From NCBI RefSeq assembly GCF_018842675.1, contig NZ_JAGTWO010000004.1, forward strand, positions 3,224,001 to 3,288,000: 64,000 bases of DNA, given 5' to 3'. The DNA is from Candidatus Pantoea bituminis (GTDB taxonomy: Bacteria; Pseudomonadota; Gammaproteobacteria; Enterobacterales; Enterobacteriaceae). Made by a program: the position numbers and the translations under genes. Below, piece by piece: positions 1 to 64,000 of this stretch. The notes under the pieces were generated by a model. It ran no database searches. It saw only the letters and a list, made by a program, of their open reading frames with translations, and was not told where the DNA came from. Positions within the stretch are counted from its first letter, which is position 1, and every line of letters begins with the position of its first letter.

Positions 1-72
1 TTGGTAGACGCGCTAGCTTCAGGTGTTAGTGTCTTAACGGACGTGAGGGTTCAAGTCCCTCTCTTCGCACCA
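1..72 (+). tRNA. leuP/leuQ/leuV-type: tRNA-Leu(CAG), 3' part
   Basis: The window opens inside a tRNA-Leu. The D-loop GGTAGACGCG, the anticodon arm with CAG at 20-22, the long variable arm, a T-arm with GGTTCAAGTCC and the encoded CCA at 70-72 are all visible. The acceptor 5' strand lies before base 1. The sequence is close to the E. coli leuP/Q/V tRNAs, which agrees with the fhuF neighbourhood that follows. Confidence 0.93.
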
Positions 73-122
73 ACGTTGTCATCCTTTCTGTTGTACTTCC
101 CGCTATTCCCAACGCTAAACAA

Positions 123-407
123 TCATATCGCGTGAAAATTCACTGAAACTGCTGCTAATCCACCGGCTAATGCCAGGCAAGATGGCAACAGCAGGTAATG
201 ACGCAGGTGACGATTAAATAACATCACCACTGTCAGCAGTAGCGCCACAATCATTACGATTCGCCATTGGCTAAAGCTCGGTTCCCACAGCGCAAATATT
301 GGCAGCGCTGCGCAGGGCAATAATATTCCCCACGCACTATCCAGTTTTTTCCCCATCATCCAGCTGAATCCCCACAAACCGCAGGCGGCAACCATCGCCA
401 TAACCAT
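123..407 (-). CDS. Small Fur-linked membrane protein (YjjZ-position, DUF1435-like)
   Basis: A 94-residue protein with three to four hydrophobic segments and almost no soluble domain. I place the start at 407 rather than at 452 because GAGGGG lies about eight bases before the ATG, and because the longer start would place a Fur-box-like site inside the coding region. In E. coli the small gene yjjZ lies between leuQPV and fhuF, so position suggests an equivalent; the family (possibly DUF1435) is from memory and not certain. It is transcribed away from the diguanylate cyclase gene. Function is unknown, but the site just upstream suggests iron-dependent repression. Confidence 0.6.
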   Translation of the reverse strand: MVMAMVAACGLWGFSWMMGKKLDSAWGILLPCAALPIFALWEPSFSQWRIVMIVALLLTVVMLFNRHLRHYLLLPSCLALAGGLAAVSVNFHAI

Positions 408-424
408 TGCCCAACCCCTCAAAT

Positions 425-443
425 GATAAGCATTCCCATTATC
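425..443. promoter_or_regulatory. Putative Fur box upstream of the small membrane gene
   Basis: GATAAGCATTCCCATTATC matches the 19-bp Fur consensus at 14 of 19 positions by my hand alignment, with both outer arms nearly perfect. It lies 18 bp before the proposed start at 407. Confidence 0.55.
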
Positions 444-636
444 ATATGACAATTATTCTCTTCCTGCAGCCTGTTTTTACTTTGCCTGGCCGGGAAGATG
501 ACAGACCAGTTGGAAAATGCTAAATTGCGGCCGATAACTCTCTTTAGAACACAGCAATAATTTGTTTATTGTCCGTCGCAGAATATTTTCTGCCGGCTTG
601 CGCTTTGGTATTTCAGAGCCGTCAAGAGTAATTATA

Positions 637-1734
637 ATGAAAATACAATCTTATGATGAATTGAAACACAGCAAATATCGGCTATCGCTGATGCTTTTAT
701 TATTTTTAAATATCGCCGTGTCGCTATTTTGTCTGGCGCCGGTGATAGGTCTGGCGAAAAGTGAAATGACGCTGCCGGTTATCCTCGTTACGCTTTTAAG
801 CGCAGCGTTGTTAGCCCTTTATTTAATCAAGCCCAAACTAAAATTACCGCTATTAAATCCTGTTGCTTTCATTCTTGGCGCCTTGTGGGCCTGGCATATT
901 AACTATCGCTACCATCTGGTTTTTTATTTTGATGGTAGCTTTTTGATCATCAGCTTGTTGAGCGTGTTCTTTATTAGCGCCATCGCCCTGAGTGATTATC
1001 TGCTGGCTTTCTGTCTGAATATCACGCCGCCGGTGTTAACCGTGCTGCTGCTGGACAATGGCGAACACCTTGCATTGATTTTATTGACCATCGCCCTGCC
1101 GTTGATCGGCTTCTCCTTGCAGCATCTGATGCGACGTCGCACCGATCACTTCACCCTGCGATTGATGCACCAACTTTATGAAGAAAAAGAGAATTTTAGC
1201 GATCTCAGCATGCTCGATCCGCTGACGGGTTTGTATAACCGACGCGGGCTAAAAAACCGTTTAGACAATATTCTGGATAATCATGCTGGCAGCCATTATG
1301 TGCTGTTACTGGATATCGATCACTTCAAAGCCTACAACGATAATTACGGTCATGCGATGGGCGATCAGGCGCTGGCACGCGTTTCAATAGCGATTCGTGA
1401 TGCGGTACGCTCGCGTGATGTAGTCACACGCTACGGCGGTGAAGAGTTTTTGGTATTAATGACCAACGTAAATGCCTCGATAGCCATGAAACTGGCTGAA
1501 AGAATTCGTCAGTATGTGGTGGATTTAGAAATTCCTCATCGCTTTAACGAACGTGTTTCTACTCACGTTACTATTAGCGCCGGGATTGCGCCTATCTATG
1601 ATAACGAATTTGATCAGGCTGTTGCGAACGCTGACCGTGCGTTATATGTGGCGAAGAATCAGGGAAGAAATACAATTCTTGCCTGGGAGGATTTACCGAA
1701 ATCCAATGTCATGTCATCCAGCGAAGCACATTAA
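637..1734 (+). CDS. Membrane-bound diguanylate cyclase (GGEEF)
   Basis: A protein of about 365 residues that should make cyclic di-GMP from two GTP. The first ~190 residues form roughly six hydrophobic segments with a short basic linker. The catalytic domain starts at DPLTGLYNRRG, and the active-site signature RYGGEEF is at about residues 265-271. RSRD five residues before GGEEF is a canonical RxxD inhibitory site, so product feedback is likely. I choose the ATG at 637 over an upstream TTG at 562 because it gives a clean N-terminus, though the ribosome site is weak. It sits between the small Fur-linked gene and fhuF, a position I do not know to hold a cyclase in E. coli, so it is probably a lineage-specific insertion. 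Confidence 0.88.
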   Translation: MKIQSYDELKHSKYRLSLMLLLFLNIAVSLFCLAPVIGLAKSEMTLPVILVTLLSAALLALYLIKPKLKLPLLNPVAFILGALWAWHINYRYHLVFYFDGSFLIISLLSVFFISAIALSDYLLAFCLNITPPVLTVLLLDNGEHLALILLTIALPLIGFSLQHLMRRRTDHFTLRLMHQLYEEKENFSDLSMLDPLTGLYNRRGLKNRLDNILDNHAGSHYVLLLDIDHFKAYNDNYGHAMGDQALARVSIAIRDAVRSRDVVTRYGGEEFLVLMTNVNASIAMKLAERIRQYVVDLEIPHRFNERVSTHVTISAGIAPIYDNEFDQAVANADRALYVAKNQGRNTILAWEDLPKSNVMSSSEAH

Positions 1735-1876
1735 TTAATGCGGCGATGGTGGGCAATAATATTGCTTTATCCATCGCTTGCACTATTCTGCCCTATAAGT
1801 TCCTATTAATGACTTAATTAAACCCTACAAATTAAACAGAATAACCAGCACGCTCACTCAGCTTGTAGATAGAATC

Positions 1877-1895
1877 AATAACGATTATCATTTGC
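1877..1895. promoter_or_regulatory. Putative Fur box of fhuF
   Basis: AATAACGATTATCATTTGC matches the 19-bp Fur consensus at 14 of 19 positions by hand. It ends about 32 bp before the proposed fhuF ATG, as expected for an iron-repressed promoter. Confidence 0.6.
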
Positions 1896-1927
1896 TTTCT
1901 TATCTCCACTTTCCGCTGCGAGTTGGC

Positions 1928-2719
1928 ATGGCAACTGTATCTGAACAGCAACATCGTTTTAGCGCCCAACCGGTGATTTTCATGCAAAATCATCAGTCGC
2001 TGGCGGATGTTTTACATGAGCTGATGCGCACGCAGCGTAGCTACATGCTGGAAGTGATTAAGTTTGGGCAGCCCACCATGCCAACGATGACGTTAGCGGA
2101 ATGGTCCTCGTCCGATGCGTTTATCCCGCTTACCCAGCGTTACAGTGATTATCTCTATCGCAATCATCCTGAGGCCGTTCGTGAAGCCAAACCGGTGCAA
2201 TCCCTGTGGGCGCAGTGGTACTTTGGCCTGCTGTTGCCACCGCTGATGCTGGCGCTATTACTTGAACCGCGCGCGCTAGACTGTTCTGTAGAGCACATAC
2301 GCGTGGCGTTTCATGAAAACGGTTATCCCTGCACCTTTTGGATTGATGTGCAGGAAGATGAAGACGCGCACTATCTCAATGCGCAACAGCGTATTGATCG
2401 ACTCATTCAGCAACACCTGATTCCTGTGGTGAATGGCATTGCTCAGCACGGTGACATCAACGCAAGGCTCATCTGGAATAACATGGGTTTCTCTTTCTCC
2501 TGGTTTATTGGTGAGTTGAAAACCCAGTTGGAAGAGCATGTGGTGTTACAGCTTGAACAAGCGCTGTTTTTTACCAGCCGCCTGCTGGATGGTAGCGATA
2601 ATCCGCTCTATCGCACCATGCTGCCGCGTAATGGCCAGATGGTGCGTCGCAGTTGCTGTCAGCGCTACCGCATTCCTGATGTTGAGCAATGTGGTAACTG
2701 CACCCTAAATCCAACCTGA
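1928..2719 (+). CDS. fhuF: Ferric-siderophore reductase FhuF
   Basis: FhuF is a cytoplasmic [2Fe-2S] protein that reduces iron from hydroxamate siderophores after uptake. The C-terminal signature CCQRYRIPDVEQCGNC carries the unusual Cys-Cys-x10-Cys-x2-Cys cluster ligands at the very end of the protein, and the body (MTLAEWSS, SLWAQWY, PPLMLALL) closely follows E. coli FhuF as I recall it. Starting at ATG 1928 gives 263 residues, against 262 in E. coli. An upstream in-frame TTG at 1892 overlaps the Fur-box-like site and is unlikely to be used. Regulation by Fur is expected from that site and from known biology of the gene. Confidence 0.95.
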   Translation: MATVSEQQHRFSAQPVIFMQNHQSLADVLHELMRTQRSYMLEVIKFGQPTMPTMTLAEWSSSDAFIPLTQRYSDYLYRNHPEAVREAKPVQSLWAQWYFGLLLPPLMLALLLEPRALDCSVEHIRVAFHENGYPCTFWIDVQEDEDAHYLNAQQRIDRLIQQHLIPVVNGIAQHGDINARLIWNNMGFSFSWFIGELKTQLEEHVVLQLEQALFFTSRLLDGSDNPLYRTMLPRNGQMVRRSCCQRYRIPDVEQCGNCTLNPT

Positions 2720-2815
2720 TTCCTGCGCATTCTGTTACGAATTCTCTCTTTATCTCGTTTACAGCTTTCCTGGCTTATGGCAGTTTTTATGCCTTCGATT
2801 AGCCTGGAGAGTAAG

Positions 2816-3280
2816 ATGAGTCTGGAGTCGGTCCGCCAGTTCTTTGCCGAACACGCCCCTGAAATTGACATTATTGAGATGGCAGAAAGCACCGCCACGG
2901 TAGATATGGCTGCACGCGCTCATGGCGTTGCGCCAGGGCAAATTGCCAAAACGTTGTCCTTGAAAGTCAAAGGTGAAGTGGTTTTGATTGTTACGTGCGG
3001 CGATGCACGGCTTGATAATCGCAAACTGAAAGCGGCGCTAGGCGCTAAAGCACGCATGTTAAGCGTGGATGAAGTGATCAACTGGACCGGGCATCCGGTT
3101 GGCGGCGTTTGCCCATTTGGCCTGGAAAACCCGCTCACCGTTTATTGTGATGTGTCGCTGCGCAGCTTCGATGAAGTGCTACCGGCAGCGGGCGCCATCC
3201 ATAGCGCCGTGCGTATTACGCCACAGCAAATGGCCGATCTTACTGCGGCGAAATGGGTGGACGTGTGCGAAGCACGTTAA
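2816..3280 (+). CDS. YbaK/EbsC-type aminoacyl-tRNA deacylase
   Basis: A stand-alone editing-domain protein of 154 residues. The family hydrolyses mischarged tRNAs, classically Cys- or Ala-tRNA(Pro). The conserved blocks are visible: the N-terminal TATVDMAARAHGV, QIAKTLSLKVKG, a GDARLDNRKLKAALG region, and GHPVGGVCPFGL followed by DVSLRSFDEVLPAAG. The start at 2816 is chosen for GGAG seven bases upstream; an in-frame ATG at 2777 lacks a good ribosome site. It is smaller than E. coli YeaK (167 residues) and its exact substrate class cannot be read from the sequence. Its stop overlaps the stop of the convergent transporter gene by a few bases. Confidence 0.85.
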   Translation: MSLESVRQFFAEHAPEIDIIEMAESTATVDMAARAHGVAPGQIAKTLSLKVKGEVVLIVTCGDARLDNRKLKAALGAKARMLSVDEVINWTGHPVGGVCPFGLENPLTVYCDVSLRSFDEVLPAAGAIHSAVRITPQQMADLTAAKWVDVCEAR

Positions 3281-4497
3281 GGGGACGCTTTCGCTGGCGC
3301 ACCTGAAATCTCAATGCCGCGCGTTTCGCGGCCAAACGCCACCAGTACGCAGATCAATATCGCCACCGTACCCGCCACTATCGCCATGCCCAATCCGTAA
3401 TTGCCGCTGTGCGCTTCGGCAATACGTGATTGCAGCGTGGCATTCACTGAAGCAATCAAATTACCTAACTGATAAACAAAGCCTGGCAGCACCGCGCGTG
3501 CATTAGCGGGAACCAGTTCCGTCAGGTAAGTGGGCACTACGCCCCACGCGCCCTGCACCATGAACTGCATCAAAAACGCACCGGCGCCAATGGCCCATGA
3601 ACCGCTGGAAAAAGCCCAAAGCGGCAACACGGGTAATGCCAGAAAGGACGCCAGGATAATCGCTTTTTTACGGCCAATACGTTCCGACAACGCACCAAAG
3701 CAAATACCGCCTAGCATGGCTGCAATGTTGTAGCTAATGGCGATGATGCTGACCGTATGCGCATCGAACTGATGCTGAACTTTCAGGAAAGTGGGATAAA
3801 GATCCTGGGTGCCGTGGCTAAAGAAGTTAAAGCAGGCCATCAACAGCACCATATAAATACACATCTTCCAGTGCTGTCGAATAATGGGCAGCAGCGCCGA
3901 GCTCTCTTTACGTTCACGCGCCGCTAACCACACCGGTGATTCAGGCACTTTGAAATAGATAAACGGCAGCAGCAGAATAGGCACCGCGCCAATCAGGAAC
4001 ATGCCGCGCCAGCCCACGGTTTCGAAAAACAGGCCGAAAATGATCGATGCCAGCAGGTAGCCGCAAGGATAACCCGCCTGAAAAATACCTGACATCAAGC
4101 CGCGCGAGCGGTCTGGAATGGTTTCCAGCGCCAGCGATGACGCCACGCCCCAAATCCCGCCCATCGCCACGCCGTAAATAACACGGAACGCGAGGAAAGC
4201 ACCGAAGCTAGGCGACCAGGCTGAAAGTAATTCAAACAGTGAAAACAGCACGATATTCAGCATCAAGATCGGTTTTCGACCATATTTTTCCGCTAACCGG
4301 CCAAACAGCAGCGCACCAATCGGTCGCACCGCCAGCGTCAACATGATCGCTATTGATACATCAGAAACGGAGGTGTGAAAGTATTGCGCGAGGTCGCTCA
4401 ATACAAACACCAAGATAAAGAAGTCAAAGGCGTCCAGCGTCCAGCTGGCGAAGCTAGCAAACGCCACATTCCGCTGGGTCGAAGTCCAGTTAAACAT
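3277..4497 (-). CDS. MFS transporter, carboxylate/sugar-acid type
   Basis: A 406-residue twelve-helix major facilitator. The motif between helices 2 and 3 (GRLAEKYGRKPIL) and its repeat in the second half (GALSERIGRKKAI) are intact, as is ALDAFDFF-like SWTLDAFDFFILVFVL in helix 1, a pattern common in the NanT/JEN-like and aromatic-acid symporter groups. There is no linked catabolic gene in the same direction, so the substrate is unknown; an organic acid is the reasonable guess. It is convergent with the YbaK-type gene. The 200 bp upstream hold no obvious operator that I can name. Confidence 0.8.
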   Translation of the reverse strand: MFNWTSTQRNVAFASFASWTLDAFDFFILVFVLSDLAQYFHTSVSDVSIAIMLTLAVRPIGALLFGRLAEKYGRKPILMLNIVLFSLFELLSAWSPSFGAFLAFRVIYGVAMGGIWGVASSLALETIPDRSRGLMSGIFQAGYPCGYLLASIIFGLFFETVGWRGMFLIGAVPILLLPFIYFKVPESPVWLAARERKESSALLPIIRQHWKMCIYMVLLMACFNFFSHGTQDLYPTFLKVQHQFDAHTVSIIAISYNIAAMLGGICFGALSERIGRKKAIILASFLALPVLPLWAFSSGSWAIGAGAFLMQFMVQGAWGVVPTYLTELVPANARAVLPGFVYQLGNLIASVNATLQSRIAEAHSGNYGLGMAIVAGTVAILICVLVAFGRETRGIEISGAPAKASP

Positions 4498-4705
4498 AGG
4501 AGTATCCTGTCTGAGAGGCTTCCGGCTCGTTGGCCGAAATTATTGTGGGCGCAACCCGTTGCTGAGTTACGAGCTTGTTAAGCTTTTGTATATATCATGT
4601 CAGAAAGGATTAGCGTGCTAACTAATTGTCAGCCTCTGCTTCAGGCTGTAAATAAGCGTGTCTGGAGATGTGAGAAGGGAAATGGGCGAGATAATCGCCC
4701 AAAAG

Positions 4706-5692
4706 TCAGTTTTTCAGACTGGCAAATGCCTTTTGAATAATCGCCAGCAATACATCATTATCCACGCTGTGGAGCACATGCACCAGCGCACCGCAGTGAG
4801 CAGGAATGCCAACATCAACGCGCAGCGGTTGACGATACCGCCAGCTTTTACCTCGGGTTGCTCCTTCGCGCAGTTCGATATCGACCCGATAATCGATGCC
4901 GCAAGCAACGCGCTGATTGAGTAGCCAGGCGACGACCAGCGCATCGTGGATCCAGCAGCCCGGCAGACGACGCGTACGCATGGAATAGTCAATCCACGGG
5001 CGCAACGTTTCACGCACAAACTGCGTCAGTGGATGATCAATATCGGTGAGTCGTGTGAGATCTTGCTGGGTAAGCAGGGTTTGCGTGGTGACATCCATCG
5101 GCACCAGCGTCAACGTTGCGCCACTGTGTAATACATAATGCGCGGCTTCGGGATCCACACCGAAATTGGTGTCTTTGATGTAGTCATCTAAGGCAAAGAC
5201 GCCGCCCATAATAACGATTTCTGCCACGGATTCTGCCATCGCCGGATAGCGCTGCATCGCCAGTGCGACATTGGTCAGCGGCCCAATCGCCACCAGCGTG
5301 ATCTCACCGGGATTATCACAAATCAGTTTGCCCATCGCCTCGGCTGCATCGTCACCGTCGGCCATAACAGCATCGGGTTGACGCACGCCTTGCCACAGCT
5401 TCACAAGCTCCAGCTTTTCAACCCGCTTATCCAGCGTTTCACGCCAGGGTGCGGGATCTTCCTGCAAGGCCTGCGTCGCGCCCTGCACCACGGGAATATC
5501 CAACCCGAGCCGGACAATCAGATCTTTTGCTACCTGCGCACCGGTTTCGCAGGGCGTGTTTCCTGCAACGGTAGTAATCAATTCCAGCGATAACAAAGGC
5601 GATGCCAGAGCCAGCGCAATCGCCAGCCCATCGTCAGTGTTGGCACCCGCAATGCCGTTTCCCGGATCACAATCAATAATAATTCTTTTCAT
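4706..5692 (-). CDS. Inosine-uridine-type nucleoside hydrolase
   Basis: A 328-residue member of the IunH/Rih family, which splits nucleosides into base and ribose. The N-terminal metal site reads IDCDPGNGIAGANTDDGLA, so seven residues are inserted between DxDPG and the DD pair compared with the DxDPGxDD of E. coli Rih proteins; I recall this variant in a subgroup. AIGPLTNVALAM, EIVIMGG and the C-terminal WIHDALVVAWLL with its His are typical. Its start overlaps the stop of the LacI-type regulator by four bases, so the two are co-transcribed, and an MHS transporter heads the unit. Together they suggest nucleoside uptake and salvage, with the true substrate undetermined. Confidence 0.88.
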   Translation of the reverse strand: MKRIIIDCDPGNGIAGANTDDGLAIALALASPLLSLELITTVAGNTPCETGAQVAKDLIVRLGLDIPVVQGATQALQEDPAPWRETLDKRVEKLELVKLWQGVRQPDAVMADGDDAAEAMGKLICDNPGEITLVAIGPLTNVALAMQRYPAMAESVAEIVIMGGVFALDDYIKDTNFGVDPEAAHYVLHSGATLTLVPMDVTTQTLLTQQDLTRLTDIDHPLTQFVRETLRPWIDYSMRTRRLPGCWIHDALVVAWLLNQRVACGIDYRVDIELREGATRGKSWRYRQPLRVDVGIPAHCGALVHVLHSVDNDVLLAIIQKAFASLKN

Positions 5693-6721
5693 TTTCTTCT
5701 TAGGTTAATGCTGACCTGACAGCCGCAAGATTCACCAATTTCAAGCTGATGCGGAAACTCTTCCAGCTTCGCTTCGCCATCCCAGTTTTTCAGCATGGCA
5801 ATGGCGCTTCGCGCCATATCACGCAGCGGCTGGCGTACAGTGGTTAACGTGGGGACATGAAAGGCAGATTGCTCGGTACCGTTAAAACAGACCAACGCCA
5901 CATCTTCTGGAACCCGAATGCCTTGTTCAGCAAAGGCACGAATACAGCCAATGGCCTGTCCTTCATTACTGGTAAATAAGGCGCGCGGCATCTGATTATT
6001 GGCGAGCATTTGCAGGCCGGCATCGTATCCGCCCTGCCGCGAATAGCTGGCAGGAAAAATCAGTGATTCATCCACCGTTAAGCCTTTTTCCTCCATCGCG
6101 TCGCGCCAACCCTGAACACGATCCTGTGCGTTCAGCATCTCTTTTGGGCCGCTGATCATGCCGACACGCTGATAACCGTGGCTCAGCAAATGCGCACAAA
6201 CCTGATACGCCGCCTGACGTTCATTCACCCGCAGCATGCCAACACCCGGCTGCGGTTCAACGCGATCCAGCATCACCAACGGTGTGCCGCTGGCTTTGAT
6301 CACATCAATATAGGGATGGCGATCGACGCTGTTGTAAAACAGGCCGTCAACCTGACGGTTGAGTAAACCCTGAATAAGTTCGAGTTCGCGCTTACGGTCA
6401 TCGCCTGCGTCGCCAAGCAACATAACGTGACCGTGATTAAGCGACTCTTGCAGCAGCATGTGTGCCATTGAGGCAACGAAAGGATTGCTGATATTGGGCA
6501 CTACTAAGCCAAAAGTCTTGGTATTGCCAGACGCCAACGCACGCGCAGCTGCGTTGAGGCCGATAACCGGTTTGCTTAATGGCATCAAGCACGCGCTGCC
6601 GGGTAGCCTCCGCCACCGGGCGCGGCCCGTTATTCACGACATAACTGACCACCGCCACCGACGTGCCTGCGACTTTTGCGACATCACTGCGTGTCACTTT
6701 ACCTGTCGGCTGATTAGCCAA
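5689..6721 (-). pseudogene. LacI-family regulator, frameshifted
   Basis: The helix-turn-helix ([20 protein letters not shown]) is read from 6721, and the effector-binding domain ([17 protein letters not shown] to the C-terminal GESCGCQ) is read in another frame from about 6555 down to 5689. The break falls after GYRP, where the family normally continues with NAAARALAS. Here one extra base near 6556 is needed to explain the shift, the opposite sign to the many one-base deficits elsewhere in the window. Repaired, the protein has 343 residues. Its last bases overlap the start of the nucleoside hydrolase, and it probably controls that operon. It may be a real mutation, or an isolated sequence error. 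Confidence 0.8.
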
Positions 6722-6787
6722 GGCGTCTCCTTAAATCAACGTGCGAAGCGCACCAGCACACTCCGCAGCTGAGCAAATATTGCCAGA

Positions 6788-8179
6788 TTAAATCGCATCC
6801 TCTGGCAGGTTGAGATCGCGCCCACGCGTTTCGGGCGCAACAAAAGTAGTGAAGAATCCAATCGCCGCCATGGCAGAAAAATAGACGGCAATCGGCCACC
6901 AATGTCCGGTATAAGAGAGCATTGCGGCAGCGATCAGGGGCGCCGTACCGCCAGACAAAATTGAGCCAAGCTCTTTGGCTACCGCCATTTTAGTGTAGCG
7001 ATGATTGACGCCGAACAGCTCCACGCCCCACGCCGCCTGCACGCCAAAGATACCCAGCGACGCCAGCGCCATGCCCACGACAATGACCGGGATGACAATT
7101 GCCGTCTCACGCGTATCAAGCAGCGTAAAGGCAGGCCATGCATAGATCATCAACAACAGGCAGAACACCCGGTAAACAATACGGCGACCAAAACGATCGG
7201 AGAGCCAACCCGCCAGTGGAATCACCAAAAACCCAGCAGCGAAGCTAAAAATACCGCCGTTGTTGGCACCGATTTATCCACCATCAACACTTTAGCGACA
7301 TAGCCCACGATAAAACCTTGAGCAAGATAAGAAGGCCCGTTTTCACCTATGCGCAGCCCCACCATGGTCCAGAAAGCGCGGGTACGCTGCCAGAAGGGGC
7401 GGCTATCTACATCCTGACGATGCGTGGTTAGGGTTTGCGCTCGTTCAGCTTCAAGCTCCGCCTTTTTGCGCTCGAAAACCGGCGTTTCACGCAGGTTACG
7501 GCGGATCCACAGCGCTGCCAGTGCAATCACTACGCTGCTGAGAAAGGGAATACGCCAGCCCCATGCCAGCAAACTCTCCTGATCCATCTGCACCACCAGC
7601 AGCCACACCAGTGAAGCCAGCAACGTGCCGCTATTTGACCCCAGCGCAATCACAGAAGAAACCAGGCCGCGACGTTCAACCGGCGCATATTCTCCTAGCA
7701 TTACCGTACCGCCAGAAAGCTCCGCCCCTGCGCCCAACCCTTGCGTGAAGCGCAGCAGCACCAAACACGCGGGTGCCCACACGCCAATGGCGGCATAGCT
7801 GGGAATTAACCCGATTAAGGTGGTTGAAGCACCCATTAAGATAATGGTAGTGACCATCACGACTTTTCGGCCTTTACGATCGCCAAGCCAGCCGAAAAAA
7901 GTGCACCAATCGGGCGGGCTATAAAGCCAACTGACCAGGTTGCAAAGCTAGAAAGTAATGCCATCGCGGGCGTCGCTTCCGGGAAAAAACATCCCCAAAG
8001 ATAATGCCCGCAGCGAGGCCGTAGAGTGCGAAATCTGCATACTCCATTGCCGTGCCTAGCCAACAAGAGAACGTGGCGCGCCAGAAGTCTTTGCGGCCGG
8101 AAGAGGTATTAAACCGCGCATCGGCGGCAGAGGTGGAAGACAGTGATGCCTGTTGCTTAACGGAATGTTGTGCTGCCAT
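6788..8179 (-). CDS. MHS-family MFS transporter (three frameshifts as read)
   Basis: Four overlapping reading frames join into one 464-residue metabolite:H+ symporter: N-terminus from 8179 (AMEYADFALYGLAAGIIFGDVFF), then GALFFGWLGDRKGRK, then RFTQGLGAGAELSGG, then LVIPLAGWLSDRFGRR. Each break lies in a T run on the coding strand that is one base short: near 7990, near 7900 and near 7233. Restoring one T at each gives an uninterrupted protein with all family motifs, so I think the gene is intact in the organism. It is followed by the LacI-type regulator and the nucleoside hydrolase and probably imports the hydrolase substrate. Confidence 0.82.
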
Positions 8180-8763
8180 AACCCTATCCCTGAAAAATGC
8201 AGTTGGATAAACGCCCTTCCGTGGGTCAATTCTCTGCTTATCAGCAGAACGGCCCGGCAGAGACGTTCAGTTGGCTAACCATGATGAAAGGTCATTAAAG
8301 AATTCCCTGGTGTTGGAATCTTATTTTCCGTCTTTACCGCCGATCTTATGTTAATCGGTCGCGTAAACCAGACGAAAGTAACATCACCATTATTGCGCCT
8401 ACCGTGCCTCAAGCACCCAGAGCAATCACTGTGGCCACAGTGTATCTACGCGCGTAGATAAATCAAGCAACGTTACCTTAAAATGTTAAAATAATTTCAT
8501 TATTACAACGCGTCATTTTCTTTTTTATTGCTAATTCAACCTATTAGTGACGAAATAGCGCAAATAAAAAGATTGAACGCGTCGTTAAAGAGTATTTTTT
8601 CTTATCATTAAAGGCAGTCGTAGCCTGATGCCTTTCATCGCCTGCTGTTGTCGCACAGCGCTATTACAACGTGATGACAACAGCGGTTTATTCCGAAAAT
8701 ACGTTAGCTGATTGGCATATGGTGACAATGCATTACCCTAAAAGGAGATACCGCAGGAGTGTT
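8180..8763. other. Long divergent intergenic region
   Basis: No gene is seen in these ~580 bases. They separate the MHS transporter operon (leftward) from the histidine phosphatase (rightward). Two perfect palindromes lie side by side at 8427-8460 and are listed separately. The right half (8460-8620) is AT-rich and could carry promoters. Confidence 0.6.
8427..8460. promoter_or_regulatory. Two abutting perfect palindromes, candidate operators
   Basis: CACTGTGGCCACAGTG (8427-8442) is a perfect 16-bp palindrome and is directly followed by TATCTACGCGCGTAGATA (8443-8460), a perfect 18-bp palindrome. The second has the central CG of LacI-family operators. The nearest regulator is the LacI-type gene of the leftward operon; the assignment is inference. 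Confidence 0.5.
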
Positions 8764-9318
8764 ATGACGATTATTTTGATGCGACACGGTAAACCCGACC
8801 ATCATGTGGGTGGACGGATCAACGCGCAGGCGCTGGCTGACTGGTGCGAAGCTTACGATCTCGCGTTGGTCAGCGATCTGCCACCTGAACGCAGCATCCA
8901 TATTGCTCGCCAGGCCGCAGTGGTGGTCTGTAGCCCGCTGCCGCGTGCCCGTTCCTCTCTCGTCCAGCTCGGTTTACATCCACAGGAAATCGATGATCTC
9001 TTCAGCGAAGTGGCGATTCCGTTACTGCGATCTGAACGGGTTCATCTGCCTACCCCGGTTTGGCTGACGCTGTTGCGCTTATTGTGGCTGTGTGGCTATG
9101 CGGGAGAAACGGAATCCTTGCGGCACGCGCGCCGGCGCGCCTCACAAGCGGCTGACAAACTGATTGAACATTCCCAACGCGGTACCGTGCTACTGCTCGG
9201 GCACGGCATTATGAACAAGATGATTGCCCGTGAATTGCGTAAACGCGGCTGGCAGGCTGAAAAACATGCCAGCAGCCGCCACTGGAGTTCAGCGATCTAT
9301 CACCGCCCTTTTATCTAA
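8764..9318 (+). CDS. Histidine phosphatase family protein
   Basis: A 184-residue protein of the phosphoglycerate-mutase-like superfamily. The N-terminal catalytic motif ILMRHGKPD with its phospho-accepting His is at residues 4-12, CSPLPRARSS gives the phosphate-binding Arg, and LLLGHGIMNKMIA near the C-terminus gives the second catalytic His. Start 8764 is set by GCAGGAG seven bases upstream; upstream in-frame ATGs have no ribosome site. It ends four bases into the 3' end of the convergent propeller gene. The substrate cannot be told from the sequence. Confidence 0.85.
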   Translation: MTIILMRHGKPDHHVGGRINAQALADWCEAYDLALVSDLPPERSIHIARQAAVVVCSPLPRARSSLVQLGLHPQEIDDLFSEVAIPLLRSERVHLPTPVWLTLLRLLWLCGYAGETESLRHARRRASQAADKLIEHSQRGTVLLLGHGIMNKMIARELRKRGWQAEKHASSRHWSSAIYHRPFI

Positions 9319-10264
9319 TCCAGCTTGAAGTAACTCAGTATTTCGCAGCCCGTGCCCACGCGCGGTGTTGCAATCACTTTTCGCTGGGCTAAATCAATCA
9401 CACTCAGCGTGCCATCATCTTCGTTGGCTATCAGTAACTGCTGTTTATCGGCGCTGAAGCACCCATCCATCGGTTTATTACCTACCACGATATCGCCCAA
9501 CGGATTAAGCAGATCGTCAAACAGCGTCACGATCGGTTCACCATCACCTATTGCTACCAGCATTTCGCCATCCGGGCTAAAGCGCACCACCTGACAAGGT
9601 TGTTGATGACCCGGCAGCGCCAGCCGCTGACGAATGCGATGGCTTTGTCGATCGATCACATAAAGCGACGGCGCATCGGCAGCACTCGCCACCAGATAGG
9701 GATGTTTTGGTGAAGCAGCGATCCCCGCAATCGGGCCAGGCAATAAAATATTGTCAATGACGCGCCCCTCAGCTTCACACAAATCCACCACCGTGATGCT
9801 GGCGTCCTCTTCGTTATCGGTAAACAGTTTGCGGCCGCTGGGTGACAGCGTAAGGCGATGCGCATTGTGCGAGGGAATGGGGATGGTTTTTTCCACTTTG
9901 TCGGTCGCGGGATCAATCACCGCAACCATCGCGCTGTTTTCACAGCAGAGGTAAACCTTGCCGTCTCGTCCCAACTGGCCGCTGTGTGGCGCACGCAGCG
10001 GCGACATATCAATGAAACCGCTGATCTCACGACGCCGTAAATCAATCACCGCCACTTTATGACCAGGATGCGGATTGTCGCCGTGAATGCCATCACCGTA
10101 GATCGGCACATACGCTTTTTCCACGGCGTGAGCATCAGTAATTCATGTGGTCTCGGTGGAAAGGCGTTTAACTCTTGCTGCACCGCAAAAGTTTCAGGAT
10201 TGAGAAACAGTACACGATTGCCTCGTTTATCTACCGCCAGCAAACCGCTCGATTCATGCTGCAT
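9315..10264 (-). CDS. YncE-like beta-propeller protein (one frameshift as read)
   Basis: A repaired product of 316 residues made of repeated blades (VAVIDL, ITVVDL, LYVID, LSVIDL), the YVTN/YncE type of seven-bladed propeller. The first ~44 residues (LLAVDKRGNRVLFLNP...PRPHELL) are read from 10264, the rest from about 10130 in another frame. One missing base near 10130-10140 accounts for the shift. YVPIYGDGIHGDNPHPGHKVA is a distinctive surface block with several acidic and His residues. No signal peptide is seen, so the protein is probably cytoplasmic. Function is unknown. Confidence 0.72.
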
Positions 10265-10295
10265 ATCGTCTCCTTTCTCTGTAAGCCTTCCTTAA

Positions 10296-10981
10296 GCGTA
10301 GACAATCACCGTTACTCGGTGCGAGCCAACCTATAGATGAGCCGCGTTAAAGCACGGAGTTAAGCTCAACTGTCCGACCTGAATGTTTGAAACCCTGCTG
10401 TAGCAGGAGAGTGCAGTAAAAAATTAAGAACTTCCTTAATTAAAAAAACGTGCAGCAGTAATAAATCTTATATAAAAGATTAACATTGGCTAACTTAATA
10501 TAAATTCTTCCTGATCGATTTAATTCCGGTTTTTCCTAAAGTCTGAAAAAGAAATAGCTAATGCGTTAGGAATGTTTTATTAAGAAGGTGCAGTGCAATT
10601 TTACACAGCCGTGAGGAAACTATCGCGCGCTTAACACTGCGTCATCATCAGGGAAAACCATAATCTACCCATGCAATTCGCGTTGCAGGCATGCATATGC
10701 CGCCAAAAATGTAGCGGGTTTCATCCCTAAATAATTTGAGTTTAATCGAGGCGGCAAGCGTGTTAATACCCTAAAACTTACTGCGGTAAGTCGTTAAGGG
10801 AAGCGGGAGCAGAGCAGGCTATTTGCAGCATGAAGGATGAAGATGTTTATTTTCATTAATTCAGGTTGCAGCACGTCGGCAAGCGCGTGAATCTTTGGGC
10901 GCTTACATCAGTAAGTGACTGGGACAAAGACCGCATCTGCAGCGTTAATTTAATGGGTATAATGATAATAACAGGTGCACC
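10296..10981. other. Non-coding region with decayed repeats
   Basis: About 690 bases without a gene I can support. The left part has a hairpin CCTGCTGTAGCAGG near 10393-10406. The right part (about 10728-10950) holds two related repeat units, listed separately. The glycosyltransferase promoter should lie at the right end. Confidence 0.55.
10728..10950. repeat. Two decayed copies of an enterobacterial intergenic repeat
   Basis: Unit 1 (about 10728-10850) contains CGGCAAGCG, then CTTAC-GCG-GTAAGT, then GCAGCATGAAGGATGA. Unit 2 (about 10862-10950) contains CGGCAAGCGCGTGAATC, then CTTACATCAGTAAGTGACT. They share the same order of blocks (CGGCAAGCG, AAT, CTTAC...GTAAGT, GGGA) and so are diverged copies of one element. 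I recall this as a dispersed repeat of Erwinia/Pantoea/Serratia genomes that starts with AATTTGAGTT and ends with a ...GGGTATA-type terminus. Confidence 0.6.
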
Positions 10982-12001
10982 ATGACTCTATTTAGCCAAC
11001 GTCCTGCGCATAAGTTATGGCGCAACTGGAAAAGAATATCCTTTACCAGCCAAATGCTCTGGAATAAGAAAAAACAGAGCGCAGTCCGTGCGCCTGAATA
11101 TGATCCCAGGCAGGAACAGAATGTGGTGTTGATGTCGCAGCAAAAATCGTTGCCAGACATCCCTAAAATTGTCTGGATGTATTGGCACGATGACCATCTG
11201 CCAAAATCAATGGCGATAAATATTAAGAAATTACGCCAGGATAATCCCGATCACGACGTCAATATTATTACCCGACGCACGCTCTCACAATGGTTACCGG
11301 ATCTCAGATTTATTTCATCTGATCTGACCCCAGCCCACAAAAGTGACATTATCAGGCTTGAGCTGCTCTATCGTTATGGCGGCATTGGGATTGATTGCAG
11401 CACGCTATTATTTGAGGATCTTTCCTGGGTACATAAAGTGCATCAGGAACGTCCAATGGATTTAATTGGATATTATCGTGAAAGCTCAACGATCAATTTC
11501 CTTTCGCCGGTGACTGAAGGTTGGTTTCTGGCTGCCGCTCCGCAAAATCCCTTTATGCGTGAATGGTTAAGGCAGCTGGCCCCCGTGAAAAACGTCGGTA
11601 TCCAGAACTATTTTCAGGAAATGAAAAAGCGCGATGACTTCGCGCTGATTGTGCAGAACATTGATAATCCTTCACGTCAATTGCTGTCGCTGGCACAGCA
11701 AGTCGCGATTCGTGAATATCGCCGCATTAACTTTTATCTGCGCAAGGGTGAAGCCAACGCCTTTTTCTATCAGGGATTGCACGCCGACAACAGCGATGCT
11801 TTTGCTCGCTCCGTGCTGTTTCAGCAGCGTCCGCAGACGCCACCGCCCATCATCAAACTGACCGGGAATGAACGTCTGCATCTTGATTTTAACCTGCGGC
11901 TTGGCTTGTACAATCGCACCAGCCTGATTGGTGAGATGGTACACGGTGCGGCACCGGCGCCGCTGGCGCTGCCATCAGTAATGAGCAAAGCGCGCGCGTA
12001 A
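10982..12001 (+). CDS. Capsular-polysaccharide-type glycosyltransferase
   Basis: A 339-residue soluble glycosyltransferase of the Caps_synth/TcdA-OCH1 fold group. PKIVWMYWHDD near residue 60, HKSDIIRLELLYRYGGIGIDCS around residues 118-139 and WFLAAAPQNPFMREW are the expected conserved blocks, in which the acidic residue after GGI binds the metal-nucleotide sugar. No transmembrane segment is seen. It stands alone: no other sugar-pathway gene is nearby, so the acceptor is unknown. Its last 27 bases overlap the 3' end of the convergent LysR gene. Confidence 0.8.
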   Translation: MTLFSQRPAHKLWRNWKRISFTSQMLWNKKKQSAVRAPEYDPRQEQNVVLMSQQKSLPDIPKIVWMYWHDDHLPKSMAINIKKLRQDNPDHDVNIITRRTLSQWLPDLRFISSDLTPAHKSDIIRLELLYRYGGIGIDCSTLLFEDLSWVHKVHQERPMDLIGYYRESSTINFLSPVTEGWFLAAAPQNPFMREWLRQLAPVKNVGIQNYFQEMKKRDDFALIVQNIDNPSRQLLSLAQQVAIREYRRINFYLRKGEANAFFYQGLHADNSDAFARSVLFQQRPQTPPPIIKLTGNERLHLDFNLRLGLYNRTSLIGEMVHGAAPAPLALPSVMSKARA

Positions 12002-12895
12002 CCATTGCGCAAATGTCGTTACTGCACGCGGCACCTGTGCTGCCCATGGGCGCACAATCCATAATTGAGCCGCAAAGGCATCGACGGCTTGCCAGTCCGC
12101 CAACACCTGCTGCAATGAGCCGGACTTTAACGCCTCGCTGGCGCTAAAGTCCGGTAACATTGCGATCCCCAATCCTTGCAGTGCTGCATCCCTAATCGAC
12201 TCACTGTTATTGGTGGCAAAACAGCCCTGAATACGCACCTGCACGCGTTCACTGCTGTGCGTAGCAGCAAAGGCCCAGCGAGGTGATTCAACACCACGGG
12301 GATAATAGAGGCAGTTATGCTGCGCCAAATCCTCAGGCGTTTTCGGCTGGCCCTGTTGCGTTAAATAACCGGGTGACGCCACCAGCAGCGTACGTGTTTC
12401 ACACAGCGGCAGCGCGACGTGGGTTTCAGGCAGGGTGTCGCTGTGGCGTATCGCTAAATCAAATCCTTCGCTGCTTAGCGAGACGATGCGATCGGTAACA
12501 TCCAGTTGCAATCGTACTTGCGGAAATTCACGCAAAAAATCCCCAATCAGCGGTACTAAGTGTTGGCGGGCAAATGCAACCGGCGCGGTTACGCGGACTA
12601 AACCACGAACGGGTCCGGCGGTATCACGCACGCTGAAAAAACTCTGTTCAATGCGCGCAAAGGGCTCGCGCAAATCCTCAACCAGCTTCTCGCCTGCCGA
12701 GGTCAAGCGCACGCTGCGCGTAGTGCGCTGCACCAGCGACACACCCGCCATCGCTTCCAACTCTTTAATCTTTTGGCTCATCGACGCTTTGCTCACTTCC
12801 AGCCGTTCAGCCGCGCGGGTAAAACTGCCCTGCTCTGCCAGTATCGTCAGCCAATGAAGATGTTCCCACAGCGCATCCGTCTTCATCTCTTTCAT
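11975..12895 (-). CDS. LysR-family regulator
   Basis: A 306-residue LysR-type activator/repressor. The winged helix-turn-helix FTRAAERLEVSKASMSQKIKELE occupies residues ~25-47 and is followed by the linker helix and a full co-inducer domain ending near ARFAHY. It is divergent from the tautomerase-family gene across 120 bp, the classical arrangement for a LysR regulator and its target. The inducer is unknown. Confidence 0.88.
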   Translation of the reverse strand: MKEMKTDALWEHLHWLTILAEQGSFTRAAERLEVSKASMSQKIKELEAMAGVSLVQRTTRSVRLTSAGEKLVEDLREPFARIEQSFFSVRDTAGPVRGLVRVTAPVAFARQHLVPLIGDFLREFPQVRLQLDVTDRIVSLSSEGFDLAIRHSDTLPETHVALPLCETRTLLVASPGYLTQQGQPKTPEDLAQHNCLYYPRGVESPRWAFAATHSSERVQVRIQGCFATNNSESIRDAALQGLGIAMLPDFSASEALKSGSLQQVLADWQAVDAFAAQLWIVRPWAAQVPRAVTTFAQWLRARFAHY

Positions 12896-13015
12896 GATGA
12901 TTGTTCAATATAGTGAATAATCAATTCAGCGTACGCGCTTTTTCTTTGCGGTGGAAGCAGGCAGCATGAGGTCATCAGCCTTTAGTAAACTTCTATTAAA
13001 ATCAGGGGAACCGCC

Positions 13016-13405
13016 ATGCCTTTGCTGCAATTCGATGTTATTCAAGGTCGTTCTGAGTCAGAATTACGCACATTGTTAGACGCTGCTCATCGTGCCGTCT
13101 TGACCGCTTTTAACGTACCCGAGCGCGATCGTTATCAGATTGTTCAGGAAAATAAGCGCTATCAGATGGTTTTTCAGGATACCGGTTTAGGTTTCAACCG
13201 CAGTGACAATCTGGTGATGGTGCGCGTCTATACCAGTCCGCGTAGCCGCGAACAGAAACAGCTGTTTATGGCGGAGCTGGCACGTGAACTGCGTGAAAAC
13301 TGCGGTGTGCAGGGCAATGATTTAATGATCAGCTTTATCACCAACGACAAAGGCGACTGGAGTTTCGCGGACGGCGAAGCGCAATACCTGACCGGTAAAC
13401 TGTAA
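13016..13405 (+). CDS. Tautomerase-family protein
   Basis: A 129-residue member of the tautomerase superfamily, the longer 2-domain type. The processed product would start at Pro2 (MPLLQFDV), which serves as the catalytic base in this family. AGGGGAA lies six bases before the ATG. The protein continues with a second beta-alpha-beta unit ending in DWSFADGEAQYLTGK. The divergent LysR gene is its likely regulator. The natural substrate is unknown. Confidence 0.85.
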   Translation: MPLLQFDVIQGRSESELRTLLDAAHRAVLTAFNVPERDRYQIVQENKRYQMVFQDTGLGFNRSDNLVMVRVYTSPRSREQKQLFMAELARELRENCGVQGNDLMISFITNDKGDWSFADGEAQYLTGKL

Positions 13406-13621
13406 CCTCTTCCAGCGCCTCACTGACGGTGTTTTGTGACCGCCGTCAGTGCAAATCACATCAACTTTAAACCGCCGTTAAACCATTTCCTCTTCCACTC
13501 CACAATTCTGATCGGATGTGTTGCAGCCGTGTGACAGCCAAGATAGATTGTCGAAAAAACTATTATGAAAATGACCGATTGCGCAAGGCGCTGCGTACTC
13601 ACCTGAAGAGAGGAATTGACG

Positions 13622-15913
13622 TTGTCCGAATTAGTGTCAGTCGTGTTGTTTCTGGCCGCTATTGCAATTTATTCCACTAAAGCCGGGCGAAATAAATTTT
13701 GGTTCATTGTTGTCCTGTTATTACTTGTTCTGTTTGTGGTGCTCAACGCCACCCTTTATGCCAGCAACTATTTTACCGGCGACGGCATCAATGATGCGGT
13801 GCTCTATACGCTGACCAACAGCCTGACCGGCGCCGGTATCAGCAAATATGTCGTGCCCGCTATCGGGCTGATTATTGTGCTGTTTTCACTCTTTTGCCTG
13901 TTGTCGTGGCTGCTGCGTCGTCGTGCGCGTCCCCACAACTTCGGCTGGAGCCTACTGGCCTTTATCTGTGCTGTGGGTTCTGTGCAAACCACGCCCGCTT
14001 TTCGTCAGGTCGCTTCGCTGATCGCTTCCCATACCCAGCAAGCGAATTCAGATTTTGAAAACTTTTATAAAGTGCCTAAAAACCGTATCGACCATCCTAA
14101 ACTCAACGTGGTCTATATCTACGGTGAAAGTTTGGAGCGCACCTATTTTGATGAGCAGGCTTTTCCGGGGCTGGCACCAGAACTCAGCCGTGAAAAAGAA
14201 CAGAGCATCGACTTCAGCAATACCGAACAGCTGCCTGGCACCGATTACACCATCGCAGGCATGGTTTCATCGCAATGCGGCATTCCGCTGTTCGCGCCTT
14301 TCGACGGTAACGCGTCAGCTTCGCTTTCCAGCTTTTATCCGCAAAACGTTTGCCTGGGCGACATCCTGAAAAATTCCGGCTACGAAAACTGGTTTATTCA
14401 GGGCGCAGATTTACGCTTTGCCGGTAAAGATGTTTTCCTGACATCCCACGGTTTTAGCCCTGCCAATATGTATGGTTCGCAAGAACTTAAAAGCCGCGTT
14501 GCCGATCCCACTTATCGTAATAACTGGGGATATTACGATGACACGGTGATGGATGAAGTGTTTGAGAAATATGAAGAGCTATCACGTCAACAGAAACGCT
14601 TCGCGCTGTTTACGCTGACGGTAGACACACATCATCCTGACGGATTTATTTCGCGTAGCTGCCAACGCAAGAGCTACAGCTTTGACGGGAAACCCAACCA
14701 ATCTTTCAGTGCCGTTGCCTGCTCACAAGAACATGTAGCGCGCCTGATTGAACGCATCAAAGCGTCACCCTGGTTCAAAAATACGGTGATTGTGGTGACA
14801 TCGGATCATCTGGCGATGAACAACACCGCGCATCAATATTTGGTAAAACAGCCGCGCCGTGACCTCTACATGATTATTCGCGGCGATCAACCGCAAGCTG
14901 AAGTGATCGAGACTAAACGCAGCACCATGGATAACGGCGCGACGCTGCTGGATATATTGGGCGGAGATAACGCTATCGGTTTGGGTCGCAGCAACCTTTC
15001 TTCTATCTCTCTTTCAACCCAGTTTGATGATTTGAAGAGCAAAGTACTGAGCTGGAAGCCCGATATCATTCAACTGTGGAATTTCCCTAAGAAAATGGAC
15101 AGTTTCACCATTGATACCGCGAAAAACTCTTTCAGCTTTTCCGGTACCACCTTCAAATTACCGATTCTGTTTCGCGTAAACGATAAGCACGTTGAGCCGA
15201 TGCCAGAAGGGGAATATTCAGCACCGCTGCGTTATCAGCTGGCCGATTTTGTCTCAACGGATAAATTCGTTTGGGTCGATCGCTGCTTTAAAATGGCGCG
15301 TTTATGGAAACCCGAACTGGCACTTTCCACCGATTATTGTCTGGCGATGGGGCAAATGGGCGGTCAACCCACCGTGACGCGGATTGATAAACCGCAGTGG
15401 AAGAGCAAAGTGCAATTTCCAGCAAGCACCACCAGCGATGCACAATATCAACGTAACCTCGCGCAGATTCGCGTGCTGGATAATGATATTCGCTATCAGG
15501 CCGATCGCTTTTTATTAACCGTACCGGGTGCACCTAACAGCGTAAAAAGCTTTAGCGGTATCTCGCGTCCGGAAAGCTGGGGACGCTGGTCGAACGCCAA
15601 TCTCGCGCCGGAAGTGAAAATTGAGTATGTCGATCCACTGCCGCAGAAGTTTGATCTGGTGATCACCGCACGCGCCTTTGGCCCGAACGTACATCGTCCT
15701 ATTCCCGTGCGTGTCGGCGATCAGCAGCAGCTGCTGACCTTAGGTGAGGAGTTCTCCACCACCACGCTGCATTTTGATAATCCCAACGGCAGCCATAATT
15801 TGATTATTGTGCCACCGGAACCGCAATTGAGTAACATCGGCAATATCACCGGCCAGGATCCACGTAAGTTAGGCATCGGTATGGTGGATATAAAAATAGT
15901 GCCGCAGGGTTAA
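13622..15913 (+). CDS. opgB: Phosphoglycerol transferase I, OpgB
   Basis: OpgB (MdoB) is an inner-membrane protein that moves phosphoglycerol from phosphatidylglycerol to osmoregulated periplasmic glucans. Four hydrophobic segments occupy the first ~110 residues and a large periplasmic alkaline-phosphatase-fold domain follows, with [13 protein letters not shown], the nucleophile Thr in the [10 protein letters not shown] region, [10 protein letters not shown] and [11 protein letters not shown]. It matches E. coli OpgB closely as I recall it. I choose TTG 13622 (LSELVSVV) with AGAGGA upstream: this gives 763 residues, the E. coli length. An in-frame TTG at 13616 sits too near the ribosome site. 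The gene anchors the window to the fhuF-opgB part of the chromosome. Confidence 0.95.
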
Positions 15914-16020
15914 CCTTCAACTTCTGCATTTTGGGCACAACGCAAAACTGATGTGCCGCAGCTTAAGGTCGATGTCGCTAGGCTGAAAAACGGTATGCGT
16001 TGGATAAAAGGTTACTGATG

Positions 16021-16064
16021 GTCATGGCCACCACCCGGGTGATGGCGGCCATGACGTACATTTT
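16021..16064 (+). terminator. Intrinsic terminator after opgB
   Basis: A long imperfect hairpin runs from 16021 to 16055, with GTCATGGCC pairing with GGCCATGAC and an inner CACCC/GGGTG stem. It is followed by TTTTT at 16060-16064. Confidence 0.65.
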
Positions 16065-16098
16065 TACCTGACAGCATGACATTCCGTGAAGATGCCCA

Positions 16099-16803
16099 TT
16101 AACGGCGCAGCGCCTCCAGCTTCTCGCGCTGCTCTCCTTGCGGCGTAAAGTTTTCGCTATGCAACCAGCGTTCAAAGCCGCTTTTCACCTGCGGCCATTC
16201 GCCGTCAATGATTGAGAACCAGCAGGTGTCACGCGTGCGGCCTTTGTAAACAATCGCCTGACGGAATTCCCCTTCATAGCGGAATCCCAACCGCGCCGCC
16301 GCACGGCGTGAAGGGGCGTTGCAGCTGTCGCATTTCCATTCATAACGACGATAACCGAGCTGCTCAAAGGCATAGCGCATCAATAGGTAATGCGCTTCGG
16401 TCGCCATTCGCGTCTGCTTTAATAACGGTGAAAACGCGACATGGCCCACTTCAATTACGCCATGCTGAGGCTCGATGCGCATCAGCGCCAGGCTGCCGAC
16501 TGCCCTTTCCGTTTGCAGGTCAATCACCGCGAAATGCAGCGGATCGCGGCTGCTTTCCATCTGCGCTGCACTCTCCAGCCAAGCCTGCTTATGGGTAAAC
16601 GGGCCGACAAACATGTATGTCCAGTCGCGGCCATCTTCCGCCAGCGAATAGGCTTCAAACAGCGAATCGGCATGCTTTGCCACGCTAAACGGCTCAAGAC
16701 GACATGATTGACCGATAAAAATTTCACGCTGCGGATAAGGCCGTTCCTGCCAGTCCAAAGACTGGCCAACGGGTTGACCATATTGATTCGTATGCTGTGA
16801 CAT
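16099..16803 (-). CDS. GNAT acetyltransferase (RimJ/RimL type)
   Basis: A 234-residue acetyl-CoA-dependent N-acetyltransferase. AVGSLALMRIEPQHGVIEVGHVAFSP is the central beta-strand pair, TRMATEAHYLLMRYAFEQLGYRRYEWKCDSCNAPSRRAAARLGFRYEG is the acetyl-CoA-binding helix and the C-terminal RimJ-like core. The start at 16803 has GGGAGG six bases upstream. It is divergent from the MocR regulator with only 65 bp between them, so the regulator probably acts on it. The substrate is unknown, possibly a small amine or antibiotic-like compound. Confidence 0.85.
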   Translation of the reverse strand: MSQHTNQYGQPVGQSLDWQERPYPQREIFIGQSCRLEPFSVAKHADSLFEAYSLAEDGRDWTYMFVGPFTHKQAWLESAAQMESSRDPLHFAVIDLQTERAVGSLALMRIEPQHGVIEVGHVAFSPLLKQTRMATEAHYLLMRYAFEQLGYRRYEWKCDSCNAPSRRAAARLGFRYEGEFRQAIVYKGRTRDTCWFSIIDGEWPQVKSGFERWLHSENFTPQGEQREKLEALRR

Positions 16804-16868
16804 GCTGCCTCCCGATTGAGATGATGAAAGCAGATTGCCACTTTGCTGGTCGCTTAAAAAGCGCCACA

Positions 16869-18338
16869 ATGGTGGAAAATGATGGATCCACGGAGCGCCT
16901 GTTGTCGTCTTATATTTCCTCGTTGCTGTTTGCTCCCCTCACGGCTAAAGATGTCACGCTGCAGCAACAGCTTTATCAGCGGATTAAACAGGCTATTCTC
17001 AATGGCCATCTTCCTGCGGGCACCCGACTACCGGCCACACGCCAACTGGCCAACGAGCTGCAAGTTTCGCGTAATACGGTGATCAATGTCTGGACACATT
17101 TGCAGGCAGAAGGTTATGTGCTGAGCGATCGGCAAGGCAGCCGCGTTAGCCCCATGGTATCGCCTCACATGCTCAAATCCGCTGACCTGCCCGCTTCTTT
17201 GCCGCTGGCCAATCGCCTGACGTCGTTGCATTCCAGCCATCGCACCAACAGCGAAGAATACCCGCTGCGTGCGGGCGTGCCAGCGTTAAGCCATTTTCCA
17301 TTTCCTGCATGGCGTCGAGCGTTAAACAGCGTGCTAAGCCAAACGCCGCACCGCCTGCTGGGTTATGGCGATCCGCTTGGAGAAAGCGCGCTGCGTGAGG
17401 CTTTAGCGCAGCATCTGAGTATGACGCGTGGTGTGCGCTGCACGGCGGAGCAGATTGTGATCACCGAAGGCGCGCAGCAGGCTTTATCGCTCTGCGTCAC
17501 ACTGCTGACTAATCCCGGTGAAACCGGCTGGGTTGAAGATCCGGGTTATCGCGGTGCCAAAGCCGCGATGCATGCTGGTGACCTTAAGGTCATCCCGATT
17601 GCCGTTGATGCACACGGTCTCGCGCCAGAGGAGCGTCACTGGCAAAACGTTCCGCCACGGCTGATTTACACGTCGCCAACGCATCAATATCCGCTCGGTG
17701 TGGTGATGAGTGCGGCACGACGTTTGGCGCTGATTGCTGCTGCGCAACAGCATCAGGCATGGATTATTGAGGATGATTACGATGGCGATTATCACCATCG
17801 CGGCGAGCCGATTGCTGCCATGCAAGGCATGAGAGAGCGCGCCCCGGTAATTTATCTCGGCTCGTTCAGCAAAACATTGTTTCCTGCTTTGCGGCTCGGT
17901 TTTATGGTGCTACCCGCACATCTGCTTTCACGCATCCGGCCTGCGTTGCACGAATTACTGCGGGGCGGCAATCGGCTGGAACAGCAGGCGTTAGCGCGCT
18001 TTATAACATGTGGCGACTTCAGCCGTCATTTAAGCAAAATGCGCCGGTTGTATCGTCAACGTCAGGCCAAATTGCGCGCCGAATTGCAACGCGTACTGGG
18101 CGAAAACGTTGTTTTGTTGGGTGGCGACAGCGGCATGCATTTAGTCCTACAGCTTCAAGAAAATCAAGATGATGTGGCGCTGGCCGCTGCACTCTGGCAG
18201 GCAGGTTTTGCCCCGGCTGCGCTCTCGACGTTTTATCTTGCTGACCCCAAACAACAGGGATTGGTATTGGGCTACGGCAATACCAGCGACACGCAGATCG
18301 TTGCAGGTGCTCAGCAAGTGGGCCGTTTACTGCGCTGA
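16869..18338 (+). CDS. MocR/PdxR-type GntR-aminotransferase regulator
   Basis: A 489-residue fusion of a GntR winged helix (LYQRIKQAILNGHLPAGTRLPATRQLANELQVSRNTV) with a class I/II aminotransferase fold. The PLP lysine is in GSFSKTLFPALRLGF, and IIEDDYDGDYHH carries the conserved Asp. Such proteins usually control PLP synthesis or an adjacent gene in response to PLP or an aminated ligand. The start at 16869 is the first ATG before the conserved domain and is not certain. It is divergent from the acetyltransferase. Confidence 0.88.
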   Translation: MVENDGSTERLLSSYISSLLFAPLTAKDVTLQQQLYQRIKQAILNGHLPAGTRLPATRQLANELQVSRNTVINVWTHLQAEGYVLSDRQGSRVSPMVSPHMLKSADLPASLPLANRLTSLHSSHRTNSEEYPLRAGVPALSHFPFPAWRRALNSVLSQTPHRLLGYGDPLGESALREALAQHLSMTRGVRCTAEQIVITEGAQQALSLCVTLLTNPGETGWVEDPGYRGAKAAMHAGDLKVIPIAVDAHGLAPEERHWQNVPPRLIYTSPTHQYPLGVVMSAARRLALIAAAQQHQAWIIEDDYDGDYHHRGEPIAAMQGMRERAPVIYLGSFSKTLFPALRLGFMVLPAHLLSRIRPALHELLRGGNRLEQQALARFITCGDFSRHLSKMRRLYRQRQAKLRAELQRVLGENVVLLGGDSGMHLVLQLQENQDDVALAAALWQAGFAPAALSTFYLADPKQQGLVLGYGNTSDTQIVAGAQQVGRLLR

Positions 18339-18355
18339 GTACAGCCAACTGTACT
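18338..18355. repeat. Short perfect inverted repeat after the MocR gene
   Basis: AGTACAG CCAA CTGTACT is a 7-bp perfect stem right at the 3' end of the MocR gene. It may be a weak terminator or a regulator site for rhmR; there is no T run. Confidence 0.35.
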
Positions 18356-18480
18356 GGCAACGCGGCACGTCTCACATTCTTGTACGCCATTGTTTGCCCA
18401 AAGCGGTCTGGCGCGATGAATTTGAAATAGCTCACATTTCTCCATTAACGAAAACACAACACTGCTCTCCAGATCCTTAG

Positions 18481-18493
18481 ACTGGAGTCCAGT
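18481..18493. promoter_or_regulatory. Palindrome over the rhmR ribosome site
   Basis: ACTGGAGTCCAGT ends directly before the rhmR ATG and contains the CTGGAG ribosome site. It could be an autoregulatory operator or a translation-blocking hairpin. Confidence 0.4.
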
Positions 18494-19276
18494 ATGTTGG
18501 AAGTAACGCCTGTTCCGGCGCTTACGCGCGCCATCGCTATTCTCAACTTTATTGCGCAACACGGGCCATGCAGCGCTGCCGAGATCATTGAGGCATTGGC
18601 GCTGCCAAAAAGCAGCGCTTATCTGCTGTTTGCTGAACTCAAAAAACAGCGCTTGATCACGGTTGATCGTAACGATCATTACTGTTTGTGGACGCGGCTG
18701 GTGGAGTTTGCGGGTCATGCGCTTGAGCACATGGATATTCGCGATATTGCCCGTCCGCGTCTGACGCGTTTAATGCAGGAAACCAACCTGCTGTGCCATC
18801 TCGGCATCATTGATAGCGGTCACGCCTGTTACATCCTCAAACTTGAATCTGCCGCCACCATCAGCGTGCGTTCGCACGAAGGAAAAAGCCTGTCGCTGTA
18901 TCGCTCCGGTATTGGCAAGTGCCTGCTGGCCTGGCAACCGGCCGAAGAGCAGGCGCGCATCATTGAATCGCTGCGCTTTGTTGCCGTTACGCCCACCTCC
19001 TTACGCAGCGCAGATGCCTTGTATACCGAACTGGCCCGCATTCGCCGTCAGGGTTGGAGCTTTGATAATGGTGAAGATTTTCCTGATGTGCGCTGCGTTG
19101 CTGCACCGATTTTTGACGTCCGTCAGCAGTTGGTCGCCGCGATTTCGTTAGTCGGTACGCGTTTAGAGATTGACGACGACAAGCGCGATTACCTCGCGGG
19201 CCTGGCTATTGCCTGCGCTCGCGATATTTCTCGTTTGCTGGGCTGGCGCAGCCCGGCGGAAAAACACGCCTCATAA
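18494..19276 (+). CDS. rhmR: IclR-family regulator of rhamnonate catabolism
   Basis: A 260-residue IclR-type regulator. The helix-turn-helix is [20 protein letters not shown] near residues 31-50, and the effector domain includes GKCLLAWQP and [21 protein letters not shown]. It heads the rhm gene set; E. coli has the same four genes with the IclR member (yfaX) at the other end. It likely controls the operon in response to L-rhamnonate or the keto-deoxy intermediate. The palindrome at the ribosome site suggests self-control. Confidence 0.88.
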
Positions 19277-19289
19277 CTCGGAGAACATT

Positions 19290-20492
19290 ATGTCCCTACC
19301 TAAAATAAAAACGGTTCGCGCTTATTTTGTTGGCGGAGCAACAGCTGAGAAAGCTGCGGCTGGCGGCGATTATCACGATCAGGGTGCTAACCACTGGATT
19401 GACGATCATGTCGCCACGCCAATGAGCAAATACAAACAGTATGAGCAGTCACGCCAGTCGTTTGGCATCAATGTGCTCGGTACGTTAGTGGTGGAAGTGG
19501 AAGCGGAGAATGGTCAAACCGGTTTTGCGATCACCACTGGCGGTGAAATGGGCTGTTTCATTGTCGAAAATCACCTGAATCGCTTCATTGAAGGACGCTG
19601 CGTCAGCGACATCAAACTGATCCACGATCAGATGATGAACGCGACGATGTACTACGCCGGTTCCGGCGGTGTGGTGATGAATACGATTTCCTGCGTGGAT
19701 TTAGCGCTGTGGGATCTGTTTGGCAACGTCACCAATCTGCCGGTTTATCAGTTGCTCGGCGGCGCGGTGCGTGATGAGTTGCAATTTTACGCGACCGGCG
19801 CACGTCCCGATCTGGCGCAAAAAATGGGGTTCATCGGCGGGAAAATGGCGGTGCAATGGGGACCGCACGACGGCGACGAAGGTATTCGCAAAGAGGTTGC
19901 ACGCATCGCCCACTATCGCGAAAGCTGCGGTCCTGATTTCTGGCTAATGCTGGATTGCTGGATGAGTCAGGACGTCAATTTCGCCACCAAACTGGCGCAC
20001 GCCTGTGCGCCCTACAACGTTAAATGGCTGGAAGAGTGTTTACCGCCGCAGCAGTTTGAAGGCTACGCGCAGCTTAAACGCCAGGCACCGCCGGGCATGC
20101 TGATTACCAGCGGTGAACATCACGGCACGCTGCAATCGTTTCGCACGCTAGCGGACACCGGCATCGATATTTTGCAGCCTGATGTTGGCTGGTGTGGTGG
20201 CTTGACCACGCTGGTTGAAGTCGCCGCGCTGGCTAAATCACGTGGACAGCTGGTGGTGCCACACGGATCGTCAGTCTATTCGCATCATGCCGTCATCACG
20301 TTTACCAATAGCCCGTTCAGTGAATTCCTGATGACCAGCCCCGATTGCAGCACGCTGCGTCCGCAGTTCGATCCTCTGCTGATCAACGAACCCGTCCCTG
20401 AAAACGGTCGGTTGCATAAATCTGCGCTGGATAAACCCGGTTTCGGCGTTGAGCTGAACCGCGATGGCCTGAAGCGCCCTTACCATCATTAA
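19290..20492 (+). CDS. rhmD: L-rhamnonate dehydratase
   Basis: A 400-residue enolase-superfamily dehydratase (E. coli YfaW, ~401 residues) that converts L-rhamnonate to 2-keto-3-deoxy-L-rhamnonate. [45 protein letters not shown] and [10 protein letters not shown] carry the metal ligands and catalytic residues, and the HGSSVYSHH block holds the His unique to this group. The start at 19290 follows GGAG and leaves a 13-bp gap after rhmR; the upstream in-frame extension lies inside rhmR. Confidence 0.95.
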
Positions 20493-20543
20493 TAGCTTCG
20501 GCTGCGATCGGCGATCGCAGCCGGGTTCATGAGGATCATTCCG

Positions 20544-21842
20544 ATGAATACACCGGTGCAAAGTGCGTTGAAAAGCGCAGTGAAGAAAAATCGCGCCCGC
20601 CTCATTCCGTTCATGTTGATGCTCTACGTGTTGGCGTTTCTCGATCGCGCCAATATTGGCTTTGCTAAAGAGGCGTACCAGCTGGATACTGGCCTGAGCA
20701 ACGAAGCCTACGCCTTAGGGGCCGGTATTTTCTTTGTGATTTACGCGCTGCTTGGCGTACCCGCAAATTTGCTGATGCGCCGCTTTGGCGCGCGCAGTTG
20801 GATTGGCGGCACCACCTTACTGTGGGGCTTTCTCTCTGCGTCGATGGCTTTTGCCGATACCGAAGCAAAATTTCTGCTGGTGCGTACCTTGCTTGGCGCA
20901 GCAGAAGCGGGCTTCTTTCCAGGCATGATCTATCTGACGTCACAGTGGTTTCCACAACAACAGCGCGCCAGCGTAATGGGATTATTTTACATGGGTGCGC
21001 CGCTGGCTTTAACGCTGGGGTCGCCGCTCTCCGGTGCGCTGCTTGAAATGCACGGTTTCCTCGGCCATCCCGGCTGGTTCTGGATGTTTATCATTGAAGG
21101 TTTGCTGGCGGTCGCGGCGGGTATTTTCACCTTCGGTTATCTCGACAACACGCCTGCCGAAGCACGCTTTCTGAGCACCGCCGAAAAACAGGCTTTGCAG
21201 CAGCAACTCATCACTGAAGAGCAGCAAAAACCCACGGCGCACCTGCGCGATGCGCTACGTAATGGCCGCGTTTGGCAGCTGGCCATCATCTACATGACCA
21301 TCCAGATCGCGGTATATGGACTGATCTTCTTTCTGCCTTCCCAGGTCGCTGCCCTGCTTGGCACCAAAGTGGGCTTTACAGCCTCACTGGTTGCGGCAAT
21401 TCCGTGGATCGCCGCGTTGTTCGGTACCTGGCTGATTCCCCGTTATTCCGACCGCAGCGGCGAGCGGCGTCGCGTCGCGGCCTTTACCTTGCTGGCCGCG
21501 GCATTGGGCATTGGCATTTCAGGTCTGGTTTCGCCGCTGCTGGCGATGATTGCGCTTAGCGTAGCGGCGGTGGGTTTTATCGCCGTACAGCCGGTGTTCT
21601 GGACCATGCCAACCCAATTGTTATCGGGTACCGCACTGGCAGCAGGTATCGGCTTCGTCAACCTGTTTGGTGCCGTGGGCGGCTTCCTCGCCCCGCTGAT
21701 TCGCGTAAATGCGGAAATAGCGTTCAGCAGCAGCAGCGCCGGATTGCTGGCGTTGGCGCTGATCGCGGCAATAGGTTCAATGCTTATTCTCAGCCTGAAG
21801 GTCGGACGCAGCGCGCCGCAACCTCAGCAGGCAAGTCATTAA
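20544..21842 (+). CDS. rhmT: Rhamnonate transporter (MFS, ACS family)
   Basis: A 432-residue twelve-helix anion:cation symporter. Helix 1 has the family signature [10 protein letters not shown], and [14 protein letters not shown] and [19 protein letters not shown] follow. It lies between the dehydratase and the aldolase, as in E. coli (yfaV), so L-rhamnonate uptake is the likely role. ATG 20544 is preferred over 20529 because GAGGAT is eight bases upstream. Confidence 0.9.
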
Positions 21843-21855
21843 TACAGGAGGCAAC

Positions 21856-22656
21856 ATGCAGGATCCATTACACAATCCCTTTAAAGCCGGGCTGGCCAGG
21901 GGTGAAACGCAGATTGGTTTATGGCTCAGCAGCACGTCGTCTTATCTGGCTGAGATCGCTGCCACCAGCGGTTATGACTGGTTATTAGTGGATGGTGAGC
22001 ACGCGCCCAATACCGTGCAGGATCTTTATCATCAGCTCCAGGCGATTGCGCCCTATCGCAGCCAACCGGTGATTCGCCCGGTGGAGTTTCAAACCGCGCT
22101 GATCAAACAGGTTTTAGATATTGGGGCGCGCACCTTGCTGGTACCAATGATCGACACCGCCGAGCAGGCGCGCGCGCTGGTCGCGGCTACGCGTTACCCG
22201 CCGCTGGGTACGCGCGGCGTCGGAGCCGGCGTTGCACGTGCGGCGCGCTGGGGCCGGGTGGAGAATTACATGGCGCGTGCCAATGATGAGCTCTGCCTGC
22301 TGATTCAGGCTGAGAGCAAAACGGCAATTGAGAATCTGGACGCTCTGCTCGAAGTAGAAGGCGTTGATGGCATCTTTATCGGTCCAGCGGATCTGTCGGC
22401 GTCACTGGGTCATCCCGATAATGCCGATCATCCCGAGGTGCAAATGCTCATTGAGCAAAGCATCAGGCGCATACGTCGTGCCGGTAAAGCCGCTGGCTTT
22501 CTGGCGGTAAATATTGCGATGGCGGAGCGGGCAATCAGCTGGGGTGCGAATTTTGTCGCCGTCGGCGTCGATACCATGCTCTACACCTCGGCGCTGGACA
22601 GTCGCTTAGCGCATTTCAAAAGCGGCACCCCGTCAGCGACTAAATCGAGTTATTAA
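21856..22656 (+). CDS. rhmA: 2-keto-3-deoxy-L-rhamnonate aldolase
   Basis: A 266-residue HpcH/HpaI class II aldolase that splits 2-keto-3-deoxy-L-rhamnonate to pyruvate and lactaldehyde. [13 protein letters not shown] carries the catalytic His, and [14 protein letters not shown] and [15 protein letters not shown] provide the phosphate/metal region. It follows rhmT after 13 bp and ends the operon. Its 3' end overlaps the convergent LacI gene by 17 bases. Confidence 0.95.
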
Positions 22657-23722
22657 GCTTTGGCGCGGCAATGGATTGCCGCACCATTAATTCTGCCTCA
22701 AAGCGTGGCATCGGTCCGGGCGATTCGCCGCGAATCTCAGCAATCAAGCGCCGTGCCGCTTCGCGTCCCATTTCATACACCGGTTGCGCCACCACCGTCA
22801 GCGGCGGTGTCACCACTTCACTCCACGGGAAGTTATCGTACATCATGAAGGAAACATCCTGTGGAATACGCAGCCCGCGCCGCGTGATTTCTCGCAGCAG
22901 CCACATCGCTACCACGCTGTCAGACGCAATCAGTGCGCTGGGCGGCTGCGGTCGCTGCCATAATGCATCAACGATACGCGCAATCTGCTTTTCATCCTGC
23001 GCATTCACCTGCACCAATCCCGGATCAAACGGCAATTCCGCTTCAGCAAACGCCTGCATCATGCCGCCCACACGCTGCGCCACCGGTGTTAAACCGAAAT
23101 CAGCCGATTCCTGATAGTCCCGATCCAGTTCCATACTGGTGACGTAGGCTATTTGCTGATGTCCAACGCTGATCAACTGCTGTGTCGCTTGCCGAGCAAC
23201 TCCGGTAAATTCGCAGCAAATCGCTTCAACATCTAAACCAATGACAGCACGATCAAACAATTTAAGTGCCCGGCCTTCTGCCAGAACCTGCATTAAATGA
23301 CTGTTCTTCTGCTGGTCCGAACAGCTAGGCGCAACAATAATACCGTCCACCTGCTTTTCCAGCATCACACGAACCGCTTCCTGCTCGGCCAGCGATTTTT
23401 CATCGCTGTTGCTCAACAGCAGATGGAAGCCCGCCAGACGCGCAACATCGGCCATGCCGCGTAGCGCCAGACCAAAATGCGGGTTTTCGATATCACCCAC
23501 AATCACGCCAATGGTGTTGGAGCGCCCGGTATTCATGCTGCGCGCCAATTCATTGGGCCGATACCCTAACTGCGACGCCGCGCTGTTGACACGATCCTGA
23601 ACCTCATCACTTACCGCGCCATAACCGCCAAGCGCCCGCGCTGCCTGCGCTTTTGAAACATTTGCTGCCCGTGCCACATCAGCCACGGTTGGTGCTTTTG
23701 AACGCGATTTCAGGTTGGTCAT
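22640..23722 (-). CDS. LacI-family regulator of the adjacent ABC/oxidoreductase operon
   Basis: A 360-residue LacI-type repressor. The helix-turn-helix is [23 protein letters not shown], in which the usual VS.AT pattern is altered to KAQAARAL; the hinge RPNELARSM and full periplasmic-binding-type domain follow. It is divergent from the solute-binding-protein gene, and the gap between them holds two perfect palindromes with the CCGG centre typical of GalR/LacI operators. It therefore probably represses the transport/oxidase operon. The inducer is unknown. Confidence 0.9.
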
Positions 23723-23799
23723 AATTATTTCGAATCACAAGTTGATGACAGGAAGATTGACGTTGAAAAATGGCTGTGCTTAAACTCATTCTAACCCCT

Positions 23800-23813
23800 T
23801 GAGACCGGTCTCA
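23800..23813. promoter_or_regulatory. LacI-type operator O1
   Basis: TGAGACCGGTCTCA is a perfect 14-bp palindrome with a central CCGG. Its centre is 46 bp from that of the second copy. Confidence 0.75.
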
Positions 23814-23844
23814 CAACGACAACGTCATCAAGGTGTCACTTATG

Positions 23845-23860
23845 TTGAGACCGGTCTCAA
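23845..23860. promoter_or_regulatory. LacI-type operator O2
   Basis: TTGAGACCGGTCTCAA is a perfect 16-bp palindrome containing the same 14-bp core as the first copy. It lies 56 bp before the solute-binding-protein ATG. Confidence 0.75.
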
Positions 23861-23915
23861 AAATAAATTTCCGGCTCAACTGTCTCTGATGTTTAACCTG
23901 CAAAACGGATGAGCT

Positions 23916-24730
23916 ATGAAATCGCAAATGACTCTGAGCAAACTGCTCTGCACCTCCATCGCCCTGTGTTCGCTTTCGTTCAGCACGCTGGCGGCGTCAA
24001 CCGCCAATCCTTACGGCTTGATTGAACCCGGCCATCTGCGTGTTGCCAGCGTGGGGGATTCCAAGCCTTACACCTTCACCGACGCCAGCGGTCAGTTCAC
24101 CGGCTTCGACGTCGAATTCTTCAAAAACGTGGCCCATCGCATGGGGATCGATAACGTCGATTTTATTGGTCAGGACTTCTCGGCAATCATGCCAGCTGTG
24201 GCTAACGGGCAATATGATGCGGCGGTAGCGGCTATCGGCATTACGCCGGCACGGGAAAAACCGTGGATTTCTCGACCGGATATCTCGCCGGTTATCTTAC
24301 GGTGCTTACCCGCAGCGACAGCGGCGTAAAGAACGTGGAGACGTTAGCTAAACGCCGTCTGGGTGTGGTTCAAGGCACTTTGCAGGAAAACTACGCGGCA
24401 CAGCATTTCACCCAAAGCGATCTGGTGCGTTTTCCCGATAACAACGCCGCAATCTCTGCGCTGAACAACGGCACGCTTGATGCCGTATTCCTCGATTACG
24501 AAGCGGCCAAAAGCTATGCCGATCGCTTCAAACTGGTTTCTGCCGCCGACATTCCTTCGTTTGATGCGCCCGCTGGCGTCGCCATCGCCAAAGGTAAACC
24601 TGAATTCAAAGCCGCGCTGGATAAGGCCATCAAAGCCGCGATGCAGGATGGCACCTGGAAACAGCTTTACCAGAAATGGTTCCCTGGCTCGCCAATGCCA
24701 AAACAATATCTACCCGACGGCCAGTCTTAA
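23916..24730 (+). CDS. ABC transporter solute-binding protein, amino-acid type (one frameshift as read)
   Basis: A repaired product of 271 residues with a Sec signal peptide ending at LAAS and the family-3 binding-protein pattern: [49 protein letters not shown], then [13 protein letters not shown] and [11 protein letters not shown]. The frame breaks near 24262, where GGGAAAAACCG has five A and needs six to continue as [11 protein letters not shown] regard the gene as intact in the organism. It heads an operon with permease, ATPase and an FAD oxidoreductase. Confidence 0.85.
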
Positions 24731-24784
24731 CGCAGACGCTTAGCGTTTTGCGCCAACCTCATCCGTACTGACTGGAGAATGGCG

Positions 24785-25594
24785 ATGGATCTTTTCACAA
24801 TTCTTTCTCGCACCTTTTTCGATTTTCCTTCGATGATGGAGGTGCTGCCGCAACTGCTGGCGACGGGCCTGGTGAACACGTTGATCATCTCGCTTGCCGC
24901 CACGCTGCTCGGCACGCTGTTTGGCTTGCTGCTGGCGCTGATGGGCATTTCGCCCTCACGCTGGCTGCGTATACCCGCTCGTCTTTACACCGATCTGTTT
25001 CGCGGCCTGCCCTCCATTCTGACCATTCTGCTGATTGGTCAAGGCCTGGCGCGTTTCAGCTATCAGCTGTTTGGCCCTACGCCCTACCCGCTTGGCATTT
25101 TTGCGCTCAGTCTGATTGCCAGCGCTTATATGGGTGAAATTTTTCGTTCCGGTATTCAAAGCGTTGAGCGCGGCCAAATGGAAGCCTGTCGTGCACTGGG
25201 CATGAGCTATGGACGCGCGATGCGATTGGTCGTGATCCCACAAGGGATTCGCCGCGTGCTGCCCGCTATCGTGAACCAGTTCATTGCCATCATTAAAGAT
25301 TCGTCACTGGTCTATCTGCTGGGTTTGATGACCAACCAGCGCGAGCTGTTCCGCGTGGGCCAGGATGCAGCAGTACTCACCGGCAACCTTTCACCGCTGA
25401 TGCTGGCTGGCCTGTTTTATCTGGTGATTACCGTGCCGCTTACCCACATGGTGAACTATGTCGATGTGCGCTATCGCACCGGCCGCCGCCGTCTTAGCGC
25501 ACCGCAAAGTGGGTTGAAAGAGGTGGACGAAGTGCAAAAGCTGCCCAATAACACACTGGCGACCAATCCATTAATCAGCGATCGGGGGCAATGA
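24785..25594 (+). CDS. ABC permease, polar amino-acid type
   Basis: A 269-residue inner-membrane permease with about five hydrophobic segments. The EAA-loop motif [25 protein letters not shown] contacts the ATPase. [21 protein letters not shown] is typical of the HisM/GlnP family. ATG 24785 is preferred to 24779, since GGAG is then seven bases upstream. The stop overlaps the ATPase start. Confidence 0.9.
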
Positions 25595-26364
25595 TGAGCC
25601 AAACACGTCTCGCCGAGCAGCCTGCTCAGGCCAACTGGCATGGCGCCAGCCTGGAATTGCGTGACCTCACACTGGCTTACGGGCCGATCGAAGTCCTGCG
25701 CGGTGTCTCGCTGAAGATCGCGCCTGGCACCACCACCTGCATTATTGGACCATCCGGCTCGGGTAAATCGACGCTGCTGCGTGGGATCAACCGGCTGCAT
25801 GAACCCAAGTCGGGCGATGTATTTCTGGCGGATCGATCAGTGCTGCGTGACAAGCCCGACGCGTTAAGGCTGCGCATCGGCATGGTTTTTCAGCACTTCA
25901 ATCTGTTCCCGGATCACAGCGCGCTGGAAAACGTGGCGCTGGCACCGTGGAAAGTCAAAGGACTGCCGAAAGCGCAGGCGTTTGCGATTGCCCGCCAGCG
26001 GCTGGAGGAAGTGGGATTAGGCCCGCGCGCCGATCAACACCCCCGCGATCTCTCTGGCGGACAACAGCAGCGCGTAGCGATTGCCCGTGCGTTAGCGATG
26101 GATCCTGAAGTCATGCTGTTTGATGAAGCGACCTCGGCGCTTGATCCCGAATTGGTGAAAGGCGTGCTGACATTGATGGCTGATTTATGTCGCCGCGGCA
26201 TGACGATGGTGGTGGTCACACATGAGATGGGCTTTGCGCGCAAGGTTGCCGATCAGGTGGTGTTTATGGACGAAGGTGAGATTGTCGAAGCCGGTTCGCC
26301 CAGCGCTATTTTTGACGCGCCGCAATCGCCGCGTCTGCAACGTTTTCTTTCGGAAGTGCTGTAA
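25591..26364 (+). CDS. ABC ATPase, polar amino-acid type
   Basis: A 257-residue nucleotide-binding subunit. Walker [11 protein letters not shown]-loop [13 protein letters not shown], signature LSGGQQQRV, Walker [16 protein letters not shown] and switch HEMGFAR are all intact. It is translationally coupled to the permease by an overlapping start. The set is of the glutamine/histidine importer type, but the operon partner suggests uptake of an amino compound that is then oxidised. Confidence 0.93.
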
Positions 26365-26398
26365 TCCTTCCCCACTTTTAAACGTAAGGAACTTAACA

Positions 26399-27511
26399 AT
26401 GGCGGTAAAAAACGACATGCACGTCTTGGTGCTGGGTGGCGGTGTATTAGGGGTTTCTAGTGCGTTAGAACTGACAAAGCGCGGTGCGAAAGTCACCTTG
26501 TTAACAGAAGCCGCGTTGTGTTCTGGGGCTTCGGGACGTTCGCTGTCGTGGCTAAACTCCGCAGGTGAACGATCGAAGCCTTACCACGCCCTGCGTATGG
26601 CGGGTATTGATCGCTATCGTACGCTGTTTGCTGCCGATCCTACACGTGACTGGCTGCGTTTTGATGGCGGCCTTTGCTGGCCTGCCAACGATGTGGCGGG
26701 AACACAGGCGCGCCACGCTTACGAAAAAGCGCACGGCTACGATTCGCATTTGATTACGCCCGCTACCGTGGCGCAGGTCGATAAAGGTGTCGATCCGCAA
26801 GCGATGGCAGAGGAAGCGATTTTTAATCCCGGCGAAGGTTGGGTCAGCTTGCCGCATTTGATCGCGCATTTGTCTGGGCAGTTTCGTGCGCTGGGCGGTG
26901 AAATTATTGAGCACGCCGGCAAAGCCAGTGTCATTGCCGAACAGGGTCGCGCGAAAGGAATCCGCTATGATAAAGGCGAAATAGCGGCGGATGCCGTGCT
27001 GGTTGCCTGCGGTCCCTGGACGCCAGATGTGGTCGCGCCGCTGGGTGTCACCCTTCCCAATGGATCGCCGGTTTCCATGCTGGTGATTACAGAGGCAAGC
27101 GATCAACCGCTAAAAACTGTGCTGAATACCCCGCGCGCGGCGGTGCGGCCCAATCCCGGCAAGCGTTACGCGCTGGATCATGACTGGTATGAAAACGACA
27201 TCAAACTGCAAGCGGATGGCACTTATCAGATCGAAGAAAGCGTAGTGGCACAACTGGCGCAGGAAGCCAGCAAGCTGCTGCGCGCTGGCACACCACTGAA
27301 AGCGGAAAGCTGGAAGCTGGGATTAAAACCGATCCCAGGCGATGGCGATCCCGTGTTGGGTGAGCTGGAGAAAGTGCCGGGCTGTTTTGTGGCGTTTACC
27401 CATTCGGGCGCAACGTTGGCATTGATCGTCGGAGAACTACTGGCGGATGAAATTGTTACCGGAGAGAAGCATCCTATGCTGGCCGCTTTCCGCGCCGAGC
27501 GCTTTGGCTAA
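26399..27511 (+). CDS. FAD-dependent oxidoreductase (DAO/DadA-like)
   Basis: A 370-residue D-amino-acid-oxidase-fold protein. The dinucleotide motif VLVLGGGVLGVSSALELTKRG is at residues 9-29, and LLTEAALCSGASGRSLSWLNS and the C-terminal TPLKAESWKLGLKPIPGDGDPVLG with FVAFTHSGATLA complete the FAD site. It is the last gene of the importer operon (34 bp gap after the ATPase) and is followed by a strong terminator. The likely role is oxidation of the imported amine or amino acid. Confidence 0.88.
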   Translation: MAVKNDMHVLVLGGGVLGVSSALELTKRGAKVTLLTEAALCSGASGRSLSWLNSAGERSKPYHALRMAGIDRYRTLFAADPTRDWLRFDGGLCWPANDVAGTQARHAYEKAHGYDSHLITPATVAQVDKGVDPQAMAEEAIFNPGEGWVSLPHLIAHLSGQFRALGGEIIEHAGKASVIAEQGRAKGIRYDKGEIAADAVLVACGPWTPDVVAPLGVTLPNGSPVSMLVITEASDQPLKTVLNTPRAAVRPNPGKRYALDHDWYENDIKLQADGTYQIEESVVAQLAQEASKLLRAGTPLKAESWKLGLKPIPGDGDPVLGELEKVPGCFVAFTHSGATLALIVGELLADEIVTGEKHPMLAAFRAERFG

Positions 27512-27512
27512 C

Positions 27513-27543
27513 AAAAGAGCCGGTCATCTCGACCGGCTCTTTT
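27513..27543. terminator. Bidirectional intrinsic terminator
   Basis: AAAAGAGCCGGTC, five-base loop, GACCGGCTCTTTT: a perfect 13-bp stem flanked by A and T runs. It serves the oxidoreductase operon and the convergent RcnB-like gene. Confidence 0.9.
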
Positions 27544-27545
27544 AT

Positions 27546-28064
27546 TTATCCACGGAAGAAAATATCGCCTGATTTACCCATAACAATTTTACCGGTGTCA
27601 TTGGTAATCAAAATGTAGTTGGCGTTGATGTAAGCCCAATGGGTATTTTCTTGTGGCGCAGGCAGATTACGTTTTTGCCATTCAGTGATGGTGTACGTTT
27701 TTTCGGTGTACTGCTGCGGCACGGTATCGCCCACTTTGTACTCTTTGTAATCGATAATGATGGTGGTGAGATCGTAGTTTGGCGTGCCGGTTGGCGCATT
27801 CGCATCAGACTGCGCTGGCGTAGTCGGCGTAATGCCATCATTAGATTGTGAAGACGGTGCTTGTGGCTGTGGTGTTGTGGCATCTGGCTGCGCGGCATTA
27901 GCATCTGGCTGCGCGTTGGGATCGGCCTGCTGAATTTGCGGCGGCGGCGGCACGGTATCAGTGCCTTCATTGGCGGCCTGAGCAGCGGTAACAAGGCTCA
28001 ATGAGCCAAACAGTAATCCTACTGAAAGAAAAGCGATGTGAGTCCTGCGCATAATGATTTCCAC
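27546..28064 (-). CDS. RcnB-family periplasmic protein with Pro/Gln/Ala-rich linker
   Basis: A 172-residue secreted protein. A signal peptide ends at AQAANE, then residues ~33-95 are a low-complexity P/Q/A/D stretch, and the C-terminal ~75 residues (YKVGDTVPQQYTEKTY, WQKRNLPAPQENTHWAYI, YILITNDTGKIV) are the RcnB-type domain. RcnB itself affects nickel/cobalt efflux, but many paralogues are of unknown role. The start could be ATG 28052 (MRRTHIAF), two codons into a better signal peptide; RBS strength does not decide it. No metal transporter lies nearby. Confidence 0.75.
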   Translation of the reverse strand: MEIIMRRTHIAFLSVGLLFGSLSLVTAAQAANEGTDTVPPPPQIQQADPNAQPDANAAQPDATTPQPQAPSSQSNDGITPTTPAQSDANAPTGTPNYDLTTIIIDYKEYKVGDTVPQQYTEKTYTITEWQKRNLPAPQENTHWAYINANYILITNDTGKIVMGKSGDIFFRG

Positions 28065-28172
28065 GTTGAATTAGTATGAGTAACAGTAGACCAAGAGATA
28101 GACATTCTGTACAGCAACTCAGTTCCCTGCACTTTTCAGCTAAGTGTAAGGAAACGCGACGCTATTCCCCGG

Positions 28173-29414
28173 CTAGCGCTGATTAACTCGCGCTTTAGCG
28201 GCCAAATCCACCAGCAAGGCAATGCCCAGATAATTGCTCCAGTTAAACGCATTCTGTAACACCACAATGGCATTCCCGTTACGTTTATCGTAGCCAATAA
28301 AACTGGAATAACCGCCAATATAACCCACCTGATAAGTAATTTTTTGGCCGTCCAGCTCATCGGTTACCCAGGCGATATTTTGTGCCTGCGTGCCGTGCTG
28401 ATACCAAGGACGATTTACCGCCTCGAAAGCCTGATTTAAGGCGGGATTATCCGTTGCCGCTAAATGCGCCTGCAAATAAGTAATCAGATCGCGTGCGTTG
28501 CTATAAAGGCTGGCCGCCGCCACCATGTTACCTTTGAAATGCCAATCCGGCGTCAGCGTACCGCGGGCAATAAATTTGGGCTGATCGCCTGCATGGCCCA
28601 GCGCACGCCAGGGATAAGCAGCAAGTTGTTCTGGCTTGAAGCTGCTTTGGCTCATCTGTAGCGGGGTGAATATCAGGTTTGATGCCAGCGTCTGAATATT
28701 CTGGTGAAAACGGTGCTGTAGGATGTAGCCAAGCAGCGCATAACCGAGATTGGAGTAGTGCGGCACCTGCACTGCGGGTGCGGAGAAATCCGCCAGATAT
28801 TCCAGCAATGCATCGCTATCAAGGCTGCCATAGAAGTTTTCACCGTTCCCCAGATAGCGCATAAACTGGCGCAGCATCGGCAAATCCATATCCTGACGCG
28901 GTAAGCCAGACGTGTGTGTTACCAGCTGCAACAGCGTAATGCGCTGTGCATCTGCGCTTAGCTTCACACTATCTGGCAACAACGCTTTTAGCGTGTCATT
29001 CCAATGTAGCTGGCCCTGATTCACCAATTGGATAATGACTTCTGCCGTCACGCCTTTACTTAGCGATCCCAGCGCAAACAGCGTATCAGGGGTGATCGGA
29101 TAACGGTGCAGATCATCCGTAACGCCAAAAGAATAAAATTGCGCCGGCCCGCCGCGATGGATAATCGCAATGCTGATGCCAGAAACCTGTTTCTCCTGCA
29201 TGTAATGACGCACGATGTCATCAACGTTTTCATGAAAGGTGTCATGCATGAGATAAACCCGATCGCCTACCGGTGCAGAGGTTTGCGACAGCGTGCCGCA
29301 GGCAGAAAGCAGGAACGAGCAAAATACCACCGCTAAAAACCGCAGTAACAGGTCGCCCCACAGCGTATTCTGCGCAGTGAGATAGCGGGCAAAAAAGTGC
29401 GTCAAACTGTCCAT
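28173..29414 (-). CDS. Serine hydrolase / beta-lactamase-like lipoprotein
   Basis: A 413-residue class-C-beta-lactamase-fold hydrolase. The lipobox LLSACG puts the acylated Cys near residue 39 after an unusually long N-region. The nucleophile motif SLSK and the YSN motif (HYSNLGYALLG) are present, so the enzyme is probably active as an esterase, D-aminopeptidase or peptidoglycan hydrolase. It is outside any clear operon; the next gene on the same strand is the MocR-type regulator 120 bp upstream. Confidence 0.82.
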   Translation of the reverse strand: MDSLTHFFARYLTAQNTLWGDLLLRFLAVVFCSFLLSACGTLSQTSAPVGDRVYLMHDTFHENVDDIVRHYMQEKQVSGISIAIIHRGGPAQFYSFGVTDDLHRYPITPDTLFALGSLSKGVTAEVIIQLVNQGQLHWNDTLKALLPDSVKLSADAQRITLLQLVTHTSGLPRQDMDLPMLRQFMRYLGNGENFYGSLDSDALLEYLADFSAPAVQVPHYSNLGYALLGYILQHRFHQNIQTLASNLIFTPLQMSQSSFKPEQLAAYPWRALGHAGDQPKFIARGTLTPDWHFKGNMVAAASLYSNARDLITYLQAHLAATDNPALNQAFEAVNRPWYQHGTQAQNIAWVTDELDGQKITYQVGYIGGYSSFIGYDKRNGNAIVVLQNAFNWSNYLGIALLVDLAAKARVNQR

Positions 29415-29535
29415 CCTGGTTAAAGCAAAAATGCCCGTTTATCGTTTTTTGGTGAAGAGGTTAGGCGGTCAATAAAACATCGAATGCGGCGCAAGATACC
29501 ATAAAGCGCAACAGCGCTGTAGCGCGGTTTTGGCG

Positions 29536-30931
29536 TTAGTTTGCCTGCTGCAGCAAGGCCAACGTTGGCTGCTGCACCCGCTGCAACAAAGTCATCGCCT
29601 GCTGTTCTGAACGAATATTGGTGTAACCAATGATCAGGCCATAGCGTTTCTGCGTCTGCGTGTACCATGCCGACAAAGAAAACACCTGCAACTGCTGCGC
29701 CTGCCAGAGTTCTGCCAGTGCGACATCCTGCGTGCCGCGCCGCAAAAACGCGACAATGTGCATGCCACCATCACTCAGTTCATAGCTGAACGTCTCAGGA
29801 AACAGCCGGTTAAGCGCGTCCAGCATCAGGCGGCGGCGCTGCTGATAAAGCGTTCGCATTTTTTTAATGTGCTTGTAGAAGTGTCCCTCGCTGAGAAATT
29901 GCGCCAGGATCTTTTGCGGTAGCAGTGACAAGCCCGTTTCTGTGATTTCGCCCAACTCTTTAAAGCGAGAAACGGTCTCTTTTGGCATCACGATATAGCC
30001 GATCCGTAGCGCGGGCATCACCGTTTTACTGAAGGTACCGATGTAGATCACCCGATCGTCATGATCGAGGCTTTTCAAAGCCGGGATCACCTTTTGGTGT
30101 AGTGAAATTCGCCGTCGTAATCATCCTCAATGATCCATGATTGATTCTCTTGTGCCCATCCCAGCAACTGATGTTTACGTGGCAATGAGAGCGTGACTGC
30201 CAACGGGCTGTGATGCGTTGGCGTGGTAATCAGGAAACGCGCATCCGCATGATACCGCAGCAGATAATCAACGTTGATCCCCTGACGATCAACCGGCGCA
30301 TAATGCAGGTTAGGCGCAATACGCTTCAGTAATTTCTGACCAAAAAATAGCCGGGATCTTCAAATATCACCTTGTCGCTCGGCTGCGCCAGCACCTGCAG
30401 AATCAGCCGTAAATTGGCGCGATAACCGCTGGTGATAAACACCTGCTCTGGCTGACAATCGAGACCACGTGAAATGTTTAGATAACCGGCGATGGCTTCG
30501 CGCAGCGGTGCGTAACCGGTTACTGGCTGGTTCGTCATCTCTTCCGGGCGCAGGCTGCGCGCCACTTTGCCGGAAATCAGTAACCATTTTTTCAGCGGAA
30601 ACTCATCCAGCGAGGGAATACCCAGCCGCATTTCCCCAGGATTATCACGCAATCCGGTTAGCTGGTTTAGGCTGCTGTCTGCTAACGGCGCGGGTTCTTC
30701 GGCTGGCTCTCGTCGCGAGATCACCAGATCGGGATTTACGCGCGTGCCTTTCGCGCCCTGACTGACCAAATAACCTTCACCGATCAACACGGCGTAGGCC
30801 GCTTCAACGGTTTTTCTCGCCACCTTTAACTCTTCAGCCAGCACCCGAATGGCGGGCACTTTGTCGCCCGGCTTCAGCGCGCCCGCCATAATCTGTTGGC
30901 GATAGCGCGCGTAGATCTCTTTATAGCCCAC
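29536..30931 (-). CDS. MocR-type GntR-aminotransferase regulator (two frameshifts as read)
   Basis: A repaired protein of 465 residues. The winged helix (IYARYRQQIMAGALKPGDKVPAIRVLAEELKVARKTV) and the first half of the aminotransferase domain are read from a GTG at 30931. The middle and C-terminal parts (IGTFSKTVMPALRIGYIV with the PLP lysine) follow in other frames. The breaks lie at TATTTTTTGG near 30345 (one T short) and CACCAAAAGG near 30093 (one A short). It is divergent from azoR across ~120 bp and probably controls that operon. Confidence 0.82.
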
Positions 30932-31050
30932 GCCTATGTCCTACCTGTTTTCATCAGTTTTGACCCTTTTACCTCAGTCATATCTCGCTAAGATGCCTGC
31001 ATTCGTTGCGCCATTACCAGCACAACCGTACATCTTGAAGAGGAAAAGTA

Positions 31051-31659
31051 ATGAAACTGCTGCATATCAAAGTCAGTCCTGATCTCGCAGGTTCCGCCTC
31101 GCGTACCGCTTCATCTTATTTGGTAGACAAACTCAAGCTGCGCCATCCCGCCTTGGTTGAAACCGTGATTGATCTTTCCCGCGATCCGTTACCGCACCTT
31201 GATGCATTCACAATCGGCGCATTCTTTACCCCCGCTGACAGCCGGACCGCAGAACAGTGCGAGGCAATCGCAACATCGGAGCATCTGGTTGATCAACTGC
31301 TGGAAACGGATCTGCTGGTGATCGCATCACCGATGTGGAACCTCGGGTTGCCATCGGTCCTTAAAGCCTGGTTTGACCATATCACCCGCGCTGGGCGCAC
31401 CTTCGCCTTCACGGCCGAAGGCAGCAAGATTGGCTTGGTGAATAACAAACAGGTTTATTGCGTGGTTGCCAGCGGCAGCGTTTTTGCCCAAGGACCTTTC
31501 ATGCAGGACGATCAGTTCACGCCCTATATTCGCACCGCATTGGCTTATATCGGCATTGACGATGTGAAGTTTATTCGAGTCGACGGCACACACGATCCTG
31601 TGAGCCGTCAAACCGCCTTACCTCATGCATTGCAATGCATTGATCATCTGTTTAATTAA
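31051..31659 (+). CDS. azoR: FMN-dependent NADH-azoreductase
   Basis: A 202-residue flavodoxin-fold quinone/azo reductase, near the 201 residues of E. coli AzoR. KVSPDLAGSASRTASSYLV binds the FMN phosphate, and ASPMWNLGLPSVLKAWFDHITRAGRTFAF is the conserved flavin/dimer region. GAGG lies upstream of the ATG. It is followed by the AhpD-like gene after 14 bp, forming a two-gene unit divergent from the MocR regulator. A quinone- or electrophile-detoxification role is likely. Confidence 0.9.
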   Translation: MKLLHIKVSPDLAGSASRTASSYLVDKLKLRHPALVETVIDLSRDPLPHLDAFTIGAFFTPADSRTAEQCEAIATSEHLVDQLLETDLLVIASPMWNLGLPSVLKAWFDHITRAGRTFAFTAEGSKIGLVNNKQVYCVVASGSVFAQGPFMQDDQFTPYIRTALAYIGIDDVKFIRVDGTHDPVSRQTALPHALQCIDHLFN

Positions 31660-31673
31660 CTGAGGGCACCATC

Positions 31674-32153
31674 ATGACATCACGTGTAAATCACTTTAAA
31701 ACGATTCCTGGCTTGGTTAAATCGCTTAGCGACGTCACCCTGGCTTCACATAAAAGCGCCATCGACAGCATGATGAAGCACCTGATTGATATCCGTGCTT
31801 CACAGTTAAATGGCTGCACCTTTTGTGTCGATATGCACATCAAACAAGCCAAACTGGACGGCGAACGCGAACTACGTATTTATCATGTTGCCGTATGGCG
31901 TGAATCGCCGTTATTTAGTGCGAAAGAGAAAGCCGCATTGGCATTAACTGAAGCGCTAACGCGTATAAATGCGCATGGGGTTTCGGATGAACTTTATCAC
32001 GCCGTGAGCGAGCACTTTTCAGAGGTCGAAATCTCAGAATTGGCGATGGCTATTTCCGTCATCAACAGCTGGAACCGCCTGATGGTGCTTTCACAGATGG
32101 AGCCTGGCGCGCTGGATAAAGCGTATGGCCTGGATCGCGCTGATTTAAATTAA
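31674..32153 (+). CDS. Carboxymuconolactone decarboxylase / AhpD-like peroxidase
   Basis: A 159-residue all-helical protein with the redox motif CTFCVDMH (CxxC followed by His three residues later) near residue 45, as in AhpD-type alkylhydroperoxidases. It continues with ALALTEALTRIN and SVINSWNRL, typical of the family. It follows azoR after 14 bp, so the pair likely deals with oxidative or electrophilic stress under the neighbouring MocR regulator. Confidence 0.87.
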   Translation: MTSRVNHFKTIPGLVKSLSDVTLASHKSAIDSMMKHLIDIRASQLNGCTFCVDMHIKQAKLDGERELRIYHVAVWRESPLFSAKEKAALALTEALTRINAHGVSDELYHAVSEHFSEVEISELAMAISVINSWNRLMVLSQMEPGALDKAYGLDRADLN

Positions 32154-32159
32154 TCGTTT

Positions 32160-32231
32160 TATACCCGGTATACTTTAAGCTTGGGTGCAGAGGCGACGCG
32201 CCTTGCTGCACCCTTAAGTATGGCGGGTATA
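32160..32231. repeat. Palindromic intergenic repeat with TATACCCG/CGGGTATA ends
   Basis: The left arm TATACCCGGTATACTT...GGTGCAG pairs with the right arm CTGCACCC...AAGTATGGCGGGTATA to form a long imperfect hairpin. I recall this end sequence from dispersed repeats of Erwinia/Serratia relatives; the 10.7-10.95 kb repeats may belong to the same superfamily. Confidence 0.65.
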
Positions 32232-32307
32232 TACCTGACGTTGAGTGGATAGGCGTGTACACTGCTGCGGTTTTTTCTGATTAATGAAATGCCCGGGAGG
32301 CAACCGT

Positions 32308-32976
32308 ATGAAAGAAGGCCCACTGTCCGAGAAAGAGCTGGAATGGCTTGAAGAGATGCTGGAAAAACACGGCAGTGAAGCGTCGATACTGGATGTCTCT
32401 GAATTGGACGGCCTGTTGACTGCCGTGCTTTCGGGCCCGACAACGGTTGAACCCAGCGAGTGGCTGGTCGCCATGTGGGGCGGCCAAAAGCATATTCCGA
32501 AATGGACCAACGAGCGCGAGATGACGCGCTTTATGGAACTCTGCTTTCAGCACATGAACGACATTGCCGATCGCCTTTCCGAGTTCCCGGAGCAGTTTGA
32601 ACCGGTATTTGGCATCCGCGAGATGGAAGGTCTGGAATTCACCGTCGTGGAAGAGTGGTGCTTTGGCTACATGCGCGGCGTGGCGCTGACTGACTGGTCT
32701 GCCCTGCCACAGGAGCTGCAGCCAGCACTGGATGCCATCGCTCTGCATGGATCTGAAGAGAACCTTGAGAAAATTGATGCGCTGTCGCCAGACGAAATGG
32801 AAGCCAGCATTGATGCCATCCGCCCTGCTGCACTGGCGCTGCATGATCACTGGATTTCACAGCCAGAAGCGATTCCAATGGTGCAAAAGCCGATCGTGGC
32901 AGATAAGTTGCCAGGCAGGAATGATCCCTGCCCATGCGGCAGCGGGAAAAAGTTTAAGCAGTGTTGTTTGCACTGA
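32308..32976 (+). CDS. yecA: YecA-family protein with SEC-C zinc motif
   Basis: A 222-residue UPF0149-type protein, close to E. coli YecA (221). The helical N-terminal domain contains [18 protein letters not shown] and the tail [18 protein letters not shown] is the SEC-C zinc-binding motif also found on SecA. The start 32308 follows GGGAGG. YecA has been linked to ribosomes and SecA in E. coli; its precise function is unclear. An intrinsic terminator follows. Confidence 0.9.
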
Positions 32977-32990
32977 CAGGATTTGAGAAA

Positions 32991-33014
32991 GGCTGCCGAT
33001 GGCAGCCCTTTTTT
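32991..33014 (+). terminator. Intrinsic terminator after yecA
   Basis: GGCTGCC GAT GGCAGCC is a 7-bp perfect stem followed by CTTTTTT. Confidence 0.88.
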
Positions 33015-33113
33015 ATTGGGTTACTCGTCTCATCCTTAAAACCAATAAAATGCGTGAGACAGAGGTTACTGTTGGCTTCTCATTAGGGCATCGTAGTGGT
33101 CTCTTATCACCCC

Positions 33114-34811
33114 TTACTTCAGCGCTTCATGCTGATATTGATACTCCACCGGATAGCGTTGACCATCGATCTCTAAGTCCCGCCACGGTTTTTCTACGCT
33201 ATTGAGCTTGCCCTGCTTTACTGCCTGTTCAAACACTGTATTACTGACCGCCGCTGCAATTACCCCTACTTCGTCCCAACGATCTTGATAATGCGCATAC
33301 ACCGCAATCTGATGCCTTTCGCGATTAAAAAGCAGCACTTCCGGTTGCCCGTCGCCATTCAGATCCATCGCCCACACGGTGCAATCGGCCTTGCTAAGCA
33401 AGCAGGCGCTAACACGATAATTGTTATTATGGTGTTCCGTTTGCCACCAATCTTCGGGTGGCGAAGCGCTATCTGCCCGCTGTGTAATCCGCTCACGCAG
33501 CATTTTACTGCCTGCTTCGGGTGCCGCTTTGCTGTGCATATTGCCTTGCCATGCGTACAGCAATCCCGGCTCGGTTAACCATTCTGGATGCTGCTGCAAC
33601 AGTTTCAGCGCCTGCTGTCCTCGTCGCCCGGCGCTGCTGAACATAGAGAGATCATCCTCATCCGCTTTCTGCACCCCTTGTTCGAGTCGCGAAAGCTGGT
33701 TATTGACGCTGATACGATAAGGATCGATAACCGGGCTGTGCAGCAACAGCCAGCACAGCGCCGACAGCGCTAATATTCTGGCGGTGAGTTGATCAACGCT
33801 GATGCTTTTATGCCAGGCTTTGCGGCGCAATCCTGTACAAGCGAAAGTCCAGAGCAGCGCCAACGCCACCATGACTGCTGCCGTTACGCGATCAACCGTC
33901 CAGCCATATTGCGCCACACGCAACCCTAAGGTGTAACAGGCTAATCCAGCAAAAACCGGCGTCAGCCATTGCGCCAGCACCACGATTTTGTGCAGCCACA
34001 GCGGAGAATTTAACGTTTCGTCATCACCAGAACAGACTATCGCCGTCATGATCATCATCGCTACCGCCATGCTGGTAAGCAGCACGGTAGAGGAGACTTG
34101 CTCAGGAATGATCGCCAGTCCAGTAAAGGGCAGCGACGCCAGGAACAGCAGCGATACCAGCGCGTGCATCACCAGCATGGCGCGCATCAGCAAAGTGATT
34201 AAGCGGCGAAACATCTGGCTGATAGTGAATTGCTGACGAGAGAGCACAATCCCGGCAGCGATCACCGCGCCTGTTGCAATTGGCGGGAAAAAGTCATTTT
34301 TAAAGAACAGCCATTCAAATATTTTAATGCCGATCAGATTAAACAAGCCGCTCCAGAACACCAGCAGCAGCCACAATACGCCGGTGGCTAATGCGGTGAC
34401 CAGCAGCGCAAAGCTGTTGCCCCCCAGCGCCGCAACGATTGCAGCCGCAGGACGCGGCCCTTTTTTAGTCGTCCAGACTTGCAGTAACGGCATCAGCAAA
34501 TAAAGCCAGAGCACCGCCACCGAGATAATTCGAATATTGCCGATCGTCTCATTATTCCAGCGCAACCAGCCAGTCATCAAAGCCAAAAATGGCAACACGG
34601 CTAACGCTGCCAACCAACTCACCCGCGATCGTATTTGAATAGCCGTGCAGGCAACGACGCTGGAAAAACCAAGCGCGAATACTTTCAGATAGATTTGTGT
34701 GGAGTCAGAGAAGAGGGTTGTTTCAGCGACGGCCCATAACAAGCCTGCCAGCACGCCAAGCAGAACAATCCCCCAGCGGGTTTGAGATGAGATTGCAGTG
34801 GTGCAGTTCAT
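33114..34811 (-). CDS. DUF4153-type polytopic membrane protein
   Basis: A 565-residue inner-membrane protein. About ten to twelve hydrophobic segments fill residues 10-365 (for example WGIVLLGVLAGLLWAVAETTLF and FFPPIATGAVIAAGIVLS). The last ~190 residues form a soluble domain that ends with a repeat-like DLNGDGQPEVLLFNRE, resembling a VCBS/integrin calcium loop. I recall this architecture as DUF4153. The gene stands alone and its function is unknown. Confidence 0.7.
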   Translation of the reverse strand: MNCTTAISSQTRWGIVLLGVLAGLLWAVAETTLFSDSTQIYLKVFALGFSSVVACTAIQIRSRVSWLAALAVLPFLALMTGWLRWNNETIGNIRIISVAVLWLYLLMPLLQVWTTKKGPRPAAAIVAALGGNSFALLVTALATGVLWLLLVFWSGLFNLIGIKIFEWLFFKNDFFPPIATGAVIAAGIVLSRQQFTISQMFRRLITLLMRAMLVMHALVSLLFLASLPFTGLAIIPEQVSSTVLLTSMAVAMMIMTAIVCSGDDETLNSPLWLHKIVVLAQWLTPVFAGLACYTLGLRVAQYGWTVDRVTAAVMVALALLWTFACTGLRRKAWHKSISVDQLTARILALSALCWLLLHSPVIDPYRISVNNQLSRLEQGVQKADEDDLSMFSSAGRRGQQALKLLQQHPEWLTEPGLLYAWQGNMHSKAAPEAGSKMLRERITQRADSASPPEDWWQTEHHNNNYRVSACLLSKADCTVWAMDLNGDGQPEVLLFNRERHQIAVYAHYQDRWDEVGVIAAAVSNTVFEQAVKQGKLNSVEKPWRDLEIDGQRYPVEYQYQHEALK

Positions 34812-35061
34812 AACAGAGTCCTTTGTTGTGAAGAGCGGAGAAAGGAATCATAACTCTACGGGGAATATCGTCGCCTGGCTTTTGTTAAAAAGGCGACATC
34901 CCTTTGAAAACGCCTCCTTCACTTTTTTGCCACCCTGAATAGCTCACCGCTTTATGCAGGCTTACCCAAGGTGAATTTTCGCAAACATTATGCAAAGCTG
35001 TTACGTGTTGCAGTAATTTGGAAGCCGACTCGCAAATCGGCTACGCCACAGGACACGAAAC

Positions 35062-36120
35062 ATGCATTTTTATCAGGCCGATCCTTCGCTGGAAAACTAC
35101 TGGCGCGGCGTTATTCTGTTTGGCAACAACGTTGCTTCGTATAAGTTTGCCCTCGCCCACGCGCTTTATGATCTGCACTCGAAGGAAAAAGAACGTATTA
35201 CGATGGATGAACTGGCGCACCCGTTTAGCCAGCATTTATGTCGCCATCTCGAACACGCGCCAAAACAAATAACCGTTAAAAGCAGCCAGTTTATTGATGC
35301 GTGCAGCCGATTTAATCGCGGTGAAATCAGTGAAGATGATCTGCTCAATGTGACGGTTAAGCGTGGATTTGCCAATGTGATTGATGCCTTTCATAACGTC
35401 AACCGTGCTGAAATTGATGTGCGATTCTTCGTCGATGAACGCAAAAGCCATAAAGGAATTCGCCTGACGGATGCATTTTTCAAACTGACTGAAACCCAAC
35501 AATTCCAGAACCTGATTCATGAAACCGATGCTCGCTGGCGCTTAGTGGAACGTGCATGGGAAATGGGCGTGTCGAGCCATTTGCTGGCGATAGAATATGA
35601 CGATACTCAGCAAATATTGTTCACCCGTAAAAACGATCGCCGCGTCGATATCACCAGCTGCCGTAACAGCCTGAATGGCTATCAGAAAGGTCGCTGCTTT
35701 TATTGCTTCCGTCCGGTGAGTCTGGCTAGCGGTGACATCGATTTAACCGATGTCGATCATTTCATTCCTTGGTCAGCACGCGATTACGTGGCAAATATTA
35801 ATGGTGTGTGGAATCTGGTATTGGCCTGCCAAAACTGTAATCGCGGCAAAGAGGGGAAATTTGCACATGTGCCCTCCCAGCTGTTGTTAGAACGATTACA
35901 TAAGCGTAACGAGTACTTTATTAACAGCCATTTACCGCTGCGTGAAACGCTTATCAAGCAAACCGGTAAAAGCGACATTGCACGCCGCAGCTTTCTCAAT
36001 ACCGCCTGGCAATCTGCTCGCAATAATAAGCTGTTCCATATCTGGCATCCTCAAGCTTGTGGAGATGAACTTTTTGACCACGCAAGATTTCTATCAGCGC
36101 AATGCGCAGCAATTTTTTGA
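35062..36120 (+). CDS. HNH endonuclease domain protein
   Basis: A 352-residue protein. The last third carries a zinc-type HNH nuclease: CFYC at residues 212-215, DVDHF with the catalytic His near 233, NLVLACQNCNRGK giving the second CxxC and the distal N/H ligands. The first ~200 residues (LENYWRGVILFGNNVASYKFALAHAL...) are a helical domain I do not recognise. The methyltransferase gene starts inside its 3' end, so the two are co-translated. A defence or nucleic-acid-modification role is possible but not shown. Confidence 0.78.
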   Translation: MHFYQADPSLENYWRGVILFGNNVASYKFALAHALYDLHSKEKERITMDELAHPFSQHLCRHLEHAPKQITVKSSQFIDACSRFNRGEISEDDLLNVTVKRGFANVIDAFHNVNRAEIDVRFFVDERKSHKGIRLTDAFFKLTETQQFQNLIHETDARWRLVERAWEMGVSSHLLAIEYDDTQQILFTRKNDRRVDITSCRNSLNGYQKGRCFYCFRPVSLASGDIDLTDVDHFIPWSARDYVANINGVWNLVLACQNCNRGKEGKFAHVPSQLLLERLHKRNEYFINSHLPLRETLIKQTGKSDIARRSFLNTAWQSARNNKLFHIWHPQACGDELFDHARFLSAQCAAIF

Positions 36121-36649
36121 TGATACCGTTGCGGTTGAGATGTCTCCGGTTCGTGATCGCTTCACGGCATTGCTGCCTGCCGGGGCGCGAGTTCTGGATG
36201 CAGGTTGCGGATCAGGGCGCGACGTAAAAGCATTTTTTGAGCGCGGTTTTGAGGTTGAAGCTTTTGATGCCTCGGCTGAATTAGTGGCGCTAGCGAGTGC
36301 TTATAGCGGATTGGCGATCCGGCAGATGCGATTTCAGGATCTGCATGCTGAAGCACGTTACGATGGAATTTGGTGCTGTGCTTCCTTGTTGCATGTGTCT
36401 TTGACTGAGCTGCCATCGGTGATGAGAAAAGTGGCAACGGCCCTGAAACCAGGCGGCATACTTTATGTGTCGTTTAAATATGGCATGGGCGAGCGGGAAA
36501 AGCAGGGACGTCAGTTTACGGATATGAATGAGGCTGGGCTAATCAAGTTAGCGCCTGAATTGCAGGTTATCGACACGTGGACCAGTGAGGACCAGCGGCC
36601 TGATCGCGTTGAGACGTGGTTGAATGGCTTGCTGAAATCTAAGCTTTGA
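36074..36649 (+). CDS. Class I SAM-dependent methyltransferase
   Basis: A ~191-residue Rossmann methyltransferase. Motif I is VLDAGCGSGRD and motif II ends at EAFDASAE; CCASLLHVSLTELPSVMRKVATALKPGGILYVSFK is the Methyltransf_11/TehB-like core. No DNA/RNA target motif such as NPPY is seen, so the substrate is more likely a small molecule or protein than DNA. GGAG stands ten bases before TTG 36074, which starts the TTQDFYQRN N-terminus; ATG 36065 has no spacing from the ribosome site. It overlaps the HNH gene by 47 bases. Confidence 0.85.
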   Translation: MTTQDFYQRNAQQFFDDTVAVEMSPVRDRFTALLPAGARVLDAGCGSGRDVKAFFERGFEVEAFDASAELVALASAYSGLAIRQMRFQDLHAEARYDGIWCCASLLHVSLTELPSVMRKVATALKPGGILYVSFKYGMGEREKQGRQFTDMNEAGLIKLAPELQVIDTWTSEDQRPDRVETWLNGLLKSKL

Positions 36650-37143
36650 CGTGATTCGGAGTAGCAAATTTCCCGTAAAGTCGGTTTGAACAAGCAGTTC
36701 AGCAAATGCCTAAGCTGAATTCCAGATACAAAAAAAGCCACTGATTTAAAAGAAAAAATAGTATCACAAACTCACGCACTCCCCCTTATATGCCCCGCAA
36801 TTTTTTTGTCTAAATCTTCATAGCTATCCACTTCCTGAGTTCTTTTTATGCCCGTTTCAAAGAGACAATAGGCTGAATGACGACGATTTTTTCTACCCGC
36901 AGAAACCCATACACTCATTTTCATTTAAAGAAGGTTTTATGGCATATCCTTCACACTGCTCACTCAAAATATTTTTGCATTAAAAACAAAAAGTTAGCTA
37001 AACCCAATCGATACAGAGTGGAATTTAGTGTTCATCAGGGTTTGCAATTTTTTGGCTTTCATAATCTGGTTCAACATTTCTGCCTTGAAAGTTGCCCCTC
37101 TATTACACTGAAGAGTAATTATTCATTTGAGAGGCCATCAGGG
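36650..37143. other. AT-rich gene-free stretch, probable left edge of a genomic island
   Basis: I see no gene I can support here. The segment 36680-36742 resembles the segment next to the broken tRNA-Leu at 62947-63010 (see the next entry). Base composition drops in GC from 36.65 kb onward. Confidence 0.5.
36680..36742. repeat. Decayed copy of the tRNA-Leu flank (island boundary?)
   Basis: GTCGGTT and, 35 bases on, CTGAATTCCAGATACAAAAAAAGCCACT match GTCGGTT and, 36 bases on, CTGAATTCCAGGCACAAAAAAGCCGCT at 62947-63010. The spacing and the terminal blocks agree, the middle is diverged. Confidence 0.5.
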
Positions 37144-38285
37144 ATGGATCAGAGTTCTGGCGGTCGACATCGTGCTTTTGATACGGCGATAGTATGGCAG
37201 GACCGTAATGATATGGTCAGGCAGGCGCTATTCGTAAGTATTCCCTGGTTCACGTTTGTGAACGTCAGCTTTGCTCTAATCATTTTTTTCGCAATGTCCT
37301 CATCAGCGGTTTTGACCGTTCAATCAGCGACCAGGCAGAAATACTTCCTCTCATTAATGGCATTGCGGTTGGCATCATTGCTTTCTCCTTTTTACTGGCA
37401 TTTTTTATCTATCGTCTTCCAGCCAGATTTACACCAATAAGTATGGGTTTATTGCTGATTCTCAGTTTGATGTGGAGCTACTGCAGCTATCATTTTATCG
37501 TCTGGTGGCACCTGCCATTTGCCTGGCCCCTCAGTGTGATCCTTATGCTCACCGCGCTGGCTGCGCTTTATTATCACCCACCTGCTCTTATGCTATTCCT
37601 GACCCCATTATGGTTAACCGCTTTGCTGGCAAGTATGCAACTGAATCAGGGCATCAGCGTGCGATTCTTACTGGTCTGGCTCATCCTCACAACCATTCTC
37701 ATTTATGGCCGCTATATCCTGCAGCGCTGGTTTGATGAAGCCTGGCGTCGTTATCAGGAGAACCGGATGCTTATTGCAATGCTTGATGTTATGGCGCATC
37801 AGGATGCACTCACCGGGACAGCAAACCGGCGGTCAATGGAAAACTATCTGGATGACGCTATCCGCCAGGCTTTGCCGTTTGCACTGATCATGCTCGATGT
37901 GGACTATTTCAAACGCTACAACGACCATTACGGCCATCAGGCCGGGGATGATTGTCTGGCAAAAGTAGCCGGCGTTTTGAAATCGTCGGTTCGCACGCCG
38001 GCAGATCTGGTAGCACGCTACGGAGGGGAAGAGTTTGTGGTCGTGCTGCCAACTGCCTCTCTGGACGAAGCTGCTCTGGTTGCAGAGCGTATCCAGGCGA
38101 GTCTGCATGCAACAGCGCTACCGCATCTCGCATCAGAAGTCAGCAATAGAGTCACCGTCAGCATGGGCATTGCTCTTTCAGGCAGCAGTGAGAGTGCTGC
38201 CGGAATTATTAAACGAGCTGATAACGCGCTCTACCGGGCAAAGCAGCAGGGTCGTAACCAGTGGGCAAAGCAAAAACCTGCTTAA
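37144..38285 (+). CDS. Membrane-bound diguanylate cyclase (one frameshift as read)
   Basis: A repaired product of 380 residues. About six hydrophobic segments precede DALTGTANRRSMENYL and the catalytic signature RYGGEEF. The RxxD inhibitory site is absent: TPAD stands where RxxD would be, so feedback by c-di-GMP is unlikely. The break is near 37285 in CATTTTTTTCGC, where an eighth T restores ALIIFFRNVLISG. The true start is ATG 37144. It ends three bases before the convergent MscS-type gene. Confidence 0.82.
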
Positions 38286-38288
38286 TCC

Positions 38289-39907
38289 CTATCGCGAACG
38301 GTCAGAAGCATCCTGGTTCGCAGGAGGCGTAAACCATTTCGATTTTGTCACGATCACCGGCTGCTCAGGCTGACTGATGAAGTTAGGAGACATGATCTGC
38401 ACGCCGAATTCGTTGAACACATCCTGTATATGGCCGTGGAGAATACTTCTTACCCCAGCCAGTGATTCTCCCGCCTGAAGCCGGACCTGGAGTTCATACG
38501 CCACATACCAGTCCTGCAGCGCCAGCTGGCGCACCAGCGGGGAAATGCTGCGATTAATCCCCGGTGTGCGACTGGCGGCAAGCTCCAGCATCGCTTCAAC
38601 CTGCCGCCAGGGCGTGTCATAACCAATGGTGACGCTGGTCGTCATGTTAACGCCGTCGCCTTTCAACGTTGCGCTCAGGTTCACAATTCTGCCGCTGACG
38701 ACAACCGCGTTGGGAACCGTAACCTCGTAGTTCTCGCGGGTCAGAATTTTAGTTGCCAGCATGCCCACCTCGCTGACGACGCCCTCATGATCGGCAATCC
38801 TGATAACTTCGCCTTTTCGCAGTGCGCGAGAATAGGTCAGCACCAACCCGCTCATAGCATGGTTCATCACGCCTGCCGATCCCAACGTCAGCATCAGCCC
38901 GAAGAAAACGCTTATCCCTTTGAAGGCGAGCGAGTTAGCCCCGGGTAAAAACGGATAAGCCGCCGACAAGGCGAATAACCAGATGACTACGCTGATCAGT
39001 TTACGGGTGACGCCAACGGTATCTGGATGCAGGCCCGACAGGTGTAACTGCCCGGTCTCGACTCGCCTGAGCACCAGTCTGAGCAATCGCGTCACCAGCG
39101 CCGTTATGAGGAAGATGACCACAACAATCAGCATGCCTGGCAGAGCGGAAAGTATGGCCATGCCCAGGCGTTGCAACAGCCCTAGCGCATAACCTCCCAG
39201 CTCCATGCCCCAAATTCGCGTCCAGGGAAACAGCCGCAACACCCAGCTGACCCAGATGTAAAATGACACGAGGAAAGCCGAGATAAGAACAATGGCATAC
39301 AGCCTTACCTCAATGGGACCGAGAAAGGCGCGCAGTGCGCCAGGAATGATGCTTTTCCGCTGAGCACGCCTTACGGCATATATCCGTTTCAGCCAGGCGT
39401 AGGAGCGCAGGGCAAACAGGATGAATGCGAGCAGTAACAGGGCACCCAAAAGCTTTTACCCGCTGAGAGCAGCAGGTAACGCGATGAATACTGCTCAGAC
39501 AATGATTGTCGAAGTGTGTCCAGACGGAGTCTGACGCGTTCCGCCGCCTGCGCAAGCGTCAGATCATCCCCTTCATCCAGGTCATTCTCAGCGAGCAACA
39601 TAAAAGGTTTGCCGTTGATAGAAAAAAGCACGGCTGGCTGTCGGTAGCGCGTCACATTGTGCATCTCTACCGACTGAGCGAGGTCATTATCATTGAGCGA
39701 GCGCAATATCGTCACGATTCGCTGGACCCGCTCCTCTGGCGTGGTAAGACCAAATTTTGCCTGCAGCATCACTACTGGCTGATTAAGCAGATATAACGTA
39801 CGCGCTTTTTCCTGCGCCGAGGGAGCCTGACGCGGCTCCGCGCCTAGCGCATCTTGTAACGTGAAGAACAACAGACAACCGCATATACACATCACCGCTT
39901 TAATCAT
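38289..39907 (-). CDS. MscS-family mechanosensitive channel (one frameshift as read)
   Basis: A repaired protein of 539 residues. A signal peptide ends near DALGAE and an extracytoplasmic segment of ~130 residues precedes several membrane helices and the MscS pore region (GISVFFGLMLTLGSAGVMNHAMSG) and beta domain (VVSEVGMLATKILTRENYEVTVPN). The break is near 39450: GGTAAAAGC has four A and needs five. It is the last gene of the sulfatase/MoxR cluster and faces the second cyclase gene. Membrane-tension release coupled to envelope work is a possible role. Confidence 0.8.
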
Positions 39908-39972
39908 TTTGCCTCCAGAAGCCGTACTTTGCCTGGCGGTAAATCCATCCGTAAGGCAGCCGTCAATGCGTA

Positions 39973-40776
39973 TTATTGAAATTGCCAGGTATACGAAATC
40001 AGAAAGCGTGTATCGGGATCGTCCAGATAGGTGTTGTTGTCCATAACGAACGTCAGAAGGTTTACTGAACTGTGCTCATCAAACCGATAACCTGCGCCAA
40101 GCCCGCCAAAATAACCCCGGTAATTCTCCCCCTTCTCATTTTTTGATCCATAAGAGCCTGCCGCAAAGCCGATCATCGTAAGTTCAGGCGTCAGCGGTCG
40201 GAGGGTAAAGGCACCAAGATACCCACTGCTGCCGGAGGTGGTGATCGTGCTGAATCCATACTCGGAAGGAATACCATCGGCGAACTGAGGCGCTTTACAG
40301 TCAGCTGCATTTCCGGTGCTGCAACCGGTTATCTCACCGGTGTTGTAGGTGTATCTGGCCATTGGGAATATCTGGAAACCGGCAGGTGCGAAGCCGAAAT
40401 GGCTAAGTGGTACAAAGGTTCCAATGGAATAGTTAGTCTGCGTTGCACCATTGGTATATTCGTTTTTGCCAAAATTAAAGTTAACGATGCCTACCGGAAA
40501 CAGCCATGATCCGCCCACGCGCCACTCGCTGGCATCACTGTTAACACGTGCGTTCAGTTTTTTTGCCGGGTCCAGCGCGACCGAGCCTGAGAAAGAGAGA
40601 TTGCTGTCGTCCATGTCATAGGTGTCCGACCACGAGACACCTACTTTGGTCGTCACCTTGGTCGGATCATCATCAAGCTTGTCGCGATTGTCGTTAACTT
40701 CTGCGCCAAGCGCCGCCTGGCTTGAAATCAACAGCCAGAAAGTCCCACTCCATGCATTCCGTACATGACGCAACAT
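39973..40776 (-). CDS. Secreted beta-barrel-like outer-membrane protein
   Basis: A 267-residue protein with a signal peptide ending at ALGAEV. The body shows alternating aromatic strand patterns (VGVSWSDTYDMDDSNLSFSGS, MARYTYNTGEI, YLGAFTLRPL) and a C-terminal aromatic residue run ISYTWQFQ, the usual barrel-assembly signal. ATG 40776 is preferred because GGAGG lies six bases upstream. I do not recognise the family. It is inside the sulfatase/MoxR cluster, so it may be the substrate porin or a client of the cluster. Confidence 0.68.
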   Translation of the reverse strand: MLRHVRNAWSGTFWLLISSQAALGAEVNDNRDKLDDDPTKVTTKVGVSWSDTYDMDDSNLSFSGSVALDPAKKLNARVNSDASEWRVGGSWLFPVGIVNFNFGKNEYTNGATQTNYSIGTFVPLSHFGFAPAGFQIFPMARYTYNTGEITGCSTGNAADCKAPQFADGIPSEYGFSTITTSGSSGYLGAFTLRPLTPELTMIGFAAGSYGSKNEKGENYRGYFGGLGAGYRFDEHSSVNLLTFVMDNNTYLDDPDTRFLISYTWQFQ

Positions 40777-40840
40777 AGTTAACCTCCGGATAGCATGCAT
40801 TTATTCGCGTGATAGCATATTTAACCCTGGACTCTGCTGG

Positions 40841-41125
40841 TTACTGCGGGCATTTGACCTGGCTCAGGAAGGTCTGATAACGCTTTTGATTGTTTTCGGT
40901 CAGCGCTTTTACGGCTGACAGCACGGCAGAATTATCATGGGTGCTGTCCAGAAAGCGTCTCTGCAATTGTTCATCGGTTACCGTCGTCGGTATCTGACAC
41001 TTGTGGCGCAGGTCATCGGTAATCTTCTGCTGCCTCAGCGCAAAGGCCAGGTTTTCATAGGCGGAGTTAGCCAGTGCGGGCGTTTGTGACAGCAGCATCA
41101 ATACGATCGGTATCAAGTATTTCAT
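40841..41125 (-). CDS. Small secreted protein in the sulfatase/MoxR cluster
   Basis: A 94-residue protein with a signal peptide ending at PALANSAYEN and a helical mature part containing two Cys (CQIPTT and VKCPQ at the end) that could form a disulfide. GGGAGA lies upstream of the ATG. I do not recognise it. It is separated by 65 bp from the outer-membrane gene and by 47 bp from the HAD phosphatase gene. Confidence 0.65.
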   Translation of the reverse strand: MKYLIPIVLMLLSQTPALANSAYENLAFALRQQKITDDLRHKCQIPTTVTDEQLQRRFLDSTHDNSAVLSAVKALTENNQKRYQTFLSQVKCPQ

Positions 41126-41172
41126 TCTTATCTCCCGGCCCGTTTCGGCCCTTTTAAACCCGAATAAATCAT

Positions 41173-42189
41173 TTATTCACTGCTTTGATCAGCGCTGCAT
41201 TGCGAAGGGTCAAACACTGTTTTCCACTCTTTCTTCATATCGACGATGACCCAACCCTTTTGGGGTGCCAGTCTTAACCCGCTGATAAGCGTTCCACTGG
41301 CGGGCGGATGCGCGTCGTAAGCATATTCACGCGCAGCATCGGTGTGATGAACCAGTAAACCAAAGGTTTTGTAGGTCGGATTGGCGGAGGTGTACTGGAG
41401 CATCGGCACATCGCCGTCGCTGTTACCGAACGCACCGACCGGACGCCGCCCCATAAAGAGATGGATGGCGACCGGCTTCATCGCTTCATCATCGTAAAAG
41501 GCGCCGTTCATGGTTTTACGCAGCTGCGTACCGTTATCTGTCAGAGAGAACTCACTCAGCGAAAAGGAGCCGACAACCTGTTCGGGCGGGATGCCATACA
41601 TTTTCTCGGCGAGTACGCGCATAAAATCGATGCCTCCTCCAGACACAATCCAGGTTTTGAAACCGTTATTCCGCAGATAATCCAGCAGCTGGCGCATCGG
41701 CTGATAGCCCAGCTGGTCATAACGGCAGCCGAAACGCGCATGACGATGATTATCGACCCAGTTGCTAACGCGCTGGCTAAATTCTTCCGTCGTCATGCCG
41801 CTATGCGTCAGAGCCATCAACTGCATCAACCCCTTTTTGCCCGACTGCATCACCACTTTCATATCGTTGTTTATTACCGCCTGCACTAAGGCATCGTTAT
41901 TCCATTCCGGGTGTTGTGGGGCGAGGCGTTTGATTTCATCAATCACGAACTGCAACTGAAACGTCAGCGGCGCTTCCGGCCACAATGTGCCGTCATTATC
42001 AAACACCACATAACGCTGACTGACAGGAATGAAGTCTTTGCTGTTCGATGACGTGGTTTCCTTCACCCACGTTTCAATAGCCTGTTTTGCGTGGCCGTTA
42101 TTCCAGGCACTGAGCGGATCGTCTGCCGCAAACGCCGAACCAAGATGAGCCGTAATCAGCAATGCCAGCAGGGGTTTTAATTTCATCAT
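41173..42189 (-). CDS. Periplasmic HAD-family phosphatase
   Basis: A 338-residue haloacid-dehalogenase-fold protein with a signal peptide (SAFAADD). The catalytic motif FDNDGTLW gives the nucleophile and acid aspartates (about 64 and 66). IVSGGG provides motif II, and GNSDGDVPML provides motif IV near the C-terminus. It is exported, unlike most HAD enzymes, and belongs to the cluster by an overlapping start with the BatD-like gene. Confidence 0.85.
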   Translation of the reverse strand: MMKLKPLLALLITAHLGSAFAADDPLSAWNNGHAKQAIETWVKETTSSNSKDFIPVSQRYVVFDNDGTLWPEAPLTFQLQFVIDEIKRLAPQHPEWNNDALVQAVINNDMKVVMQSGKKGLMQLMALTHSGMTTEEFSQRVSNWVDNHRHARFGCRYDQLGYQPMRQLLDYLRNNGFKTWIVSGGGIDFMRVLAEKMYGIPPEQVVGSFSLSEFSLTDNGTQLRKTMNGAFYDDEAMKPVAIHLFMGRRPVGAFGNSDGDVPMLQYTSANPTYKTFGLLVHHTDAAREYAYDAHPPASGTLISGLRLAPQKGWVIVDMKKEWKTVFDPSQCSADQSSE

Positions 42190-43202
42190 CTTTTCCTTTT
42201 GGTCGGAATGAGGTCAGGTAGCGGGACGATCCGCCAGTATTCACGCGTGCGCTGAACCAGCCGTTGCAGGCTCTGGCTAAGGAGGCGTCGGAAAAAGAAG
42301 CCCAGCAGCAGCAGCGCCAGCACGATCGCCGATCCCATCAGCAACGACTTCCAGTTGGTCGGGGCGCGGGCTTTCAACGCCTGTTCACTGCCAGCCGGAC
42401 GCGCAGCGGCGATGGCGTAATGCGCACCGGGTAATTCAGCCAGTTGCCACTGATGCTGGCGTGTATCCCACCAACGTAAACGCAACGGTGGGATCACCAG
42501 TTCGCCGGACTGAGAGGGCAGATAACGCAGCCGTTCTTCACGCTGTGCGCCGACGATCTCATCTCGCCCTTGCGTCAGGTTGCTGTTTACCGGCGGCAAG
42601 CGTTGCGCACCGGAACCGGGAATGGCATACAGCAGTTGCGGGATTTGCACGGCAATCACATCGGTCGCGCGCACTATTACAACGCGCTCAATGACGTCAC
42701 CGACATGTAACTGCTTATCCTCTGAGGCGCGGTAAAGTCGCCATTGCTGCGAAAGTTCAAGCCTGCTGGCTGGCAAGAAACGGTCTGGCTGACGCACATC
42801 GGCGGGCCAGCTGACCGACTTCTGCAGCACCGGCAGCGACACCGTTTTCGGCGGCTGATTCGCGGAACGCATCACTACATCTGTAGCAGGAAAACGCAGC
42901 TCGCCCTGATCCCACGCCATCACCTGACGTTCCATGCGGATGCCGCTCCAGCTGATACCGCCGCGATTACGTGTTACCAGTTGGTTGGGCAGCGGCGTGT
43001 TAAGCAAGTTACCGTTTTCAATGACCATTTCCGGCCATTGCGGCGGCGGATTAAACCAGCTGTCCGTCCAGAAGGTCACAGCAATCGTTACTGGCTGGCC
43101 CGGCACCAGTTGATCAGGAGCAACCAGTTCGCGCGTCATGGCCATTTCAGCCCGTACCGGCAGGCTTAGCAGCAACAGCAGACAAACGATAAGTCGCTTC
43201 AT
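42186..43202 (-). CDS. BatD-like membrane protein
   Basis: A 338-residue protein with a signal peptide ending at PVRAEMA, a periplasmic beta-rich region (GQPVTIAVTFWTDSWFNPPPQW) and a single C-terminal helix (LLMGSAIVLALLLLGFFF). BatD/BAAT proteins accompany MoxR-VWA sets. GGAGG stands before the ATG at 43202. It overlaps the VWA/TPR gene and the HAD phosphatase by four bases each. Confidence 0.75.
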   Translation of the reverse strand: MKRLIVCLLLLLSLPVRAEMAMTRELVAPDQLVPGQPVTIAVTFWTDSWFNPPPQWPEMVIENGNLLNTPLPNQLVTRNRGGISWSGIRMERQVMAWDQGELRFPATDVVMRSANQPPKTVSLPVLQKSVSWPADVRQPDRFLPASRLELSQQWRLYRASEDKQLHVGDVIERVVIVRATDVIAVQIPQLLYAIPGSGAQRLPPVNSNLTQGRDEIVGAQREERLRYLPSQSGELVIPPLRLRWWDTRQHQWQLAELPGAHYAIAAARPAGSEQALKARAPTNWKSLLMGSAIVLALLLLGFFFRRLLSQSLQRLVQRTREYWRIVPLPDLIPTKRKR

Positions 43203-44725
43203 GGTGCCTCCGCCGGTGTGGAGCGGTAGAGATTTTCCAGCAAACCGCCGGGCGAAAGGGTGAGATTGCTGTACCACTGTTCAGCCGAGGGCGCAGCGCC
43301 CGCGATGGGCTTCATATCCAGCTGGTTCACGCCCTGATCGGGTTTGAGATCGTGTTTAATGGCGTCAGGATCTTCATCTTTCTGCTCATGCTGATCGGCC
43401 TGGCGGTCGCGTTCTTTTTGCCGCAGCTGCATGATGATATGCGCAATTTTCGCCCGGTTTTGCTGAGCCATTGCCCATTCGGGTCGTAAACTCAGCGCCT
43501 GATCGTAGCTGTGCAGCGCCTGCTGCCAGGATTTCTGTTGTGCGTAGCAGTTGCCTATCCACAACAGACTTTCAGGGGTGGCAGGAACCTGACGAAAAGC
43601 CCCCAGCGCCGAGACGTAATCCTGCGCGTAATAGAAGGCAATCCCCCGCCGCAACGGATCCTGAAAGCGTTGGGCGGCGGCTGCATAGTTACCGTGATTA
43701 AAGGCAAATTGTCCCTGCACGTCGGGGCGTATCCAGGCGTCCAGAAGTGCCGCTGAACTGGCGGGAGACCAGATCAGTAAGGGCAGCATCACGACAGCCA
43801 GGCAGAGCAGCTGCTGTCGCCAGAGCAGTAATAGCATCAGCATTGGGACGACCAACAGATAGCCGCTGTTCTTCCACTGCAAATCTTGCCGGCTGTTCTG
43901 CTGCGCCGTCACGCTTTGCTGAATATGTCCGCTGACCGCGCGTAGGTCATCATCTTCGACAGAGACCAGCGTCACCGGAATGCCGCCATCACGGATTTGC
44001 TCAAAGCGCGCGACATTGAGACGCGTATCGATGCCCTGCGACGCCTGCGCTTCCGGCAGTCTGCCGCCGTTTGCCGTGCCTACTACCCAGATCTGGAGAG
44101 GCAGATTTTGCTGCCGCAGCCACTCAACGTCCTGCTGTGCTACGTTATCAGCGACCAGTATCAGCGCGCGTGGGGCTTCAGGCGTTGCGGGCAGATTTTT
44201 AAGCGCAAGGGCGACCGCCTGACGCAGCCCGGAACCCTCACCCTGCGGCACCAGTGTCGGCTGTTGGGCCGTCAGGAACAGGTTATAAAAATCGGCATCA
44301 TTGGTCAGCGGCGTGGTAAGCCAGGCATCAGCGCTGTAAACCACTAAACCAAAGTGGCTACCGGGCATTTGCGTCATCAGTGCGGTGATTTTCTGCTGCA
44401 TGCGCTGATGGCGGTCAGGCGGCACATCCTGCGCCAGCATGCTGAGATCCTGCTGCATGATCACCATCACGTTGTTTTCGGGCGTGAATGCGGCGGGCAA
44501 GTCTCGTTGCCAGCTCGGACCGGCTAAAGCCAATACACCCAGGCAAAAGAGCCACGGCAGCACCTGTCGCGCCCGTACACGCTGACCTTTAATCAACGCG
44601 GCCGCAAAAGGCTTTTCCATGACACGATGCCAGGCACTTCCTGCATGCTGAGCCAAAAAATAGAGCAGCGGACAGAGCAGCAAACCCAGTAATCGCCAGG
44701 GATAGAGGAAATGGAAATCGCTCAT
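43199..44725 (-). CDS. VWA-TPR membrane protein (BatB/BatC-like fusion)
   Basis: A 508-residue protein. Two N-terminal membrane helices frame a VWA-type domain, a further helix pair lies near residues 300-330, and the remainder has tetratricopeptide-like repeats (FNHGNYAAAAQRFQDPLRRGIAFYYAQDYVSALGAF, WIGNCYAQQKSWQQALHSYDQALSLRP) and a charged C-terminus. The VWA metal site is degenerate: MQQDLSMLAQD replaces the canonical DxSxS. It fuses the roles of BatB (VWA) and BatC (TPR). It overlaps BatA and the BatD-like gene. Confidence 0.78.
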   Translation of the reverse strand: MSDFHFLYPWRLLGLLLCPLLYFLAQHAGSAWHRVMEKPFAAALIKGQRVRARQVLPWLFCLGVLALAGPSWQRDLPAAFTPENNVMVIMQQDLSMLAQDVPPDRHQRMQQKITALMTQMPGSHFGLVVYSADAWLTTPLTNDADFYNLFLTAQQPTLVPQGEGSGLRQAVALALKNLPATPEAPRALILVADNVAQQDVEWLRQQNLPLQIWVVGTANGGRLPEAQASQGIDTRLNVARFEQIRDGGIPVTLVSVEDDDLRAVSGHIQQSVTAQQNSRQDLQWKNSGYLLVVPMLMLLLLWRQQLLCLAVVMLPLLIWSPASSAALLDAWIRPDVQGQFAFNHGNYAAAAQRFQDPLRRGIAFYYAQDYVSALGAFRQVPATPESLLWIGNCYAQQKSWQQALHSYDQALSLRPEWAMAQQNRAKIAHIIMQLRQKERDRQADQHEQKDEDPDAIKHDLKPDQGVNQLDMKPIAGAAPSAEQWYSNLTLSPGGLLENLYRSTPAEAP

Positions 44726-45699
44726 GCACGTCGCCTCATCATTGTGCTGCTGATGGCAAACAGCAGTAATACGAGTAGCGCAAGGGCTAACGGCCAGACG
44801 AACAGCGGACGATGCCAGGATAAGCCCACTGTTTTAACCTGTTCCGGCGTTTGCGCATCAATTTGCTGCCAGACCTGCGCGAGTGCGTCGCGGTTGGTAG
44901 CGGCGCGCCAGGCGTTACCGCCGGTTATATGGGCAATGTTATCCAGCAGCGCCGTATCGACTTTATCTTCGCCGCTGCTGTTTACATCGCCAAAGGCGAT
45001 GGTGTGCGCCATAACGTGATGCGCGGCTGCGAGCTGCGCGGCGAGCGTGGGTTGCAGTTGAGAGGCGGTGTCATTGCCATCTGTCAGCAGAATCGCCATT
45101 TTTGACGCGTCGGCTTCGAGGCTGTGATCCAGCAGTTTCACCGCCACGCCCAGTGCATCCCCCACCGCAGTTTGCTGACCAATCATGCCCGGTGCCAGCT
45201 GGCTGATACGCGCTTGAAGCGCCTGTTTGTCCTCGCTGATCGGCGCAAATGGCCACGCCTGGCTGGCAAAAATCACCAGACCGATGCGATCATTTTTGCG
45301 CTGGCTGATAAAAGTGCGCACCGTTTGCTGCACCGCCTGTAAGCGCGTCTGACCATTCTGCCCGTCGTTTTTCTCCATTGAACCGGAAACATCCAAAATC
45401 AGCACGATGTTGCGCATGGGTTTTATCACCGTTTTCGGCGGCATCAGGTATTCAGGCCGGGCCAGCGCAGCAATCATTAAAATCCATACTGTCCAGAACA
45501 GCAGCCGATGACGCCAACTGGCTTGTGGTGCTGGCGCCGAGAGTTGCAGGGCTTCAGCCAGTTCAGGTAAAAAAGGCACTCTCACCTGTTCACTCGTCGG
45601 CTGCTTTGCAGGGATCAGATAATGAGTAATCAGCGGTAAAAACAGCAGCACGCCCACCCATGGCCAGACAAAGTCGATCCGTGATAAAAACTCAGACAT
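44722..45699 (-). CDS. VWA-domain membrane protein (BatA-like)
   Basis: A 325-residue protein with two N-terminal helices and one at the C-terminus (LFVWPLALALLVLLLFAIS). The VWA metal-ion-dependent adhesion site LDVSGSM is intact, as is the TDGND motif. It is the active partner for the following VWA-TPR protein. In MoxR-Bat systems such proteins are thought to help the MoxR ATPase act on envelope clients. The start overlaps the DUF4381 gene. Confidence 0.82.
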   Translation of the reverse strand: MSEFLSRIDFVWPWVGVLLFLPLITHYLIPAKQPTSEQVRVPFLPELAEALQLSAPAPQASWRHRLLFWTVWILMIAALARPEYLMPPKTVIKPMRNIVLILDVSGSMEKNDGQNGQTRLQAVQQTVRTFISQRKNDRIGLVIFASQAWPFAPISEDKQALQARISQLAPGMIGQQTAVGDALGVAVKLLDHSLEADASKMAILLTDGNDTASQLQPTLAAQLAAAHHVMAHTIAFGDVNSSGEDKVDTALLDNIAHITGGNAWRAATNRDALAQVWQQIDAQTPEQVKTVGLSWHRPLFVWPLALALLVLLLFAISSTMMRRRA

Positions 45700-46129
45700 G
45701 AGGCAGCGTCTCCAGCCAGTGGCGTAACTGCTGTGAGATTCGCTGATTGATAGCGCTTTCGAGTTGATTATCTGGCTGACAGTAGCGACGACACATCAGC
45801 GCGCGCAGTTCTTCATCCAGCGGGGTCTGCGCCAGAAGTTGTTCCGGCGATTGCCACTGGCTGACCTGGGTGCGAGAGTGTTGCACCAGAAGCACCCGCT
45901 TAACCCATGTTATCCAGCCATCCACCTGCTGTTGAGCAAGGTGTTTTCGCGCTTCGCGCCGCCAGCGATTACGACGAAAGCGTGCGAGCCATATAAGCAG
46001 GGCAATGAACATCGCCAGTAACAGCATCACGCCGAGCACCGCCCAGCCTGCCGGTAACGGGAACCATGAGGCGGCTGCTGGCAGAGCAGGATGCGCCAGT
46101 TCCGGTGTGCTAAACCCTTTTGCCAGCAT
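45692..46129 (-). CDS. DUF4381-type small membrane protein
   Basis: A 145-residue protein with one N-terminal membrane helix (AGWAVLGVMLLLAMFIALLIWLA) and a helical cytoplasmic tail (WITWVKRVLLVQHSRTQVSQWQSPEQLLAQTP). The family DUF4381 is a common MoxR-cluster member. ATG 46129 has AGGAGG six bases upstream, better than 46135 or 46165. It overlaps DUF58 and BatA-like genes. Confidence 0.75.
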   Translation of the reverse strand: MLAKGFSTPELAHPALPAAASWFPLPAGWAVLGVMLLLAMFIALLIWLARFRRNRWRREARKHLAQQQVDGWITWVKRVLLVQHSRTQVSQWQSPEQLLAQTPLDEELRALMCRRYCQPDNQLESAINQRISQQLRHWLETLPHV

Positions 46130-47035
46130 GCGCATCCTCCTGCTGTAGCTGCGGCAGAACTGCATTACCGGTCACGATAGTTTTCACCGTGATCCCCATT
46201 CGCTGTAACCGCCGTTGCTGCTGCGACAGACGCTCGGTTACGCTTTGCTGAATGCGATCGCTGAGGTGAGAAGTGAGATTGAGCGCGGTGCTTACGTCAT
46301 GGTAATACGCCGCAAGTTGACCGTGCGGCGGCAGGCGGCGATGAAGATCATCAAGCGTGACATAGGCGGTAATTTCGCAGCGGCGACGCAGGTGAGCCAA
46401 CACCGCATCGCAGCGTGTATCCAGATCGTGAAAATCACTGATGATCCCCAGCCAGCTACCGGAGGGCAGCAGGCGGACAATACGTTGCAACGCGTCTGAC
46501 AGGGAGACGTTTTGTCGATGGTTTTGCGCATAATGCGCGGGAAGCTGAGCATTCATACGCTGAACGTCAGTAAGAATGGGCATCAGGTTGCGTTTCGGCG
46601 CACGGCAGGGATGCAGCGCCAGTTCATCATCACCCAATATCGCGCAGCCCAGTCGATCACCGTCATGCCAGCTTCGCCATGCCAGCAATCCGGCAATGTT
46701 TCCAGCGGCGACCGATTTCATCTGCAGGCGGGTACCGAAGTACATGTCCAGACGCTGATCCACAAGGATGAATACGGGTCGTTCGCGCTCCTCATTGTAG
46801 AGGCGGATCCACGGTGAGCGGAGGCGTGCTGTGGCCTTCCAGTCAATCAGCCTGACATCATCACCCGGCTGATAGCGACGTAAGCTATCGAAGTTCAGGC
46901 CGCGTCCCTGCTGGCGGGACACGCGCTCACCGGTTAATGCGCCGGGTGGGATTTGCCCCGGGGATTATCCAGTCGCTGTGCGTCACCTGCCAGCGCCATC
47001 AGGTCAGCCAGTTCAAGCGTCAACGGCTGCGGCAT
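46110..47035 (-). CDS. DUF58 protein (one frameshift as read)
   Basis: A repaired protein of 308 residues. The conserved core GLNFDSLRRYQPGDDVRLIDWKATAR and the VWA-like FILVDQRLD are present; LGIISDFHDLD follows. The first ~30 residues (MPQPLTLELADLMALAG...DNPRGK) are in another frame: at 46952-46954 TTT should be TTTT, giving KIPPGALTGERVSRQQ. Repair restores a TAATG overlap with the MoxR gene, so the break is probably a sequence error. Confidence 0.85.
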
Positions 47036-48033
47036 TACGCCACCACTGCGCTAAGAAGCATGGCAATCGCCTGATCGGGCGTGCAGTTGTCAGCGTTTGC
47101 CTGATAGCTCAGCAGCAGACGATGGCGCAGCACGGCCGGCGCGATGCGTTGAATATCTTCTGGCAACACCGCATCACGGCCATCCAACCACGCGCAGGCA
47201 CGACCACAGCGATCCAAGGCAAGCGTGCCGCGCGGGCTGATGCCGAGGCTGATATAACCCGCAAAGACTTCGCTGACCTGATCGGGATGACGCGTCATTT
47301 CCACCAGATTGACGATGTACTGCTCTACGGTTGGCGCTACATAAACCGTGGCGATTTCACGCCAGCATTCGGCGATATCCTGTTGGCTTATCAGCAACGG
47401 GTCGGTTTCCGGTACAGGGTTTTCATGCTGAGCAGCCTGATATTTTGCCTGCTGCTCAGCGCGCACCAGTTGCATTACCCGCTGTTCATTCTCTTTCGAC
47501 GGATAATCGACAATCACCTTCATCAGAAAACGGTCAAGCTGGGCTTCAGGTAAGGGCCAGGTACCTTCCTGATCCACCGGGTTTTGTGTCGCCAGCACCA
47601 TGAATACTCCCGGCAGCGGCCAGGTTTTGCCTGCGACGGTCACGTGACGCTCTTCCATGGCCTCCAGCAGCGCCGACTGCACGCGAGCTGAGGCGCGGTT
47701 GATCTCATCGGCGAGGATGATATTGCCGAACACCGGGCCGGGGCGGAAGCGAAACTGATCTTCTTCCCGTGTGGCATTTTGCTGATAGATTTCGCTGCCG
47801 GTAATGTCTGAGGGCAGCAGGTCAGGCGTGAACTGAATACGACGGAATTCGCCTTCGATATGGCGAGCCAGTTCGCGCACCGCACGCGTTTTCGCCAAGC
47901 CCGGCAAGCCTTCCAGCAGCACATGACCGTCACACAATAAGGCCACGATCAGCATTCGCACCAGCTCCTGCTGTCCAATCACCTGCTTGTTCATACTGGC
48001 TTCCAGCGCCAGCAGCTTTTCACGATTATTCAT
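47035..48033 (-). CDS. MoxR-family AAA+ ATPase
   Basis: A 332-residue MoxR ATPase. Walker A GLPGLAKT is near residues 41-48 and Walker B is ILADEINRAS; sensor QNPVDQEGTWPLPEAQLDRF and the C-terminal lid are intact. MoxR chaperones act with VWA and DUF58 partners encoded next to them. Here it is between the sulfatase maturase and DUF58 and shares overlapping stop/start codons with both once frameshifts are repaired. It is the likely engine of this cluster. Confidence 0.92.
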   Translation of the reverse strand: MNNREKLLALEASMNKQVIGQQELVRMLIVALLCDGHVLLEGLPGLAKTRAVRELARHIEGEFRRIQFTPDLLPSDITGSEIYQQNATREEDQFRFRPGPVFGNIILADEINRASARVQSALLEAMEERHVTVAGKTWPLPGVFMVLATQNPVDQEGTWPLPEAQLDRFLMKVIVDYPSKENEQRVMQLVRAEQQAKYQAAQHENPVPETDPLLISQQDIAECWREIATVYVAPTVEQYIVNLVEMTRHPDQVSEVFAGYISLGISPRGTLALDRCGRACAWLDGRDAVLPEDIQRIAPAVLRHRLLLSYQANADNCTPDQAIAMLLSAVVA

Positions 48034-49323
48034 TATGCAGGTTCCACCGTCTGACGTTTCAGCAGCGTCGCAATGCCAACCAGAATCGGCTGCGCATAGT
48101 TAAAAAGGCTTTGATACCGGGACAGAGATAATTCATTCCCAGCTCGCCTTCTTCGCTCCTGACGATGCGGTTTTTCGGGCATTCGCCATAACAGAGTTTC
48201 AGGTAAGGGCAGCGTTTGCAGGCAGCAGGTAGCGTATCCCGCTTACCTAAACCAAAGGCTTTTTGTCGCTCGGAAAAGGCCATGTGCGCCAGCTTGGTGC
48301 TCTGCACATTGCCTAATTTGTATTCGGGATAGACGTAGTGATCACAGGAAAAAATGTCGCCATTTTTCTCAATCGCCAGACCTTTGCCGCAAAACTCTGA
48401 GGTGATGCAAATCTGCGCGGGCATACCCATAGTTTGCGCCACAGCGGTTTCAAACAGATTGACCTGCACCCGACCTAAATCGTTGTTCACCCACTCCTCG
48501 AACACAGCAATCAGAAAGCGCCCCCAGTCATCGGGATCCACTGACCAGTCGGTGACAATGGAGTCAAGGTCGCCGGGGCGCGCGCGACGTGAACCGATGA
48601 CCGGAATGGTGTCGTCGTGCCAGAACTGCGGTGCGGTTTGCTTGAAATCGACCGGCTCAACGCAGGGATTAAACTGGATGTAAGTAGCACCCAGTTCGCG
48701 CGTCAGAAAGCGGTAGACCTCCAGCGGGAAGCGCGCATTGGTGCGGTTGACGGTGACTAAGGCGTTGAAGGGAACATGATGGCGCTTTAACGCGGCAACG
48801 CCCGCCATCACTTTTTCAAAGTGGGTTTGCCGCTGCGCGTCACGCGGTAGCGATCGTGCAATTCAGCCGGCCCATCAATGGAAATGCCGACCAGGAAATT
48901 GTGCTGACGTAGAAAGCGCGCCCAGCTGTCATTAATCAGAATGCCGTTGGTCTGCAGATCGTTTTCAATACGCTGACCCGGTTTCTGATATTTCTTTTGT
49001 AGCACCACGATTTTTTCGAAGTACTCCAGCCCCATTAACGTGGGTTCGCCGCCTTGCCACGAGAACACCACCTGTTCGCCATCCTGGCTGTCGATGTACT
49101 GCCGGATGAAGGTTTCCAGCACCTCATCGCTCATGCCGCTGTGTCTGTCCTGTTCCAGAAGCTGTTCTTTGTGCAGATAAAAACAGTAGTTGCAGTCGAT
49201 GTTGCAACGCGATCCAGTAGGTTTCGCCATCACATGAAAACGACGCGTGTAAGCAGGCCCTTTCCCACTGAACTTTTCCGCCGTAGGAAGGGGTTTAACC
49301 GGCAGGGTTGTACTGTATTTCAT
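48033..49323 (-). CDS. Anaerobic sulfatase maturase, radical SAM (two frameshifts as read)
   Basis: A repaired protein of 430 residues that converts a Ser or Cys of a sulfatase to formylglycine without oxygen. The radical-SAM cluster CNIDCNYC (Cys 40, 44, 47) and VFSWQGGEPTLMGL are followed by SPASM-type Cys motifs (CGKG, CKRCPYLKLCYGECPKNR). Breaks are near 48811 (ACTTTG needs a fourth T) and 48105 (CCTTTTTAAC needs a sixth T). With both fixed the stop overlaps the MoxR start. GGAGG stands before the ATG. Confidence 0.88.
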
Positions 49324-49338
49324 GAACGCCTCCTGAAA

Positions 49339-49362
49339 ACCGGGTGAAAAATTTCACCCGGT
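49339..49362 (-). terminator. Attenuator-like hairpin between sulfatase and maturase
   Basis: On the coding strand ACCGGGTGAAA and TTTCACCCGGT form an 11-bp stem with a short AT loop, followed directly by TTTT and then the maturase ribosome site. Confidence 0.6.
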
Positions 49363-49377
49363 GGTGTGGTCAGAGCA

Positions 49378-50961
49378 TCAGTTGGTAGCCGGACTGCCTT
49401 CCTCAATAAGTTTCGACACATCAGAAACGGTGAATGAGCCCGGTTTCTGACGTGGCGGGAACTCTTTAAAGCTCTGTAGCATTTCAGTGGCATATTTCTG
49501 CGCACCGCCCAGCAGGAACAGACGATCATAGAACCAGTGGTTGTAATCCATGCCATCGGTGCCTTTTTCCAGCGGGTCGATTTTCAGGTCAAATATCAGC
49601 GGTACACGCAGTTTCACGAACGGGTATTTCCATACGTCCATACCTGAACGTTCCTGAATCATGAAGTGCGCTTTCCAGCGACCATAACGCATCGCCAACA
49701 GGTCGCCGTCATCACTCCAGTAGAAGAATTCTTTGCGCGGATCCTCCTGAGTTTTACCGGTGATGAAATCAAGTTGGTTATAACCATCCAGATGCACTTT
49801 GTAGGTCATGGCACTGGTTTTATAGCCTTTTAGTAACTGCTGTTTAATGTCCGGCACGCCCGCTGCAGCCACCAGCGTTGGGAACCAGTCATTACTGCCG
49901 ATGATGTCGTTGATTAGCGTTCCGGGTTTAATATGTCCCGGCCATTTCACCATCGCAGGTACGCGGAAGCCGCCTTCCCAGCCTGTATTTTTCTCACCCC
50001 GGAACGGTGTGATACCGGCATCGGGCCAGGTGGCCGTCATCGGGCCGTTATCGGTGGTGTAAACAACAATGGTGTTGTCTTCTATGCCGAGATCTTTGAT
50101 TTTCTTCAGCACTTCACCGACGATTTTGTCGTGCTCCACCATACCGTCGGCATAGTCACCTAAACCGGTCACGCCTTTATCGGACGGTTTAATGTGCGTT
50201 TTGTTATGCATACGTGTGGTGTTGTACCAGGTGAAGAACGGCTTGTTGGCTTTGACCTGCCGCTCCATAAAGTCGTTGTTCGCCGCCAGCGTTTCCTCAT
50301 CGACGGTTTCCATACGCTTGGTATTCAGCGGGCCGGTATCCTCGATTTTCCCGTCCGCGCTGGACTTAATGACGCCACGCGGGCCGAATTGCTTCTTATA
50401 TTCAGGATCTTTCGGGTAATCCGGGTTTTCTGGTTCTTCTTCCGCATTCAGGTGGTACAGGTTGCCCATAAACTCGTCGAAGCCATGTGCGGTAGGCAGA
50501 AACTCATTGCGATCGCCGAGGTGGTTTTTACCGAACTGACCGGTGGCATAACCCAACTGCTTGAGAACGCTGGCAATGGTCGGGTCTTCCTTTTGCAGCC
50601 CTTGCGGCGCACCAGGCATGCCGACCTTACTCATCCCGGTGCGGAATGGCATCTGACCGGTAATGAACGAAGAACGACCAGCCGTGGAACTCTGTTCCGC
50701 GTAATAAGAAGTGAACTTGGCACCTTCGGCCGCAATACTGTCGATATTGGGCGTTTGATAGCCCAGCATTCCCTGATTGTAGGTACTGACGTTCCAGTAC
50801 CCGATGTCATCACCGAATATCACAACGATATTGGGCTTCTGATTATTTTGCTCCGGCGCCGTCGTGGTATTACTTGCCGGGGCTGCATAAGCGCTGGTCG
50901 CACAGCAGGCGACAGATAACATTGAGGCGAGCAGCGATTTGCAAAATGGCACTTTTGACAT
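49378..50961 (-). CDS. Periplasmic arylsulfatase, Ser-type
   Basis: A 527-residue sulfatase with a signal peptide ending near SAYAAPAS. IVVIFGDDIGYWN gives the calcium ligands, and SSTAGRSSFITG is the formylglycine motif, with Ser92 as the modified residue (S-T-A-G-R rather than C-x-P-x-R). Ser-type sulfatases need a radical-SAM maturase, and one lies directly downstream. TTDNGPMTATWPDAG and IFDLKIDPLEK are normal. The substrate is unknown; the FadL-like porin upstream may bring an organic sulfate ester. Confidence 0.92.
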   Translation of the reverse strand: MSKVPFCKSLLASMLSVACCATSAYAAPASNTTTAPEQNNQKPNIVVIFGDDIGYWNVSTYNQGMLGYQTPNIDSIAAEGAKFTSYYAEQSSTAGRSSFITGQMPFRTGMSKVGMPGAPQGLQKEDPTIASVLKQLGYATGQFGKNHLGDRNEFLPTAHGFDEFMGNLYHLNAEEEPENPDYPKDPEYKKQFGPRGVIKSSADGKIEDTGPLNTKRMETVDEETLAANNDFMERQVKANKPFFTWYNTTRMHNKTHIKPSDKGVTGLGDYADGMVEHDKIVGEVLKKIKDLGIEDNTIVVYTTDNGPMTATWPDAGITPFRGEKNTGWEGGFRVPAMVKWPGHIKPGTLINDIIGSNDWFPTLVAAAGVPDIKQQLLKGYKTSAMTYKVHLDGYNQLDFITGKTQEDPRKEFFYWSDDGDLLAMRYGRWKAHFMIQERSGMDVWKYPFVKLRVPLIFDLKIDPLEKGTDGMDYNHWFYDRLFLLGGAQKYATEMLQSFKEFPPRQKPGSFTVSDVSKLIEEGSPATN

Positions 50962-51068
50962 TTCTGTGCTCCAGATAAGTGGACTCTCGTAGGAAAGGCA
51001 AAGGGTTCGCCCGCCCGGTCAGATCGTTCGACATTAAGTTATGTGGTGTGCCTCCTTAGTGAGTCGGG

Positions 51069-52250
51069 TCAGAATGTCCGGCTGTAATTGATGCCAAAAA
51101 AGTAGAGAGCAGGATTGTCATAACGCCCTTTAATCAGCGGAGAGGAGACGTGTGAGGAAGCGATGTGCGCGTATTCGAAGGCGCCGCCGATGCTGCTGGC
51201 AGGATCAAGTTGGTAACGCGCACCCACGCCCCAGCGCCAGGTATCGCCGGACGGCATCGTCAGAGAGGTATCCTGCTGGCTGCGGTAAAAGCTGCTGTCG
51301 AAGGCAACGCCGGTATTCAGTGTCCAGTCAGAAGTGAGTTTGAATTGTGTGCCCAGTGCGAGGTGCCAGGTATCACGTAGACGCCCGTTGTCACCCACCT
51401 GATTGCCTGCCACGGTTATTTCACTGTTGCCGTAATCGCTCCAGTCCTGCCATCCCGCATCACCCATTACAGCCCAACGTTCATTCAGCTGATGGAAAAG
51501 GCTGAGCATGATCTGCTGCGGGGTATTGACGGTGGCCGCGATGGGTAATGTCCAGGAAGGGGAATTATTGAGCTGGTCAAGCCGGACAGTGTTGTTAACG
51601 TTGAAGTGATAATTTGTCCGGCTGGTATAGGTTAATCCGGCACGCGTCTGCGGGTTAAACTGCCACAGCGCACCCACTTTTCCGTTGAGCGCCCAGTCAT
51701 GGTCGGACAGTTCATCGCCACGAGCGCGCTTTATTTTCAGCAGGCCATAGTTAATACCCACCCCTGCCCCTAGCGAAAATGCATCGTTGAGTTGCCAGGC
51801 CAGCGCGGGCATCAGGGTAACCGCCAGGAGCGTGCTGTCCTTGATTAGGTTTTCCCCGGCCCAGTCGCCGAAATGCAGGCCGAGGCCGTAGTTGCCATAA
51901 AATCCTAATCCGGCACTCACGGTTGGGCTGATCCGTTGCGTGTAAAAAGCGCTGCCGCCGGGAAACCAGCCAATGACATTACCGGGGCTGTTGCCGCTGA
52001 GTTGTGCATCATCGTCCAGGCGGTAAGGGGCATCGCCATACAGTGCCTGCGCACCAACCGTGAGCATTTTGTCAGGCAACCTTGTCATGCCCGCAGGATT
52101 GGTAAAGAGCGTTGAGGCATCCTGCGCACGCGCCGCCTGACCTGCACCGGCCAGACCTATATCATCAGTACCAATTTCATATAGATAAAGTCCACTTGCG
52201 CATGCTGATGAGATATTAAATAAAATGGCCAAAGCTATTATTTTGCGCAT
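51069..52250 (-). CDS. FadL/OmpP1-family outer-membrane transporter
   Basis: A 393-residue outer-membrane protein of the FadL-type hydrophobic-compound channels. A signal peptide ends near SSACASG, then YLYEIGTDDIGLAGAGQAARAQDASTLFTNPAGMTRL is the family's plug-like N-terminal signature. The C-terminus ends in a Phe (YSRTF) as barrel proteins do. It is the first gene of the leftward cluster, 107 bp before the sulfatase, and may import a hydrophobic sulfate ester. Confidence 0.88.
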   Translation of the reverse strand: MRKIIALAILFNISSACASGLYLYEIGTDDIGLAGAGQAARAQDASTLFTNPAGMTRLPDKMLTVGAQALYGDAPYRLDDDAQLSGNSPGNVIGWFPGGSAFYTQRISPTVSAGLGFYGNYGLGLHFGDWAGENLIKDSTLLAVTLMPALAWQLNDAFSLGAGVGINYGLLKIKRARGDELSDHDWALNGKVGALWQFNPQTRAGLTYTSRTNYHFNVNNTVRLDQLNNSPSWTLPIAATVNTPQQIMLSLFHQLNERWAVMGDAGWQDWSDYGNSEITVAGNQVGDNGRLRDTWHLALGTQFKLTSDWTLNTGVAFDSSFYRSQQDTSLTMPSGDTWRWGVGARYQLDPASSIGGAFEYAHIASSHVSSPLIKGRYDNPALYFFGINYSRTF

Positions 52251-52970
52251 GGGACTTTCTCTTAAACAGGGTTAAGAACAGGCGATCACACTCGTCCAAT
52301 AATTTTTCAAAAATTCCTCGATCACTAAAGTTAAGACGGTTAGTGGGTAGTAGGGAATTTGAATTATCTCTGGCAGCAAAACAAAAAATCATCCAAGTAG
52401 AGAAAGGCCCGTGCAGTTTAAGAATTAAACATAACCCGAGGATAAGACTGTTTTATTTACATTTTGATATTTAACTTAGTCACAATTTGAATTTCAGCAA
52501 CATCAATGTAAGGAATTAGTAAGTCTCTTCACAATTCTTTGAATAAAATCAAAGTTATAAACTGACAAGATTCATGAGTACCAAACATCTCTTATTTGCT
52601 TGAATTCACAGCATTTATAAATAGGTAATAATTGTTTTATAAATAAAAACTAAAAATAAAAAAGCTTAAAATCAATCAGTTATAACAAACCGAGTGTTTG
52701 CTGTTTTTTTCGGAATTTCGCCATTAGGAACATTCTTACTGATGTTAAGAAAATTTGGAGCTGTAAGGGATTTGTAATAAAGAGATAGGTCACCTTTAAT
52801 CCACCATCCATGTATGGTGACATGCTCAGTTAGACTGAATGAATCTCATACCCCGCAGTAAAGATGCCAGTTGAGTAATAATATTTATTTATTTGCTTTA
52901 AACGAAACCTCGGCTAATCATTTCATAGCATTTAAAGATGTCTTTCCTTTCAGATCATAAGGGTGAAATA
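52251..52970. other. AT-rich divergent intergenic region
   Basis: About 720 bases of AT-rich DNA with no gene I can support. It must contain the leftward promoter of the sulfatase/MoxR cluster and the rightward promoter of the DUF1471 gene. I see no clear named operator. Confidence 0.55.
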
Positions 52971-53237
52971 ATGAGAAAAATTTCGGTTAGCATGATAGCT
53001 CTGGCCTTAACAACTCTGATGTGCTCATCTGCTTTTGCTGCAAAAGAGATCACTAAAGAAGAGGCAAAACAGTATGAGAAAGTGGGTGAAGTCAGCACAA
53101 CCAAAGAATACACTGCGCCATCAGATGCTATGAAAGATATTTCACAGAAAGCTGATGAGTTGGGTGGGAAGTATTTTGTTATTACTTCAGGTAACGAAGG
53201 TGACAAAATTCGTGGCACCGCAACCGTTTATAAATAG
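52971..53237 (+). CDS. DUF1471 (YhcN/BhsA-type) stress protein
   Basis: An 88-residue secreted protein. A signal peptide ends near AFAAKE and the mature part (EVSTTKEYTAPSDAMKDISQKADELGGKYFVITSGNEGDKIRGTATVYK) is the DUF1471 domain. Such proteins respond to acid, peroxide or metal stress in E. coli and Salmonella. ATG 52971 is chosen because GGGTGAA lies upstream and the 11-codon extension from 52938 has no ribosome site. Confidence 0.88.
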   Translation: MRKISVSMIALALTTLMCSSAFAAKEITKEEAKQYEKVGEVSTTKEYTAPSDAMKDISQKADELGGKYFVITSGNEGDKIRGTATVYK

Positions 53238-53571
53238 TATTTTGTGATGCCCTGGAATACAGGGCATTAACTATTTTGAAAAACGTATGTATGTATATCA
53301 TTCATAACGGAAATCATTCCGCGAAAATATCAAGTTCATGCCAGAATCGGGCATATTGAGTATCACAATGTACGGTTATGAATCTATTATCGCACCTGGC
53401 GAGTGGGCAGCTACTCTATAACATCACCTCCCCACTGTTTACCTTGGTAGCCATTAGATAATTCAAAACCGAATGACTAAGAAAGTCATCACGCAGCCTT
53501 CAGTTTGTTGAACGTCCAGAGCTGAATTGCTGAAAATTCTCTTTCATCGCAACGCTTCATAGCTTCGGCAA
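53238..53571. other. Gene-poor stretch after the DUF1471 gene
   Basis: It holds a hairpin at 53248-53266 (TGCCCTG GAATA CAGGGCA), probably the DUF1471 terminator. No supported gene; a 23-codon ORF near 53490-53560 on the minus strand could be a fragment. Confidence 0.5.
53248..53266 (+). terminator. Hairpin terminator of the DUF1471 gene
   Basis: TGCCCTG and CAGGGCA form a perfect 7-bp stem around GAATA; only a weak T-rich tract follows. Confidence 0.5.
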
Positions 53572-53922
53572 TTAATTTTCTGCCCAATCTACTGCCTCCG
53601 CAGCCGCTGACCAAGTCTCACTCTTCATCAGGGCTTTCAGCGTGTCTGCCGCAGCCTGATTCTTACCTGCCAGATCGCTTAAAGCCTGATTACAGTAGCC
53701 ATCACCAACGGCGCAAGCTGTCAGCGCCATCGTCTCATCAGCACCATAATCTGTCGTACCTAATACCGCATCGCCGGTATCTGCCGCCGCACCGATAATG
53801 CTGTTAACGATAGAAGAGAGAGTACCTTCACCCAGCTTGTCTCTGACCTGGTTTTTCAGGGTGTTCGCGGTCTGTTTAACCGTTTCCCGCGCCTTGTCAC
53901 CACTCAGCGAGTTATTCTCCAC
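53572..53922 (-). pseudogene. Orphan CdiA C-terminal fragment with VENN motif
   Basis: A ~117-codon open frame starts at VENN (GTG GAG AAT AAC at 53922), the boundary that separates constant CdiA from its exchangeable toxin. It continues with SLSGDKARETVKQTANTLKNQV and CAVGDGYCNQALSDLAGKNQ, a pre-toxin sequence I recall from CdiA proteins, and then ends without a recognisable toxin domain. Upstream in frame there is a stop 18 codons before VENN. It is a relic; no immunity gene can be identified after it. Confidence 0.6.
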
Positions 53923-53986
53923 GCCAACTTTAGGGGGCGGTTCACTGTGGCTGGGATTGTTTACAAATTAATAAATGACTACATGC

Positions 53987-54226
53987 TTAAATGTTTCGGT
54001 AATAAAAAAACCAGAGAACAAAACCTATAGGTATACATAGTAGACTCAGTTTAAAACTCAAAAATGCAAGATTAATGATAATTTTTTGCCATTCCGTCCA
54101 TGTTGTCCCTATATCTAATTGCAGCCATGATAAAAATACAAACATGACAAAAAGACTAAAAAACAAAGACAGCCCCACATACAAAGATAAGATAAATAAT
54201 CTTGCTATATGTTTTTTAATCATCAT
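53987..54226 (-). CDS. Two-helix membrane protein, putative CDI immunity
   Basis: A 79-residue protein with two membrane helices (LFILSLYVGLSLFFSLFVMF and FKLSLLCIPIGFVLWFFYYRN). Its ATG at 54226 lies a few bases before the stop of the CdiA C-terminal fragment, the usual toxin-immunity spacing. Membrane immunity proteins are found with pore-forming or ionophoric CDI toxins, so the partner may have been of that class. The family is not recognised. Confidence 0.55.
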   Translation of the reverse strand: MMIKKHIARLFILSLYVGLSLFFSLFVMFVFLSWLQLDIGTTWTEWQKIIINLAFLSFKLSLLCIPIGFVLWFFYYRNI

Positions 54227-54527
54227 TTTTGCCTGCTTTATTAATCTCGGACAATCCGCTGATTGTTGACTCACTAGTTCCACTACCAACAATATTACCA
54301 ACCAAGTTAGGTACGGGATTCACTGCTACTGGTTTTGTTATCGTCCATACCCCTGTCGGCACCCATTCATACTGTTTTGATATTGGATTTAGCTTTTTAT
54401 CAAACGGTATCTTAATAACATTACCCGTAGCATAACCGGCCGATGCGCCCGCCTTACTCAGCAACGCCGCCATAAACGGATCATCGCCTTTGATTTCTGC
54501 CTGGTAATAGCCGCCTGCCGCATCATT
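54216..54527 (-). pseudogene. Orphan CdiA C-terminal fragment
   Basis: GGYYQAEIKGDDPFMAALLSKAG, then ASAGYATGNVIKIP, SKQYEWVPTGVWTITKPV and NLVGNIVGS are a recognisable CdiA/FhaB pre-toxin end. It begins without a start of its own and ends at the two-helix membrane gene. The upstream part is lost; the fragment is attached out of frame to the zinc-finger gene. Confidence 0.6.
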
Positions 54528-54753
54528 TTAATTTGCGCATCCAGGCACAGCTCACCATGGTTTATACGCGCCATTATATTAGACCGGCAGGTCGCTCTGT
54601 GAGAAATGCTAGCCAGAGCTTGCTGGCGTGGAATACTCCAACGATCACGGTATTCAAATGCGGACATCTGATGGGCTTTTCTAAGGTGCGGAGCCAAAAA
54701 TCAAAACATTTCCCGCACTCAAGACACTGAACTTTTTCTGACGATTTTTTCAT
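54458..54753 (-). CDS. Ros/MucR-like zinc-finger protein (one frameshift as read)
   Basis: A repaired protein of ~98 residues: KVQCLECGKCFDFLAPHLRKAHQMSAFEYRDRW gives a Cys-x2-Cys ... His-x4-His finger followed by the YRxxWxIP motif of the MucR/Ros group. The break is near 54697, GATTTTTGG needing a sixth T. MucR-like proteins are common on phages. The C-terminal 20 residues run into CdiA sequence in the wrong frame, so the true end may be lost. Confidence 0.55.
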
Positions 54754-54920
54754 TTCCCAATCTCGATGCTTGCCCATCACAGCGAGCATTTATCTGCGAT
54801 TCTTTCAGTTACTCCGGATACAGAGAGAAATCCCGGCTTGGCGACCGGAGATTTAACTCAAATAATCAGGTTTGTCACTTATGGCTGGTACTCTTCAGAT
54901 TCCCAGGTAAAACGCGATTA

Positions 54921-55189
54921 TCAAAGATAATCTTCAGGAATGTTTTTTAACTGCTGATGTAGCATCCAATTATCTGGTATCGATTTTGTTGTGTTCCATT
55001 TGGCTCCGTTAGTTAGCCACTTCTCGCGATATCGTCTAATCCCGCTCAACGTTGCATCCTCATATCCAAACTCAACACCACAACAATCGCATATATCAAA
55101 AGTTGCACTTTTACCGTCATCCCCCCAAGGGGATCTAATTGCTCAAGTCCGCACACTCGACATAAATAAATCTCATTTTTATTGCGCAT
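54921..55189 (-). CDS. Zinc-ribbon-type CDI immunity protein (one frameshift as read)
   Basis: A repaired protein of 89 residues: CRVCGLEQLDPPWGDDGK, then FDICDCCGVEFGYEDATLSGIRRYREKWLTNGAKW. The paired CxxC motifs suggest a zinc ribbon. I recall this family next to polymorphic toxins that end in DYFNAQ, and exactly such a tail precedes it. The break is at 55129-55132 where four C on the coding strand should be five. Its ATG lies inside the toxin tail. Confidence 0.6.
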
Positions 55190-55310
55190 TGAAATAATCC
55201 AAATTTGTATCAAAACCATGATCCGCAGGATTTGGTCTGAACATAGTTCGAGGAAAATCATCCGTTCGTTTTACTGCAAATGTATTAGTCGATGGATTGT
55301 AATATACAGT
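55187..55310 (-). pseudogene. Truncated CdiA toxin tail (DYFNAQ type)
   Basis: About 38 codons from TVYYNPSTNTFAVKRTDDF through RTMFRPNPADHGFDTN to LDYFNAQ and a stop. Only the end of the toxin remains; a stop codon lies upstream in the same frame. Confidence 0.55.
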
Positions 55311-55319
55311 TGTTTAGTT

Positions 55320-55620
55320 TAAAAACATACTTAGCGTACGTTTTCGTACGGTTGGGCTTCAGACCCCGGAATTTACGGTCAACGCCCGGATACATCTGCT
55401 GAGCGATATATTCGCCCATCGCCCCGCCGCTTGTGCTATCCATTAGGCTCCTGCCGATCAGCTGGTTGCCGACAATCTACAGTTGTCCACCGATGATAGC
55501 GAATACGCCGTTGTCCAGTTGTGCATTATCGGCATCGGCCGCGGAGGTTATTTTACCGCTGCGGCTTTGTTGTCTGCAATAATACCGGGCGCGTTATTAG
55601 ACGCCAATAAAATAAAATCC
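55320..55620 (-). pseudogene. CdiA 3' fragment with YPGV block
   Basis: VVGNQLIGRSLMDSTSG, GGAMGEYIAQQMYPGV and DRKFRGLKPNRTKTYAKY are readable, interrupted by stops. The first matches the segment before the pre-toxin region of CdiA, in which GEYIA...YPG precedes the VENN region. Confidence 0.5.
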
Positions 55621-55662
55621 TGCCGCAACAGTCGGGACTTATGATGATGTTACTAATGAATA

Positions 55663-56205
55663 TTAATCTACATGGCGATAACCAAAAATGTCCGGGCAGA
55701 TATTTTTAATATTCCAGCCATGAATTAACGCCGGTTTTTTATGATGATCATTTATTTTTTCAATGGTTACATCATTAACTCCTTGTTTATCAATCAATTT
55801 CACCAATACATTGGACAATAGAGCATATCTAACACCAGATTCAGGTATAAAACTGCGGTAAACAAACTTACCTGGCTCTTGATATCCAATTACATAATTC
55901 TCACCCGCTTTAATGGTATATTCAAATGCATGGGAATCTGAACCTTTAACAAAGAGGTTTCGGGTTAATAAACGTCGCTCTTTTTTCTCATAACAACCTT
56001 CATTAGTGAGCGAGAAAGTGTAAATTGAATAGTTATATCCATCATCCTTTACGTAAAGTACGGCGGAGTCAGCTCCATGATAATTTTTAAACTTAGGATA
56101 CAATGAATTAAGTCCTGTGCAAGATGCAAGCAGTGGGATGGTCGAAACAATACACATTAACTTAATGGTTGACGGTAAATTCTTTTTTAGATAGTAAGTC
56201 TTCAT
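55663..56205 (-). CDS. Lipoprotein, putative CDI-associated
   Basis: A 180-residue lipoprotein with the lipobox LLASCTG and acylated Cys near residue 29. The mature part is mixed and has only two further Cys. No family is recognised. It sits just downstream of a degraded pre-toxin fragment, where an immunity gene is expected, so it may be a lipoprotein immunity. That is inference from position. Confidence 0.6.
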   Translation of the reverse strand: MKTYYLKKNLPSTIKLMCIVSTIPLLASCTGLNSLYPKFKNYHGADSAVLYVKDDGYNYSIYTFSLTNEGCYEKKERRLLTRNLFVKGSDSHAFEYTIKAGENYVIGYQEPGKFVYRSFIPESGVRYALLSNVLVKLIDKQGVNDVTIEKINDHHKKPALIHGWNIKNICPDIFGYRHVD

Positions 56206-56255
56206 TTAAAAACTCCTTTTTTATAAAATACTGATAAAAATGTTATAAAGAGCCC

Positions 56256-56390
56256 CGCAAAGCCGGCCAGCAGCTCATTGCGATGTGCGTACATTTTGGC
56301 CGAACAGGCCTTCGCGCCCAGCCCGGCACAGTTCTGCGCCTTAAGGCTTTGTTCTCGATAATGTTGCTGAGTGCATTATTGCTCTACAGC
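56256..56390 (-). repeat. Deleted duplicate of the CdiA pre-toxin region
   Basis: The bases 56256-56343 match 57227-57315 with a handful of changes (AAAGCCGGCCAGCAGCTCAT, GCCCAGCCCGGCACAGTTCT). Then 56344-56390 matches 57381-57425 (TTCTCGATAATG...GCTGAGTGC), so about 65 internal bases have been lost. Confidence 0.75.
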
Positions 56391-56420
56391 AAAAACCCCG
56401 GTCAACTGGCCGGGGTTTTT
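56391..56420. terminator. Bidirectional intrinsic terminator
   Basis: AAAAACCCCGG, eight-base loop, CCGGGGTTTTT: an 11-bp perfect stem with A/T flanks just after the immunity gene. Confidence 0.85.
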
Positions 56421-56425
56421 CAACG

Positions 56426-56728
56426 TTATACTGTTAGTAAATTTCTTAATTCACCCATTGAATCAATAAGATAAGATTCATAATAGCTTAATGGTTCATT
56501 TCTATCTAAAGCAACAGCATATACTTGCTCTAATGTGAACCAATGGGTATGAAAGTCTGTTTTCCACTCATTATCTGAAAACTGTAAACACTCAAACAAG
56601 CCTTCCAGTTTGTTTATCACATCACTTAATGAGATCTTTTCCGCATCATACGCTTTCAAAATACCCCGCATTAATTCAAGTTGTCTTAAGTCATAATCAG
56701 TTAACGCTATATTACCTAGTCTACTCAT
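56426..56728 (-). CDS. cdiI-like: Putative CDI immunity protein
   Basis: A 100-residue acidic helical protein ([42 protein letters not shown]). The start overlaps the stop of the CdiA C-terminal toxin by four bases, the typical cdiA-cdiI junction, and a strong terminator follows. The family is not recognised; the role rests on position. Confidence 0.68.
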
Positions 56729-57575
56729 TGCTTTATGATTCCAAAATCAACAGTTACAACTCGCCCGGATTTTTCATTAACAATTACCGTTAAGTTATTG
56801 GTCTTATCATGATAGGCCGTAGTACCTGGTACTTTACCCTTTACTGCATTTTCCGGTTTAATCGCATTATCAACGACAGTGGGCGTAATCCCTTGTTTCT
56901 GCATTCGATCAAGAGAATGCCCTGAGAACTCTCTGTTACCAATAATTGTTGGTTTGTTAATCCCATCAGGAACTATTAAGGGGTTACCCTTCGAACCAGT
57001 TGGGGTTTTTGCTGATATCTCGCTACTGGCCTTATTGATCAAGCTAGACGCCTCAGCAAGATCACCTTTCCTCAGCGCCGCTTCTGCCCCCTTGATGGCC
57101 TTACCTGCAACATCGCCCGCGCCGGGTATCAACCCGACCACTGCCGCCAGATAATCTATCGCCCCCTGTGCTTCCGCAAAACTCTTGATATCGCCGACGA
57201 CCGGAGCGAAATCCAGCCCGAATCCGCCAAAGCCGGCCAGCAGCTCATTGCGATGCGCGTCCATTTTAGCCGAACAGGCCTCCGCGCCCAGCCCGGCACA
57301 GTTCTGCGCCTTAAACTCTTCCACTGCGGCTTTCAGGTGATTCTGCGCGCTCTGATACTTTTCTTCCTGCGACACGCCCGAGGCTTGGTTCTCGATAATG
57401 TCGCTGAGTGCGTTGTTCTCCACCGCATTCTTACCGGCCTGCGCCCCCGCAACGGCGTCTGCCGTGCTGTCTCCCGCCAGGCCGCCCGCAAGTCCCGCCG
57501 CCAGCGAGCCCAGCACGCTGACCGTTTGCTTCTGCGATTCCGTCAGGTCTTCCGGCCGCACACCCGGATACCCGC
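56725..57575 (-). pseudogene. cdiA (3' part): CdiA C-terminal region with VENN and DUF4258-like toxin
   Basis: From [17 protein letters not shown] the sequence follows Cdi[16 protein letters not shown], then AVENNALSD (VENN) and a pre-toxin region ([39 protein letters not shown]). The last ~70 residues, [21 protein letters not shown] to [20 protein letters not shown], resemble DUF4258/BECR-type RNase toxins. The thousands of upstream CdiA residues are absent. The frame is open to its stop, but it lacks a natural start, so the product is probably not secreted. Confidence 0.75.
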
Positions 57576-58230
57576 TTAAAATTCTCCAGCGCCTGCTCAA
57601 TATCGCGCAGGTTGAGAATATCACCTGGACGGGCCGGAACGGCGTTCCAGAGTCTTGCACGGTATGAGACAGGTCCGTTAAAGCGTACCTGCTCAATGCG
57701 GCCGGGCTGCAGTACCAGCGTAAAGGTTCCTCGGGTGAGGTCCTGCTCCTGCGCCATTATCCGTGTGGTAACGTATCCCTGTTCCAGTATGGCGTTCTGG
57801 ACTTTGTTGATCGCAAGCAGGATCCCCTGCGATCCTAAACAGTGTCCTTCCGCATTTTTCACAGCGTCGAGCGCCCACTGAAAACCACTGGCTTCGTCCC
57901 CCTCCAGCACAAAGGTGTTTATTCTGAAACACGGGGATTCATTGTTGGGATAATCGGGCAGTGTGGTTTCAGGCAGGAAAGCCGGATATCGGTTTGCGGG
58001 GTATTCTGCTGCTGTAAAATCCGTTCCCGTTCCTGATGCCGGATTTGCTCCTGGGCATCAATGGCGCTCGCGCCGGAGGAGAAGGTCGGTGGCAGTATAT
58101 TCGCTAACGGAGCGGCAGACAGTTGCACGGGTCCAGGCGGCTCTGCTACGGCAGCGGAGACTGAAGATACCCCATTCCCCAGAATAAAGAGCGCAGCATA
58201 CCGCCACGCCTGCTTCCTGCATGCGTACAT
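57571..58230 (-). pseudogene. cdiB (5' part): Truncated cdiB (TpsB outer-membrane transporter, N-terminal part)
   Basis: A signal peptide (FILGNGVSSVSAAVAEP), an IRHQERERILQQQ helix and a POTRA domain ([67 protein letters not shown]) identify a FhaC/ShlB/CdiB protein. A one-base deficit near 57980 splits the frame. At about 57571-57575 it changes without a gap to cdiA sequence, so the whole barrel and the cdiA start are lost by deletion. Confidence 0.78.
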
Positions 58231-59063
58231 ACTCTCATCCTTGATATTGTTTAAAGTAATTTGACGTAGCTAAAAATTAATTAGCATTAAAAAATGATTT
58301 TCGCTCATCCTGCTTGTGAGTGTGAAAAATCAAGCAATATTAATAAGCATAATCATATTGCTCGCAAAATGTAGTCCTAAGAAAGTGAGGTCATCTTGCA
58401 GTATTAAAATGACTGCAAAATTCAGCCATAAATGCAACTTTATATGAAAACGCCTTTCCCACTTCTAGCGTCATCTATATCCAAATCTACAAATATAATC
58501 ATGGCTGAGAATACTTTCCCATTTCATTCAGGCCACATCTATGAGCCTAGTCTTGATTTTTCCTATTTTCTCGATGTGCCTTTCATTTTGCCGCGCTAAA
58601 TTAAGGGGAATTTTAATTATAATTCTGGGAGCCACCCCGCTATTTTAAGATAATTAAATGTAATAAGAATTTTGGAACCTAGATTTTCATATTGAGCACT
58701 GGATAAATGGCCCTTTAAACATGTCTTTAAAAACGATTATTCCAGTAGAACAAGCGGAGCGAATTTATTGAGAGTTTTAACTGGCGCTTTCGCGATGAAC
58801 GTTATGATAAGTACTGATGCAGCGACATGATTCACGCCAAGATAGTCACAGTGACTGGATCCAAACCTATAACGAATACGGGCCAAATTCAGCACTGATT
58901 TATCAAATTCCATGCGATTTTGCAGCAAAGTGTAAAAATGATTTATTTGCAAATAAGGAAAGTCAACATCATTAATTGAACCCTGCAAAGTCGCTATAAG
59001 GATTCTGTATGCGATTACTAACAATCTTGTTTGACCGAAACGGGAATCCAAAGCCTTACCTCA
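58231..59063. other. AT-rich stretch upstream of the cdiB relic
   Basis: About 830 bases with no gene I can support. It should contain the old cdi promoter. A 104-codon minus-strand frame at 58737-59051 adjoins the IS end and is of unclear status. Confidence 0.4.
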
Positions 59064-59815
59064 TGAATCGCCACGGATAATCTAGACACTTCTGAGCCGT
59101 TGATAATATTGATTTTCATATTCCGTCGGTGGCATCTGATCACTCGAACCATGCCGACGCTTGCTGTTATAAAACATTTCGATGTAATCAAAAATATCGC
59201 TGCGTGCTTCTTCCCGTGTTCCGTAGATCTTTTTCTTTATCCGTTCACGCTTCAGTAGCTGGAAAAAGCTTTCTGCAACTGCATTGTCGTGACAGTTACC
59301 ACGACGGCTCATACTGCCCTCCAGTCCGTGTGATTTCAGGAACGACTGCCACTCATGGCTTGTGTACTGACTACCTTGATCAGAATGAACCAACACCTGC
59401 TTTTGGGGATTACGTCGCCACACGGCCATCAAAAGCGCATTCAGAACAATATTTTTTGTCATCCGGGGTTGCATTAACCAGCCGATAACTTTGCGCGAGA
59501 ACAGGTCTACAACTACGACCAGATACAGCCAGCCTTCGTGGGTTCGGATATAGGTTATGTCCGTTACCCAACGTTCATCCGGTGCTTCCGGGTTGAACTG
59601 CCGCTGGAGTCTGTTGGGTGTCACGATACTGACTTCACCTTTACGCGCTCGTGGGCTTCGATACCCGACCTGAGCCTTTATCCCGGCACGCTTCATCAGC
59701 CGCCAGCCCCGGTTAATCCCGCATTGTTGCCCTCTATCTCGCAGGTCGAAATGGATCTTGCGATAGCCATAAACGCATCGCCTAATCTGAGAGGAGGCTA
59801 AAAAAACACACATTG
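59064..59815 (-). mobile_element. IS3-family relic, 3' end only
   Basis: It runs from a likely inverted-repeat end (TGAATCGCCACGGATAATCT at 59064-59083) to about 59815, and holds only the 3' part of the transposase gene. No orfA and no second end are present. Confidence 0.7.
59082..59813 (-). pseudogene. IS3-family transposase OrfB, 5'-truncated
   Basis: The rve integrase core is present: VTDITYIRTHEGWLYLVVVVDLFSRKVIGW with the first catalytic Asp, LVHSDQGSQYTS with the second, and RRGNCHDNAVAESFF with the Glu. The C-terminus IFDYIEMFYNSKRRHGSSDQMPPTEYE is normal. The start region (helix-turn-helix and the OrfA partner) is missing, so it is inactive by itself. Confidence 0.9.
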
Positions 59816-59885
59816 GTCATTTACTCGCCTCCGTTCAATAGATACTCTATTTACAGGGATTTACAACAACATAAGGAAAAAGAAC

Positions 59886-60368
59886 ATGGCAATTCCAGGC
59901 AATATGTGGATTTACGATGATGGTGGCGCACTCATTAAAGGTGGCTGTGACGTAGCAGGAAGGGAATTCAGCATTGAGTTCAAAGGATTTCACCATAACC
60001 TCTCAATCCCCACTGATAACGCCACAGGTAAACCTACAGGAACCCGCCAACACTCACCTATGCTCATTGTTAAAGAGTTCGACTATTCAAGTCCATACCT
60101 ATATAAAGCCGTTGCCACGGGTCAGAACCTGAAATCCGCTGAAATAAAATGGTATAAAATCAACGATGCTGGTCAGGAAGTAGAATATTTCAACATGCTG
60201 CTCGAAGGTGTTCGGATTGTCTCAATATCTCCAACAATGGCATCGCCAGAAGACAAAAATAACAACCACCTTGAATCTGTTGAGTTGCGTTATGAAAAGA
60301 TCACTTGGAAGCACTGTGACGGAAACATAATCTACGCTGACGCATGGAATGACCGGCAGACCGCATAA
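59886..60368 (+). CDS. hcp: Hcp-family type VI secretion tube protein
   Basis: A 160-residue Hcp1-type protein, the hexameric tube of the type VI system. MAIPGNMWIYDDGGALIKG, EFKGFHHNLSIPTD, TRQHSPMLIVKEFDYSSPYLYKAVATGQ and AEIKWYKI are family blocks. An AAGGAAAAAGAAC ribosome region precedes the ATG. No other T6SS component is in the window, so it is an orphan hcp, often linked to effector cargo genes. The next gene begins 11 bases downstream. Confidence 0.92.
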   Translation: MAIPGNMWIYDDGGALIKGGCDVAGREFSIEFKGFHHNLSIPTDNATGKPTGTRQHSPMLIVKEFDYSSPYLYKAVATGQNLKSAEIKWYKINDAGQEVEYFNMLLEGVRIVSISPTMASPEDKNNNHLESVELRYEKITWKHCDGNIIYADAWNDRQTA

Positions 60369-60379
60369 TAGGTGATGAA

Positions 60380-60829
60380 ATGGATACTACCGAAGAGTTA
60401 AATGGAACGTATTTCTACCACGGAGAAAGCAATCTATCTCCGGGTGAACTTTTCGATGTTATTTTTCTTGAACAATTTTGTGATGAACTGGGGATAGGCA
60501 TTGAATCAGGTGCAGCTATCCTTGCTGGGCAACCGTGGTTAAAAACCAGAACTAAGCCGGGAGATGCAATAAAAGGCACAAGCGTTATTTCCAAATACGG
60601 AAGAATGGTTCTGAGAGATGCACGAACTCCGTTTGGCATTAGGGTTCCTACACCAGTTGGTATAAGGATGCGAAAAACAAATAATCTTGCTGCTGTCATA
60701 GCACGATATGTTCCATGGTTGGGCTGGATAGGTCTTGTAAACGCAATTTACCAAGTATCAAGAAAAACTCAGGCAAAATACAACCTAATAGCCCGTCCAA
60801 AAGATCGTATACAGTGGTCATACTTTTAA
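60380..60829 (+). CDS. Putative Hcp-linked effector
   Basis: A 149-residue protein directly downstream of hcp. GTYFYHGESNLSPGELFDVIFLEQFC is the conserved-looking N-terminus, and a hydrophobic segment near residue 115 (AVIARYVPWLGWIGLVNAIYQV) may insert into a membrane. It is followed by an overlapping DUF1493 gene, an arrangement consistent with an effector-immunity pair. I do not recognise a catalytic motif; the function is inferred only from the operon. Confidence 0.6.
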   Translation: MDTTEELNGTYFYHGESNLSPGELFDVIFLEQFCDELGIGIESGAAILAGQPWLKTRTKPGDAIKGTSVISKYGRMVLRDARTPFGIRVPTPVGIRMRKTNNLAAVIARYVPWLGWIGLVNAIYQVSRKTQAKYNLIARPKDRIQWSYF

Positions 60830-61161
60830 TGAAAAGTATTCAAGACCAAGTTGTAGACTTGTTTAAAGAGGAGATCTCAACTAGTTTAGATAAAAACTGG
60901 AAGGAAATTCCGCTGGATCTTGATTATGACTTATTTGATGCTCCCGGTGACGATCTGCATGAAGCTTTGGATAAATTTGAAAAAATATTTAATGTTGATC
61001 TTTCTTGTGTTAAATGGTCGTGTTATTTCCCTTGGGATAATACACCACTACTAACTCGGTGGTTTAAAATAAAACGAGAAGATATAGAGAAAACACGCAA
61101 ACCATTAACTGTTAAAATGTTTGCTGAATCAGCCAAAGCGGGAAAATGGCTTTATGACTGA
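60829..61161 (+). CDS. DUF1493 protein, putative immunity
   Basis: A 110-residue acidic protein of DUF1493. DLFKEEISTSLDKNWKEIPLDLDYDLF, DDLHEALDKFEKIFNVDLS and WKIKREDIEK-like FKIKREDIEKTRKPLTVKMFAESAKAGKWL are typical. Its ATG overlaps the stop of the preceding gene (TAATG). DUF1493 proteins are common next to T6SS effectors, so immunity is likely but not proven. Confidence 0.72.
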   Translation: MKSIQDQVVDLFKEEISTSLDKNWKEIPLDLDYDLFDAPGDDLHEALDKFEKIFNVDLSCVKWSCYFPWDNTPLLTRWFKIKREDIEKTRKPLTVKMFAESAKAGKWLYD

Positions 61162-61394
61162 TATAAATATTATGTATTAATGAGAGGTGAATACTCATGA
61201 GATTTGTTAATGACTTGCAATTGAATGCAATAAAACTCACATAATTAAATTATGATAAAAATGACCACTGTTAAATACCTTAAATGCAAAGGGGTATGGA
61301 ATTTCCTATTAAATTACAATGATTTTATCTTTAATGGCATCAATGCTTCAATTAAAATATGAGGATATAGTGAATTCAAAAAAATTTTTCCAGT
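61162..61394 (+). other. AT-rich gap with a short truncated frame
   Basis: A 15-codon frame (MRFVNDLQLNAIKLT) with a good ribosome site starts at 61198 and stops at once; it may be a gene remnant. Nothing else is supported. Confidence 0.4.
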
Positions 61395-61939
61395 TTGTTT
61401 TTTAACTTAAATAAAGAATTTAATTTACTATCTAAAACACAAAGAGAATATATTGACAGGAAAATAAACACATACGATTTAATGTATAGTGAATTTGCCA
61501 TTATAGAATTGACTGTTAGTATTGATTCAACAGAAATAGACACCTGTGATAGTGAGTTATTCTGGAAAATACCACCTCACAAAGAATTGAATCAAAAATA
61601 TTAAGCACTCTAACTACTGCTTTTTCGTTATGTCGAAACTCCAATATTCCTCCTGAAAACGAATTGGTTGACGAAGGTTTTTTCATTGAAGTAAAAAATA
61701 AAATTGTTAGAAAACATTCTATTCCAAAAATTATTGATGGTCCTAAGATGAGTGAACTCACAAGAGGAGAATTAAGTTCAATAATTTATTTAACCACAAA
61801 TTTTTATAATGATAAAAATTTAAGACCGATATTAGATTTATTCCATAACTCGCTTATAGCAGATGAGGTTGGAAGATTAAATAGTTTTATTTCTGTCTGG
61901 ACATGCTTAGAGATTTTTATAGCTAAAAATTTCAAATAA
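61395..61939 (+). pseudogene. Hypothetical protein (frameshifted as read)
   Basis: FFNLNKEFNLLSKTQREYIDRKINTY and SEFAIIELTVSIDS are read from about 61395, and ESKILSTLTTAFSLCRNSNIPPENELVDEGFFIEVKNKIVRK and SVWTCLEIFIAKNF are read in another frame to 61939. One missing base near 61560 joins them into ~181 residues. The start is not clear: a GTG at 61370 with GAGGATA upstream is in a different frame. The family is not recognised. The end may be cut by the integrase junction at 61960. Confidence 0.45.
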
Positions 61940-61959
61940 AATTTCAATAAACCACTACA

Positions 61960-62877
61960 ATCGTGATCGCCAACGAAAATCAGCTCGCGGTTTCCACTCA
62001 TGCTTTTGATCTTTTCCAAAATGGTGAGAGCTTGTCGCGACAGGGGAACAAGATGTGGAGTTTTCATCTTGGAGCCACGCTGAGAGTGTTTAACTCCTTC
62101 CAATAGTTTACGTTCTCCCGGAATCGTCCACATAGCTGTTTCAAAATCCACTTCTGTCCAACGGACAAAACGCAGTTCACTTGAACGGATGAAAACGAAC
62201 AAAGTGAGTTTCACGGCCAACCTTGTTAACGGCCTGCCGGAGTAGTGATCAATGCAATGAAGTAGTTCAGGTATACGATTTAGTTCTAACGCAGCGCGAT
62301 GTTGCCGCTTAGCTGTAGCAACCGCTCCAGCGATCTCTTGTGCGGGGTTGTAATCGATTAAACCGCTCTGCACGGCAAATCGCATAATTGCTGTTGTTTG
62401 TTGTTGTAGACGTGCTGCCACCTAAAGACGTCCAGACATCTCTACGGCTTTGATAGGAATAAGTAAATCTCTGGTTTTTAGCTCAGCGATATTTCGCTTA
62501 CCAATCGCATCAAAGAGATTATCTTCCAGACTCTTAAGAACACGACTACTATGCGACTCAGACCACCTTTGATTGCTGGCGTGCCAGTCTCTGGCAACAG
62601 ATTCAAAAGTGATGACCTCTTTAGCCTGTTCTTCTTTTACAGCACGCTTATGTTCACAAGGATCAACACCGACATCAACAAGCCTCCTGGTCTCTTCTTT
62701 CTTTTGACGAGCATCAGCCAGTGACGTTTCGGGGTAAACACCAAATGCCATTAAACGAAAGCGCCACTATTTGGAACCGTTAGGGTGTATCAACAAAAAC
62801 ATACCATCGCCGTCTACTAGCGAGTATTCCTTTGCTTTAGGTTTTGCCGAACGCACCTTGGTATCAGTCAGGGCCAT
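61960..62877 (-). pseudogene. P4-type integrase, degenerate and truncated
   Basis: MALTDTKVRSAKPKAKEYSL, FGVYPETSLADARQKK and the central IPELLHCIDHYSGRPL region identify a P4-family tyrosine recombinase. TAG stops follow NGSK (near 62772) and EMSGRL (near 62421), and a short deletion removes the usual segment before MAFGV. After IFVGDHD (about 61960) the sequence ends in unrelated DNA, so the catalytic HxxR and Tyr are lost. The gene points away from the broken tRNA-Leu, the normal arrangement of such islands. Confidence 0.88.
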
Positions 62878-62946
62878 GATGGTATCCCTTCCATAGACTC
62901 GGTTCTATACTCACAAGCATGTTGATGTGGGGTAACTCAGATTGAC

Positions 62947-63010
62947 GTCGGTTGACTGAAAAACGGGTAAAGCCTTGCTGGGACTGAATTCCAGGCACAA
63001 AAAAGCCGCT
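62947..63010. repeat. tRNA flank resembling the left boundary copy
   Basis: GTCGGTT and CTGAATTCCAGGCACAAAAAAGCCGCT match the segment at 36680-36742. On the minus strand the adjoining AAGTCGCTTACGAGCGGCTTTTTT (62999-63022) forms a hairpin with a T run, the tRNA terminator. Confidence 0.5.
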
Positions 63011-63037
63011 CGTAAGCGACTTAATTTGCATTCTCGA

Positions 63038-63108
63038 TGGTGCCGAAGGCCGGACTCGAACCGGCACACCTTGCGACAAACTATTTAAAATCTTCTGCGT
63101 AGGTAACT
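63038..63108 (-). pseudogene. Broken tRNA-Leu, 3' half only
   Basis: Read on the minus strand, CGGTTCGAGTCCGGCCTTCGGCACCA gives the T-arm, acceptor 3' strand and CCA of a tRNA-Leu, and GATTTTAAAT suggests a UAA anticodon. The anticodon stem has mismatches and the acceptor 5' strand (GCCGAAG) is absent, so it cannot be functional. It is likely an att site left by integration. Confidence 0.7.
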
Positions 63109-63199
63109 CGCAGATTTTTAACGATTAACTTAGTTTGAAGAATTACGGCATATCCCAAATGCGCATGAAAATGCCTGTGCAAATTAACACGGGGTTTTT

Positions 63200-64000
63200 A
63201 TGCAAATCAAGAAAGATTCCTACCTTGTTACCGATCCGTCTGGCGTTTGGATAGTCAGGATAGCCATTCCTCCATACATGAAGCATTTCTTCGATGGAAA
63301 GAGCTACTTCATACGCTCAACAGGGACGGGAGATATCAGGAAAGCAAGACTGTTTAGAGATAGTGTGGCTACGGAGTTTAATAGCCTTCGCGAGCAACTT
63401 AGACCTAAAGAACCTGGGTCACGAGTTGAGCAGATTCTTGGTGAACTTCGCCAGATCAGCGTGATTGCTAAAGATGCGCCCTCTCCTTTACTGAGCGTTC
63501 AAACACATGTCCAGACTTGCCCCTCTCTATTGAATATGCGTGACGTTTATCTCGTGCAATTCAGCGAGAAAAGAAAGCTGACCACACTGTCAAAAACTAA
63601 TAAGGCTGTTGAAGTACTGTTATCACATCTTAAAAAGCGGGACATTCAGCTTAGGGATATAAACCGTACTGTCGTGACGGGCTGGCTTGATATCCTGAAG
63701 ACTGAAAAAGCCCCACAGACGATACAAAACTACATCAGCGCTTTGGCTCAAATATGGGATCTCGCACGGAACCGTTATCACGATGCACCCCAAGATAATC
63801 CCTGGCGAGGTCATGGGCTGGAAGCGAAAAGCAGCAAAGTCAATTATGAGGTATTCACTCATATAGAACTGGCACAGGTGTTCGCTGAGTTTGACGGTGA
63901 TGCAGAGATGCAAGCTGTAACTTTGATCGGAATGTATAGCGGGATGCGGCTTAATGAGATCTGCTCCCTGAAAACAGACAATATAAAGACAATTGAAGAT
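63200..64000 (+). CDS. Tyrosine recombinase, partial (runs off the window)
   Basis: An open frame starts at ATG 63200 and stays open to base 64000. The N-terminal part (YLVTDPSGVWIVRIAIPP, YFIRSTGTGDIRKARL) is the arm-binding region, then a SAM-like domain (PQTIQNYISALAQIWDLARN). The catalytic domain begins with IGMYSGMRLNEICSL, in which the Arg of GMRLNE is the first active-site residue. The rest lies beyond the window. It marks the left edge of another integrated element, adjacent to the broken tRNA-Leu. Confidence 0.88.
   Translation, partial: MQIKKDSYLVTDPSGVWIVRIAIPPYMKHFFDGKSYFIRSTGTGDIRKARLFRDSVATEFNSLREQLRPKEPGSRVEQILGELRQISVIAKDAPSPLLSVQTHVQTCPSLLNMRDVYLVQFSEKRKLTTLSKTNKAVEVLLSHLKKRDIQLRDINRTVVTGWLDILKTEKAPQTIQNYISALAQIWDLARNRYHDAPQDNPWRGHGLEAKSSKVNYEVFTHIELAQVFAEFDGDAEMQAVTLIGMYSGMRLNEICSLKTDNIKTIED

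Follow-up and report, generated by a model that had tools for sequence, protein, structure and literature searches.

Linkage of one exported S1 sulfatase subfamily with one type of MoxR-Bat gene cluster, and a possible helper role for the cluster

We observed that one subfamily of exported S1 sulfatases is linked with one type of MoxR-Bat gene cluster, an association that is well supported by our counts. The wider core consists of the sulfatase gene and MoxR-DUF58-DUF4381-VWA-VWA/TPR-BatD, often plus an exported HAD phosphatase. Since this six-gene machine is kept beside a single kind of sulfatase in many distant bacteria, the sulfatase is a concrete candidate for its client. We hypothesize, with slightly less than even confidence, that a Bat-type MoxR/VWA complex has turned into a dedicated helper of this subfamily, likely acting via Ca2+ loading. 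No paper on the sulfatase-Bat link was found in the open-access library searched. The genetically tied enzyme is exported, and simple chromogenic substrates should suffice to assay it, which makes the client question directly testable.

The window, a stretch of 64,000 nucleotides from Candidatus Pantoea bituminis (contig NZ_JAGTWO010000004.1, positions 3,224,001 to 3,288,000), carries such a locus on its minus strand. The first-pass annotation had described a leftward run of 13 genes here. Its families and coordinates agree with ours, except that the maturase, DUF58 and MscS genes are broken and that two proteins, the BatD-like one and a "barrel" protein, have no match of their own in Pfam or NCBIfam. 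The run starts with a FadL-type porin (51069..52250, PF03349), a neighbour retained in Pantoea and rare elsewhere. It is followed by the sulfatase (49378..50961; PF00884, 168.7 bits), an exported Ser-type enzyme (SSTAGR) of the GNLYHLNAEEE-marked subfamily, in which the C/S-x-A/P-x-R motif and the active-site positions conserved in an alignment with arylsulfatase A are present. The anaerobic sulfatase maturase comes as an N-terminal piece (48808..49323, TIGR03942 positions 1-139) and a C-terminal piece with SPASM (48059..48811, TIGR03942 positions 142-352). Next lie, contiguously, the AAA_3 MoxR AAA+ ATPase with Walker A and B motifs (47035..48033; PF07726, 208.2 bits), the broken DUF58 gene (46110..47035; main frame PF01882, 105.8 bits), a DUF4381 membrane protein (45692..46165; PF14316, 38.2 bits) and the BatA/MxaC-like VWA1 (44722..45699, PF13519/PF00092), which has the MIDAS motif DxSxS. 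The BatB/BatC-like VWA2 with TPR (43199..44725, PF13519 and PF07719) is without DxSxS. The exported BatD-like protein with a C-terminal anchor (42186..43277, likely start 43202) was assigned via relatives: of four relatives tested against PF13584 (BatD), the homologues at L054 and L242 pass and those at L046 and L050 fall slightly below. Next comes the exported HAD-family phosphatase with a DNDGT motif (41173..42189; PF12710, 45.5 bits; PDB 4ovy, E 1.3e-91). Beyond it are a YicS-family small protein, a Pantoea neighbour (40841..41125; NF041639, 95.8 bits), the family-less 275-aa "barrel" protein (39973..40800), which is a hypothetical protein in the same place in Pantoea agglomerans Y03, and a broken MscS-type channel gene (38289..39907, PF00924). 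Going by the linkage counts, the gene run exceeds chance.

To quantify the linkage, we surveyed 397 Pseudomonadota genomes and fetched 67 loci of the sulfatase subfamily, whose GNLYHLNAEEE motif was found in 157 of 176 rows. A Bat cluster is present at 31/67 subfamily loci, compared to 0/15 loci of lower-scoring relatives and 0/20 hand-picked loci of other S1 sulfatases; the remaining 36/67 have no set of at least four core genes nearby. At the genome level, the sulfatase occurs in 28 of 29 genomes with the linked Bat type versus 16 of 368 others, although Fisher tests on these counts take related genomes as independent and so overstate significance. Genome G030 has the linked Bat type without the subfamily sulfatase, and 16/44 genomes with the sulfatase have no Bat cluster of the linked type; the subfamily can thus do without Bat in some cases. 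Bat types were split by a gap in VWA1 profile scores, with the linkage of rows compared by eye. Bat clusters standing without a sulfatase in most relatives would speak against the tie. This is indeed the case for ordinary Bat clusters below the gap (1/119 linked among the VWA1 matches listed), whereas above it 26/31 VWA1 rows lie within 10 kb of the sulfatase. The proposed tie between the sulfatase and a MoxR-Bat cluster is supported.

The VWA1 tree shows the same division: linked proteins cluster, with 7 label changes where shuffling gives a mean of 23.5 (6 versus 19.4 after removal of Mxa rows). Linked loci are also found in Bacteroidota and Thermodesulfobacteriota, and environmental carriers of the cluster include a Buttiauxella isolate and Shewanella kaireitica. 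The two linked Bacteroidota VWA1 proteins fall among ordinary Bat rows (support 82), so the link had several origins or this part of the tree is unreliable. On the sulfatase tree, a first count gave 35 linkage changes, at least 28 of them forced, but it took in tandem sulfatases beside one Bat cluster as well as cut loci. Restricted to one sulfatase per Bat locus, and with loci cut near an end left out, the tree has 29 linkage changes, at least 23 of them forced by starred branches, and these occur in several gene orders. The co-location could instead reflect shared ecology or regulation, in which an envelope-stress Bat system is kept with genes for scavenging sulfate esters and does not act physically on the enzyme. 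We consider this improbable. Bat systems are discussed in the context of stress and aerotolerance in the abstract of PMC3557215, yet, according to the same abstract, bat deletion in Leptospira biflexa produced no growth or oxidative-stress phenotype, giving no support for a protective role, and no specific function of spirochaete Bat proteins had been shown experimentally. Furthermore, the link is limited to one sulfatase subfamily and recurs in many orders and phyla.

Next, we set out the contribution of the individual neighbours. The maturase had been described as built into the MoxR cluster, but a Ser-type active site accounts for its presence, and we reject the maturase as a member of the MoxR core. 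In a first count it lay within 10 kb of 17/17 Ser-type sulfatases; with a stricter family cluster it lies within 4 kb of 15/18 Ser-type but only 5/174 Cys-type members. FGE shows the opposite tendency (23/174 Cys-type versus 0/18 Ser-type within 4 kb; p 0.14 taken alone). The porin and the tension channel MscS had been put forward as defining parts, and the YicS-like and "barrel" genes were considered with them; all four were rejected as parts of the system. A FadL relative is present at 4/67 subfamily loci in the fetched stretches, the window counted. With profiles built in this analysis, a same-strand MscS neighbour was seen in Pantoea only, and YicS-like, "barrel" and MscS neighbours were scarcely found outside this genus. 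Only the window and the P. agglomerans copy were seen to carry all four genes, and porin and MscS are retained at both Pantoea plasmid loci.

The exported HAD phosphatase, present at 28/67 subfamily loci, raises the question of whether the client of the Bat machine is a partner within the module, be it this enzyme, an octaheme TPR cytochrome or their complex with the sulfatase, and not the sulfatase itself. The constancy of the sulfatase is in part built in, as loci were picked via this gene. The cytochrome lies within 2.5 kb of 27/76 Bat-linked but only 11/116 unlinked sulfatases. However, after tree correction its covariation with Bat is weak (median p 0.07 at 2.5 kb and 0.11 at 4 kb); the first test was biased by a wider neighbourhood searched in Bat loci, and equal distances weakened the signal. 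No octaheme cytochrome was found beside the window cluster. The HAD phosphatase is equally common without Bat (15/76 Bat-linked versus 27/116 unlinked sulfatases within 2.5 kb), and its covariation with Bat was rejected (median p 1). We consider a partner as the actual client unlikely.

Among known systems, the linked loci most resemble three. Known Ser-type sulfatase and anaerobic maturase pairs, such as atsA/atsB, likewise have the sulfatase gene followed by a radical-SAM maturase, but the window adds the MoxR-Bat cluster and HAD downstream, and most members of the linked subfamily examined are Cys-type (174/192; Ser-type, 18/192). Bacteroides aerotolerance (Bat) clusters have the same six gene types, in equal order where complete; the linked type differs by its VWA1 above the score gap and by the sulfatase. 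As in mxaRSACKLD (MRP-type MoxR), genes for MoxR, DUF58-like, BatD-like and two VWA proteins adjoin one exported enzyme, which is a PQQ dehydrogenase there and a sulfatase here; DUF4381 and VWA2-TPR stand in place of a clear MxaK. Using hhalign, five of the six mxa helpers of Ca-dependent methanol dehydrogenase have a profile match in linked loci (MxaR with MoxR, P 100; MxaS with DUF58, 98.4; MxaA with BatD, 94.6; MxaC and MxaL with VWA1, 99.6 and 98.5), with no clear partner for MxaK among these profiles. For the MxaFI methanol dehydrogenase client that marks the Mxa type, the window genome had no TIGR03075 match at E 1e-150. PADLOC, run on five proteins of relative L046, returned a single weak match, DolB at 18.4 bits.

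Because five of six mxa helpers match by profile, we propose a dedicated maturation machine, perhaps for Ca2+ loading. S1 sulfatases are Ca-dependent. PMC11845868 names mxaACKLD as Ca2+ insertion genes and mxaRSEH as maturation genes. Homology does not single out Ca2+, since ordinary Bat clusters are also Mxa-like in kind. In the mechanism that we infer, the maturase would oxidise the sulfatase Ser to formylglycine before or during export, with FGE presumably taking its place in Cys-type relatives. Cytosolic MoxR would drive the membrane proteins DUF58, DUF4381, VWA1, VWA2 and BatD by ATP hydrolysis, and periplasm-facing VWA and BatD domains may hold the sulfatase during completion of its active site; this step is most likely the loading of the catalytic Ca2+, in analogy with the mxa helpers of methanol dehydrogenase. 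The HAD phosphatase would be a frequent partner of the sulfatase outside the MoxR machine. Assembly or activation of the exported enzyme by a MoxR-Bat machine, as first suggested, is plausible; the other first suggestion, protection of the envelope, gained no support here. The general form of this idea, that Bat-type clusters are client-specific machines for maturing periplasmic enzymes and the linked type an ATP-driven Ca2+-loading and quality-control device for S1 sulfatases, is more doubtful. If true, sulfatase maturation would gain an energy-dependent step; no description of such an extra step beside FGE or anSME was found in the literature searched.

MoxR, as an AAA+ ATPase, might instead act negatively, by removing, unfolding or silencing the sulfatase or by controlling its release. 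A hairpin separates sulfatase and helper genes in several Enterobacterales, in the window 3' of the sulfatase stop codon (49339..49362, minus strand, z -3.71), and would fit low helper levels, but it fits maturation equally; unequal dosing has been reported for mxa. The MoxR clients named in the introduction of PMC3893208 become activated or matured, and we regard negative action as very unlikely compared to the helper role. A promoter scan gave 5 hits versus 10.4 expected, and a terminator scan 16 versus 16.2 expected, which is no excess; the sulfatase hairpin is not among the latter.

The maturase ORFs of the window (49323-48808 and 48811-48059) score 221.9 and 260.3 bits against TIGR03942, under the cut-off of 349.45, compared to 513 bits for relative L046. 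A short DUF58 frame (47035-46934) shares 1 nt with the MoxR stop and ends after 33 residues, and the domain resumes at GTG 46922, running to 46110. MscS is split into 39907-39389 and 39449-38289. An adjacent GGDEF gene is likewise split. These frame breaks may reflect assembly error or real decay, which the 86.6% DNA identity to the Pantoea copy does not separate. On a plasmid of P. agglomerans Y03, a collinear copy of the run has unbroken genes. Translational coupling from maturase to HAD had been read from stop/start overlaps; the overlap within the window maturase is a frame break, and the gene ends 25 nt before MoxR. In Y03 the coupling is real: maturase/MoxR, MoxR/DUF58 and BatD/HAD each have a 1-nt overlap, with overlaps of 4-20 nt at the four intervening junctions.

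The linkage between the exported S1-type sulfatase of the window (49378..50961, minus strand) and the Bat core genes (MoxR, DUF58, DUF4381, VWA1, VWA2/TPR and BatD) stands on counts and trees. We built a profile (A1) from 14 such sulfatases and ran it on 397 Pseudomonadota genomes, scoring up to three candidates per genome, so that match numbers are lower bounds. At least 85 places scored 566 bits or more, 82 inside fetched loci and three outside; raising the threshold to 730 bits left 68 places (again a lower bound), 67 of them within fetched loci. Fetched stretches were up to 20 kb per locus (22 kb for the window), and some of the 67 places shared a stretch. Four or more of the six core genes were found in the fetched stretch at 31 of the 67, an exported HAD-family phosphatase at 28, both at 17, a maturase at nine and a FadL porin at four. 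Some clusters were cut by stretch or contig ends, and L175, with two core genes, was entered as unlinked. Per genome, Bat was present in 25/44 and HAD in 23/44. Below 730 bits, where 15 of 17 places were fetched, Bat was seen at 0/15 and HAD at 2/15. Beside 20 further S1 sulfatase places, hand-picked from lower A1 rows, there was no MoxR, and HAD occurred twice.

A second profile (A2), made from 16 sulfatase-linked VWA1 proteins, was run on the same genomes with up to five candidates scored in each. Thirty-one rows reached 379 bits and the next scored 351, a gap that is partly built in because the profile was made from linked loci. The first-pass annotation had joined sulfatase, maturase and MoxR into one unit; the sulfatase-Bat part of this held, with the sulfatase within 10 kb of VWA1 for 26 of the 31 rows (compared by eye), and the tie between maturase and MoxR fell away, as the maturase tracks Ser-type sulfatases. 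For the other five rows, the sulfatase is 95 kb distant in genome G099, elsewhere in the genome for G134 and the second G114 copy, and on a 6.4-kb contig in the fragmented genome G335; a profile search of G030 found none. Among the rows listed below the gap, 1/119 was linked (G453, a partial match). Genomes with A2-type Bat held the sulfatase in 28 of 29 cases, versus 16/368 without such Bat (Fisher p 1.6e-30, ignoring relatedness among genomes).

Ser-type sulfatases had a maturase (anSME) close by. Within 4 kb of Cys-type sulfatases we found an FGE gene (PF03781), in a few cases a maturase, or neither; anSME and FGE both produce formylglycine. Since anSME accompanies Ser-type sulfatases, the window maturase is accounted for without MoxR. 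The spacer between sulfatase and maturase was examined in eleven Enterobacterales loci, eight of which were scored by folding. Their z scores were -3.71 (window), -3.29, -1.40, -1.13, -5.29, -2.44, -3.02 and -5.32; the sequences differ, and two of the eight folds are unremarkable. The remaining spacers comprise a 1-nt overlap (L046), a weak fold (L092) and a long fold with no z score (L047). The window hairpin is absent from the terminator scan list. If the hairpin dampens transcription, the enzyme would outnumber its helpers, much as in mxa, for which extracts from PMC3615186 give high expression of mxaFJGI and 10- to 50-fold lower expression of the downstream genes.

On a FastTree phylogeny of 192 sulfatases, 76 of them Bat-linked, the linkage label switched 35 times, with starred branches forcing 28 or more of the switches; shuffling gave a mean of 60. 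This count takes in tandem sulfatases that share a Bat cluster, as well as loci truncated at an end. Keeping a single sulfatase for each Bat locus (17 rows removed) and discarding truncated unlinked loci (34 rows removed) left 141 rows, 61 linked, with 29 changes, 23 or more of them forced; the shuffled mean was 46, and 0/500 shuffles were as low. A change may mean that proximity was gained or that it was lost. Head-to-tail, divergent, Bat-first and Bat-last arrangements all occur; a functional tie predicts repeated loss and renewal of linkage with shuffled order. In Klebsiella aerogenes NCTC10006, a second sulfatase, maturase and HAD gene are convergent to the Bat cluster (L267:20874-24929), as partly seen in Raoultella (L088), and one Bat machine may be common to two sulfatase modules. 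The Bat-adjoining maturase of this strain is annotated as two CDS (L267:13640-14935).

The VWA1 tree held 84 proteins from chosen loci (56 linked; 28 unlinked, including six Mxa). It showed seven label changes versus a shuffled mean of 23.5, and six versus 19.4 without the Mxa rows, with 0/500 shuffles as low each time. Linked rows do not form one clade: the two Bacteroidota rows join ordinary Bat (support 82), the type that scores below the A2 gap, and nine unlinked VWA1 fall among linked rows (L073, L074, L079-L082, L085, L241, L242). Seven of these nine genomes (G087, G131, G105, G099, G114, G077, G134) carry a linked copy or a subfamily sulfatase elsewhere; the sole sulfatase match in G055 is more distant (488 bits), and none was found in G030. 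In three A2-type Bat clusters that lack a nearby sulfatase, a similar exported protein of ~350 aa, perhaps another client, is divergent from moxR (L081:13877-14932, L082:5324-6379, L085:12985-14046).

An A1 scan of GTDB genomes confirmed 578 matches, of which the top-scoring 80 (79 loci) were retained, and the sample is therefore selected for closeness. MoxR was present at 21/79 of these loci, VWA1 at 20/79, HAD at 29/79 and a maturase at 8/79. Two of the 21 MoxR genes stand alone (L102, a 3.4-kb contig, and L106), and the Bat cluster of L109 is cut at its MoxR end. Linked genera include Pantoea, Buttiauxella, Raoultella, Vibrio, Aliivibrio, Shewanella, Bosea, Nitrobacter and Albibacillus and, beyond Pseudomonadota, Echinicola and Galbibacter (Bacteroidota) and Desulfoluna (Thermodesulfobacteriota).

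The window spans G000:C4:3224001-3288000, and the nearest annotated copy found of its cluster is carried by Pantoea agglomerans Y03 on a plasmid of 561 kb, with 98.9% sulfatase identity and the same gene order from the porin to the GGDEF gene; a single DNA alignment spans window 37074-52199 at 86.6% identity. The core from sulfatase to HAD is also found in Pantoea sp. SOD02 and Pantoea sp. alder81 (L086). The locus is sporadic, since two same-genus genomes in the 397-genome draw (G097, G462) match neither A1 nor A2. The cluster is carried by plasmids in Y03 (NZ_CP144369.1) and SOD02 (NZ_CP102605.1, 927 kb) and by a 4.0-Mb contig in the window strain, and a sulfatase relative occurs in 204 plasmid records at E 1e-80. 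Frame changes interrupt the window maturase, DUF58, MscS and neighbouring GGDEF genes, each of which is one annotated gene in Y03. Assembly indel errors would fit these breaks, given a completeness of 95.96 and contamination of 2.25 for the genome; real decay is a possible alternative source. The MASE5-GGDEF gene occupies two ORFs (window 36877-38285), its break lying near those of the cluster. At window 33114-36649, possibly a small island, an HNH endonuclease-like ORF overlaps a methyltransferase ORF and adjoins a DUF4153 gene.

The linked cluster is a machine of known kind whose new genetic partner, the sulfatase, is well supported. MoxR has Walker A and B motifs and VWA1 a MIDAS motif; VWA2 has no MIDAS motif. 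We compared the linked Bat profiles with Mxa, the helper genes of Ca-dependent methanol dehydrogenase, in operons (L225-L230) from genomes with a PQQ dehydrogenase adjoining a diverged MoxR, an assignment read from gene order. MxaR corresponded to MoxR, MxaS to DUF58, MxaA to BatD, and MxaC and MxaL to VWA1, whereas MxaK had no clear match. Ordinary Bat is likewise homologous to linked Bat, so the Mxa homology backs exported-enzyme maturation more than a Ca2+ step. S1 sulfatases need an active-site Ca2+, and their conserved residues were located by alignment; by analogy, the cluster might provide a Ca2+ loading step for the sulfatase. Extracts from PMC11845868 assign Ca2+ insertion to mxaACKLD and control of maturation to mxaRSEH. 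Sections of PMC3893208 describe members of several MoxR subfamilies as required for enzyme activity or assembly, and a portion of PMC3557215 gives Bat function as unknown and reports that deletions in L. biflexa showed no phenotype in growth or under oxidative stress. Among the titles and abstract openings listed by searches of an open-access library, there was none tying MoxR or Bat to a sulfatase; in excerpts from PMC7159879 and PMC545781 the two are unrelated. A TPR cytochrome of 645-859 aa lies beside the subfamily sulfatase at L165:10961-13333 and 36 other loci in several phyla, with eight CxxCH motifs in 36 of the 37 proteins and seven in one.
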